NCBI GenBank assembly: GCA_003024785.1 | Contig: PUQB01000088.1 | Coordinates: 495,899-559,898, forward strand | Length of the DNA stretch: 64,000 nt | Direction: 5' to 3' | DNA from: Selaginella tamariscina | Lineage: Eukaryota > Streptophyta > Lycopodiopsida > Selaginellales > Selaginellaceae | Shown here: in pieces, positions 1-64,000 of the stretch | Position numbering within the stretch: position 1 is the stretch's first letter | How the letters are laid out: every line of letters begins with the position of its first letter | The notes under the pieces: generated by a model | Seen by the model: the letters and a program-made list of their open reading frames with translations, nothing else | The model's database searches: none | What the model was told of the DNA's origin: nothing | Position numbers and translations under genes: made by a program

Positions 1-1600
1 ACATCTTCAAATAAAATAATTATTTTATTTTATAAATAAAACCAATCATTGTTATAGTTTTTGTTATGTATGTTAGTATTTCTATATAATATCACGTATT
101 TTAGAAATATGAATGTTAAGATGTATATATTGTATTAGAACATATCTTATAAATATTTATTTTAAAACTTTTAAAATATAAATATTCAATCAATACATAT
201 AATTTATGGGGCATACAATTTATGAGTTAACTCATTGAGTGTGAATCAATGAATTAATGTCAATGGTCAAAATTAGTAAATCCTAATAAGTTGGCCACAA
301 ACCTTAAAAATCAATGACGATCAACTACAAATTAGCAATAATTATTAAACAACAGTCATAACACGAAGTTCAAAATGGTTGAAGGTTATTTATTTCCTTA
401 GGATGTCTGATAGGGTTAGCCAAATTGCATGTGATGTTACATTTGTTTCAAATCTTGTAGAGTTGGTCAGAACTTTTTATGTTTGTCAAAAACCTTCTTA
501 GATTTTGTCTAAACTTATTAATTTTAAATTGAGCGTTGTTGACTTCCATTAACAATAGATTTAATTTTAACTATTTTCTTATTAGGCATACCTTAAAACA
601 ATTTTAATAGTTACGACATATTTAAATATACTATAGTGCACCCCATCCAAATATCTTATAAGAAGGTGCTAACAAATACTATTTATAAATATCTTATAAG
701 AAGGTGCTAACGAATATTATTTACGAAAGTTGTAGGTTTTTATATTTTATATGGTATTGAAAAGTATTATATTGAAATAATATCGCATGCCTATATAGTA
801 TTAGAATGGTTTAGTAAACCCATTCAAATACTTATTCATTGTTTAATTTTCACTTCATAATGTATGTACTACATTGGAACTCTAAAAAAACTGCTTCATT
901 AACATAGTTTTTCACATTTTGCTATTAAGTAAATGCAAATAGAAAAGCATTAATTACATATTTGTATTATATAAATATATTGTAAAGTAATAGGTAAATA
1001 TAAAGTTTGACTGTAGTATATTAAAAAATTATATATAGTGGTTAATCCTATAATAAATACAATTATATTTGGGTTACAAAATAAATGAAGAATACATTCT
1101 CTTTGTACATAAATTTGTGTCAGGATCGGAACCAAAAATACAATATGAATTGAAATATCAAATTTTATTTATGAATAGAAGAGAAATAAAATAATAAAAA
1201 AGTAATTAATTAAACACAAGAACTATCCATAATTTGTGTTAAACAAAATGCTTTAATTCTTGTCTTGTGCTTTGAAGAGTTTGGGCCATGCCTTAATATG
1301 ATATAAATGACCTTAATGCATATGTTGAAATGCATGTGTGGTGTGATTTGGTAAACTACATGTGTAATAAGATCTAGGACATTGATAATGCTTGCTATGT
1401 AAGCTAGTTGTGTAATGAATATCTTAGATTATCCATCCCAAGGCATATTCTAATATTAGCATCAGTATATTCTTGTGGTTTATGACACCATCCCCTCTTC
1501 GACAACGAAATCTATGAGTTGCACCACGATGTTGACTTGACTTATTCAGGTATTGACATATAATGGCCTCCTAAGCATGAACAAGGTTCTCAATTAGTTT
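1..1600. other. AT-rich intergenic sequence
   Basis: No coding sequence is supportable here. The stretch is strongly AT-rich with many stops in all frames. A direct repeat of about 45 bp is visible near 645-725: the phrase 'aaatatcttataagaaggtg' occurs twice, with adjoining bases also shared. Confidence 0.6.
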
Positions 1601-3261
1601 CAAATATGATCACTTAGAGAGTAACCAATTAGTAATGAGATAATACATCTTATCACAAAGAAGTTTTAAATTCAAGATAACAACGACCTCGTACTCTTAT
1701 GTACCATCAAGCTCCACTAGTGGTGGTGGTGGGATTGTACGGTTGGTGAAGGTATTCTCCGTGACATAGAGACATGGAAGACCGGATGAACCTTTATAAA
1801 ACCTCTATTTTCTTTCTGCATCACTTTGGCCTGCAAATTCAAAAACTTGTAAGTCACAAAACATAAACATATAAATTTTACCTTGTATTGTTGCTCATGT
1901 AGTCAAAACTACATCCTCTAGAAATTATAGCTCCATGTCCTTCATAGCTCACATTCTGAAATCCTTTTGTTGTGAAATACTAGTAAATTTGTATATTGGA
2001 AGTTCTCAAATCCTTTAGTACTTGCACTAACTCACTCACAATCTTGATGTCTAAATGTACCTCTCACTTTGACACTTCTATCTTGAAAGCTAAGTACTCA
2101 TGTTAATTGCTTCTTTGGAAACCATTTCCAAGGCTCCAAAGAGTCGTCTAACATTAGCTTCACATCCACCATCTGACTGCCATAATGGCAGTGTACTTGC
2201 CAATATCCAAAGCACTAAAGCTATTTACACACTAAAGCTAAAGGAGATAAACTTAACTCTTACTTGCTTTTGAGTGTAAGCTTTGATTACCAGCTCTAGC
2301 AGCACTTGAGCTTAGATTGTCCACAATAATTGTGTCTACAACGTTGAGCTAGAAACAATAAAGAAATCAAATAATAAACCAGAACTTAAATGCAAATACC
2401 TTTGTGGAAAAATATTAAGATATTTCCTTCGCTTATTTTCAAAATCTTTTGCTTCTTTAATGGACACCATAGTTGTTTGATCTTTCCATCGGCTATAACA
2501 TTGTGGCCATTTGAGATTAAGTGAGTCATAGGTTGTTTTTTCAAGTTTCCATGATCCTGGAACAAACGTAAAACTTTGCCACAAGTTTCACATTCTAAAC
2601 AAATGAAATTTTTGTCTGTGAATCCTCAAATTGAAGTAACATAAAGCAGAAATTTAACACTACTTTCTTCCTCAAACAGACTCACAATCTTTAAGATCTC
2701 TGCCTCTACCATTTCTTTCACATCTTGCTTTTGAAGCACCGACTGCTGAAGTTCTTCCATAGGAAACAGATCATCATTTTCTTGATGCGACTTCTTGTGA
2801 CAGAAGATTTAGAATTGGGTTTCATTGTCTTTGTCAAATGAAATCAGCTCACACTTGTTTTTTTGCCCCAGCTCCTTGATCTTCACCAGAGCTTTTCTAT
2901 AAGATCTCGTCCAAGCATTGAGCTGATTCTTGATAGCCAATTTGGAGTTCATATTAATGCCTGCTTGTATATTGTTAAATACCTCACTGGATTGTGTTGA
3001 TTCCCTTTATTCAAGCACCAGATCGACTGAATTGACAGAAATTAGTGCAACTAAAATCCTAACTTGTATATTGTTCTCTTTAGTGTTCGTAACAAGCTAG
3101 TGCAACCCAAGAAATGTCCACTTAGTTTATTTCCCTTCCAATTCAGGGACATCCCTCTCAATCAGTTGCCTCACAATCTCAAACGAACATTGCTCTAGTG
3201 CCCTATTGACGCCAAGTAATTCACCACTATCTTTATTGATCAACACATCGCACTCAGCCAT
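1600..3261 (-). pseudogene. Decayed multi-exon gene remnant, family not recognised
   Basis: On the minus strand a plausible start (ATG at 3261-3259) opens a 44-codon segment rich in Leu, Glu and Val. Further down, one frame runs from about 3080 to 2395 with codon-like composition and only a few stops (near 3004, 2810 and 2627). It includes a Lys-rich helical stretch (residues AIKNQLNAWTRSYRKALVK) and a Cys-rich stretch (CLECETCGKVL) that resembles a zinc knuckle or finger. Shorter coding-like pieces continue to about 1.6 kb (for example CEANVRRLFGALEMVSKEA near 2110-2165). Stops and frame changes make a working product unlikely. The helical, Leu-rich character could suit a repeat-type protein, but I do not recognise the family. 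Only codon-like composition across several hundred bases supports it. Confidence 0.4.
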
Positions 3262-4949
3262 AACTCGTTGCTTCCTCCTTGCTACTCTGCAATTAACCCT
3301 ATTTTTATATATTACAAAAAGTCAAAGTTCTAAACCCTTGTACATATACGTCGGATGGACCCTTAGGTGTTATGTACAATTTAGGGTAGTGGACTCCCTG
3401 GAGAATAAATAATTTCTTTTGGTTGAGGTAACAGTGGAAAGTGAACTTAATATTTAAAGTAAACTATAACATTTGATGAAAAAATAAAAAGATACACTTT
3501 TTTTTATATAAATATAGAGATTCCATATGTAAAGTTATTGTATAACTAATGTATAATAATATATTTTCTTATGTGTAACAATGTAAATCAAAGAGTGGAC
3601 ATTGACAATAATAACACTTAAAAGTTCATGATATGTCTTATAATTAGATTAAAAAAAAGATTTTTTTTCTTTAATAAATTTTCTTATATAAAAACCGTTT
3701 TTAATGATAATGTAAAATAAAGTGATTTTTATAAATCTTTGTCATTAATTAAACATTATAAAATAAAATGTAATTCAAATTATGCTTTTTCCAAATCATA
3801 TGATGTATATAATCGCTTCTATTTGGTTCACATGTAACATATCCAATCTTTATTTCTAATTATACTTAGTATATTAATACTATGGAATGCCAAATGGAAT
3901 AAGAATAAATATTTTTAAGGTTTAAATTTGGTTATACATTATAAAGGCGATTATGTAAATGCTTGTAGTTTTTTTAGTAAATAAGAAATTTCATAAGATT
4001 AAGAATTTACAATATCAATTTCTTTTATAATTTATAAATAATTTTAAATATTATTCAATAATATTTTAGAAACAATTATTGAACCTTACTAATGTTTAAT
4101 AAGGACTTGAATACCAACAGGTTTACCATTGAAAAATGAATTTTAAGGTATGTTTAAAGTCAAAAGTGATAATCTTTAACTTAATTGAAAGTAAGTTCAT
4201 AAAAAGACATGAAGTGAGTTTATAAGTAAATGTAAAATTTTGGTGAGAATATTTCAAAATGTTCATATGTTAAAATTGCAATAATATTTGACATTGAAAC
4301 TTTAAAAGCATGATAAAAAGAGAATTATTATGATAATATGTACAATTAAAAAATAAAGATTAAACATGTTAGATGTGTACTAAGATAAAAACAATTATAA
4401 TATTATGTGATTTAAAAAAAATACAAGATAAAGTACATTTTACTTATCATTGGGTTGAACCAAAAGAAAGTGTTTTTGGTGAATCGGCATTGTAACTACC
4501 TCCCCTTCCCTAGTAAGATGTTCAACTTCTATAAATAAGTGACAAAGATTTTTAAAATCATTTGATTTTACATTGTCATAAAAAGATTTTTTATAAGAAA
4601 GAATTTATAAATACTTTATTAATTTTATTTAAAATGTTTTAAGAAAAAAATTATATTTAAAAGCAAACCATGATTGTAGTTTAGCCTTTGAATTACTTTT
4701 GAGTATGAGTGAATTAAAGTCTGTTCTTTTAAATTTTAAATTGAACTAACTTTAATTGAACTTAATTATAAATTAAATATATATATTATTGATTTTAAAA
4801 TTAAAATTTATAAATTAATAATAAACTTTTATTTTGAAACATAAATTTTAGTTGTTGACTTAAACATAAAAATAAAAAATTTATATTTCAATTTAAAATA
4901 TGAAATTTAGAATAATATCATTATTGCAGTTATGAATTTGCTGCTATTG

Positions 4950-4992
<43 letters not shown>

Positions 4993-5330
4993 AATGCGTA
5001 CACACTCATAGAAATATTAGTTGCACAACACATACACTCACACACATAACATGGAAATGTTAGTTGCATAACACATACACTCACACACAAACACTGCACA
5101 GATTCATGTGATAATGTGTAGGTAATGTTCATTCACAATTTTCATACACATACACACTACTATGACTTGTGACCTTTTAGATACCAGAAGATTGACTAAC
5201 AATGAACATAATCCAAGTATATACATAGGCTCCTGTCACCAATTGATTTATGGTGTGTGTGCACATGTTAAGAGGGAACATTTAAGTTCATTACATAAAA
5301 CAATCATTAAAATAACATATTTCAAGTCCA
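3262..5330. other. AT-rich intergenic sequence
   Basis: No gene seen. Composition is very AT-rich, with a (TA)n run at about 4950-4988 and short TG/CA-rich tracts between 5000 and 5160. Confidence 0.6.
4947..4988. repeat. (TA)n microsatellite
   Basis: An almost uninterrupted run of TA dinucleotides, read directly. Confidence 0.9.
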
Positions 5331-5339
5331 TAACTTGTA

Positions 5340-5870
5340 AAAGAAAAATTTTAAATTTGGTGCTCGCAAGTGATTCTATATTTCTTTTCTCCATCCTCTT
5401 CCTTAATATAGAATTTAACACAATCCCCCACATTGAGATTGTTGTTCCTGACATAATTCATCCAGTTAGAGCTCATTGAGTTATTTTGTATTTAAACTTC
5501 CAATTGTTCCCTTCTCATCCAGAAAGGGGATTTCTTGATTGCATGCCACATCTAGCTTCCATGCACACTTCTTGGGCAAAAACAGCCTATAATTTGTTGC
5601 TTACATCAGTTTTAGTTAGTATCTTACTAAAAAGAAAGTTCCATCCTTCATGCACTAGCTTCTTGTCCATGTCATATCCTAAGGGTGTCTCCTCCTTAAC
5701 ACCCTTACTCCTCTAGGCAATTCCTTACGACCTTTGTCTTCTTCTGTTCTCTTGCGTGCCATTTTTGAAAAAACATAATTATTGTTCATCAAGCTATACG
5801 GTACTGCCTCTGCATCAGGGTGCTTTTCTATATATGAAGCTACACTAGGTAGAAGCAGTAATCCCTCCAT
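5340..5870 (-). pseudogene. Broken B3-domain (REM-like) transcription-factor gene, copy I
   Basis: B3 domains are plant DNA-binding modules of nuclear transcription factors. A minus-strand start at 5870 opens a 63-codon segment (MEGLLLLPSVASYIEKHPDA...). After a frame change it continues into a B3-like start (NFLFSKILTKTDVSNK), then after stops near 5600, 5520 and 5490 into the diagnostic second half (SSNWMNYVRNNNLNVGDCVK, then FYIKEE). The pattern W-x-x-[FY]-V-x-x-N-N-L-x-x-G-D is the family hallmark. At least three in-frame stops and two frame changes mean no intact protein. A diverged relative lies at 13.73-14.09 kb on the same strand. Family call from motif pattern only. Confidence 0.6.
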
Positions 5871-8448
5871 ATTGATATACTCACAAACCTAGCTAAATTC
5901 CTAAATGTGCCCTAGAGTGCTATATATACCAGCGTTTACACGTTAGTTGACGGTGGGATACACCCAAGCGTGTGTATAATAAATTACCGTGTTTCTCCGT
6001 GTTTTTTTGATTTCCCTTTTTGCACTAACATGTGCTCCACTCATACACTCGTTCATGAACATGTTATGTTTTGAAGTTGATATATAAAAAAGTCTTCAAA
6101 TTGAGTTTTAAATTATATATAATTTCTTTTAAAAAAGTTTATAAATAAATATTTTATATACTATATTTTGCATCTTAAACATGCTGTGGTGGATAATAAA
6201 TATAAAAGAAAAAAACGACATTAATAAATAATAAGAAATTAGAATAAAACTAAAATTAATAAATTCATTATAGAAAGAAATTAAGGATATAAATCAATAG
6301 CAACAAATTTATAACGGTGATAATGAATATTATTCCTAAATTTCATTTCTAGATTATAAATTTATAAATTTTAATAAATTTTAATTTTTATGTTTTAAGT
6401 CAATAAATTAAATTTATGTTTCAAAATGTAATTTAAAAAATTTGAATTTTAAAATTTGCAATATAACATATTAAGTTTGTACTATGTTAAAATAATACTA
6501 AATAAGGCATTAGTGTGGTTATTTAGCCCTTGATTAAAATACAAATGCCAAGTCATTATAATAATTACTGCTATGGTTTTTCATTAGAGTGATTAATTAA
6601 ATTAAAAAATAAATTATCATTGCACAATTTTCATTTATTTAGTCATATATATGTTACACAATGCATATGTAGTGAATGTGCATGTACTCAAAATCTTTAA
6701 TCGAAATGATATATTAAAGTGCCTCTATTATTATTTTTTGATGTGGAGTCACCAGTGTCTCTATCTATATATATTAATTAGACAATGTATATGTACATTT
6801 ACATATATATTAAACATAAACATGTGGGTGTGTAGAGAGAAAGAGACTTTTCAGTTATTACATACTTTACATAGCATATCATATTATATATATATATATA
6901 CATACATAGATATATACTCATGTACATATATATGTGTTTATTTATACTTAAGAGTTGTTTATTTGATTGTTTATTGTTATACATATAAAAAAATCTCTTC
7001 TCTTTCACTCTCTTATACATATGTAAACTAATGTTATACATGTATATGTATATATTTAAATTTAAATATAACATTGTGCATGTTTTTATTAATTTCTTAC
7101 AAAACTTATGTTATTAGGGTTTGAATGAAATAACATTATATATAGAGAGAGAGATACACATACATGCACACATATATGTGTATTATGGACAAGAGACCTT
7201 CTGCATATTATTACATTAAGGCTTTTATTAATATTTTTCCGTAAAATAAATAATTAAGTATATCAAATGTGTGTGTGACATGTATATATATAATATGTTA
7301 CATGGAAATGGCTGATAGTTTGGTGAATCTTCCCGCTAGCTATTTTTTTTTTTATGTTTTAAAATCTTCTATTGTTTCTTTGCTTTTCACCAATTTTTTA
7401 AGAAGTTGTTCTTAAAAAAAAGAGAAAAACTTAATTAATTATTCTTGGTACACGTGTTATTAATTTATGCTTAATAGTTCAAAATTGCTAGCTACCACAA
7501 AAAATGCCATTAGGTGCTACATAAAAGTGTCACGTAGTGCCACATAGATTATAAATTTCAAGATGAAATTACAATGTCGACATCCTCTATGTTTCTCTAT
7601 TGATAACATTTAAATTTGTAGGTATTTTTCCATTGTTAATCTTCAATTGCTTAGCTCTTTTGAATGTAAATATCTAGAGTGGAGCTACATTCAGATCTTA
7701 TTAAATGTATTTTGAATGCATGCTCATGTATATCAATGAAGTTTATGGTATTCCGCTCATGCTCATGCACACCAACACATTTAGTGTTTGTGCATATAGA
7801 TTCCTAGGTTGTTAGAAACATCTTGTTGGCCATGTGCATGGATAGGCATTTGTAGAATATCCTTCTGCAAAACTGGCTAGTAGAGTATATTATGCTGAAC
7901 AGTACTACAATATTGATAAATACTTGATACACATTCAATGAGTTTTAATAATCCCATATTCATGAGTTAAGGAGGATTTACACTCTCATTCCCTTGAAAT
8001 CGAAAGCATTGGGAATAAATAACCATGTTCAGATAAGCATATCCAACGCAAGAAGAATAAGAGCAAAGTGTCTCAGCCTCTTTGGTTTTTGCCAAAGATG
8101 GGTGATGTACTCAATTGAACATCCTCACTTGGTAAGTGCGTAGTGTAAGTGTTTCATATTATTTTTTGTTCGTTATGTAACACATTGGCCAATTGTCTGA
8201 GATTGTTAGCTTGTTAAGGAGTAATAAGAGAGTATGCTTAGATGTGATGAAGGCATATAGGGTTGAGTGGGATGCTAGTCTTTTCAACATACTAGTAAGC
8301 AAAGAACTTCACGAGACGTTTGCCTTTCATTTCATCCAACCTAGATATTGCCTTGTTCTCAATCCCGAAACACATGGAATTATCTGAACTTTGATATAGG
8401 CCATTATGTGAAATTGAGTGTTTTAATTTATGAATGTAAATGCTACTC
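5871..8448. other. AT-rich intergenic sequence
   Basis: No supportable gene. The region has many AT-rich runs and short TA, TG and GA microsatellites between 6640 and 7300. A short open stretch at 8193-8387 (+, 64 codons) shows no recognisable motif and is probably chance. Confidence 0.55.
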
Positions 8449-8451
8449 TTA
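8449..8451. repeat. Target-site duplication TTA, left
   Basis: TTA adjoins the left terminal inverted repeat; the same triplet follows the right end at 9420-9422. Confidence 0.65.
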
Positions 8452-9419
8452 GGGTTGATTTGCACCTGCACTTATACTTAAAGATAAGGGCCAAAAGTGC
8501 ACTTAAATTGCTCCGCACATATATTTAGGAGATAAGGGCGGCCATTAAGTTAAATTTTAAGTGTGAAAAATTTAAGGTTATTTACTTCGCACCTATTTTA
8601 AATTTAATGGCATAGCCCTTAAAATTTAAGTGTTTCAAAAAGAAAAAAATTAAAATTTAAAACCACCTTGGAAGGTAATCTTAAATTTTAAGGGGCATTT
8701 ATGAATTATTTCAAAAAGATTCTTGTTAAGATTCCTTTAGGGCTAGGTCTAGCTAGATTATCGTTTGATGTCAGGGTGCAATTGCCACCCCACGGACCGT
8801 GAGGAGGCGATGATTGAAGATTTAGGGCTTCCAAGGCGCTGATTAGGGCGGCGATCAAGGTGGCGATCAGGTAGCGAGTGGGGAAGAGGAGATGGCGCAG
8901 ACTCTAGGTCTCAATCGAGGCCAAGGCCAACTCGGCATTGGAGGTGGAGCTTGGGGCCCAGGTTTAGGGCACGCCAATCCGGGAGCTCCACAAGCTCCAC
9001 GCGGGAATCCCCGAGTTACACATGGGAATCCCGCACCTCCACGAGCTCTTGGAGCTGGGTGTGTGAATTCCACGGCACACGAAGCTGGGCACGGCAACCC
9101 TGAACCACCAGCCACCACCTGAACTGCTCTCTCAAACTTGTGGAAATGTTGAATTTAAAATTTAAATTTTAAGTAAAATTTAAAGGTGAAAACATATTCG
9201 AAAATGAAAACATTAGCGAATTTAAGTGTTTCATGTACGAAGAAACACACATTTAGGGTTAAAATTTGAGGACAAATTCACTGTCATGTGCAAACACAAC
9301 AAGTCTTAAAATGTGTAATTAAATCGCAAGAATCACTTTAAAGTTTCTACGTGCTAAATTAACTTTTTAATTGCTAGCACTTCAAATTTTTAAGTATAAG
9401 TGCAGGTGCGAATCGACCC
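8452..9419. mobile_element. Tourist-like (PIF/Harbinger) MITE with GC-rich core
   Basis: The ends form terminal inverted repeats of about 31 bp: GGGTTGATTTGCACCTGCAC... at 8452 matches the reverse complement of ...GTGCAGGTGCGAATCGACCC ending at 9419 with two mismatches. The element is flanked by the trinucleotide TTA on both sides (8449-8451 and 9420-9422), the target duplication typical of PIF/Harbinger elements. The outer parts are AT-rich. The core at about 8760-9120 is abruptly GC-rich and contains a 76-codon open frame (8892-9122, +) rich in Gly, Pro and Ala, with no recognised domain. No transposase is present, so the element is non-autonomous. At 968 bp it is long for a MITE, which fits capture of foreign sequence. 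Confidence 0.75.
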
Positions 9420-9422
9420 TTA
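9420..9422. repeat. Target-site duplication TTA, right
   Basis: Partner of the TTA at 8449-8451. Confidence 0.65.
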
Positions 9423-9769
9423 ATGTAAAATATCAAATCTCATTAGCCATATGCAATTTGAACCTCAATGGTGCCACTTGGTTTGGTTTTGAATATAAGA
9501 GTTGGCATCACAGCTCATGATAACATAAACTATAATAATTATACATGACTGTCAACTCGTAATCCAATGAGAATGAGTGTATGAAAACGTTAATTCAAAT
9601 AGAATATATAATGTCAATATAACCTTTACCCATCTTAAAAGGTTAGTATCCAACATACATTAAAGTTAAAAAATTTAGAAACAAGAATTGGGAAAGGCGT
9701 GCTTTAATATTTATTAATGAAGATGGATTCACATATGAAAACTTGCATCTCATAAGTATTATTATTAAA

Positions 9770-10750
9770 GTTTTAACCCGAAGGACCGACATGTGACTAC
9801 CAAGTGACCATTCAACATCAATACCCTATGTGAGTAACTAAGACAAAATGGGCACGAGACTTAAGGTAGAACCTTAAGTCCCTTTGTATGACTATCCTTT
9901 GAACCCCATATAAAATAACCTAGGTAGACTTTAAAATCCTACTCCAAGAGATAGACTCATGCCCTAACTCACCAAGGAGACATGTCTTATGCGTACCCTT
10001 GTAACAAAGTTAAAGCATAGTCACTTACCCCTTGAGAAATCACCCTCATCCAAGAGTACAACCCCTTTAAGATTACGTAACGTAACCACAATTAACCCCT
10101 AAGGGTTTGAGTAATACCCTAGTCTTAGGGCTAGTATTTAGTGAAGACACAAGTGTGATGTTCACACCCCAAGGAAAACACCTCATAGTCAAGTGTGTTA
10201 ATTAACACACTCGGTTACCTTTCTTGAGCATATAAAGCTTAATACCCTATACGAGCACAAGTACACTTACTAAAATATTCAACCTTTTAGTGTTAAAACT
10301 TATGATGCAACTACAAAGGGCATGCCTCGGGTGGTGTAATGTGTGTCATATAGCCTAGTGTCACATGTTCATGTGACACTATTTCCCATGATTTAGGCTA
10401 TCTCCTTAAGATTTAAAATTACACATGGTGTCATGAATGTGGCTCGCATATGTCAACCTTAATTAAAACCCCTCAATATAAACACTCATGAACTTAGTAA
10501 AGAGAACTCATCTAATTAGTAGAACATGTACTCCGACAAGACTTTTCAAGTGTACGATCGGGTTACTGAATAAAAGGAGTTATCTAACTCTATGGATGCA
10601 GAATACATGAGCAGTGTGGATCCACTAAAGGCTTACCTTTAGGATGTAATGTACCCTTACATACTAGAAGTTAGGGCGGCCCTTAACGACATAAGTTAAG
10701 CTTATGCTGGCAAGGAGGAAATAAGCCAACCTCTTAGTCTCTTGCATGTT
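9770..10750 (+). repeat. Diverged ~1-kb dispersed repeat, copy 1
   Basis: This stretch is related to the reverse complement of about 25206-26240. The clearest shared blocks are the end 'aaagttttaacccg', the 'agggctagtatttagtgaag'-type segment near 10120 and blocks near 10620-10680. Identity is moderate with many indels. No coding sequence or clear LTR ends are visible, so its class is unknown; an old retroelement LTR or untranslated region is possible. Confidence 0.55.
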
Positions 10751-11755
10751 TTTTCTCACACTTACTCTACTTAATACATGTGATAGACTCCTCCCCTTTG
10801 CCCCCTTATTTTCTTGTTTTATAAAGTAGGCTGACACATAATTTTATTCCCAATGGTGTGGGCTTAGAGCAACTTTAGGGTTAGGTCAACCCTATGGGTG
10901 TATATTCAACATGTCAAACTCATCGAAACTAGCCAAGAATCTAACCGGGACATAGAAAATGAGGGAAGAGTTTTCTAGATGGAAGGGCTAGCTTCACCTA
11001 AAGTAGCTTTCATGCAAATACCTAAAGACATCAAGCACTAAATAAACATGTTTTTTTATACTAGGGCTTATCAACATAGTTCGGGAAATAACAATAATTA
11101 ATCTTCAAAATAAAGAATGATCATAATAAAAGCTATGATATTACAACAATGTATTCATTAATAGTGTTTCGAGTGTGAATAGTATATAGGTCCAAATAGT
11201 GTCTTATATTTTTAGTTTGGACAACCATTCCACATCAATAAGGAAGGGTAAAATCCATGGTGAGTGGAACTACATTGGATTGGTACCAAGGGCCTAATGA
11301 CATGGGAAGGTTTGAGAGCACTAGTTGATTGCACAAACTTCTACTTGGACATATAGATTGTAGGGTGGGTCCCTATGTGTAAGTTTTTATACATACAAAT
11401 TAGCTCACTTTGTCGACAATAAGTACTTAGTATGCTGCCTAATGAGGGACTAAAGCATTTATGAGCAACAATATCAATTATAAATGAAATGCATAGTAAA
11501 TAGTATTTGACTCTATTAAAATAAAAACACATTCTTATAGTTCATGATATAGTCAAATTTTGCTACCTCTAAGTCAACAAAACGGTGGGTTCATTACTAA
11601 ATTGTCTTATAATTGGTTACATGTGGATTAATAGCATATGTTTTCTTTGATATCAAGATGATAATTTGAAATTAATACATGACATTTATTCTAAATCAAT
11701 AAAAAAAAAAATAATGAGTTATCAAGAATCGTATTGTTTACCTCTTATAATTTGG
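10751..11755. other. Intergenic sequence
   Basis: No supportable gene or structured repeat seen. Short open stretches here have no protein-like composition. Confidence 0.5.
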
Positions 11756-11759
11756 TGCT

Positions 11760-12440
11760 AGATTTTCACCAATTCTTTATGCAAAGTTGTGTCCCTTTCA
11801 ATGTAGCAAACATGTCTATCAAACATCAATGCATATATGCCTTTAGCATGCTTCTTGTACTAGTGGTGAAGTCAATCACCACACCATCCTCTAGAACAAA
11901 AAGCTTTGCGAGCAACTACATGGAATGAATGAAGTGCTTTCTATACTTGAAATAATCAATTTTGATTGTTAATGCTTCCATCTTACTCTCCCTAAAATAT
12001 TGGGATGATGTCCTTGTTTGCGTCATAACCAAGTAGCACTCTTCCAAACCCTTACAAGTCTTTTGTTGAATTGGTAGTCCTTAAATTGAGAAGAGAATGT
12101 TGAAGCAACAAATAACATTAAAATGTTTAAAACTTAGCTTTCGTCCATTTCCTGCAAAGATGCGATTGCATAAGAATGTTCCATAGTCTTGAAGTTGGAA
12201 ATCATTTTGAATAAACATTGTCATGGTTAAACTACTAACAAAGAAACAACCTCGATAAGAAATATCACAATGATCCCTTTTTTCAAAACAAAGTTGATGA
12301 GTCTATAGTTGCACCAAAGTGGTCACCTCCAATTGTGTTCCATCGAGGAACCTTGCCATTATCAACATTTCTATGTCATCCATAAAGTCAAAGAATACCA
12401 CTTGTATGATTACTATAATGAAAAGAAGAGATAGCTATGG
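11760..12440 (-). pseudogene. Coding-like remnant, family not recognised
   Basis: Reading the minus strand gives several consecutive stretches of protein-like composition (for example FFDFMDDIEMLIMARFLDG near 12400-12340 and KMEALTIKIDYFKYRKHF near 11980-11920) separated by stops and frame changes. No family motif is recognisable. It may be the relic of a gene or of a transposon protein; evidence is composition only. Confidence 0.25.
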
Positions 12441-13730
12441 AGTTGCATAGTCCAAAAGCTGAGATAGAATGTGCGAGAAAGAGCAATGTAAATATTTATC
12501 TGTTATCTTAAAATGCATTTGATAATTATTAGAATATATATAAAATACACCCTTACAAAGCTATAAGCATATTTAGAATATTTGTATTAAAATTATTAAA
12601 TTATTGACACAACTATCATGTAAAATACAAATGACAACAATAATATACAATTAAAAGATACATGGGTTTAATATACAAGTTTGAAACATAAATATCCACT
12701 ATAGTTAAGATTATATTGAAACATATATGTATGTCAATAATGTATGCTCTTAGTATAGAGAAACGTTGTGTTGTACAGGTATTACTTAATCACATTGAAT
12801 GTCTAGATAGGTATCTGGTTGTGAATCAGGTTGTTTATGACTCACGATTTGTTTCTACTGCTTGTTCATATCATGATTAATCACACATAAGACCTTGAGT
12901 TGTCGGTGGCTATTTTACTTTTGCCCTCCATTTGATTTTCTTTTATTGCTAATAAATTTATGTTGTGTTTGCAATTACTGATTTATACTTACGTCAGAGT
13001 AGAAAGCACAAGTTAATACCTCATAAAATGAAATTGAAATTGGAGAGGATGGTTTGCACATTTGGGTTAACAAAAATAATTGTTTAATGTGATAATCAGA
13101 AATAATTCTATGATGTTATAATATATTCAAATGAATTCAGTGATATCAAATATTATATATATATATAATTATATATATATATATATATAAAGTGAATATA
13201 AAATAATATCATAATCAAATACATTTAGAATGATAGCAAGCAAACAATAGTAGGAATGTGTAAATTGAGTTTGTATATATTAACAATCACAAAACACTAA
13301 TATATAGTTATATATATTAACAATCACAAAACACTAATATGTAGTTATATATGTTTTAACTGGAAGTAACATTGAAGCATTGAAAAAAGAAGTATAGTGC
13401 AAGAAAATGGGTTTAAATGTAGAAAACTAATTATTATTATTATTTACTATATGATCTTGTACACTTAAATTTTAAATTTAAAATTAAATTAATGAAATGT
13501 CATTAATGTCATAATGAATGTTGTTAAATTTTTGCCTTAACTTATAATTATTTGTTAACTTTAATTTTCATTTGTTCATTCCATCCTAAAGTATGGTAAG
13601 CTAAATTTTACATTGTAATATTAAAAAAAGAGGTAAATATATAAATATAACATAAAAATTATATAATACTAACTTAAATCATAAAAAACAACTCAAAACT
13701 CAACTTTAACTTTTATAAAGAAAATTTTAC
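12441..13730. other. AT-rich intergenic sequence
   Basis: No gene seen. It contains TA microsatellite tracts at about 13155-13190 and a direct repeat of about 45 bp near 13270-13355, where 'tatattaacaatcacaaaac' occurs twice. Confidence 0.6.
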
Positions 13731-13734
13731 TTAT

Positions 13735-14095
13735 GGAGTTCACAAGTGATTTCATTTTTTTTTCTCCATTAATCTTTCTTAATATAGAATTTAATACAAT
13801 CCCCAACATTGAGATTGTTTTTCTTCACATAATAAATCCAATTGGAACTCATAAATTTAGTCATGTATTTAGATTTCTAAACTTTACCTTCCTCATTTAC
13901 AAAGGTAATTTCTAATTATGTGGAATGTCTAACTTTTTTTGCAGATATCTTAAGCAAAACTAACTTGTAATTTTGGCATACTACCTTATTTAAGTTGCTC
14001 ACACCACATGTAGTTAAAATTTTACTAAATAAAAAACTCTATTCTTCAAGCATTAACTTGTTGTCCCATGTCATATTCTATGGGTGCCTCCTTTA
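13735..14095 (-). pseudogene. Broken B3-domain gene, copy II
   Basis: The minus strand carries a diverged relative of the B3 remnant at 5.3-5.9 kb. Recognisable pieces are VLLKISAKKV, then LEITFVNEEGKV, then SSNWIYYVKKNNLNVGDCIK. These match the B3 layout: the SxKxx..F start, the '(V/L)x(D/E)xxGKxW' strand and the W..YV..NNL..GD end. Several stops and frame changes interrupt it. The DNA also aligns with 5360-5700, so the two are duplicates of one gene rather than independent remnants. Confidence 0.6.
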
Positions 14096-14370
14096 TGCAC
14101 GTTGTAACTAAAGTGGGCATGATACGTGAAAATGGGAATATAAAATAAATTACTAATTAATACTTAAGTTTTAATTATTAATTAATCATTTAATTAATAT
14201 GTAATTAAGCCTTAAATATTAATTAATTAATTAATTAATCCTTCAATAACCTTACTTAGTAAGGAATATTCCTAAAATATCTTAGAATATTCATATTATT
14301 CTAAAATAGTTTACAATAATGAAGAAATACTATCAAACATAATTATAAATGAAATCATTTTCTTATCAAC

Positions 14371-14854
14371 TGTCAAGCCACGATCCAGGAACCAGGAAGC
14401 AAGTAGGATTCCGAGAACAGGAAGGCTTGACTCAGGAACAGGACCGAGAGCAGGACAGGAACTAGAACAGGAACAGGACGGATCCAAGAACAAGACAGGA
14501 TCCGGGAGCAAGACAGGAGCAGGAGGCAAAGAGTAAGACAAGAACAAGACAAGAACAAGGAACAAGAATAATCGTAAATGACTGGTGTTGATGTAACTGA
14601 TTGTACAACAATTAGGTCGGAGCTTTTATGCTCACAACTCCAAGCTAATCTGGTCATGAGCCTAATCTAGTCACTAGCCAAAATTGGTCATCCTTATCCT
14701 ATAGGAATATCCTGTAGGAATATCCTGCGGAATATCCTGCGGGAATATCCTGTGGCATATCCTGGGAATATCCTGCGGGCCGAAATCCTGTATCGCATAT
14801 CCTGTAGGCTGAATCCTGTATGTCGTATCCTGTATCCTGTATCGGGTCGTGACA
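14371..14854 (-). repeat. 3' LTR of the minus-strand chromovirus
   Basis: Ends TGTCA..TGACA. It is 20 bp shorter than the 5' LTR, largely because of copy number in an internal array of the unit (g)aatatcctg(c/t)gg. A TATA-like 'cataaaagct' (14631-14640, minus sense) is a plausible promoter element. Confidence 0.85.
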
Positions 14855-14870
14855 GCACCTCCTCCCTAAG
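14855..14870 (-). other. Polypurine tract of the minus-strand chromovirus
   Basis: On the minus strand the bases directly before the 3' LTR read cttagggaggaggtgc, a purine-rich primer site for plus-strand DNA synthesis. Confidence 0.7.
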
Positions 14871-14879
14871 GACGAGTTC

Positions 14880-17800
14880 CACGAGTCTTGGGACCTGGTT
14901 TAGCAGGATAACGCCGATGGAAAGCAGCAACTTTGGAAGAAGCATGGAGTAAGTTGGATGCAGGTTCCCAAGTGCGATCGGTAGGCAAATAACCTTTCCA
15001 ATCCACCAAGTATTGAAGTTGACGCGATGAAGACGAGAATCAAGGATGGCTGCAACTTCGTACTCAGGTTCACCAGCAATGACCACAGGAGGGGGAGGAG
15101 AAGAAGCACGACCAGGAAAGAGAAGAAGGATGATACGGCTCCAACAAGGAGGTGTGAAACACAGGATGAAGTTTCACCGTAGGTGGTAACTCGAGTCGGA
15201 AAGCTACAGGATTTACCTCCGCCACGATCCTGTAAGGGCCCAATCGTTGAAAATCCAACTTAGAAGAAGGCCTGTTGGTGCGAATGTGTCGACGAAGAAG
15301 CCACACGAGATCACCAATCTTGTATGCAGGTGCTGGTTGACGGTGAGCATCAGCATGATGCTTGTACCGTTCCTGTGCCTGCTGAAGGTGAACCTGGAGA
15401 TCATCCTGTACCTGCCGAAGATGCTGAAGACGATCCTGTACTGCAGGAGCGGAAGAAGGAGAAGCAGGAGAGCAAAGTCAAAACGTGGATGGTGACCTGT
15501 AAGAGCAAAGAAAGGTGTCTGGCCTGTAGATGCGTGAATGGAGTTGTTGTAGGCAAACTCCGCCATAGGAAGAAGGTCCAACCAATTATCCTGTTGGTAA
15601 CTGATGAAGCAACGAAGATATTGCTCCAAGGTCTGGATTGTGCGTTCTGACTGTCCATCAGTTTGCGGGTGATATCCTGAAGAAAGATCCGCTTTAACCT
15701 GTAGACTCCGAAGAAGCTCTCGCCAAAACTTGGACATGAATTGTGGACCTCGATCGGAAACAATGCTCTCAGGAAGACCATGATGTCGGAACACCTCACG
15801 GATCACCAATTCGGCAGTTGTCTGACCTGTAGCTGTCTTGTTGCAGGGTAGGAAATGAGCCTGCTTGGTGAAACGGTCAACCACCACAAGAACTGCATCG
15901 AATCCACGAGAAGGAGGAAGATCTGTGAGGAAATCCATAGAAATGGATCTCCAAGGAGTAGAAGGAACAGGAAGAGGACGAAGAAGACCAGAAGGTGCAT
16001 GACGAGGCATCTTCGACCTGTTGCTCACAACTCCGTACAAACCTTTCCACAAAACCTCCCCGCCAACCCAGGCCACCAATAGTTGCGAGTCACCAACTCA
16101 ACTGTCTTGGCCACACCAAAATGTCCTGTAGCCGGAGTATCATGACAATCCTGTACCACACGAGTCCTGCAAACACCAACAGGAACGTACAGGAGACCTT
16201 CCCGGTACAGGAGTCCATCCTGTATGGTGAACAGGTTGTAGTCTGGACGGGAACTGGAGGAAGAGGAACTTGCAACGTCAGGATGAATGTGTGAGAACAC
16301 ATTCTTTGCCAAGTCGTCTGTAGCCAACTGCGAACGGACGTCTTGTAGGAGAGTTGAATTTGCTGGAGCCTGATGGACCTGCAGTGCCGCAAGCCGGAAT
16401 CGATCAGGACCCAACAACACTTGCCTTTGACAGTCAAATGCAGGATCGCCCGGGCTTGGTGCAAGGTAGGAGCGCCTAGACAATGCGTCCGCCTTGCCAT
16501 TCCGAAAACCGGGCCTGTAGACGATGACGAAGTCAAAACGTGATAGGAACTCCGCCCACCTAGCCTGTCGCCGACTGAGAACTCGAGCCGTTCGAAAGTA
16601 CTCCAGGTTCTTGTGATCCGTAAGAACTTGTACAGGATGTGCAGCACCTTCCAGGAAATGCCGCCACTCCTCAAACGAATCCACAATGGCCTTGAGTTCC
16701 TTGTCATGAATCTCGTAATTGATCTCCGCCGACAGGAATTTACGAGAGTGAAAAGCTACAGGATGAAGCAACTTGTCCTCTCCAACTTGCGATAGGACGG
16801 ATCCTACTGCAAAATCCGAGGCATCTGCTTCAACGAAGAAAGGACGAGAAGGATCAGGATGTGCTAAAATCGGAGCTGTCGTGAAGGTGTCCTTGAGTGT
16901 TGTGAATGCATGTTCCGCCTTGTCGGACCAAGAGAAAACCTCTGTGCGCTTGGTGAGTTCCGTGAGTGGAAGTACACGCTTGGAGAAGTCCTGTATGAAT
17001 CGCCTGTAGAAGTTTGCAAAGCCAAGGAAACATTGTACATCTCGTACAGACTTGGGCCTCTCCCACTCCACGATGGTCTTCACCTTGTGCATGTCCATGG
17101 AAACGCCAGCAGGAGAGACGATGTAGCCCAAGAACTCCACAGAATCCCTATCGAAAAAACACTTCTCCAACTTCGCATACAAGCCATGCTCACGAAGCCG
17201 CTGTAGAACCAACCGTACATGCTTGTCATGTGCCGCCTGGTCCTTGGAGAAAATCAAAATGTCGTCGAGGTAGATCACCACAAACTGGTCCAAGAAGTCA
17301 CGAAAGATGTCGTTCACCATGTGTTGGAACACGGCTGGGGCATTGGTAAGGCCGAAAGGCATCACCGTGTACTCGAAGTGTCCATACCTTGTACGAAAGG
17401 CAGTCTTCCACTCATCGCCGGGACGAATCCGTACAAGGTTGTAGGCCCCTCGTAAGTCGATCTTCGTGAACACCTTTGCTCCTCGCAGCCGATCGAGAAG
17501 TTCCGGGATCAATGGCAACGGGTACCGATTCCGAATGGTAGCTTGATTCAAACCCCTGTAGTCCACAACCAAACGTAAGCTCCCATCCTTCTTCTTGACA
17601 AAGAAGATTGGCGCTCCTGCAGGGGACTTTGAGTGACGAATGAAGCCGGATGCCAAGTTGTCCTCGATGTATTGGCGAAGAACCTCCAACTCTGTGGGTG
17701 ACAATGCGTAAATCGGTCCGAACGGTGGGGTCTTTCCTTCTGCAAGATCAATAGGACAGTCGTAGGACCTGTGAACAGGAAGAACTGTAGCCTTGTGCTT

Positions 17801-18870
17801 GTCAAAAACGTCCTTAAAGTCGTGGTACTTGGATGGTAGAGAAGAAGGAGGAGAAGGAGAAGGAGTAGGTGAAGGAGATTGAAAAACAGGAGAGTCAGAC
17901 ACAGGAAAGGTAGAAGAGGACGTAGGAGTTACTTGAAAGGCAAAAAGGTGGAAAGGAGCAGGATCAGTGGTAAGTTCATGCATGGTAGTGGTAAGAACTC
18001 GGAGAGGAGCAGGAAGGAGCTGTGATTGAAAAAGAGGAAGGATCTTGGGGGGGAATAGAAACAGAGTAATGAAAAGAAGCAGGATTGGAAGAAACAGATG
18101 TGGATGTTGACAAGTGTACAGGATTGGAAGAATCCTGTACAGAAGTCCGTGGATGCACAGGAGTGAGGAGAGCCTGTGAATGTGCTGATGGATCAACAGG
18201 AGGTGGATCCTGTTGAGGAGGAACTTCGACACTGATACAGGATTGGAAGAACCCTGTACAGCAAACTTACAGGAGTGAGAAAGCCTGCGGATGTGCTGAG
18301 GAACTGACATGAGGTGAATCCTGTCGAGCAGGAGTCTTCAACACTGGTACAGGAACAGGCACGGTCAATCCTGTAGCTTGTACTGCCTCAGACACCAAGG
18401 ATGTATCCTGCACGCAGGAAGGTACAGGGTTGATCCTGGCTGTTGGAGAGGAAAAACGTGAGCGTCCTAGACCTCCAGTCGATCTGCGGATTTGCAACAA
18501 CGAACCATGGCATGCCAAAAATGATGGGAGTCGACCGAGTCTTGATCAGGTTGAAGGAAATCGAACAGTTGAATGCACCATGATTGCAAGAGAGAGGTGT
18601 GGTAGCGTGGGTAACTGCGCCAGAAGCAATCAAACGACCATCGGCCACCTTACAGGAATTGCATGCTTCAACTTCACCACCGGAATGCCATGCTGAGCTG
18701 CAAAAGTGTCATCCATGAAACATGCATTTGCACCAGTGTCTAACAGGGCAAACTCCTTGAGCTCTCGATTATTGAGGCGAATGTGTACAGGAAACTTGAG
18801 TGATGGAATGGTATGAGTAGCACCAATGGAGCCTGCACCTACGTCCAACTTCGCGGCTCCTAGACGAAGT
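14880..18870 (-). pseudogene. Chromovirus pol: protease, RT, RNase H, integrase, chromodomain (frame breaks)
   Basis: Encodes the replication enzymes of the element. In order on the minus strand: an aspartic protease with ALLDTGAN (about 18750-18728); a long open segment (18310-16025) with the RT active site YLDDILIF (about 17277-17251) and RNase H start [11 protein letters not shown] (about 16850-16808); the zinc-binding integrase start HFGVAKTVEL; the integrase core with MDFLTDL, SDRGPQF and [10 protein letters not shown] (between about 15940 and 15640); and a chromodomain with WKGY and TWEP (about 15060-14960). The frame changes near 16060, near 15500 and within the chromodomain, so the product is interrupted as sequenced. 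Motifs are otherwise well kept, suggesting a fairly young copy or consensus errors. Confidence 0.85.
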
Positions 18871-18899
18871 GGACATTGAAGTTTTCCGCTGAACTTCAG

Positions 18900-19834
18900 C
18901 TTCGGCTTCACGCGCCTTGAACTTCCTGGCTTTATTAGGACATTCCGCCACCTTGTGTCCTGCTGCACCACAATACAAGCATAGGTTCTCACCCCGTCGA
19001 CGTTGTTTCTCAGCAGTTGAAAGTGGGCCACGCTTGGAATTGTTAACCTCCATAGGAACTGCTCCAGAAGGTGTCGCAGGAACATGTGCTACGGCTACAG
19101 GTTGGCTGGCAGGAACTGCTGACGGAATTTTTCCTGACGGCGCTCGAACAAACGGTTGTCGCAGCGAACGGCCTGTTGCATGATCTCCGCTAACGTTTGG
19201 GCATCCGGTAACGTAAGGAGAAGGTCCTTCACGTCGTCCTCAGCCCAAAACGGAAATGTTCGATCAATGCAGTCTCGTCCCATGGAATGTTCGTGCACAA
19301 TTGCTGGAATTCGGATGCATAAACGGAAGCTGGTCTGGATCCTTGTGTGAGCCTCCGTAACTTTGTGCATGCAGAACGGTACTTATCAGGATCTCCAAAG
19401 CAGGCTTCAAAGGCAGCCACGAAACCTTCAAAGTCTTCCATCAATGGGTCGTCACGCTCCAGCAAGGGAGCAACCCAAGCTCGTGGAGATCCACTTAGTA
19501 AGGATGCCAAAAGGCCAACCTTTTGTGCATCCGTCGAGTAGCGGCGTGGTTGCATGCGGATCAAGAGCCGGATCTGATTCAGGAAACCTTGGAAATCGGC
19601 ACGGTTGCCACTGAACTTCTCTGGCATGCTGATCTTCGGCTCCGGAGAAAAGTTCGATGAAGAAGGAACCACCGATGCCTGAGAGAGAGCCTGCGCAGCA
19701 GCCTTGGAGGATGCATCAGCAGCTGCATGTGCCGCATGGGTGGAGCCTTGTAGATCGGTGACCACTTGGCGCAAAGTGGCCAGCTCATGAAGCAACATTT
19801 GGTGCTCGCGTTGAAAGTGCTCAAAATCAGCCAT
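18900..19834 (-). pseudogene. Chromovirus gag (frame breaks)
   Basis: The Gag capsid/nucleocapsid protein begins at ATG 19834-19832 and is open to 19229 (201 codons), with a helical start and a retrotransposon capsid-like region (ending near LTQGSRPASVYASEFQQL). The frame then changes near 19290 and again near 19095 before the CCHC zinc knuckle CLYCGAAGHKVAEC (about 18981-18940). Order and spacing are normal for Ty3 elements; the frame breaks are the only abnormality. Confidence 0.8.
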
Positions 19835-19934
19835 GATCGTATGAAAGAAAGAAAGGAGAAAAACGAAGGAAAAGAATCAAGGAAAAAAAAAAGGTAGCTG
19901 GGAAACGAAGAGCTATGAAAGCAGTTACTCAAAC

Positions 19935-20438
19935 TGTCAAGCCACGATCCAGGAACCAGGAAGCAAGTAGGATTCCGAGAACAGGAAGGCTTGACTCAGG
20001 AACAGGACCGAGAGCAGGACAGGAACTAGGAACAGGAACAGGACGGATCCAAGAACAAGACAGGATCCGGGAGCAAGACAGGAGCAGGAGGCAAAGAGTA
20101 AGACAAGAACAAGGAACAAGAATAATCGTAGAATGACTGGTGTTGATTGTAACTGATTGTACAACAATTAGGTCGGAGCTTTTATGCTCACAACTCCAAG
20201 CTAATCTGGTCATGAGCCTAATCTAGTCACTAGCCAAAATTGGTCATCCTTATCCTATAGGAATATCCTGTAGGAATATCCTGCGGGAATATCCTGCGGG
20301 AATATCCTGTGAGAATATCCTGCGGGAATATCCTGTGGCATATCCTGTGGGAATATCCTGCGGGCCGAAATCCTGTATCGCATATCCTGTAGGCTGAATC
20401 CTGTATGTCGTATCCTGTATCCTGTATCGGTCGTGACA
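19935..20438 (-). repeat. 5' LTR of the minus-strand chromovirus
   Basis: 504 bp, TGTCA..TGACA ends, TATA-like cataaaagct at 20186-20177 (minus). It carries a longer array of the 12-14-base unit containing 'atatcctg' than the 3' LTR. Confidence 0.85.
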
Positions 20439-20887
20439 TCATCAATCATGTACCTTCATGTGTGCAGGATATATCCTTAGTATCTGAGGCAGTACAAGCT
20501 ATAGGATTGACCGTGCCTTTCCTGTACTAGTGTTGAAGACTCCTCCTCGACAGGATTCACCTCATGTCAATTCCTCAGCACCTCTGCAGGCTCTCTCCAC
20601 TCCTGTAAGTTTGTGTTTTCCTGTACAGGGTTCTTCCAATCCTGTATTAGTGTCGAAGGTTCCTCCTCAACAGGATCCACCTCCTGTTATTTGTCAGCAT
20701 ATTCGCAGCTTTCCTCACTCCTGCGCAACCACGAACTCCTGTATAGGATTCTTCCAATCATGTACACTAGTCAACATCCACACAGGTTTTTCCAATCCTG
20801 CCTCTTTCTGTTACTCTGCTTCTGTTCCACCCCCCAAGATCCTTCCTCTTTTTCAGTCACAGCTCCCGCTTCTCCCTCCGAGTTCTT

Positions 20888-20892
20888 ACCAC
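20888..20892. repeat. Target-site duplication accac (left) of the solo LTR
   Basis: Matches accac at 21501-21505. Confidence 0.8.
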
Positions 20893-21499
20893 TGTCAAGC
20901 CACAATCCAGGAACCAGAAAGAAAAACAGGATTCCAAGAACATGAAGGCTGACTCAGGAGCAGGACCGAGAACAGGACAGGAACAGGAACAGGATGGATC
21001 CAGAGAGCAAGACAGGATCCGAGAGCAAGACAGGAAGGCGCAGGACATGATCCATGAACAAGACAGAAACAGGACAGGATCCGGGAACAAAACAGGAGTA
21101 GGAAGGATCCAGGAGTAAGATAGGAAACAGGAGCGAGACAGGAGCAGGACAAGAAACAAGACAAGAACAAGACAAGACGAGATTGATCGTAGTAAGACTG
21201 GGTTGATAGTAATTGATTGTACACAATTAGGTCAGAGCTTTATGCTTACAACTCCAAGAGCTAATCTAGGCATTGAGTGCTAAAAGTGGTTGCATGCATG
21301 CAAAGTGACTGCATGCATGCAAGGCTTAAGATGAGTCCACATGTCCCTTATCCTCTAGGCATATCCTGTGGCATATCCTGTAGGAATATCCTGCAACCGT
21401 ATCTTCTGTCTGGAATTCCTGGTAGGAATATCCTGTAGGAAAGTCCTGCAACCCATATCCTGTATCCGGAATCCTGTATCCTGTATCGGGTCGTGAACA
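20893..21499 (-). repeat. Solo LTR nested in the plus-strand chromovirus
   Basis: A 607-bp LTR in minus orientation (TGTCAAGCC...GGTCGTGAACA) interrupts the gag-pol linker. It is flanked by the 5-bp duplication accac (20888-20892 and 21501-21505, with one extra A at 21500). The uninterrupted site is seen in the other element (reverse complement of about 17985-18003). No internal domain accompanies it. Confidence 0.85.
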
Positions 21500-21500
21500 A

Positions 21501-21505
21501 ACCAC
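21501..21505. repeat. Target-site duplication accac (right) of the solo LTR
   Basis: Matches accac at 20888-20892. Confidence 0.8.
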
Positions 21506-24500
21506 TACCATGCATGAACTTGCCACTGATCCTGCTCCTTTCCACCTTTTTGCCTTTCAAATAACTCCTACGTCCTCTTCTACTTTCATGTATCCGACTC
21601 TCTTGTTTTCAATCTCCTTCTCCTACTCCTTCTCCTTCTCCTCCTTCTTCCCTACCATCCAAGTACCACGACTTTAAGAACGTTTTTGACAAGCACAAGG
21701 CTGCAGTTCTTTCCTGTTCACAGGTCCTACGACTGTCTTATTAATCTTGCGGAAGGAAAGACTCCACCGTTCGGACCGATTTATGCATTGTCACCCACAG
21801 AGTTGGAGGTTCTTCGTCAGTACATCGAGGACAACTTGGCATCTAGCTTCATTTGTTACTCAAAGTCCCCTGCAGGAGCGCCTATCTTCTTTGTTAAGAA
21901 GAATGATGGGAGTTTACGTTTGGTTGTGGACTATAGGGTTTGAATCAAGTCACCATTCGAAATTGATACCCATTGCCATTGATCCCGGAACTTCTCGATC
22001 GGCTACGAGGAGCAAAGGTGTTTACGAAAATTGACTTACGAGGGGCCTACAACCTTGTACGGATTCATCCAGGCGATGAGTGGAAGACTGCCTTTCGTAC
22101 AAGGTATGGACACTTCGAGTACACGGTGATTTCTTGGACCCGTTTGTGGTGATCTACCTCGACGACATTTTGATTTTCTCCAAGGACAGGGCACATGACA
22201 AGCATGTACGATTAGTTTTACAGCGGCTTCGCGAGCATGGCCTGTATGCGAAGTTGGAGAAGTGTTTTTTCGATAGGGATTCTGTGGAGTTCTTGGGCTA
22301 CATCGCTCTCCTGCTGGCGTTTCCATGGACATGCACAAGGTGAAGACCATCGTGGAGTGGGAGAGGCCCAAGTCTGTACGAGATGTACAATGTTTCCTTG
22401 GCTTTGCAAACTTCTACAGGCGGTTCATACAGGACTTCTCCAAGCGTGTACTTCCACTCACGGAACTCACCAAGCGCACAGGTTTTCTCTTGGTCCGACA
22501 AGGCGGAACATGCATTCACAACACTCAAGGACCTTCACGACAGCTCCGATTTTAGCACATCCTGACCCTTCTCGTCCTTTCTTCGTTGAAGCAGATGCCT
22601 CGGATTTTGCAGTAGGATCCGTCCTATCACAAGTTGGAAGACAAGTTGCTTCATCCTGTAGCTTTTCACTCTCGTAAGTTCCTTCGGCGAGATCAACTAC
22701 GAGATTCATGACAAGGAACTCAAGGCCATTGTGGATTCGTTTGAGGAGTGGCGGCATTTCCTGGAAGGTGCTGCACATCCTGTACAAGTTCTTACGGATC
22801 ACAAGAACCTGGAGTACTTTCAAACGGCTCGAGTTCTCAGTCGGCGACAGGCTAGGTGGGGGAGTTCCTATCACGTTTTGACTTCGTCATCGTCTACAGG
22901 CCCGGTTTTCGGAATGGCAAGGCGGACGCATTGTCTAGGCGCTCTTACCTTGCACCAAGCCCGGGCGATCCTGCATTGACTGTCAAAGGCAAGTGTTGTT
23001 GGGTCCTGATCGATTCCGGCTTGCGGCACACAGGTTCATCAGGCTCCAGCAAATTCAACACTCCTACAGGACATCCGTTCGCAGTTGGCTACAGACGACT
23101 TGGCAAAGAATGTGTTCTCACACATTCATCCTGATTGCAAGTTCCTCTTCCTCCAGTTCCCGTCCAGACTACAACCTGTTCACCATACAGGATGGACTCC
23201 TGTACCGGGAAGGTCTCCTGTACGTTCCTGTTGGTATTTCCAGGACTCGTGTGGTACAGGATTGTCATGATACCCCGGCTACAGGACATTTTGGTGTGGC
23301 CAAGACAGTGGAGTTGGTGACTCGCAACTATTGGTGGCCTGGGTTGCGAGGTTTTGTGGAAAGGTTTGTACGGAGCTGTTTGACACTTGTAACAGGTCGA
23401 AGATGCCTCATCATGCACCCTCTGGTCTTCTTCGTCCTCTTCCTGTTCCTTCTGCTCCTTGGAGATCCATTTCTATGGATTTCCTCACAGATCTTCCTCC
23501 TTCTCGTGGATTCGATGCAGTTCTTGTGGTGGTTGACCGTTTCACCAAGCAGGCTCATTTCCTACCCTGCAACAAGACAGCTACAGGTCAGACAACTGCC
23601 GAGTTGGTGATCCGTGAGGTGTTCCGACATCATGGTCTTCCTGAGAGCATTGTTTCCGATCGAGGTCCACAATTCATGTCCAAGTTTTGGCGAGAGCTTC
23701 TTCGGAGTCTACAGGTTAAAGCGGATCTTTCTTCAGGATATCACCCACAAACCGATGGGCAGTCGAACGCACAATTCAGACCTTGGAACAATATCTTCGT
23801 TGCTTCATCAGTTACCACAGGACAACTGGTTGGACCTTCTTCCAATGGCGGAGTTTGCCTACAACAACTCCGTTCACGCATCTACAGGACAGACACCTTT
23901 CTTTGCTCTTACAGGCCACCATCCACTTTTGACTTTGCTCCTCCCGCTTCTCCTTCTTCCGCTCCTGCAGTACAGGATCGTCTTCAGCATCTTCGGCAGG
24001 TACAGGATGATCTCCAGGTTCATCTTCAGCAGGCACAGGAACGATACAAGCATCATGCTGATGCTCACCGTCAGCCGGCACCTGCATACAAGATTGGTGA
24101 TCTCGTGTGGCTTCTTCGTCGACACATTCGCACCAACAGGCCTTCTTCTAAGTTGGATTTTCAACGATTGGGCCCTTACAGGATCGTGGCGGAGGTAAAT
24201 CCTGTAGCTTTCCGACTCGAGTTACCATCCACGGTGAAACTTCATCCTGTGTTTCACACCTCCTTGTTGGAGCCGTATCATCCTTCTTCTCTTCCGGTCG
24301 TGCTTCTTCTCCTCCCCTCCTGTGGTCATTGACATGAACCTGAGTACGAAGTTGCAGCCATCCTTGATTCTCGTCTTCATCGCCGCCAACTCCAATACTT
24401 GGTGGATTGGAAAGGTTATTTGCCTACTGATCGCACTTGGGAACCTGCATCCAACTTACTCCATGCTTCTTCCAAGGTTGCTGCCTTCCATCGGCATTAT

Positions 24501-24552
24501 CCTGCTAAACCAGGTCCCAAGACTCGTGGAACTCGTCTTTAGGAGGAGGTGC

Positions 24553-25205
24553 TGTCACGACCCGATACAGGATACAGGATTCCGGATACAGGATACGGGT
24601 TGCAGGACTTTTCTACAGGATTCCTACAGGATCCGGACACAGGATATGGGTTGCAGGATTTTCCTACAGGATTCCAGATTACAACATATGGTTGCAGGAT
24701 ATTCCTACAGGATATGCCAGGATATGCCTAGAGGATAAGGGACATGTGGACTCATCTTAGCCTTTGCATGCATAGTCACTTTTGCATGCATGCAACCACT
24801 TTTAGCACTCATGCCTAGATTAGCTCTTGGAGTTGTGACATAAAAGCTCTGACCTAATTGTTGTACAATCAGTTACTATCAACACCAGTCTTACTACGAT
24901 CAATCTCATCTTGACTTGTTCTTGTCTTGTTTCTTGTCCTGCTCCTGTCTCGCTCCTATTTCCTATCCTGCTCCTGGATCATGTCCTGCTCTGTCTTGCT
25001 CAGATCTTGTCCTGTTTCTGTCTTGTTCCTGGATCCTATTTACGCTTTCCTGTTTTGCTCCCGGATCCTATCCTGATTCTGTCTTGCTCCTGGATCCGTC
25101 CTGTTCCTGTTCCTAGTTCCTATCATGCTCTCGGTCCTACTCATGAGTCAAGCCTTCCTGTCTTAGAATCTGCTTTTTTCCTGATTCCTGGATCGTGGCT
25201 TGACA
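24553..25205 (+). repeat. 3' LTR of the plus-strand chromovirus
   Basis: 653 bp from TGTCACGACCC to GGCTTGACA, preceded by the polypurine tract ttaggaggaggtgc (about 24539-24552). TATA-like cataaaagct lies at 24839-24848. The bases just after the LTR (gccccctcctt) read as another purine tract on the minus strand. Confidence 0.85.
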
Positions 25206-26300
25206 GCCCCCTCCTTCACGTCAAGCTAGGTATAGCACTTATGGCTAGCAAGGCACATTTGTCCTTGTCCAACTGTGGGCGTGGGATCTTGTTTGACAGG
25301 TTCACATTACCCAATTCCTAAGGATTCACTAAGGGGTTCTAAAGTTGGCATTTAAGAGCCATGTTTATGGCACTTTGTGCAACTCTTGATCTAAGGGCTA
25401 TGGCATGATAGCCCACATTGTGGAAGGCAGTGTCACATGAAGATGTAACACTGGGCTAGACGTCATACAATACAACGCCTGAGGCACGCCCTTTGGGGTC
25501 GTGTCATGGGTTTGTCGCTAAGGGGTTGGATACTCTAGTAAACAGGCATGCTTGTGTTGCACTAGGGTGTTAAACCTTAAGCATCTGCTCAAAGGAGGTT
25601 AGGTTTTGTAACTAGGTGTGCTTTGGCATACCTGGTTAGGGGGTTTTCCTTAGGATCTAAGGGTTGAACAACCTAAGCTCATTAGCACCTTAACATGAGA
25701 CACTCACAAGGTCATGTACTTAGGGTTATTCAAACCTAGCTTTAGGGACTTTACTTAGCAGAACACTCGTGTTCGTTAATGGCGCACACTCGTATCCTCA
25801 CTAAATACTAGCCCTAAGTCTAGGGTATAACTTGGCCACTCAAACCCCTAGGGTTAGTTGTGGTTCAGGGTATCCCTTGTCGCCCTTAAAGGGGTTGTAC
25901 TCCCAGATGAGGGTGATTCCTCAAAGGATAAGTGACGATGCCTTAGTTTGTCATGGGGCATGTGTAGACACATCTCCTTTGTGAGGTTAAGGCATGAGCC
26001 TATCTAGGTCTACTAGAATAGGATCCTAAAGTCTAATCGGGATATCCTAGGGTTCGGGATGGTCATTCTATTGGACTTAGGGTAGGACTTGAAGTTTTTT
26101 GTTTAATTAAGCATTTGGGTCAAACTCTTGGGGTCATCTTAAAAGACTTAACATTACTCACATAAAGAATTAATGTCGGAAGGCCACTTGGCAGCCACGT
26201 GTTGCCACGTATTAGCCCTCCGGGTTAAAACTTTAACAATTTCCTTTCATAATGAAAGAATAAAATCTTTAATGAGAGTAGATGATAATAATGCCTCCTT
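25206..26300 (-). repeat. Diverged ~1-kb dispersed repeat, copy 2 (inverted)
   Basis: Related in reverse complement to about 9770-10750; it ends with 'ccgggttaaaactttaac' at about 26220-26237. It starts directly at the chromovirus LTR border. No protein-coding potential is visible. Confidence 0.55.
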
Positions 26301-28551
26301 AAGTTTTTTTATCTTCTTATAAATAGTTATGGAGAATAATAAATTTTTCATGATTGTGCTAGAGTTTTTGGTCCACTATGTTCATGAAATCATTGTCTTT
26401 CATATAAATATTTTTTCAATAGCATAATCTTCTTCTTGATGCACATTGCATATTACCAAGGGTATAAATAAAATACTAAGGTAGAAAGCAACAACACTAG
26501 GAGAACTTAGGCTCTTGTATTTTACTCATACCATTTGTAACATAGCATGTCAAATCAAAAAGAAGATGTGTTACAAAAGAGAATATTCATATGAAAGATA
26601 ATGTAAACATTTTAAATGAAGAACTCTAATATAATCATAAAAGAATATATTAAAATATATTTTAAAATCTTAATATCATACTACAGGTAAATGTTAAGAT
26701 GGATTTTAAAGAGGAATTTGTGTGTTTAAAAGGCAAAACTATTAATTAAGATTGAGAGCGTTGTAGATCCAAGGAGACAGCAGAGGATGGATTGGCTAAT
26801 CATAATCATAAAGAAGGGATTGTCACGACGGAATATCCGTTAGGCGGCAAAGAATATCCGGCTGAAATGTCTGATAGGCTGATTGAATTACGTACTGTTT
26901 TCCGTATTATCTTTCTCAATTATATTTACTTTACAACAAAGATATGCAATATATGTGCGTACTAAAGATTCATCAAATCAGTCAATGGAAAAGAAAAGCA
27001 ACGATTCATTCAATACTGTGATTCTTCTCAACTAGAAATTATTAAAACATAAATAAATAAGCAAAAAAGAAAAACAATCTTGTGATATCAGATGCCTCCA
27101 TCATTTCCCTAATATGCCCAGGAGTGTTTCCACGTGTCAAGTTCAAACTTCCCGCCTTTTTTTTAACCATATTCGACATGGCTCTCAATCATGCTAATCA
27201 ATTAAAATGACCACAATATAATTTAATTCACTAGTGCTGCGACTAATCCATCACGCAAGCATATAGCAATGATAAGTACACCACCTTATTAGTTCAAGCA
27301 GGAAAAAATTGAATAAAAAATTGTATGATTAATAACATTTAATTAAGAACCAGGATTATGATTGATTGAGAGTGATCTCCAATGGGACCCTAAATCACAT
27401 AGTTATCTATACAATGTCCTGAATTTCAGGGACCTTTGTACAATTTTCATAAATATACAAATACATATACAGATTGTAAAGAGATTCGACAGTGTGGCTA
27501 TTAATATGTAAAATCACTAGGAAATATACCTACGATACGACGAATATTTACTAAAAAGCCACATATAACTTATTTTATTAAAGGTCCGAGGTTTGTAGCA
27601 TACTGTTAATACTTTAATTAGAACGATGTATACGCACATGTAATACACGTGGCTGATATGTATGTACGTATATGTACGTGAGATATACGGCGTATTAAAC
27701 TCCAGAGATTGTGGCAGGTCCCTCAATCCATCGAAATACCACAACAAAGATGCGGGATAGTGGGCAAATGTGCTTAATCATCTCACGACACGTGGACGGC
27801 TGGAGATATTCGCATCCCTCGGTCCGGGATTCGACGGATTAAAGCCGCTAGATCGTGGGATGGATAAGGAACCGTTAGATCTCACGTCTGAACGGAGTAG
27901 ATTTGCTAGGGTTTGCGATTCCCATGACGGAGGAACGGGACGGAACAGTGCGCACGGACAACGGAAAGCGCTGGAGCTCTTAAGCGCGTGGCAGCGCACG
28001 CCATGTTTCTGTGAGCCGCTTTCGTCCCGTGCAAAGGTGCGTTTTGGTGTGTATCTATGTTTGTTGTTTCAATCTATGTAGAAATCCATCGCAATTTGAT
28101 AGAGGTCTTGTTTCTTCGTGTTCTTGAGCTTCAATCCTCAATGCTTACGAAAATCGCTCGCATTTGTCGAAAATCCCTGAAATCTGTGTGAAAATAGGTA
28201 AAAATTCATAGTTTTCCGAAAATCTAGGCAAAATCGAGTGTTCAATCTTCATCTCCGTGTGAAAATCCGCCACATTTTTGATACAGAATGTGAAAATCTT
28301 CGCTTCTTTCGGCTTCTTGAGCATTCAAAATCTCGAATTTGTCTGAAAATAGTTGGAAATTCTATTTTTCATCTGTTCACGTATGATTGTGCATATGCAT
28401 ATTACACAATCCAGTGCAGTTTTACCTTCATGTCTCTGTTATCCAACTTTTTCTAGTCATAACGTAAAATTTACATTAGACAATCCCGTGTACAGAAAAG
28501 TTTCTTCTAACAGGGCTTTGACAGGCTAGATATTATAATGTGCAAGTGAAC
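26301..28551. other. Upstream region and probable 5' leader of the nucleotidase gene
   Basis: 26.3-27.7 kb is AT-rich with no gene seen. 27.77-28.04 kb is markedly GC-richer and ends in a good splice donor (gtgcaaag|gtgcgt at about 28037), so it may be the transcribed non-coding first exon of the 5'-nucleotidase gene, joined to the acceptor at about 28513 (ttctaacag). The open frame at 27770-28081 has no recognisable protein and is probably not translated. Confidence 0.45.
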
Positions 28552-29558
28552 ATGGCTCCTGCACAGAATCATTCAGGTGTGTTCACATATACACATATTC
28601 ACATGTATAATGGATATTAAATACATTCATCATGCATGTATATACACTTCATTATGTGTATGTGTGTGTTTTGTTTTGTTTCATACGCCTTTGTAAACGA
28701 GCTAGTAAGCTAGCGAAGTATATAGAGAGTTTAAGTGCGTATTTGCACTAATGGCAAATCCTTAGTCGGAAAATGCAAGTGTTCATTCGATTTTGTGTCA
28801 TATTATTTTGCAGTGGAGAATGGCGCGCCAATAAGCCTCGACCATGAATACGATTCTTCATTGTCTTTGGGGCCAATAAAGTCTGACGCCAGCTACTTGG
28901 TAGACGAACACCCAATATGGGGATCTTCCAAATGGACGGGGAAAGTAGAGATGAAGAAGCAGATTTTCTGCAACAGGTCACTGAATATGAAAAGCATTGT
29001 TGCTGTGGGCTTTGATATGGATTACACACTTGCCCAGTATAAGCCCGAGACCTTTGAAGTGCTTGCTTACCAGGGGACTGTCCAGAAGCTCGTCTACAAC
29101 TTGGGTTATCCCACTGATGTTAGTTTTGATCTCTCCCTCTTCTCTCTCTCTCTCTCGCCCACGCGCGCTACTTAACTATGGTTTATAATTTGTTGGTTTT
29201 TAACCAGTTGTTGCAATGGACTTTTGACTGGAAGTACATGATAAGAGGTCTGGTTTTGGATAAAAGACGCGGCATTCTTAAGGTAGCATCTTACTTTATT
29301 CTATTTTAATTCTTGAAGTCTAGTAAGTGCTAAATCATAGTACTTGATAATAACGCCAGGTGATATATAGTTTTTAATTCATATGATGTTGTTGTTGTAG
29401 TATATGAGTCTGTTCTATGAATAGTTACTACATACATACACACACATACATGTGTGTGTGAACCGAATGGCGAAGTGTAATGATATATGGCAATATGATA
29501 TTTATTAGACGGCATTGTGTTCATTATAACATATAGCATATTAACGATATCAATGTTT

Positions 29559-29599
<41 letters not shown>

Positions 29600-29602
29600 T
29601 AT

Positions 29603-29657
<55 letters not shown>

Positions 29658-32311
29658 AGAGAGAGGAGAGAGGAGAATTGGAACCGAATGGCAAAGTGTC
29701 GTTCGTTAATGTTGTAATGATATATGGCATTGTAAATATAGCATATAAACGATATCAATGTTTGTATACTTACTGTCAATGTTAGTGATGCATCATCTTG
29801 TCACGTGCAGATGGATCGTCACAAGTATGTCAAGGTTGCATACCACGGATTTCAGGAGCTATCAAGAGAAGAAAGGATGGCCACATATGGAAACACACTG
29901 TCCCGCGAACCGTACGATGAGCCTGATTATGCACTTATCGACACACTCTTCTCTTTAGCGGAGGCTTATTTATTTGCTCAGTTGGTTGAGTTTAAGGATG
30001 CTTATCCCAATAAGCTTCCCTCAACTAAAGCGTAAGTTCTTTTATTATATTATACTCTTATTTGTGTTTACTATATGTCTTCAATGGCAGATTTTATTCA
30101 GAAGATGATGCTGCTTTACCTCGGTCAGTTGTTTTAACTTTTTTATTTGCGTGATATTATTATATACGTAGTATGGAGTCTTGTATATCTGTAGGAACAT
30201 TTGATTGACATCGTTTCTACAGCTATGCTCAGGTTTACAAAGACGTGAGAGCTGCAGTAGATCTCTGCCACAGGGATGGTACGCTAAAGCAAGCTGTTTC
30301 TCTTGATCCTGGAAGGTGCATATAAGCACACGCACACACACATGCACACACACACGATCAAACTTAATTTTTTCATACATTAGTGATACAAGTATTTGTG
30401 TATAAACATATACGTGTATTTTGTGTGTGCGTGTTTGTCCTTGTGTGTGTGTGTGGTGTGTGACTGAAGATAACAACAGGTACATTCACGAGGATCCTTT
30501 ACTTGTGCCGATGTTTAAAATGCTTCGTGACTCTGGTCGCATGACATTCCTCGTGACAAACAGGTATTGTTGTAATAATTCAAACGTATAACTGGTTGAG
30601 GCAAAACTAATTAACTTGGATTTTACAGCCTCTGGGATTATACACACGTGGTTATGAATTATTATGTGGAAAGACTGGTAATGAAGGCATACCCCGAGAT
30701 GATGAATGGCTTAACTACTTCGACCTTGTTATTACTGGCAGGTACTGTGTGTGTGTGCGCTCGTGTGCGTGCTCTTTCTGATATTGTTTTTACCTTTTGC
30801 TTTAGTGCGAAGCCTGTGTTTTTCGCAGATGCAAACCGTGCTCCTTTATTCGAAGTGGACATAAAAACTGGAATGCTGCAGAATACTGACAATGGAACTC
30901 CTCTCATGCAGGTGAACTTCAGTATATAGTAATGATTATACAATACCCGATATGATATAATAGATACGCACATAAGGGTCTAGGCAAACGTATGCAACAG
31001 CGTAGAGAGTAATAGTCCTTGCATATGTATATGTATATTGTTATATACTGCTGCAGGTTGGTGGATTGGGTTTGAATTTAGAAGCTCAAAAGACGAAGAG
31101 CAAGCAGCATTGCCGAGCTTTCCAGGGAGGTGGTGTGGCACACCTGCATAAATTGCTTGCTATCGAAGCAGGAGCTCAGGTTAGCAAACTAATATGCTAA
31201 TATCTTGCATAATACAAATATGTCTTAGAAGCGATCTTATTATTACACGTTAACAGCGTAGTTGTATAAATGCACTGACTAACTACTTGCTGTATACAAA
31301 CCAGGTCCTTTATGTAGGCGACCATATCTATGGAGACATATTGCGAAGTAAAAAACAACTTGGTAAGCCTATCTTTATGGATTTAGTTTAGTTAGGGAAA
31401 CAGAACGGCTTATTACATTTGTCACAGGCTGGCGGACAATGCTCGTGATTCCAGAGCTAGAAAATGAAATAGGAACCCTACAACAGAACTTACACCTTCA
31501 AAGTGTAAGATATATTATGTTGTGTATTTTTTCGCATTCGTTTGCATCTATATGTATATCTATCTATGTGTGCAACTAATGTAGGAGTTTCGGAAGTTCA
31601 TGCAAGAACGTGAGGATGTAGAAGAACCTCCTTCAACGCTCAAAATGGAACCTCAGGTAAAGAACCAGCGTGTGTTATCTCTCCCTCCCTCTCTCATGTG
31701 TGTGGGTGTGACGTTATGCCTTTTGGTTCAGGCTAGAAAGTAATGGAGATGAAGAACGACAAGAATTTGCTGAAAAGGTCAAGCTACTTCAAACTGAAAG
31801 AGATAAAGTTCGAGATTTACAACGTCAAACGCACAAAGAGTTGCACCAAAAGGTAAAGTATTATAAGCTACTTGCAGCAGTTTAAACTTTTAATGTCTCT
31901 AGTTGTTAGCATTACACATCAGGAATAATAATAGTAGTGTAAATAAATAGAAATAGAATGTGAAATAATGCTGAGTTTTAACGATGCTCTAATCTTTATC
32001 TCTTTCTTTTGTTTCAGTTTCATGAAATCTGGGGGCAGCTCATGAAGACGGGTTACCAGAATTCTCGATTTGCACACCAGGTTCTTTCACTCTCTAATAT
32101 TTCTTAGTATTTATATGGTTATACTTACTAAACATAATAACCGAGAGGAGGGGGAGATTGGTTTATTAAAGCTTTTTAATGATAACAGGTGGAACGATTT
32201 GCTTGTTTATACACAAGCCAGGTGACTAACCTGTGCTACTATTCACCAGACAAGAGTTATAGAACTACAGAAGATTTTATGCCACATGAAATGGCTTTTA
32301 TAAATTTGTAA
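28552..32311 (+). CDS. Cytosolic purine 5'-nucleotidase-like protein (HAD family), 16 exons
   Basis: Proteins of this family remove phosphate from IMP/GMP-type nucleotides in the cytosol. Exons: 28552-28576, 28814-29118, 29208-29282, 29811-30031, 30091-30123, 30223-30315, 30480-30563, 30629-30741, 30806-30911, 31057-31179, 31305-31362, 31428-31504, 31585-31656, 31732-31852, 32018-32080, 32189-32311. The total of 1692 nt is about 563 residues, normal for plant 5'-nucleotidase-domain proteins. HAD motif I is DMDYTLAQY, motif II FLVTNS and motif IV YVGDHIYGD; a coiled-coil tail near residues 460-520 precedes a conserved C-terminus (FACLYTSQV). Introns are GT..AG and phases agree except at two places: exon 8 is one base short (near 30660, before CGKTGN) and exon 14 starts with one base too many (31732). 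Both look like homopolymer slips. The start was chosen because it splices in frame to exon 2. Confidence 0.88.
29606..29674. repeat. (GA)n microsatellite in nucleotidase intron 3
   Basis: A long GA-rich run preceded by a (TA)n run, read directly. Confidence 0.9.
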
Positions 32312-32482
32312 AGAATTATAACAAACAGGTAACAAACATGTACCATTGTTATTTTATAAGTAATATGACGCCTCGATTAATTTAGCAAAGCTATAAAATT
32401 AGTGGTCCGTGGCTTATAACACGCCTACACTTTAGTTAGACGCTAATATTTTTAATTAATCGCTATCTATTCCATTCCGGAT

Positions 32483-35400
32483 ATGGCTTGTATTCGTCTC
32501 ATTTCGTTCTCCTCATCCTTTCTTTTCACCGCTATAAGGTACTTTTTACTTTTATATTTTTTCTTGTTTTTTAACTAAATTTTTAAATGTTTAATAAGTA
32601 TTTATATGCGTTTTTCTTTCTCAGATGCTTTCGATCCCCTTGATCCTGGAGGGAACATCACTGTAAAATGGGATGTCATGAGCTGGACTTCAGATGGATA
32701 CCTGGTAAGTTTCTCGCAACGTGTGTGTGTGTGTGTGTGTGTGTATGAGAGAGAGAGAGACGTGCGTCTGTGTGTGGAGAGAGAGAGACGTGTGTCTGTG
32801 TGAGAAAGAGAGAGAGACGTCTGTGTGTGTGTGTGTGAGAGAGAGAAGAGAGATAATATTTGTGTGGAGAGTTGTTCAACATTTATATCACTATATAAAC
32901 TGAGTATATATAGTATGTTTTAGTCCTATATTAATGACACGGGTTGTATAATTCCATCAGGATTTGTTCTTTTCATGTAGGCTTTGATTACAATCATAAA
33001 TTATCAACGCTACAGGCACATAGAGCTCCCAGGATGGACTTTGCAGTGGACATGGCAAAATGAAGAAGTTATTTGGAGCATGGTTGGGGCACAGGTATGG
33101 TTTTTTTCATCTTCTTCATTTTTTAGTATTAGTCAACAATTATCTGTTGTTAAGTAACCATTATTTTCTAGGCAACAATGCAAGGTGACTGTTCAATGTT
33201 CCATGGAGCGATTCCTCATTCCTGTCTACGCAGTCCGACAATTGTTGATCTCCTTCCGGATGTTCCTCCCAGCATGCAAATAGTAAGTACTTCAATATCA
33301 CAGACACGACACACACACACACGATATATCAATTGATCTAGTAAATCGTCATTATACTATTTTGTAGTGTAAGGATATGTGTTACTGATTTCCACGAGTG
33401 TGTCTTCCCTATGAACAGGCAAACTGCTGCAAGCATGGCGTTTTAAGTTCGCCTCTACAAGATGATGAAAACTCTATTGCCAGCTTCCAACTTAGTGTCG
33501 GACAAGGTGGAAATGATACGACCCCTCCCAAAAACTTTAACATAGGAGCTTCTGGCCCTGGTTATGTATGTTCTCCTGCAAAAAGCGTTAATGCGAGCTT
33601 GTTCCTCTCTCCAGATGGCCGTCGAAACACCCAAGCTTTGAGTAAGTATTCTCTTACATATATACTATCTATGTGATTCATATACATGTGTACTTATACA
33701 TTTGTCTGTATGTCACGTATATATAGGCTAACACAATATATAGTAACAACGAAAACACAAATATATTTACATAAATCTTTTGATCTTTATTCTTTTATAT
33801 ATAGCACACGCACACGCGATAGTACGTACCGTATAATTAATTGTAAAAAGAGGTGTTGATTACGTTTTGTGCAGAGACTTGGAACGTGACTTGTGTTTAC
33901 TCTCAAGCAAGAGCTCAACGAGCACCTTCATGTTGTGTTTTTTTCAGCGTTTTATAACAAGACTATCATTCCGTGCCAGACTTGTTCTTGCCAGTGTTCC
34001 TATAACATAACACAACCAGTTCACAGTGCTCAACCCATGTGCTTAGAAATGTAAGATCTCTCTCTCTCTCTCTCTCTCTCAGACCAGTGTGTGTATACAT
34101 GATGCAAGTATGGTGGTCTGTGTTCCTATACAGACGCAATTGATATCAAATAGAATGTACGGTTGTATATATTTTAATTTGTTTCAGGACTTCAGCATAT
34201 ATTAAATCACCAGGTTATAGTACTGGCTTATCAAGGGGACCACCAGAACTCTACTGTTCTCAAGATATGTGTCCAGTGAAGATTCATTGGCATGTCAAGA
34301 CTAACTATTACAACTATTGGAGGTAAAAATTATCTGCCAAAATGAGTTTCATATATATATATTGTGTGTGTGTGTGTTTTATGTTTATGATATGTTGTGT
34401 ATTTGTATGTGATTATATGTAGGGCCAAGATTACCATTATAAATAGGAATGTGTAAAGAACCACACTCAATGGAACGTAGTTGTGCAGCATCCAAACTTC
34501 GATAATCTCACATCCGCCTTCAGCTTCAACTACATGGGATTATCATCATCTGGTCAAACAAGTAGCAGTTAGTATTAAATTAATCTGTAATTGTTGCAGT
34601 ACTGCTCTACCGGTGTGTTCTTTTCTGACTCATCTCCATCTCTCTCTCTCTCTCTATTGTGTGTGTTTGTGTTAATAGATCATAGTTTTTGTTAATTAAA
34701 ATGGTAAAGGCGCGTACGTGCTGTGTGCGTGTAATGGTTAATCATCCAAATGTAATCTAAAAATAGGATATTATCAATGTAATGATATGTAGGAAGCTAC
34801 TATACGGACACCCCCTCCCACTTAAGACATGTCATTTATTTATATTTAAAATTATTATCTAAATATTTGGACACCCCCCTCCCACTTAAGACATGTGATA
34901 TTTAAAAATTATTATCTAAATGTTTATCATTAAATGTATTATCTTATCAAATCTAAATATGTAAAATGTGTATTTTAAAATTTTCACAATTATGTGGTGT
35001 AATTTAAATAGGATAACTAAAATATATTATTGCACGCCTACGCAACGCACACACACACATGTGTGTGTGTGTGAATGTGAACAAGGATTGCATACATCTT
35101 ACTATTACTAATTCATCTTCTCTGTTTAATGTTAACAGATAATTCTGGAATGATGTGGGGGAAGAAGTATTACAATGAAATGCTGCTAACAGCAGGTCCA
35201 AATGGGAACGTGCAATCGGAGCTTCTGTTTGCTAAGGACTCGAAGTTTCACACTGGACAAAGGATGGGCTTTCCCACACAAGGTTTACTTCAATGGAGAA
35301 GAGTGTGTTCTTCCTCGGCCCGATGTTTATCCATATTTACCAGGTGCACAGTTTCATCTAAACACAAGGTTTATCATTTTAATCATTTTTAGCTTTGATT

Positions 35401-35540
35401 TTGTAGGCCCTTTAACTGTTCTTTTATGTATTATAACAAAACAAAGCTGTTTCCATAGTGTTAATCTTTTATCTTTTAGTGCTAATCTGTGTATAATGTA
35501 TAATAAACAATGCACAAACATATACAATGTTTGCCTCTAG
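32483..35540 (+). CDS. COBRA-like GPI-anchored protein, 9 exons with frame breaks
   Basis: COBRA-like proteins sit at the outer plasma membrane and guide cellulose deposition. Exons: 32483-32538 (signal peptide, MACIRLISFSSSFLFTAI), 32625-32704, 32981-33094, 33172-33282, 33419-33641, 33875-34051, 34188-34322, 34423-34567, 35139 to about 35540. The domain is clear: GNITVKWDVMSWTSDGY, then GWTLQWTWQNEEVIWSMVGA, GDCSMFHGAIPHSC, the CCV and CQTCSCQC cysteine clusters, and GNVQSELLFAKDSKF. A hydrophobic tail after residues LPGAQFHLNT suits a GPI signal. Frame conflicts: the exon 1/2 phase; one extra T in the T run at 33938-33944; one extra T at 34020-34022; one base short near 34445-34460; one extra G at 35255-35256. 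It is either a decaying gene or a sequence with consensus errors; exon 1 is the least certain. Confidence 0.75.
34796..34925. repeat. Direct tandem repeat of about 60 bp in COBRA-like intron 8
   Basis: The phrase ggacacccccctcccactta recurs (first copy with one C fewer), followed in both by 'agacatgt' and an 'attattatctaaat' end. Confidence 0.7.
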
Positions 35541-36170
35541 TCACTTCGAAGTCTATGTATCTGTCTAACTGTAACACACCCACACGCACGGATCTATGCT
35601 TGTGTGCATACGTGTACATACCTACGTGTGTATATGTACATACCTGGGTTTGTCAAGCGTGTGAGGTTTTGTAATAGGTACATAGAGTTTATATGCATTA
35701 TGTTTATGGATAAAGCCACATATATCCTTTCTCTCTCTCTCTTCTCTCTCTCTCTCTCTCTCACACACACCACACACTCATCTACTTGAGGCAGATAGTT
35801 AGTAATGGGAGTAGTATATCAATGCGTGCGTGTGTGTGGGTGTGTGTGTGTGTTGTTATAGCATATTAAAACTTAATATACTGATACTTACCCGATATTT
35901 TCACTTTGTTAAGGTTAATATATTATTAATAGTTCTGATAAATAGTATAACGATTATAAGGTTTATAATCGTTATACTATTTATCAGAACTATTAATAAT
36001 ATATTACAATACATTAAAACAGTTTAAAAAAAAAACAAAACCTCGTGGTGTTGATTATCGCCGATTTTGATTTGACAGACACACAATTCCACTTTGTAAT
36101 ATCTTGTCCTGTAAAAATCAATAATGCATATTTAAGTAAATTAAGTAATATAAATAAAAAGACTATGTAG
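35541..36170. other. Downstream of the COBRA-like gene
   Basis: No gene; CT/CA microsatellites near 35730-35790 and the long perfect hairpin at 35916-36006. Confidence 0.6.
35916..36006. repeat. Perfect 44-bp inverted repeat with 3-nt loop
   Basis: 35916-35959 is the exact reverse complement of 35963-36006; the loop is ggt. The stem contains gttctgataaatagtataac. It may be a fold-back element or a small-RNA precursor; there is no direct evidence for either. Confidence 0.9.
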
Positions 36171-38397
36171 TAGAATATGCTTAGATACAAGCATATATTA
36201 TGTATGTGGATCCGCACTTACTAAGCGGATCCATTGATTTATATATATATATAAAACACGTATGTACACGTGAACACACACATACACATATTCTTAATGC
36301 GTATACCTGCCAAGTGTCTGCTCATCATAAACTTAAAAGTTGACCGGTCGACAGCCCGTACAAATATTAAGAGCATAACAACGTGTGTGTGTGTGTGTGT
36401 GTGTGTCTCCATCTGCACATATATACACATACATGTATATATGAAAATAATAAGTGCTTTGGGCATTTTGAACTTCCCTGGAGTATTCAAGAGTGTTATG
36501 ATAATTTTCTGTCGATGCGGTGTATATAAACATTGTGTATGCGTGTGTGTGTTGTGTGAAAATATAACCTTGTGTATATACAAACAGATACATATATGTA
36601 TGCACGTATGTATGCATTTTTGTATAAGACAATATACATACACACGGGGTACATATTTTATATGTATATGTTTGTGTATTTTTATAGCATATATATGCTA
36701 TATAATATTTTTATTAATTTGTTCATGAATATATACATATAAACATTCATGAACATACGTTATGCATAGATTTCATATGTAAGAGAATATATATTGGGAG
36801 GAAATGGCGCCCTTCTTCGTATCTCATTACTAAAAACTTAATAAAAATCTTCTTTGTAAGTTTTTTCTTTTCAAAATTAAAATATTCCTCTATTCATTAT
36901 TTTTAATATGAATAGAATAATAAAAGTTATTTAAAGTATTTATGTTTTATTAATTTATATAAAATAATAAATTACTTTGATGTAACCATCGTAACGTATA
37001 TAAAGCATACTTCAAAGTTTGAAAACGAGACATTATGTCATAATTTTTATTATGATTTTATGTTTTGGAGATTGATTATTTATACTTATTGAGGCCTATA
37101 TAATGTAATAAAAAATAGCCTCACTTAATATATTTAAGTCTTTAAGGATAATCTAACCAACTGATATTAAATACTTTAAGAAATTTTAAGTAAAACTTCA
37201 AAGGGATTTATGTCAAATGAACTGGATTGTTTTCTTTAAAAGTTAATTTTAAATGGAATTTTTTTTATTATGTAATATATATTATATTATATATAATATG
37301 TGATATTAGAAATATACTGAACTTAATCTCCTCCACTTATTGTGATATCCTCTTGATTTGTTACTTCTTCACAACGCAAATGGTGTTTGTAATTAATATG
37401 TAAATAATACAATACACATGCATATGCAAAAACATATACTGGATCTTTTTCTTTTTATTGCTATCCTTTTGATTCATTGGTGCTTTGTTATCTATGTAAG
37501 TATACACACTATTCACAAAGTTTAACGTTAATGTATATTATTAATTAATATTTTTATTATTAAAGATATTGTCATTAAAGATCAGTTATTGAACATATAT
37601 ATACACATATATGTGTAATTATATGTATAGACTTACATGCATATAAAACGTTTTTAAAATTGAGTGAAAATAAATCATGAAAAGTTGTATATATATGTGG
37701 ATATGTATCACATAATGTGCATGTTTACTCATATATATGTGTGTGTGTGTATGCTTTTAGATGGATATGTTCAAGTAAGATTATAAAACCAGTTTCATTA
37801 ATGTTATAGCCAATAATTATCATTTTATTAATCTTCCATCAAGCATGACTTGATCTGTAATGAATATGTGTACTTATATACATATTATACGTAGTATATA
37901 TATGTATTTGCATCTAATTATTATTATCACCTGCAAACGCATGTACGCAGATAAATTTACACATTGTTTACAGCTAAATTCAAATAGCTTTTAAGTCTAA
38001 TTTGTCACTGTCAAATAACTTTGAATGTCTTGTAATAAGTTTAATTGGTCTATAATAAAACATTATTTTACTTATAATTTTTTAATAAATAATTACTCAC
38101 AGAAATTTATTTGGACACGATGGTTACACATATATATTATATAACTCTATGGTATAGAACTACCTCTTTATATATACCGTAAGTAAGATATATACTTCCG
38201 TATACACCACACATTATGTAGTCTGCTTTCCTTATACTTAAAAAAGGGTTATATTTACTTAAAAGGGATACATTTACTTAAGCCCAAAGGGCAGATTATA
38301 TATTCGATCCAAGTCCGATTATTCAATCCAACTTCACTATAAAAACACTCTCCGAAAGAGAGTGAGAACCCTAAATGTCATTTTCCTCAAGCGCCAA
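36171..38397. other. Upstream region of deaminase-like gene copy 1
   Basis: AT-rich with TG/CA tracts. No gene supportable; an upstream region shared with copy 2 lies at 38120-38390. Confidence 0.5.
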
Positions 38398-41300
38398 AAT
38401 GTGCACTGAGCAAAGGCTAGAGGAGCTGCACAGTGAGATCACAAAGACAGGCGGAGGTGAACAGAGGCCAGAGAGAACTGAATCCGGACGTAGACGAGGA
38501 CGAGGAAGCATGGGATGCCCTTGCATATGTGCTTTGCAGGCATGCAGAAGGAAAATGTAAGTTCTTCTGTTCATTCCGATTTCTTCTCATCATATTGTTC
38601 AGTTTTTACATGTTCTTGAGCTTTCTCGTGTATTAAGAAACTCAGATTTGGAGCACAGCAAGCTAAATCTTTTGTTTTTTCTCATAAAAGAGCAGTTTTT
38701 ACAGCCCCAGAATCTATCCTTCCCTTCAGATCGTTCTTTTATAAAAGCCTTAGAGCCGTATTTCTCAATTGTTTTTGTCTATTTGTTGTGGGATCCTCTT
38801 ATATTCGGACTGTTCTGCAGTGCATGATGTGTTTGCAATTCTCAAGCTACACAAGTATGCTAAAATTCTTGTTGCCAGCAACAAGAACAAAGGCAACGAC
38901 AATAAAAATGTGAGAAGGTTTCTTCAAGACCTCCATGAACTGGGACAAAAGGCTAAGAACAAGTAGTTTATTATTTCATTTCAATATGTAAATATAAATA
39001 AACTCGCTATATACTTCAGACATTTATTTGTTATCAGTGTTTATTAGCTGGATCATTGATCAAATTTAACAGACAGAAAAACAACCGTACATTGTGAAGG
39101 CATTCAGAATAATAGCACGGAGAAGCTTCTTAAAAATTAAGGTATTTTACATATTCATTTTCCAGTGTGTGTGCACACGCGCGCGCGTGCAGATAGTTAC
39201 ATAGATCTATATATGTATATATGTAAGTTGTTTGAAATCAGAACAAGTCAACTAATGACATTATCCAAATACAGCCACACACACACACACACGCATGTGT
39301 TTGATCCTATATTTATAGACAGCTTATATAAAAACATAACTCATCTTTCTTATCTTTACATAAACATAGACTCTCAGTGTAGATTCACAGATCATACATA
39401 TGTATATATGGAACTTGTTGTATATTTATGACACGCGCGCACTCACACATACAACATAGACATTGCATTCGTATCTAATTTGCGTATATACTAAACATAA
39501 AGCTATTTTTGCATAATATACAGACACATATGTGCCCAAGTGTGTGTGTGTGTTCATGAAGAAATGAAAAGCATGTGTCTTATAAAAGCAGTATAAATGC
39601 ATTGTCAATATAATTACATATAATATACTGTTTATGTTTCTATACGAGCTGTTTATAAGTACACATACAGCAAAGCCTCTATCCCTAAACACACACATAT
39701 TTTGTTTGTATACGTGTGTGTGTGTGTAATAAGTCATCAATGTATTATAGTGTTACATTCTTTAAACGACAATAACTTGTTTTATACTGTGCTTTTCGTT
39801 TCTCCATACATATCGAGTATCTTTATGATATTTATGAACCCCCCCCCCCAACACACACACACACACACACACACATATAGCTGGCGCCACATATTTTTAT
39901 GTTATACAAGATTCGTCACTGTAGTATAGTGTTAGACTCTTCATTGTGCTTTTCAGTTCATAAACATCAAACAAGTTCCATATATATTTTATTTATCTAC
40001 AAATCTACATGTCTGTGTGTGTGCACGTGTGTATTTATGTTTCTATATTGGATATAGGATATGCATTCAGTAATGAGCCCATACACATACAACATAGAAA
40101 TATGCTTTGAGCATGTACATATCTAACAATATATATCTATACCCCTTTTCATATATATATATATATATATATATAATTCTAATCAGTTTATTTTTGTTTA
40201 TTTAGCATAATATAAGGGCGTTCGGCATTTTGGATCAAGTGCCTCAAAATCACCGAAAGTTGTACAAACTTGTTGCAAATATCGAACATGACACCATTGA
40301 AGGTTACAACGAACATCAACAAGAAAGCAGACGAGAAGTGCTTACATATCTCCGAGTTGCTAAGGTGTGTGCGTGTGTGTGCACGTGTGCCCACATGTGT
40401 GTACTCGTAAATATAATGCTAGATAAATCATGAACATATAATTAATATGCATTTACTTTTCTGAACCATTTAAAAATATTCAGTGATATATGCCGTAGTA
40501 AAAAAATGTTACGGATTAGTAATTAATTAGATTAATAATTAGTAAACTAATAATTAGATTAGTAATTAAACATTTCTGTATCATTTTTCGACTACGGATT
40601 TAATCACTGAAAATATTTAATTATTCACATATAAACATATATATCATCTTCTAACTTAATAATTTTCATAGTTAGTGATATTGAGACCAGATTTGCTTGA
40701 CGGAGAAATCATAGTCGTTCCACCAATCGAAAAGAAGTGTTCTACTATCGAATTGTATATGCACTGTGAGATTCTTCTTTTAAATTGGATTTTTTAAAAA
40801 GTATAGAGAGGATTCTTACATTTTCTTTGTACGTGGGAGTCAGGTACATATTTACGTATATACTAAATACACATACACGTGTGTGTGTAACATAATGGGG
40901 ATTGAAATATAGAGATGGCATTTTTGATGTATAAACAATATATATATTTTTATACGTTATAATATGATTTTATTTTTTTGATGATAGCAAATTGTGTTGT
41001 TGGCTTTGTCATCGAATGTTACGACAATTGAAGGAACTTGGTATGAATTAAATGGAGAGGTTGTCATAATCGTTATTATCCAAGCTTAGTACCGTTACCT
41101 CCTCCAGGATTCGACACGTTTATCGATCGAGTAACCGAGCAAGTTAAAGAATCCAGGGGATCCTCTCCTAACACAGTAGTGTGTGTGTGTGTATAAGCAT
41201 GCATGTGCATGTGTGTGTGTGCACGTAAGTGTGTTTGTGGGTATATACATTAAGTAAATATGTATATGCAGTCCCCTGTGAGATCGTCTCTGCCAGACGC

Positions 41301-41762
41301 ACAACCGCCGAAGAAAACTAATAGTACTCTTAAAAAGGTATCTCTCTCTCTCTCTTTTACACCTACACACATATCTAATGTATGTATTTTATATCTAGCT
41401 TCGGAAGCTCATCTCGATATGGAGTTTTATTTGGTGAATTTGCTAATGAAAATATGGTAAGATCTCTCTTTCGCAATGTGTTTCGTGTAGGGGGAGCAAG
41501 ATGTTACAGTGCAGCTTAATAAGAACAGCGAAGAAACAGTGCCACAAAGAACACTGCAGCTTAAAGGAAACAACAAAGGAAGGTAAGATCTCTCTTTCTC
41601 TCTCTCTCAATGTGTGTTCATGTAGGGGAAGCAAGAGCAAGTCAAAGGGAACAACAAAAGAAGCAAAACAAAAAAAATTAAGAAGAAAAAAGAGCAATCA
41701 GTACAAGCTTAGGAGGCCTTCTATTAGTTGTAGCAGCTTTGATTTTAGTTTTATTCAGATAA
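38398..41762 (+). pseudogene. Deaminase-like gene, tandem copy 1 (decayed)
   Basis: Ten exons equivalent to copy 2: about 38398-38570, 38821-38962, 39073-39141, 40206-40364, 40672-40843, 40988-41178, 41272-41337, 41399-41456, 41491-41582, 41626-41762. It retains the MHCEILLL motif in exon 5 and CCWLC in exon 6, and a C-terminal membrane segment (LGGLLLVVAALILVLFR). It is damaged: exon 1 has a one-base gain and lacks the end segment of copy 2; exon 3 is one base short; exon 5 hits stops (WIF then TAA) after the HxE motif; exon 6 lacks two bases after LGMN, giving TAA. Exon 4 is 30 bases shorter than in copy 2. Likely a pseudogene of a zinc deaminase-type protein. Confidence 0.6.
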
Positions 41763-42010
41763 TGTGCTTATGATTTTAGTTTTATTCAGACAAAGCTAAA
41801 AGATAAAATATACTAGAATCTTATTAGAATATTTATTAATATGTGCTAGTCTTTCAAAAGAATATTCCTTAAGTATATAGTAATGGAAGGTATAATATAT
41901 TGCATATATTACATCTTGAAATATCATAAGTTGAAAATATTAGTACATAATTATTATCCAATCAAAATGCATAAATATTATATTAATAAGAATATACATA
42001 ACTATATATA

Positions 42011-43250
42011 TCATATATATTCTGGTGCACACTCGATTACATGTTTAGTGCAATCCTAGGCTGCACGGTTATATATAGCCATGTGGACTCTAATTCCAAT
42101 CTTGTAACCTTGTATAAATATCATGCGTGGGGGAGTTCTAATCAAGCCATATTTCACTCTTTAACATTTTTATTGGTAAAGATTTCTTTAAAAATTTAAA
42201 AGATTTTGTGTTGTTGTTCTTCTTCCCCTTACTATTTTTTGTTTGTTTGTTTCAACACTGGCAAATGAAGAGAGGTGACTCTAGATATCAACACACTGTA
42301 GTTGAGCTTGGCGAATCAGATTTCTCTCTTACAAGAGATTCATCAGTAGAATGTTCTTTGATTTCGAATTTTCATGTTCATCCTAATTCTTCAAGGGAGG
42401 CTGGAGTGGACATGTACCATTGGTGAAACATTTTCAAGAATTTTCATGTTCGTCCTGAATTGTTCAAGAGGAAGGCTAGAGTGGATGTGTATAATTGATG
42501 AGAACACTTTTAAGGAATTGTTGACTATCATAGATGGTTAGAATCTTAACAATTGCAAAAGTTCTCAACATGTTTACATGGGCTTGATTTGCAATGGTAC
42601 AATGGTATTCCCATCATTGATTGACAAGACTATAACAATTTGTTTCATCATTTCAAATAAGCTTTTAAAAAGCTAGAGAATTTCATTGCAACTTTTTGCA
42701 AACTCCATAATTTAAAGCAACAGTAAAGAGAAATCATTTAATAATTCAAGATCAAGTTTCGGATCACGCAAATCTGAATATGACAAAATATGTGTAATTG
42801 GGTTTGTTGTGGCCTACTCTTTGTTTTGACTTGGTAAAAGGATTTGGTGCCTAAACCATGGAGGAAGTACTCAGATTGTTGTGCAACAATTTGAGAATTC
42901 ATTAAAAGCATCACAATATCTTTGTTTTGTTCTTATGATTACGCCCACTCTCTAATCTTATGTAATCTCTAATCATATTCTAATGGAAGTGAGTGCTGTC
43001 CAAATGAAAATCGAGTCCTCATATTAGAATAGAGGACAAGGCCAATTTGCTAGTCAACTAGGGATGGGAACATTTTGCAAAATCACATGTGAATCCATGT
43101 CAGGTAACCACCACCAAAACATCCATAATAGAAAGATGAATTTTAAGGTTACATGTGTAGACAGTTTTAAAAGTAATCTTCCGCCTTTTACACGTGTAGA
43201 CAGTTTTAAAAGTAATCTTCCGCCTTTTTAACTACCTGTCCTAGTGGAAA
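42011..43250. other. Spacer between the duplication units
   Basis: No recognised gene. An open stretch (42208-42426, +) shows no known domain. Two imperfect direct repeats are visible: about 74 bp at 42368-42515 (both starting ttttcatgttc) and about 40 bp at 43155-43240 (gtagacagttttaaaagtaa twice). Confidence 0.55.
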
Positions 43251-43292
43251 GAGGGCCTTAAATACAAACATATATTATGTATGTGGATCTGT

Positions 43293-43330
<38 letters not shown>

Positions 43331-46300
43331 ACACATATTATGTACACGTGTGCATAAATGTATCTGTGTATGTGTATATGAACACACACTTAATGTGTAT
43401 CATCATAAACTTAAAAGTTGACCGGTTAACAGCCCATACAAATATATAAGAGCACGTCTGTGTGTGTGTCTCCATCTACATATATATACACATACATGTA
43501 AATAATAAGTGCTTTGGGCATTTTGAACTTCCATGGTTTAAAAAGTGTTATGATAATTTTTTGTAGATCTGATGTATACAAACATTGGGTGTGAATGTGT
43601 GTTTTGTGTGAAAATATAACCTTGAGTATATACAAAATATATGTATATGGAAGTATGTAATTCGTATGTATGCATAACCTATGTTCGTGAATGTTTATAT
43701 ATATCTATCCATGAACAAATTAACAAAAATATGCATATATATAGCATATACAAATAAACAAAAATATACATATAAAATATGTACCCCGTGTGTCTAAAAA
43801 AATATGTATATTGTCTTATACAAAAATGCATACAATATATATTAGGAGAAATGGCATCCTTCCTTGTATCTCATTACAATTAAGTTTTAAAAATTTAATA
43901 AAAGTCTTCCTAGTAAGTTTTTCTTTTTTAAAATTAAAATATTCCTTTGTTCATTATTTATAATATGTATAGAATAATACAAACTATTTAAACTACTTTT
44001 TTTTATTAATTTATATAAAATAATAAGTACTTTTATATAACCATCTTACATATATAATTCTATATAAATATATCATTACATTTTTTATATTAATTTTTTT
44101 TGTTGCTTGTGGGAAACTTGTCCATGGTGTATGTGATATCTTGAATATGGCTTAGGCAACTAAGATGTTCTTTAACTGATGAATTGATATAAATATCGAT
44201 GTGAATATGTAAAGATAAATTAGGTACAAATTAATAATTACAAAGAATAATAATTACCTTGTTAAGTGTAATTTGACATAAACATTAAAGGTATTGTTCT
44301 AAGGTTTAGATGGTACATTTAATTTGATTGTCAATTTGTAAATGGTAATCTGAGGAGAACTTGCACTTAATATTGATGATCTTAAATAATCATTTTCAAA
44401 GCCATTTAACTGAAACAATTTAAATCAAAAATCTTCTTACTTGTGATAAACTTAGTGCATTGTAATTGAGCCATCTTCGATAAATTATTTACCATAATTA
44501 AAGATAAGTTTAATTCTTTAGAATTGAGAAGATTTATGATAAGTTCATAAAAATCGATTCTCATTGGAATCATAGTGGTTATAACAATCTATATAGGCGA
44601 TGCATATTGAATATGGCTGCCAGAAGGAGTGAGGGTGCACCCAGTATTTCATATTAACCAGTTAAAGAGAGCTTGGATCATCAACACATGTTACAAGTTG
44701 TACAAGTACTTATAGAATTAAGACTAGTAATATTTTGTAAGCTTTAAAATGTCTAACATGGTAAGAGTATAATACATTGACACAATAAAGACCTTCTGGT
44801 ATATATAACAATCTGTTGTAGAATAGCAAATCATTCTAAACTTTAAATTCTTTATAATCACAATTAGAACTTAAATAAATTTGAAGTTAAATAAAAAACA
44901 ATGTGGTTCAAAACATCATGGGCAAATGCATTAGTGAATAGCATTATGCAAATCAAACCACTTAAAAGTGATAGTTGTTGAAGTTACACTAGCCTTGATA
45001 AACATTGGACTTCAACATTATGGATATATTTGATCATAAAGAAACATGTGGTTGGTTAGATCACATGGTTAGAGAGCAAAGCATGAATGTTGAGATAAAG
45101 CATTTACTTTATCTTGTGGAAAGTTTGAACAATATATGATGACAAAGTTAAACCAAGCTAATAACTAAGCCTAAGGAATTGCTAACAACTTAATACCCAG
45201 GTTGTTTAGAAGTATATGATGTTCTTATGATTATTATAAACCATGGCTATGTGTGGAGAACCTTTAAGGAAATCTCTTTACTCCTCGAACGAGTCCATAA
45301 TAATCAAAAGTTCTTTATCATGTACCTTAGTTGATCTTCAACAAAAAATACTTGCAAAAGTGAAATGTCACAAGGTGAAGATGTTCACCTTTATTAGTTT
45401 GAAATTTAACATTAGCAAGTGCAAAGCTGATGCATCAGCTTTAATAATAAAGGTTAATAAATATATGGGCGAGCAATGATCAAGGTTAAAGTGAAAGCAT
45501 ACTTTCGAAATTTGAAATGAAACATATATTTCATAGTTTTTATTATAACTCTATTTTATACTTTGGAAGTTGATTGTTATTACTTATTAGAGTTTTATAT
45601 ATAATAACAAATAGCCCTGCTTAATGTATGTAGATCCTTAAGGGTAGTTTAACTGACTTTCACTAAATATTTTAAGAAATTTTAAGTGAAACTTAACTTC
45701 TAAAACTTTTTTAGTTCTAAATCATATTGAGGGCTAGGGTTGACCTAACCCTAATGAGGTTAAAATCCACATTGGGGTTGGCAACATTTGATGCAAACCC
45801 ACTATAGTTATATATATTAAGTAAGGTATATGTATACAAGTATCTTAGGATTCAAAAGAGAACCCACTATCCTCCCTACTGATGTAATCTCTAGTGTCAT
45901 CAAGACACACGCTGCCCTAACTTCGCAACCACAATGGTTAGTGTAGACACTTTAAGAATTATCAACCCTTATTGTTGGCAAGTTTGTGGCGGGTACGTCA
46001 ACTCATTTCATTTAATAATTCGTTATCAAGTTTAAGGAGTACATTTAATAAGACTAGTGGTTGAGGCTGCACATCATCCACATCAAATTAAAAATAACAC
46101 TCGCAACTAAGTTAATTACACATCATGATTCACAAGGTAAATATTGAAAAATCGAGTTTCTAACATGGGTTATCTTATTAAATCCGCAAGCTTTCAGTGA
46201 GGGTTTCTAGAGTTTGGCATCGACATGTGATGCCCTAAGAGACTGGATATTAACAATAAAGGTTACTAATTATATATAAGAATCTTGTTAAGTCCATGGT

Positions 46301-47324
46301 AATCCATAATTAACTGTAATGAGTTATTTTTTTTCTTAATGATGAAAATGAAGACACTTGTTAAAGACTTAAAATGTCATAAGAATTGTTATACATATTT
46401 TCCTCAATTATATATATTCGTCAAGCCTTTTAGTTCCTTTAGAAAGAGCTCATAGATTGAAACTCAAGAATGCTAGTGTCCTTCCATGAGATGGAACAAT
46501 CGTAAAATGAAGTTTATTAGGTTTAATCTTATCAAACACATTAACAAATTTGGTATATTTAACTTAAGAGTCAGAAAATAAGCTTGTTAAAATGAGTAAC
46601 GACCACAACAAAAATTAACAAAAGATCTTACTCACCTTTTGAATGAATTTCTATACGGAAATCTTGTGATATGTAAAGGCTTCAAAGTTGATACAATCTA
46701 ACTCATTTGCTAGATTAAAACATAGTTATGATCTGCAAATATATATTACGCATCAGTTACAGCTAAATATTTATTATATATGTACACATAAATACACTAC
46801 GTGAAATAAATTCAGATTAAGTAATATATTTAATCAGCTAAGTAAGCATTACACTAAACAGCTCTAAGTACGTATTTCAAATCTAATTTGTCACTGTCAA
46901 ATAACTTTGAAAGTCTTTTAATAACTTTAATTGGTCTATAATAAAAAATTATTTTACTTATAAATTTTTAAAAATTACCCATTTTGACACGATGGTTAGT
47001 GATCTTCACACTGAGCAACACATATATATTACATAACTCTATGGTATAGAACTACCTCTTTATATATACCGTAAGTAAGATATATACTTCTGTATACACC
47101 ACACACATATACGTAGTTAATAAGTTTACATTTTACACTGGTACGTCTGCTTTCCTATACTTAAAAAAGGGTTATATTTACTTAAAAGGGATACATTTAC
47201 TTAAGCCCAAAGGGCAGATTATATGTTCGATCCAAGTCCGATTATTCAATTCAACTTCACTTTGAAAATACTACCCGGCGATTATGAAAGAAAGTGCGAA
47301 CCCTAAATCTTCTCAAGCGCCAAC
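43251..47324. other. Upstream region of deaminase-like gene copy 2
   Basis: AT-rich with no intact gene. It holds the gypsy relic near 44.6 kb. An open stretch at 45243-45479 (+) has no recognisable motif. Confidence 0.5.
44628..44720 (+). pseudogene. Ty3/gypsy integrase C-terminal relic
   Basis: The plus strand reads LPEGVRVHPVFHINQLKRAW, the typical integrase C-terminal/linker motif (HPVFH..QLK). It sits in the extra 1.4 kb that unit 2 has relative to unit 1. No LTRs are recognisable, so it is an old, mostly eroded insertion. Confidence 0.6.
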
Positions 47325-50034
47325 ATGTCCCCTAAACAAAAGCTAAAGAAGCTGCACAGTGAGATCACAAAGAGAATGTGGCTCAACAGAGGCCAGAGAG
47401 AACTGAATCAGGATGTAGACAAGGACGAGGAAGCATGGGATGCCCTTGCATACGTGCTCTGCAGGGCTCCAGCCACCCGAGAAGATGCAGAAGAAAACTG
47501 TAAGTTCTTCTGTTCATCCCAAAACCCACATCATAAAAGTGCATGTTTTTGAGCTTTCTAGTGTATTAAGAAACTCAGATTTGGGGCACAGCAAGCTAAC
47601 TTTTTTTGTTTTGTTTTTGTTTTCTCATAAAAGAGCAGTTTTTACAGCCCCAGAATCTATCCTTTTCTTCAGATCGTTCTTTTATAAAAGCCATATTTCT
47701 CAATTGTTTTTGTGTATTTTTGTGGGATCCTCTTAAATTCGGACTGTTCTGCAGTGCATGATGTGTTTGCAATTCTCAAGCTACCCAAGTATGATAAAAT
47801 TCTTGTTGCCAGCAACAAGGACAAAGACAACGACAATGAAAATGTGAGACTGTTTCTTCATGAGCTCCAGGAACTGGGACAACGGGCCAAGAACATGTAG
47901 TTTATTATGTAATATAAATAAACTCGCTATATACTTCAGACATTTATTTGTTATTAGTGTTTATTAGCTGAATCATTGATCAAATTTTAACAGAGAGGAC
48001 AAACAACCGTACATTGTGAAGGCATTCAGAATAATAGCACAGAGAAGCTTATCCAAAATTGAGGTATTTTACATATTCATTTTCCAGTATGTGTGCACGC
48101 GTGTGTGCAGATAGTTACATAGATCTATATATGTATATATGTAAGTAGAAACAAGAGACACAAACACACACCATATATATGCATGTGTTTGATCCTATAT
48201 TTATAGATAAAAACATAACTCATCTTTCTTATCTTTACACTCTTCACAGATCCATGCATATGTATATATGGAACTTGTTGTATATTTATGACACGCGCGC
48301 GCACTCACACATACAACATAGTCATATGCTATGTTCATACTCACACGTTCATTCATATCAATTTGTGTATATACTAAAAACAAAGTTATTTTTGCATAAT
48401 ATACAGACACATATGTGCCAAGTGTGTACGTGTGTGTGTTCATGAAGAAAATGAGAAGCATGTGTCTTATAAAAGCAGTATAAATGCATTGCAATATAAT
48501 TACATATAATATACTGTTTATGTTTCTATACGAGCTGTTTATAAGTACACATACAGCAAAGCCTCTATGCCTAAACACACACATATTTTTACGTTGTATA
48601 CGTGTGTGTGTGTAATAAGTCATCAATGTATTATAGTGTTTATACGACAATAACATGTTTTATACTGTGCTTTTCGTTTCTCCATAAATATAAAGTATCT
48701 TTATGAACATATGTAAAATGTATGAACCTACAGACCCACACACACACACACACACACACACGTAGTATTTTTATGTTGTCACTGTAATATAGTGTTAGAC
48801 TCTTCATTGTGCTTTTCAGTTCATAAACATCAAACAAGTTCCATATATATTTTATTTATCTATAAATCTACATGTCTGTGTGTGCACGTGTGTATTTATG
48901 TTTCTATATTGGATATAGGATATGTATTCAGTAATGAGCCCCATACAACATAGAGATATGCTTTGATCATGTACATATCTAACAATACCCCTTTTCATAT
49001 ATATATATATATATAATTCTAATCAGTTTATTTTTGTTTATTTAGCATAATATAAGGGCGTGGTGGAGCTCCATCGATCAAGTGCCTCAAGTCGGCATTT
49101 TGGATCAAGTGCCTGAAGATCACCAAGAGTTGTACAACCTTGTCGCAGATATCGAACATGACACCTTTGAAGGTTACAGCGAACATCAACAAGAAAGCAG
49201 ACGGAAAGTGCTTACGTATCTCCGAGTTGCTAAGGTGTGTGCGTGTGTGTGCGCACGTGTGCCCACATGTGTGTACTCGTAAATATAATGCTAGATAAAT
49301 CATGAACATATAATTAATATGCGTTTAATAAATCTTGTTACCATTTAAAAATATTTAATTATATCATCTTCTAACTCGATAACTTTCATAGTTAGTGATA
49401 CTGAGACCACATTTGCTTGAGGGAGAAATCATAGTCGTTCCACCATTCAAAAAAGAGTGTAAAAAACTATATAGGCCATTTTCTACTATCGAATTGTATA
49501 TGCACTGTGAGATTCTTCTTTTAGACTGGATTTTTAAGAAATATTCAGAGGAGGAGATTCTTACATTTTCTTTGTACGTGGGAGTCAGGTACATATTTAC
49601 ATATATACTAAATACACATACACGTGTGTGTGTAACATAATAGGGATTGATGGCATTTTTTATGCATAAACAATATATATATATTATATACGTTATAATA
49701 TGATTTTATTTTTTGATGATAGCACATTGTGTTGTTGGCTTTGTCATCGAATGTTACAAGAATTGAAGGCACTTGGTATGAAGATTAAATGGAGAGGTTG
49801 TCATAATCGTTATTATCCAGGCTTGGTACCATTACCTCCTCGAGGAGACATTTTCAACACGTTTATCGATCGAGTAACCGAGGAAGTTAAAGCAAATATT
49901 GGAGGCTTGAACTGCCCAACCATGTCCAAAGAATCCAGGGGATCCTCTCCTAACACAGTAGTGTGTGTGTGTGCGCACATAAGCATGCATGTGCATGTGT
50001 GTGTGTGCACGTAAGTGTGTTTTTGGGTATGCAG

Positions 50035-50057
50035 TCCCTGTGAGATCGTCTCTGCCA
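50035..50057 (+). other. Left half of deaminase exon 7 at the insertion site
   Basis: It ends in tgcca (50053-50057), which is repeated at 54423-54427 after the element. Copy 1 shows the uninterrupted site ctctgccagacgc at about 41289. Confidence 0.85.
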
Positions 50058-50144
50058 TGTTACATGACATACCTCGCCACATATACATTTAGGGCTTTCC
50101 GTTTGTGTCCGTTAGCACGGTGCGCTTGGATCCTGATTGTCTCA
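50058..50144 (+). repeat. 5' LTR of the copia element
   Basis: 87 bp, starts TGTTACATGACATACC and ends ATTGTCTCA; no differences from the 3' LTR seen. Confidence 0.95.
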
Positions 50145-50160
50145 TGGTATCGGAGCTCGG
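50145..50160 (+). other. Primer binding site of the copia element (initiator tRNA-Met)
   Basis: tggtatcggagctcgg directly follows the LTR; it differs by one base from the usual plant initiator tRNA-Met complement TGGTATCAGAGC. Confidence 0.85.
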
Positions 50161-50168
50161 ATAGCGCC

Positions 50169-53100
50169 ATGGAAGGAAAGCCATCCATCCGCGAGTTTGA
50201 TGGAGAAGGATTTGAGGGATTCAAGATCCATCTTGAATCCTTTCTCTTATTTCATGGGTTGTTGGGGATTGTAGATGGAACAGAGCCGTCGCCAGCTCCA
50301 GGTTCTACTGCTGCTGAGGTACGTGACTGGAATCTCCGGGATTCCAAGGCTAGAGGAAGTATTGCAATGTGCCTGTCCTCGAATGTATTATTTGCTGCTC
50401 CATCCATTCCCAAATCCACTGCAGCAGCACTTTGGAAATGGTTGAGCGACACCTATGGCATCAAGAGTGAAATGGATGTCTTCAACATCCATTCACAGCT
50501 AGATTCCTTGAGGCTAGAGGAAAATGGTAGTATCCAGACTCACATTGCCAAGCTCCAGGGATTTTTCACACAGCTTGCGGCTGCTGGGGCGAAGCATTGT
50601 CTCACGGATGAGCAGCAGAGGCTGCGACTCTACAAGTCCTTGCCGGCTAGTTGGAAGAATGCAGTTGAGAGCTTGCTTCTCCAACCAGGGATGACTTGGG
50701 CAGATGCCGTGAGGAGTCTTCGCAATATTGAAGCCATGCGAAGTGAGAGGGCGGAAATGCCACATGCTATGTATGCTTCACAGGCTCTTGGTGATGCCAA
50801 AGTGGCAAAAACGTATGCAGCAGCAAATGCCCAGAAAGGGCAAAATTCTGGGGCAGTAGCAAATGCCCAGAAAGGGCAAAATTTCAGGGTAGCAGCAAAT
50901 GCCCAGAAAGGGCAAAATTCTAGGGCATTTGGGCGTGCCAAGGCCAGACTTGCTAAGAATCAGTGTGCTCGTTGCTTGGAGATGGGCCATTGGGCTCAAG
51001 ATTGCACTGCTCCAAAGCCTGTCAAACGACCAATTGCTATGACGGCGAAAGCTAATCTACTCGAGAGCAATGGGACTGCTACAACAAATGAGGTTGACGA
51101 GGAACTCTACAACGCAGAGGCAGTTGTAGCACCGAGTAGGTGGCTTCTAGACTCTGGTTGTACTAATCTTATGGGCAATAAGAAAAGTCTTTTTGAGTGT
51201 TACCAACCGAACATTGAAAAGCATGCTGTTCATTTAGGTGATAATACCACCATCCCTGTGGAAGGCATCGGGCAATTTCGGCTCTCACTTGATCATGGGC
51301 GGACCATGACATTTGATGGTGCCATGCACGTCTCCACCTTGCGACGTAATTTAATGTCCATCGCCAAGATATGCGATCAAAGTGCAGTGGTAGTCTTTGA
51401 TGCAAAGGGAGTCTCCTTGGTTGACTCTAGCGACTTTCACATGCTTGGTACACAGTTGCTTCGTGGGAAACGCATTGGGGACTTGTACGAGATTACTGCT
51501 GCCGACTCAGTTCAGGCCTTTCAAACTGTGGAGGCAGATTCTCGTGCAGAGCTCTGGCACAAGAGACTCGGTCATGTGAATTACCAATCTCTTCAACGAA
51601 TGAAATCACAAGGCATAGTTACTGGATTGGATTTCCGACGTATCCCATCTACGTTTTGTGAAGCTTGTGTTTTAGGCAAGCATCACCGCCGAAATTTCTC
51701 GCCGAGTAAGCATCGAGCGATTGGACTTTTGGACTTGGTCCATTCTGATCTTTGTGGTCCCATGGACGTGCCAAGCCATGATGGTGCGAAGTATTTCATC
51801 ACATTCATTGATGACTATAGCCGTCGGACATGCATTCACTTCTTGATGCGCAAGAGCGATGCAGTTGTTGCGTTTCAAACATATAAGGCCTATGTTGAAA
51901 ATCTCCTTGGCCGAAAGATAAAAGCTCTTCGAGTTGACGGTGGTGGTGAATACCTCAACAATGAGCTTCGGGGCATCTGTCGTGATGTAGGCATACGACT
52001 GCAAGCCACGGCTCGCTACACCCCCCAGCAAAATGGTGTTGCAGAAAGGAAGAATCGCACTCTTGTCAATGCTGCTCGTGCTTTGTTAGCTGATGGACAT
52101 CTTGACAAGACGTTTTGGCAAGAGGCCATAGCCACAGCAATGCATGTCCAAAATCGCCTTGCTACGGCTGCTTTGGATGGAAAAACCCCTGAGGCATTTT
52201 GGACAGGGTCTACTCCTGATGTGTCTCACTTTCGAGTCTTCGGTTGTGCGGCATACGCACATACCCCTGATCAACTTCGGAAAAAACTGGATCCCAAAAG
52301 TAAAAAATTCATCTTCATAGGATATGCACAAGATGACACCATCGGGAGAAAAGCTTACAAGTTGTGGGATCTTGCATCTCATAAGGCTCTTGTTAGCACG
52401 GATGTCATGTTCAACGAAGATGACTTTCCCATGCGCACAGAGGCTCTTCAAGATCCTTCTTTCATTGATGAGACTCAACTTGTTCCTTTGATACCACTTA
52501 TGGGAGATGGTCCACTCTTGCCTCCGCCTTTAGATCCTATTCATGAGTTACCACTAGAGATTCCACTGGGGAATCCTCCACTTCTAGACATGCCTGAACC
52601 AGTTGATGCTCAAATTGAGGATAGGCCTTCGACACCTCCACCACCTCGTCGACGTCGTGGCATGCCTGATCCGATGCCAATTCTTGATCAACCCCGGGAA
52701 CGTCGACCTTCATTGAAAGTCCGAGAAAATATTGAAGTAGATGCTGCGGAGCTCGATGATTTTTGTGGTCTTGTTGATGCTGGCATCCCCATGACCTATG
52801 ATGAGGCCGTCTCAGGGCCTGAGGCTCCATATTGGATGGAAGCCATTGCGGAAGAAGTTGCTTCCATTCGGGTTAACGGCACCTATGTTCAAGTGGATTC
52901 AGCACCACCGGGACGACGTGTTTTGGATCCAAAATGGATCTTTTCCAAAAAGTATGGAAAAGATGGTCAAGTGGTACGTTATAAGGCACGGTTAGTTGTT
53001 CGCGGATTTCGCCAAGTCCATGGCCTTGACTATGATGAAACATTCTCACCAGTTGTAAAAATGGCCAGCCTTGCACTTGCGGCTGCTCGCAAATGGCAAG

Positions 53101-54370
53101 TCCACCATATGGATGTCAAGACAGCCTTCTTGAATGGGGATTTGCAAGAGGATATCTACATGCATATACCTCTTGGGTTTGAGGATGATGTTGCCTCTAG
53201 TGGCACTATATGGCAATTGCGGAAAGCTTTGTATGGCTTAAAACAAAGCTCCCGTGTTTGGTACCAAAAATTTGATGCTACCTTACGTGCTCAAGGCTTT
53301 TCTCGCTGCCATGCTGATCCCAATGTGTATGTGAAAGGCCATGCCAAGAGCATGCTCATCGTGGCCCTCTATGTTGATGATTTGCTCATCATGGGTGATG
53401 ACACTGATGCCATTGCTGCTCTAAAAGTTTCTCTTAGCCAGCAATTCCAGATGAAGGACCTTGGCCAAGTTTCTTACTTTCTTGGCTTTGAGGTCACACA
53501 TGATCCCAAGTCTGGTAGCTACATGCTTAGCCAACAACGTAAGGTCGAAGTCTTGCTGGATCGGTTTGGTATGCGTGATTGCCACCCTGTCAAGACCCCA
53601 ATGGTTGTCGGTGCCATTGACCTCACAATTGAGCAACCCGGTGAGCCTCTACCTGCTGGGACTCCTTATCGGCATCTCATCGGTTGTCTCACATATTTGT
53701 CCCTAATGACTCGCCCCACATCGCATATGCGACTATTGCCTTAAGTCAGTATAACACGTCACCAACCACCATGCATTGGCAAGCTGCCAAGCGTATCGTC
53801 AGATACCTTCGGGGCACTATGGATTGTGGCATTGCTTATTCGGGAGGTGATGCATCGTTGACATGCTACACAGATGCTAGCTTTGCCAACAACAAAGGTC
53901 ATCGCTCAACTTCTGGCATTTGCCTTTCCTTCTCAGGAGGTGCCATTGCGTGGGCTTCTAAGCGACAATCTGTGGTGGCACTTTCTAGTGCAGAAGCTGA
54001 GTACATTGCACTCACTACTGGTAGCAGGGAAGTGGTTTGGGCTCGGGGGCTACTTGCTGAGCTGGGATGTCCACAAGCTGGCCCCACTCCTTCTTGGTGC
54101 GACAACTTGAGCAGCATTGCCATGTCCAAGAACCCCGTCCACCATGCTCGCTCGAAGCACATTGAAGTCCAATTCCACTACGTGCGTGAGCTAGTTGATG
54201 GTGGCACACTGGCCGTCCAACATCTTGGGACAAAGGACATGCCAGCTGACCTTCTCACCAAGCCATTGGGGCCACACCAGTTTCAACTCTTGCGCCACAG
54301 ATTTGGGTTGGTAAGTGGCTTCGGTTTGGGGGGAGTGTTACATGACATACCTCGCCACATATACATTTAG
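50169..54370 (+). CDS. Copia gag-pol polyprotein (one frame break in RT)
   Basis: The start at 50169 follows the primer site by a few bases; upstream in-frame ATGs lie outside the element. Domains by residue: UBN2-type Gag (about 1-250) with three 12-residue repeats (ANAQKGQN...) near 218-254; CCHC knuckle CARCLEMGHWAQDC near 265; protease LLDSGCTNLMG near 330; pre-integrase WHKRLGH near 465; integrase HSDLCGPM, RVDGGGEY and PQQNGVAERKNR near 525-620; RT MDVKTAFLNGDLQED near 981 and YVDDLLIMGDD near 1068; RNase H TDASFANNKGHRSTSG and ADLLTKPL. The frame is open to 53744 but RT continues in another frame from about 53717. One missing base in the cccc run at 53714-53717 explains this. With that exception the element looks complete, about 1400 residues, a normal length. 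Confidence 0.92.
54325..54335 (+). other. Polypurine tract of the copia element
   Basis: The bases gtttggggggag end directly at the right LTR, the expected place and composition for plus-strand priming. Confidence 0.75.
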
Positions 54371-54422
54371 GGCTTTCCGTTTGTGTCCGTTAGCACGGTG
54401 CGCTTGGATCCTGATTGTCTCA
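54336..54422 (+). repeat. 3' LTR of the copia element
   Basis: 87 bp, same sequence as 50058-50144; followed by the target duplication tgcca. Confidence 0.95.
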
Positions 54423-54922
54423 TGCCAGACGCACCACCGCCGAAGAAAACTAATAGTACTCTTAAAAAGGTCTCTCTCTCTCTCTCTTACACCTACACAC
54501 AATGTCACACATATCTAATCTATGTATTTTATATCTAGCTTTGGGAGCTCATCTGGACATGGAGTTTTATTTGGTGAATTTGCTAATGAATATGACTATC
54601 GCAAGGAAGATGGTAAGGTCTCTCTCTCAATGTGTTTCGTGTAGGGGGAGCAAGCAGAACAACGAAGAAACAGTGCCACAGAGAACACTGCAGCTTAATG
54701 GAAACAACAAAGGAAGGTAAGATCTCTCTTTCTCTCTCTCTCAATGTGTGTTCATGTAGGGGAAAACTCAAAGGGAACAACAAAAGAAGCAAAACAAAGA
54801 CTAGTACAAAATTAAGAAGAAAGAAAAGCAAGAGTGCATATAGTAATCAGTACAAGTTCTATTTTTCTTTAGGAGGCCTTCTATTGGTTGTAGCAGCTTT
54901 GATTTTAGTTTTATTCAGATAA

Positions 54923-55600
54923 TGTGTAAAAGATAAGTATATAATAAAGCATATTAATGTGCAAGTCTTTGGAAAAAATATTCCTTAAGTATATAGTAAT
55001 TGTGGAGTTTAATTTGCCGACCAAGGTATGTTTTAGACCACATTATATTACACCTCATTATAAGTGAATAAATATTATCCAATCGTAACGTCTTGCATAA
55101 ATATATATTAATATAACTATATACACGGCATGAAATATTCCTAGCATATGCTAGGGAATATTCCAGAATAAACTTGAATATCCCTGAGAGACATTTTCAG
55201 AATACACAATAATGTTATATTTGTTTCGTTATATCCATTTGTATAAATATTTCATCATAAAAAGTGTATGTATATATATAACACACACAAGAATGCATTG
55301 TCTCTATTTTAAAAACTGGAAGTATATATTAGAATATTTCATTTCATTTTAGTATATGACAAAAGTAACAAATTCTCTTTTTATTTTTCTTTTAAGTATT
55401 CCATTAGTTTTTTCTTAATTTTTTTATTATTGTCATTTTAAAAATTAATTAATAACATCAAAATGTCTATTCTATAATAACTTAATCACAAGTAATTAAA
55501 TGAATTTATTCTACTACACTTAAAACAAAAAAGTATTAGGATATGCCTAGCATATACTATATCTGAGCTTATGGGATTCGAACTCGGCAACGATGTGCGG
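54923..55600. other. AT-rich spacer between the deaminase-like gene and RPL27
   Basis: No gene. The first part (to about 55110) still aligns with the end of duplication unit 1. Confidence 0.6.
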
Positions 55601-55603
55601 CTG

Positions 55604-55641
55604 TAGGGTTCTTATGAGCTAGGGTTGAAAGTCTAGGGTTT
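55604..55641 (+). promoter_or_regulatory. Telo-box-like motifs in the RPL27 leader
   Basis: Three copies of a TAGGGTT core lie within 60 bases upstream of the start codon (55604-55610, about 55619-55626 and 55633-55641; the last reads ctagggttt, that is AAACCCTAG on the other strand). Such telo boxes are common in promoters and leaders of plant ribosomal protein genes, where they support expression in dividing cells. Function here is inferred from the motif. Confidence 0.6.
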
Positions 55642-55662
55642 CAGGTGCGGCGGCGAGGCGCG

Positions 55663-56532
55663 ATGGTGAAGTTTCTCAAGGCGAACAAGGTCGTGGTGTT
55701 GCTGCAAGGGCGGTACGCAGGCCGCAAGGCAGTGATCGTGAAGAACTTCGATGAAGGCGGCCAGAACAACACTCGGCAGTATGGCCATGCATTGGTCGCC
55801 GGCATCGCTAAGTACCCCCGCAAGGTAATCGTTCCCCCATGAATCCCCGTATCCCGTCGTCCACAAAAATCGCATTTTTGTACATAGCGTTTTCGTACTT
55901 TAAAGATCCATGCTTTGCCAAACATAGATCCCAGAAATTATCCAACAAATTCAAGTGAATCCCGATAAATTCACTTTCCCAACCATGTCTCAATGTACCA
56001 TCTGCATATGAAATCCAAAATCCCATTTTGTTGTTTAAAGTTAGTATATAACTTGTGACAAAATTGATTGTTTCATAGTATGTATCCTAAGGTATAACTA
56101 TAGTATAACATATTTTGTTTTAACAGGTCATCAAGAAGGCTTCGCAGAAGAAGATCGCCAAAAGGTCGCGCTTGAAGCCATTTGTCAAGCTCATTAACTA
56201 CAACCACATCATGCCCACGAGGTGAGTTTTAAGTTTATATATAATATATTATCTAGACCACTATACACATTATGTCAGAATATAACGGTGTTTGCTTATG
56301 TAATGGGTTCAGGTACACGCTTGACGTTGATCTGAAGAATGTTGTTACCTCTGAAAAGCTTGAGAGCAAGGCCAAGAAAGTCGAGGCCCGCAAGGTGAGA
56401 TTAAGTTTTTCATGTTATAAGAGGTTTTATATACATACACACTCATCTATGTAACAGGAAGTGAAGCAGCTGTTTGAGGAGAGGTTCAAGACAGGCAAGA
56501 ACAGGTGGTTCTTTACAAAGCTGAGATTCTAA
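55663..56532 (+). CDS. RPL27: 60S ribosomal protein L27 (eL27)
   Basis: A structural protein of the cytosolic large ribosomal subunit. Exons 55663-55824, 56127-56221, 56313-56394 and 56458-56532 join to 414 nt (137 residues), with all junctions GT..AG and in phase. It starts [20 protein letters not shown] (KOW-like fold) and includes the conserved [15 protein letters not shown] segment and the invariant C-terminus [13 protein letters not shown]. It is one or two residues longer than usual because of a small insertion after residue 33 ([11 protein letters not shown] where most plants have a shorter loop). No frame problem is seen, in contrast to its neighbours. Confidence 0.97.
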
Positions 56533-57267
56533 GCAGCCTGGGTCCCAAGAGTTCGTGTTTAATCTGATCTTCCCTTTAATTAATTCCTTTTTTAAATTAA
56601 ATGCTTTTTAGTATATTTTTCATATAATAAGTTTATTGGGGGTTATTAACACTTTGTTAACGGGGCCATTCTAAATTTTAAACCCAGGATTTCAACCCAT
56701 GCTGATCGTATATGGGTCTGGATAAGATACATGCATGAATGTTTAAATCATGTATAGGATATATGGTGGGTGAGTGTTTAAGGATAACTTAAGTTAAGAA
56801 TATTAATTAAGTAAAAAATAAATTTATTAAGTTAATGATTAAAGATAATAATTGAGTCGGGTCGTTAAATTAAAGATAAATTTATTAAATTAAGAATAAA
56901 AAAATAAATTAATAACTGGGTTAAAAATTCAATGTAGAAATAAATTTAATAATTAAGGTTTAATTTAGAAATAAATTTATTAATTAAGGATAACAATTGG
57001 GTTAAAGATTTAATTTAATAAATTAAAGATAATAATTTAGTTAAGGGTCACTAAATAATTAAGGTTTTAATTAAAAAATAACAATTAAATTAAAGATCTA
57101 ACTCAGAAATAAATTTTATATATAATAATTAAATTAATAATTTAATATTAAATAATTTGTACATATTATTAAATATTTATTTGTTTGATATACATATGCA
57201 TATGGATAATCAAAAGAAACGTTTGTATTTGATACATAACTCAGATTTTGTAAGTAAAACTCAGATT
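56533..57267. other. AT-rich spacer between RPL27 and the pectinesterase gene
   Basis: Convergent intergenic region with no gene. It is built from loosely repeated phrases such as 'aattaaagataa' and 'aataaatttattaa'. Confidence 0.65.
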
Positions 57268-58749
57268 TCACAGTAACCAAGGCTGGCCGTCGATGAAGTC
57301 TATGTCCATGAACGCACGAGCTTCATCATCAGTTAATACGATAGAATAGGGAACTCTGTTTTTCGTGTTTGATCCTGGCCCGAAGCAGTCATACTCTCCA
57401 TAGAACACAGTCCTAAACACATACAAACCTTATTAGTACCTAATACTATATATACAGAGAGAGAACTTACTTATCGTTGTCGGGTTTGCTCCAGTCGTTC
57501 CAGCCACTAGGAACCACCCCAGTGCCCATGTACGACTTTATGAAAAACAACACGCGAGTACGGACCCCAAGAGCGACCTAGTAAGACGTTCCCGTTTCCA
57601 TGTATCCTGCAGTTCACAAAGGAGAAGCCAGCATTGTCATTTGTTCCATTCCTCTTCTGCGCTGTCAAAGAACCATTCCCAACCACATGCAGCTCACAAT
57701 CCTGATCAAGTTCGTACAAGTTTAGAACGAGAGAACGAGAGAGAGAGAGAGGGAGAACATACCTTGTAGAGGGAGAGGCCATCGCCGAAAATGAAATCGA
57801 CAGAGCCCCGGATGAGGCAGTCCTTGAAGAAGTGTCGACCCTCTTATCATATAGAGTGTCCTGATGTCCAAGGAAGTTACACTTGTAAAACGCACCATAG
57901 TCTCCCGTTATCAATAGTGCTGCAGCTTGCGAGACTTTAGGGTGCGTTGGTGCAGTATTCTGTATAAACCGAAGCTAGATACACACGTCTGTACACCTAC
58001 ACACATACCTTAAAGGTGATGCCTTTTGCCGTGAAGAAATCCGAGCTCACATGGACAGCGGCAGTGTAATACGTAGAGTTAATGGTTTTCCCGTGACTCG
58101 TTTTGCCATTGTAGTCGCCCCACTCAATCGTTGTCTTGTTAGCTCCTGATCCTTGTAGCGTGATGTATGGTTTCTCGTGACTGATATGTACCTTCTCCCT
58201 GATGAAGAAGTTGAAATTAGTGTGTGAGAGAGAGAGAGGGAGAGAGACTACTTACTTATACACGCCTGGTCCAACGAAGATGGTAATGGGTCTTGTGTTA
58301 TTCGTGGGAACCGCATCGATTGCGTCCTGTACCTTCTCGAAGTCGCCATTCCCATGCTTATTCACGATTATGTACTGAGGGTGCTTCGTATAAACATGGG
58401 TCATGTTCCTGCCGGCAAAGAGATGCGGCAGAAGAGGTGCAGTAGACGGGCCGGGGAGCTGTTTATCTAAGAGACTCTGAATCCACTTCTGAAACTCTTC
58501 AACCAGTCCTTTCAGGACAGGATTCTCCGTTACGATGGGATGTACATAAGGAGGAGCCTTTGGATGTATACGTGGTGGTATACGTCGAGGAATACCAGGA
58601 TGATATAGAACTGAAGTATTGTGTATACTTACCGCCGATGCTGCGTGTGTATCTACTCCCTCTTGTACACTCTCAGCTGATATACATAACGATTGAAGAA
58701 GCATAGCAACACATATTACTAGTATTGCCCGCTTAATCGCCATATCCAT
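57268..58749 (-). CDS. Pectinesterase (pectin methylesterase), 5 exons, two frame breaks
   Basis: Secreted enzyme that removes methyl groups from cell-wall homogalacturonan. Minus-strand exons: 58749-58256, 58198-58009, 57959-57763, 57701-57471, and about 57411-57268. The start gives a signal peptide ([20 protein letters not shown]). A Pro/His-rich linker ([14 protein letters not shown]) follows, with no clear inhibitor domain, then the catalytic domain: [40 protein letters not shown] (catalytic Asp), [11 protein letters not shown], and [13 protein letters not shown] near the end. Two junction-to-junction frames fail by one base: a C run at 57839-57841 is one short, and the A run at 57543-57547 is one too long. 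Both are homopolymers, so consensus error is plausible; otherwise it is a pseudogene. Confidence 0.85.
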
Positions 58750-58790
58750 AACCTTGGTACACCCTAACCTTTTATATGCATCTGTAATCC

Positions 58791-60648
58791 TAAAATACCA
58801 AAAAGGCAGTACCTTTGTTTTTATACCTTTATGGAGTAAATAGATATAAATTTGTCGTAATTCGATTTATAACAATTATATTTAAGAAAATCCTCACACA
58901 CACACACACACTGGAGGACTCGTATTATGACCCTAGTTTGCCCGGTCTAAGGTTACAATTGCTATAGTCAAATATATAATTAGAAAACCTATACGTGTGC
59001 TATATAAGAGAATAGTCTATATACCATTCTAGTACATATATATATATTTTATACATGTATTATATTTATATATGTTTTATTGTAAAAGTAAATGTGATTA
59101 GCACATCAATATCGTAAACTATTACAAAATATCATTAACTAAGTATTTTAAGAAAATTAAATGAATTCATCAGAAATGAACATTGCCTAGGACCATGTAA
59201 ACGAATTTTCATATTTATTTTTAATAAGAAAACATAATTAATAATTTGACGACATATTTATAAAAATTAATTAAATAATATATTACAAACTGTTTTTGAA
59301 TTGGTTGAACACAAGAGAGAGAGCCCGAGCATAATAACTATTATAATATATACTTCTAATATAAGAAAACATAATTAATAATTTGACGACATATTTATAA
59401 AAATTAATTAAATAATATATTACAAACTGTTTTTGAATTGGTTGAACACAAGAGAGAGAGCCCGAGCATAATAACTATTATAATATATACTTCTAATATA
59501 TTAATAAATAACTAATACATAATAATAAAATATAATTAGTATATGTAACATATATATTACTATATATATGTAATAGAATATAAAGATTATATGTATATAG
59601 ACTGTTCTATGTTAAAATATTATTTTATAAGAAAAGGCAGATATATTATAAAGTTTAAAAGGATATGTAAATAATTACTTACTAAACCTTTATAATGTTT
59701 TGAATTTGTTTTTTTTTTTCTATAATCAAAGATCTGCAATGCTTGTTTGTACAAGAACATATTATAAGCTTTAAAATTTTGGTAATTTTAATTTAAGATT
59801 TAATATATCATTAAAATGTTCATTTAGTATTTATTGTGGCTCACACTTGTGACCAAGATATTCAATACCATGGTGTGCAACTGTGTTGGTGATGTTATAA
59901 ATGCATGTTTATTTACTTGTTAGTTAAAATATTATATATTATTGTTATATTTTATTACTATACCTAGTTTCAAATAGAAATACTCATCTCATAAACAAAT
60001 AAATAAATAAATAAATATATATATATATATTGTGTGCATTGTGTAGAATGATTTTTATGTTACATACTATTGTATATTATATAATACACAACAATATTAA
60101 AATTCTATATCACAACACACCACACACACATAGCTATATACTTAAGCAATGTTCTGTAAAAGGTATACACACGTTGCATAGTGATATGAACTTTGTGTGT
60201 ATATAATGTATATTAGTACAAATGTAATAACTATAGCTAAGTTTAATTACTGTGTTTATATAATTAAATTATTGTTGAAGCGTAGTGAGAGCATATTTAA
60301 ATATGATATATTTCAAGAGTATATTTGAAAATTGCCCAAATAAATTACATTTGTTTATATATATACTGATGTGTTTATAATGGTTGATTACAATGTATAT
60401 ACAAAAACATTTGGCAAATTCCACATATTATATGATGTATGTATATAATATCAATAATATGTGAGAATTTCCCAAACAAATTCCATATATGTACAGGTTG
60501 ATTATAACGGTAATTGGTTGAGTTGTTAATGTATTATTTGAGATTAAATTAATGTAATCTTTCAATTCTAAGGTTACATTTAAATTCAATATTTATTTAA
60601 TTCAACTCACTATAAACTGAAACAAAAAATATACAAATTATCCAATCC
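58791..60648. repeat. ~1.9-kb intergenic tandem repeat, unit 1
   Basis: It begins at 'aaaataccaaaaagg', just upstream of the pectinesterase start. Landmarks shared in order with unit 2 include 'gaccctagtttgcccggtct' (58929 and 60918), 'atcaaagatctgcaatgctt' (59726 and 61569) and 'gaccaagatattcaatacca' (59851 and 61686). Confidence 0.85.
59224..59497. repeat. Exact tandem duplication of 137 bp
   Basis: 59224-59360 and 59361-59497 read identically (both begin ataagaaaacataattaata). Unit 2 of the larger repeat has a single, diverged equivalent near 61225-61350, so this duplication arose later. Confidence 0.9.
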
Positions 60649-60821
60649 TAAAATACCAAAAAGGGATACCTTTGTTTTTATATACCTTTATGGATATAAA
60701 TTTGTTGTAATTCGATTTATACAATTATATTTAAGAAAATTGCTGCTGTAACACTAATGAAGTGAAATGGCTTAATTTTTTAATATATTATTTTTATTAT
60801 GTTTTATGTGAAATCTAAAGT

Positions 60822-60822
60822 A

Positions 60823-60890
<68 letters not shown>
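60822..60890. repeat. (CT)n(CA)n compound microsatellite
   Basis: About ten CT units followed by about 24 CA units. Confidence 0.95.
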
Positions 60891-60892
<2 letters not shown>

Positions 60893-61850
60893 TTATTCTG
60901 GAGGACTCGTATTATGACCCTAGTTTGCCCGGTCTAATATTGGTATAGTCAAATATAATGAGAAAACCTATACGTGCATTTATATGGAATGGTTTGCTAT
61001 ATAAGAGAATAGTCTATATACCATTCTAGTACATATATATATATATTTTATACATGTATTATATTTATATATGTTTTATTGTAAAAGTAAATGTGATTAG
61101 CAGACAATATACATCACTATCGTAAATTATTACAAAATATCATTAACTAAGTGTTTTAAGAAAATTAAATGAATTCATCAGTAATGAATGCACATAAAGC
61201 ATTGCCTAAGCAACTATGTTTTCATATTATTTCTAATAAGAAACATAATCGATAATTGGACGACATATTAAAAAATTAATTAAATAATATATTACAAACT
61301 GTTTTTGAGGTGGTGAATTGGGCATAATAACTATTATAACATATACTTTAACCAATAAATAATATATAATAACTAATACATAATTATAAAATATAATTAG
61401 TATATGTAGCATATCTATTACTATTTATATGTAATAGAATATAAACTGTTCTATGTATATTTTATAAAATACATTATTTTATAATAAAAGCAGACATTAT
61501 GAAGTTTAAAAGGATATGTAAATAATTACTTACTAAACCTTTATAATGTTTTGAATTTGTTTTCTATAATCAAAGATCTGCAATGCTTGTTTGTACAAGA
61601 ACACATTGTAATTTTGGTAATTTTTAATTTAAGATTTAATATATCATTAAAATGTTCATTTAGTATTTTTGTGGCTCACACTTGTGACCAAGATATTCAA
61701 TACCATGGTGTGCAACTGTGTTGGTGATGTTATAAATGCATGTTTATTTACTTGTTAGTTAAAATATTATATATTATTGTTATATTTTATTACTATACCT
61801 AGTTTTCAAATAGAAATACTCATCTCATAAACAAATAAATAAATAAATAA

Positions 61851-61867
<17 letters not shown>

Positions 61868-61899
<32 letters not shown>

Positions 61900-61904
61900 T
61901 GTAT
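61868..61904. repeat. (GTAT)n microsatellite
   Basis: About eight tandem tetranucleotides directly after a (TA)n run. Confidence 0.9.
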
Positions 61905-62598
61905 TGTGTGCATTGTGTAGAATGATTTTTATGTTACATACTATTGTATATTATATAATACACAACAATATTAAAATTCTATATCACACACACACACACA
62001 CACACACAGCTATATACTTAAGCAATATTCTGTAAAAGGTATACATACGTTGCATAGTGATATGAACTTTGTGTGTGTATAATGTATATTAGTACAAATG
62101 TAATAACTATAGTTAAGTTTAATTACTGTGTTTATATAATTAAATTATTGTTGAAGCGTAGTGAGAGGCATATTTAAATATGATATATTTCAAGAGTATA
62201 TTTGAAAATTGCCCAAATAAATTACATTTGTTTTTGTATATATATACTGATGTGTTTATAATGGTTGATTACAATGTATATACAAAAACATTTGGGAAAT
62301 TCCACATATTATACGATGTATGTATATAATAACTATGAAGATTATTTGGTTGAGTTGTTAATGTATTATTTGAGATTAAAGATATGTAATCTTTCAAATC
62401 TAACGTTACATTTAAATTATTTATTTATTAATTCAACTCGTTATAAACTGAAAGTTTTCCAAGCTACTCAAGTTACATACTTAAAAAACAATCAAATTTA
62501 TTAATAACAATAACACATGCACTTACACATGTATATGTATATCTACACCTCTCTCCATATGTGCTAATCCTTCGTTAAACTACAAGAAACCATCTTGA

Positions 62599-63095
62599 TT
62601 AAGGATTAGACCCACACTCAGGTGGAACTGGAGAATATCTCTTGGTATCTATACAATAGTCATATATCATATAGTTTTTCTTTACCCATGCAAGCTTATC
62701 AAGCTGGTTAAGCTCCAAATAGTGGTGCTTTTCTTTATCCCACCAATTCCTCCCAGATAGGCAGTTTTCCACAAGTCCATCACAGCCGTCGATTGAGAAG
62801 TCCTTAAAAGATGCAACAAATGGTGCAAAACTCCAGTTTGTCTTCTCTAATCCTCTGCATAATTAACACACATTATAAATAAGCTCAGTTTAGGGTTAGG
62901 GTTTCAGGGTGTACCCTGCAGTTGCCCACTCTTCCCCGTTCCACATACTTCCCATTACTCTCATTGGCTGGTTGTAAGCATATGCCACCCCTAGTGCAGA
63001 GTTGTTCCTAAATACACGTACTGGTGTATCATCCACGTAAATCTGCGTGTAGTAAGTGTTTATTTAACTTATAACAATAGAAACTTATTAAATAG

Positions 63096-63137
<42 letters not shown>

Positions 63138-63369
63138 GTTAATGAATTACTTACATGACTTGGTATTGGTTCCAAAGAACCGAGTAAGTGTGATAATCAA
63201 GGCTTGGATCGAACCATAGTAATATTCTCTGCTCCCTTCCCCCCACACCATCAACATAAACATTTGTTTGTAGTGCATATGGTTGCCCAGATCTGTTCCC
63301 CAGGAACTCAAAGTCAAACTCATCCCTCTTCTTTGTATGTGATGCCATCTGCAACCAGATATGCCCATA

Positions 63370-63409
<40 letters not shown>

Positions 63410-63997
63410 AATCTTACATAGAATGCTGTTACTGTGCCAGCTGAATCATTGGCGACGAGCTTGATTTGCATTGACAAATGTCCAAACAAGAATGATCTCC
63501 TTGACCCAAATTCTGCACCTGTGCATAGTTTTATATGCATTATCGTCTGCGTGTGCGTGTGCGTATGTGTGTGTTGACTATGCATGTAGTATTTATACAT
63601 ACATTTGCCAAGACTTGCAGTTACTTCCCATAACCATACATTCACAATGTGTATACATACAGATGCAGATCTATAGTGAACAATACAATGTAAAATTGGA
63701 ATTAATTTCTGAAAAATCATATGAAATACCTGAGTCTCTATCAAGAAGCACATCTGCAACAAGGCCATCATCCAACAACTGAATATGATCTGCAGACCAT
63801 GACACATTGTAGTTATCATAGAATCCGACGGTTGATATCCTTCCTCCGTGCCTGAGGAGGCCTAATGTGAGACCCAGGATCAAGCCAATTACAAGGACTG
63901 CAACAATAGATGCCACAGTAATATTCTTCCTCCTACCACATGACCATTCTTCTCTGGGTATCCATTCTCTTGTAATCTCTGTGTTCTGTGATGCCAT
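62599..63997 (-). CDS. Xyloglucan endotransglucosylase/hydrolase (GH16) with N-terminal membrane anchor
   Basis: Cuts and rejoins xyloglucan in the plant cell wall. Minus-strand exons: 63997-63730, 63518-63418, 63348-63155, 63042-62915, 62854-62599, about 315 residues (most XTHs are about 290). The start codon lies four bases from the window end, so upstream exons or an earlier start cannot be excluded. Residues 1-25 are polar and charged ([16 protein letters not shown]) and are followed by a hydrophobic segment ([20 protein letters not shown]), which looks like a type II anchor rather than a cleaved signal. The catalytic motif is [10 protein letters not shown] (usual DEIDFEFLG, both Glu kept), followed by the Asn-glycosylation site NRS. 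The C-terminal XET domain ends with [14 protein letters not shown]. One junction (exon 3/4) is a base short: GTCAT then ATT. Confidence 0.9.
62887..62908 (-). promoter_or_regulatory. Telomere-like repeat in XTH intron 4
   Basis: The plus strand reads tttagggttagggtttcaggg, that is AAACCCTAACCCTAAA on the gene strand. It is about two to three plant telomere units (or telo boxes) just inside the intron. It may be chance or an intronic element; no function is claimed. Confidence 0.5.
63085..63136. repeat. (TA)n microsatellite in XTH intron 3
   Basis: A run of TA dinucleotides, read directly. Confidence 0.9.
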
Positions 63998-64000
63998 CTA

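What the first reader, a model, noticed from the sequence alone, without database searches (positions are those of the whole stretch)
36171..54922. Tandem pair of plant genes for a putative OTT_1508-type deaminase with a C-terminal membrane anchor
Neither copy matches a standard plant gene that I recognise. Exons 5 and 6 carry MHCEILLL and CCWLC, which together form the HxE/CxxC zinc site of the deaminase superfamily. The surrounding pattern (YVGVR before the Cys pair, WRGCHNRYYPG after it) suits the OTT_1508-like branch. A Lys-rich linker and one terminal hydrophobic helix (LGGLLLVVAALILVLFR) suggest tail anchoring to a membrane with the deaminase facing the cytosol. Such a combination in a land plant, tandemly duplicated, could be an undescribed nucleotide or nucleic-acid editing or defence protein. 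Exon structure and motifs are seen; family and topology are inferred.
Basis: partly seen in the sequence, partly recalled or inferred. Interest (0 to 1): 0.85.

Follow-up and report, generated by a model that had tools for sequence, protein, structure and literature searches.

The report
Decaying plant base-deaminase gene pair
A plant chromosome carries two neighbouring copies of a gene for a zinc deaminase of a kind known from fungal RNA editing and from bacteria living inside cells; one copy is broken, the other keeps its active-site part but has a jumping gene lodged behind it.

Summary
Copy 2 (47325-49957), spliced over five exons, is open for 309 codons and matches Pfam PF14441 (OTT_1508-like deaminase) at E=6.4e-12, 45.7 bits, cut-off 27. 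HxE, CxxC and RGxH align with five relatives, one of them a named Protochlamydia. The splice gives YVGVS, not YVGVR.

Three things were missed or wrong. Copy 1 (38399-41175) is a pseudogene with three frame-breaking indels. Copy 2 is split by a Ty1/copia-like element with identical 87-bp LTRs (50058-54422), some 50 codons behind the Pfam match. The C-terminal membrane anchor is not in frame with the deaminase in any of 40 (copy 2) or 48 (copy 1) splice combinations tried.

Exon 1-5 indels are multiples of three in 5 of 8 cases, against 4 of 35 in introns 1-4 (p=0.006): frame was selected after duplication. dN/dS is 0.94, so present constraint is unproven.

Function (inferred): nucleic-acid base deamination, perhaps A-to-I on RNA as in fungal OLD enzymes. 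A 2026 paper says the system is absent from other eukaryotic lineages; this locus argues against that.

The parts
38399..41175 (+). Copy 1 of the deaminase gene, exon equivalents 38399-38556, 38821-38962, 40217-40364, 40672-40843, 40988-41175: a pseudogene
   Evidence: Same GT-AG borders as copy 2; 1-, 4- and 2-nt frame shifts in exons 1, 4 and 5; stop at the start of exon 2
40762..40770 (+). HxE codons of copy 1 (HCE)
   Evidence: Frame read
40992..41012 (+). LCCWLCH of copy 1; with the spliced AG|C codon and AAA it gives SKLCCWLC as in the five relatives
   Evidence: the 20-residue piece alone scores PF14441 E=0.0014 (19.0 bits, below the cut-off of 27)
47325..47499 (+). Copy 2 exon 1 (ATG ... 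AAAACT|gtaagt)
47755..47896 (+). Copy 2 exon 2 (model A; model B ends at 47843)
   Evidence: No indel between the copies over 142 nt; both models are open
49057..49234 (+). Copy 2 exon 3 (model A; model B starts at 49046)
49392..49588 (+). Copy 2 exon 4 with HxE (HCE at 49503-49511)
   Evidence: The PF14441 match starts here
49723..49957 (+). Copy 2 exon 5 with CxxC (49733-49744) and WRGCH (49790-49804)
   Evidence: 49724-49954 alone scores PF14441 E=2.5e-4 (21.4 bits); spliced with exons 3-4 6.4e-12
50035..50057 (+). Proposed exon 6 of copy 2, 5' part; joined in phase 0 to exon 5 it reads SL-stop
50058..54422 (+). Ty1/copia-like retrotransposon inserted in copy 2; flanked by TGCCA duplications at 50053-50057 and 54423-54427
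   Evidence: LTRs 50058-50144 and 54336-54422 identical over 87 bp; TGGTATCGGAGC follows the first LTR; copy 1 carries the empty site; copia-type gag/pol frames recognised by eye, no family search run on them
54423..54922 (+). Rest of the proposed exon 6 and exons 7-9 of copy 2, ending in a hydrophobic stretch (54869-54919)
   Evidence: Not joined in frame to the deaminase by any of 40 models; frame not conserved between the copies

Best explanation
The locus is a nuclear plant gene for an OTT_1508-like zinc deaminase (Pfam PF14441) that was duplicated in tandem. SHOWN: family, order and spacing of the HxE, CxxC and RGxH motifs, an open five-exon reading of copy 2, decay of copy 1, and the copia-like insertion behind the core of copy 2. 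INFERRED: copy 2, or an intact relative elsewhere in the genome, makes a soluble protein in which His and the two Cys bind zinc and Glu shuttles the proton in hydrolytic deamination of a base in nucleic acid. By analogy with the fungal OLD enzymes, the only eukaryotic members with a reported activity that I saw in print, RNA adenosine is the likeliest target, in stress or antiviral regulation. The fast turnover here (duplication, loss of one copy, a transposon in the other) fits a conditionally useful or conflict-type gene better than a housekeeping one.
For: PF14441 hit well above the cut-off. tblastn hit to an annotated nucleic acid/nucleotide deaminase of Protochlamydia naegleriophila, 37% identity, E=4e-5. 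15 columns of the motif region invariant among five relatives and the plant, including H, E, both Cys and RGxH. Core scores against P0002-P0005 lie 9-10 s.d. above shuffles, 0 of 300 shuffles reaching any of them. Copy 1 keeps SKLCCWLC. Exon 1-5 indels are frame-preserving in 5 of 8 against 4 of 35 in introns 1-4. Fungal OLD enzymes: HxE...CxxC centre and A-to-I editing (commentary PMC12754623, whole text read; the original study was not seen).
Against: No transcript evidence. Exons 1-5 of the two copies are no more alike than introns 1-4 (720/795 against 1534/1656 identical) and dN/dS is 0.94, bootstrap 0.56-1.85, so present-day constraint is not shown. Exons 1-3 have no convincing similarity to the N-termini of the relatives. 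No relative in the large protein search with the plant query. Fold of the plant protein, base and substrate were not testable here.
Confidence: 0.6

Rival explanations
1. The enzyme is a cytosine deaminase acting on single-stranded DNA or RNA (AID/APOBEC-like), for example a mutator of transposons or viruses.
Confidence: 0.25
2. Both copies are dead: a relic of a formerly useful or horizontally acquired gene, with no product today.
For: Copy 1 has three frame breaks; copy 2 carries a copia-like element and, joined in phase 0, a stop at the start of exon 6; pairwise dN/dS near 1.
Against: Copy 2 is open over all five exons that include the core, and the element lies behind the core, so a product is still possible; the three frame-breaking indels of exons 1-5 interrupt copy 1, not copy 2.
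Confidence: 0.45
3. One reading: a tail-anchored deaminase facing the cytosol.
For: A 16-residue hydrophobic stretch plus Arg ends an open frame in copy 2 (54617-54922) and its 51 nt have one, silent, difference between the copies (alignment).
Against: Out of frame with the core in all of 40 and all of 48 models tried; indels of exons 7-9 are multiples of three in 1 of 6; with the proposed exon 6-7 joint copy 1 stops in exon 7. Other GT-AG sites were not tried.
Confidence: 0.07
4. The frame breaks in copy 1 are assembly errors and both copies are intact.
For: A neighbouring COBRA-like exon at about 35.2 kb also seems split over two frames (by eye).
Against: Three exons of copy 1 are hit (1-, 4- and 2-nt shifts), beside larger in-frame differences (18, 30, 21, 6 and 39 nt); the spliced eL27 gene about 15 kb away is intact.
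Confidence: 0.08
5. Chance resemblance to the deaminase motif.
For: The motif is short.
Against: E=6.4e-12 and 0 of 300 shuffles.
Confidence: 0.01

Closest known systems
Pfam PF14441, OTT_1508-like deaminase (relatives P0001-P0005; P0001 is Protochlamydia naegleriophila, the sources of the others are not named)
   Same: HxE, CxxC and RGxH motifs in the same order and similar spacing; the score of the plant core (45.7 bits) is close to the three relatives scanned (45.0, 41.6, 44.9)
   Different: N-terminal exons 1-3 not convincingly alignable with the N-termini of the relatives; the plant gene is split by introns, one of them between HxE and CxxC
Fungal OLD enzymes of the OLD-ZAO antiviral RNA-editing module (Neurospora crassa)
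   Same: [quoted passage not shown] duplicated gene (PMC12754623)
AID/APOBEC deaminases
   Same: Weak profile similarity of the relatives across the zinc-site region
   Different: For the plant sequence itself PF14441 is the only Pfam family listed (E up to 1, up to 0.01)

Membership tests
OTT_1508-like deaminase (PF14441) | Profile score above the curated cut-off | tested here: met
   45.7 bits (exons 3-5) and 44.6 bits (exons 1-5) against 27
OTT_1508-like deaminase (PF14441) | HxE and CxxC zinc/catalytic motifs in order | tested here: met
   H, E and both Cys invariant in the alignment of five relatives and the plant
OTT_1508-like deaminase (PF14441) | Conserved G[IV]SxLCCxxC and RGxH segments (as seen in the relatives aligned here) | tested here: met
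OTT_1508-like deaminase (PF14441) | Deaminase fold with one shared zinc site | tested here: inconclusive
OTT_1508-like deaminase (PF14441) | Deaminase activity | not testable with these tools
Fungal OLD (OLD-ZAO module) | Adjacent zinc-finger transcription factor gene | tested here: inconclusive
   No C2H2 pattern in the six unspliced frames of the window; a finger split by an intron would be missed
Fungal OLD (OLD-ZAO module) | A-to-I editing of a premature stop in the neighbour's mRNA | not testable with these tools
   -
AID/APOBEC deaminases | Profile score above a cut-off of an AID/APOBEC family for the plant protein | tested here: not met
   Only PF14441 is listed for the plant protein
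Tail-anchored membrane protein | C-terminal hydrophobic helix in frame with the cytosolic domain | tested here: not met
   0 of 40 (copy 2) and 0 of 48 (copy 1) simple splice combinations; other GT-AG sites not tried

The most novel reading that the evidence does not exclude
Some land plants possess, or until recently possessed, an OLD-like RNA (or DNA) base deaminase outside the tRNA-deaminase and PPR-DYW families: a nuclear editing or defence enzyme evolving fast by duplication and loss, shared otherwise with fungi and with bacteria that live inside amoebae.
Probability: 0.25. Interest if true: 0.8.

Novelty: new member of a known kind. Interest (0 to 1): 0.5.

Why it matters
Fungal members of this family are a recently described class of A-to-I mRNA editors used in antiviral defence (PMC12754623). 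[quoted passage not shown] A plant member with a complete motif set counts against that statement, as does a Leishmania gene annotated as OTT_1508-like (PMC12315365, passages seen). It gives plant researchers a concrete gene to look for in nuclear RNA editing or mutagenesis; the same 2026 paper names only tRNA deaminases for A-to-I in plants.

Tried and rejected

Relatives by protein search: plant exons 1-5, 1054 candidates, none at E<=0.001; core region, 15 candidates, none at E<=10; the Protochlamydia core gave 5, itself included, among 9 candidates. The method needs shared exact 5-residue words, so distant plant or fungal relatives can be missed. Viral contigs: none by three scans. Genome contigs: none with the plant query, one with the mixed alignment, a Legionella MAG. 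Plasmids with the Protochlamydia protein: itself and a weak place in Legionella adelaidensis (33%, E=9e-3, not looked at further). Phage records with the Protochlamydia protein: none at E<=0.1. PDB by sequence with the plant core: no deaminase, best E 0.38. NCBIfam: nothing for the three proteins given; PADLOC: nothing but a weak AbiEi match (E 0.034) to P0001.

Structure: model of P0002 usable (pLDDT 74.5, pTM 0.74); model of P0001 poor (pLDDT 50.5, not searched further). Foldseek against PDB: 0 matches at E<=0.001, no deaminase among the 50 of 74 rows shown.

Corrected on the way: the dN/dS of 0.73 used a wrong frame for exon 3 and is replaced by 0.94; the identity counts use exon 3 as 49059-49232. 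mis-framed some blocks and gave no dN/dS. One search set the element's end 2 bases too far (54424), which touches exon 6 only; that exon is left out of the indel counts. One search had two exon borders one base off and is replaced.

Literature: eight searches (OTT_1508; OTT_1508-like deaminase/plant; deaminase fold/Selaginella; OLD-ZAO; OTT_1508 with moss, fern, lycophyte terms; PF14441/IPR027796; Orientia/Wolbachia/Selaginella with deaminase terms; A-to-I/land plants) listed no title or abstract start that reports a plant member; the lists are capped. Seen of papers: PMC12754623 whole; PMC13327615 parts 1 and 3 of 3 and passages; passages only of PMC12315365, PMC11169179, PMC3482391 and PMC5640708. 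The original OLD-ZAO study was not seen. I recall, from no call, that the Pfam text or Iyer et al. 2011 lists Selaginella among the eukaryotes with this family; that paper is not held. If so, presence in plants is not wholly new.
Full report
SETTING. The window is plant DNA: the spliced eL27 gene beside the locus (55663-56532) is complete and aligns over its full length with cytosolic ribosomal chains, best 7qiw (that 7qiw and the next chains are plant ribosomes is recalled). Pectinesterase and 5'-nucleotidase exons lie in the same window. The species is not known to me.

THE GENE. Copy 2, spliced at 47499/47755, 47896/49057, 49234/49392 and 49588/49723, all GT-AG, is open for 309 codons without a stop. 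An alternative for the second junction (47843/49046) is also open (295 codons), and the data do not decide between them. Exons 3-5 (with the model-B start of exon 3) match Pfam PF14441 OTT_1508_deam at E=6.4e-12, 45.7 bits, cut-off 27; exons 1-5 give 44.6 bits. Exon 5 alone gives E=2.5e-4, below the cut-off, and exons 4-5 with R in place of the spliced S still give 38.8 bits, so the hit does not hang on my choice of junction.

STATE OF THE TWO COPIES. Between the copies, exons 1-5 hold 8 indels, 5 of them multiples of three; introns 1-4 hold 35, 4 of them multiples of three (Fisher one-sided p=0.0055; 5 of 6 against 4 of 20 if runs of 1-2 bases are left out, p=0.0097). GT-repeat slippage in the introns may add to the contrast. 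So exons 1-5 were coding and under selection for frame for some time after the duplication. The three frame-breaking indels interrupt copy 1; copy 2 stays open. Substitutions tell no such story: exons 720/795 identical, introns 1534/1656, dN/dS 0.94 with bootstrap 0.56-1.85 over 261 codons. Copy 1 is therefore a pseudogene; whether copy 2 is still constrained cannot be said without an outgroup.

THE INSERTION. A copia-like element lies at 50058-54422 with identical 87-bp LTRs, a 5-bp duplication TGCCA, and TGGTATCGGAGC behind the first LTR, close to the usual plant copia primer-binding site (recalled). Copy 1 shows the empty site. The element sits in the proposed exon 6, some 50 codons behind the end of the Pfam match in spliced terms (match to residue 264 of 309, then 23 nt of exon 6). 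Joined in phase 0, as copy 1 reads, copy 2 meets a stop at the start of exon 6, before the element, so the core could still be made.

THE TAIL. The hydrophobic stretch LGGLLLVVAALILVLFR can be read in both copies, but none of 40 and none of 48 combinations of the proposed sites, with exons kept or skipped, joins it in frame to the core. In the proposed exons 7-9, indels are multiples of three in 1 of 6, much as in introns. I do not accept the membrane anchor. The test did not try every possible GT-AG site.

HOW IT MAY WORK. PMC12754623 (a commentary, whole text read) describes fungal OLD proteins with an OTT_1508-like domain and an HxE...CxxC centre that edit A to I, favouring hairpin loops, mainly in the neighbouring zao mRNA during virus infection. 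PMC3482391 (passages seen) places deaminases of Orientia, Rickettsia and Wolbachia near the AID/APOBEC group, and a profile of the relatives found here points weakly, without significance, to APOBEC3H. So the chemistry, hydrolytic deamination of a base in nucleic acid at a zinc site, is the safest inference; adenosine in RNA is the best guess; cytosine is a live rival. No C2H2 zinc-finger pattern was seen in the window.

NOVELTY. Known family, unusual host. [quoted passage not shown] the present locus and a Leishmania annotation (PMC12315365, passages) speak against that. I recall, without a call, that the family's describers may have listed Selaginella.

Noticed in passing
50058-54422: Copia-like element with very short (87 bp), identical LTRs; its coding frame is split (49983-53744 and 53645-54370).
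   Followed up: partly
35081-35540: COBRA C-terminal-like exon (COB_C, E=0.007, below the cut-off) that seems split over two frames, just upstream of the deaminase copies.
   Followed up: partly
14694-25206: Two Ty3/gypsy-like elements (by eye) in opposite orientation, 96% identical over 2.5 kb.
   Followed up: no
57507-62453: Pectinesterase exons with further repeats of the region (83-89% identity), and a 137-bp unit repeated twice without a difference at 59224-59500.
   Followed up: no
L001:2914-3582 and L002:2221-3498: PF14441 proteins in a Protochlamydia plasmid and a Legionella MAG; the Legionella one scores just under the cut-off.
   Followed up: partly
63671-63997 (-): Open frame with a hydrophobic stretch before what looks like the start of a xyloglucan hydrolase (by eye, name recalled; no Pfam hit at E<=0.01).
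   Followed up: no
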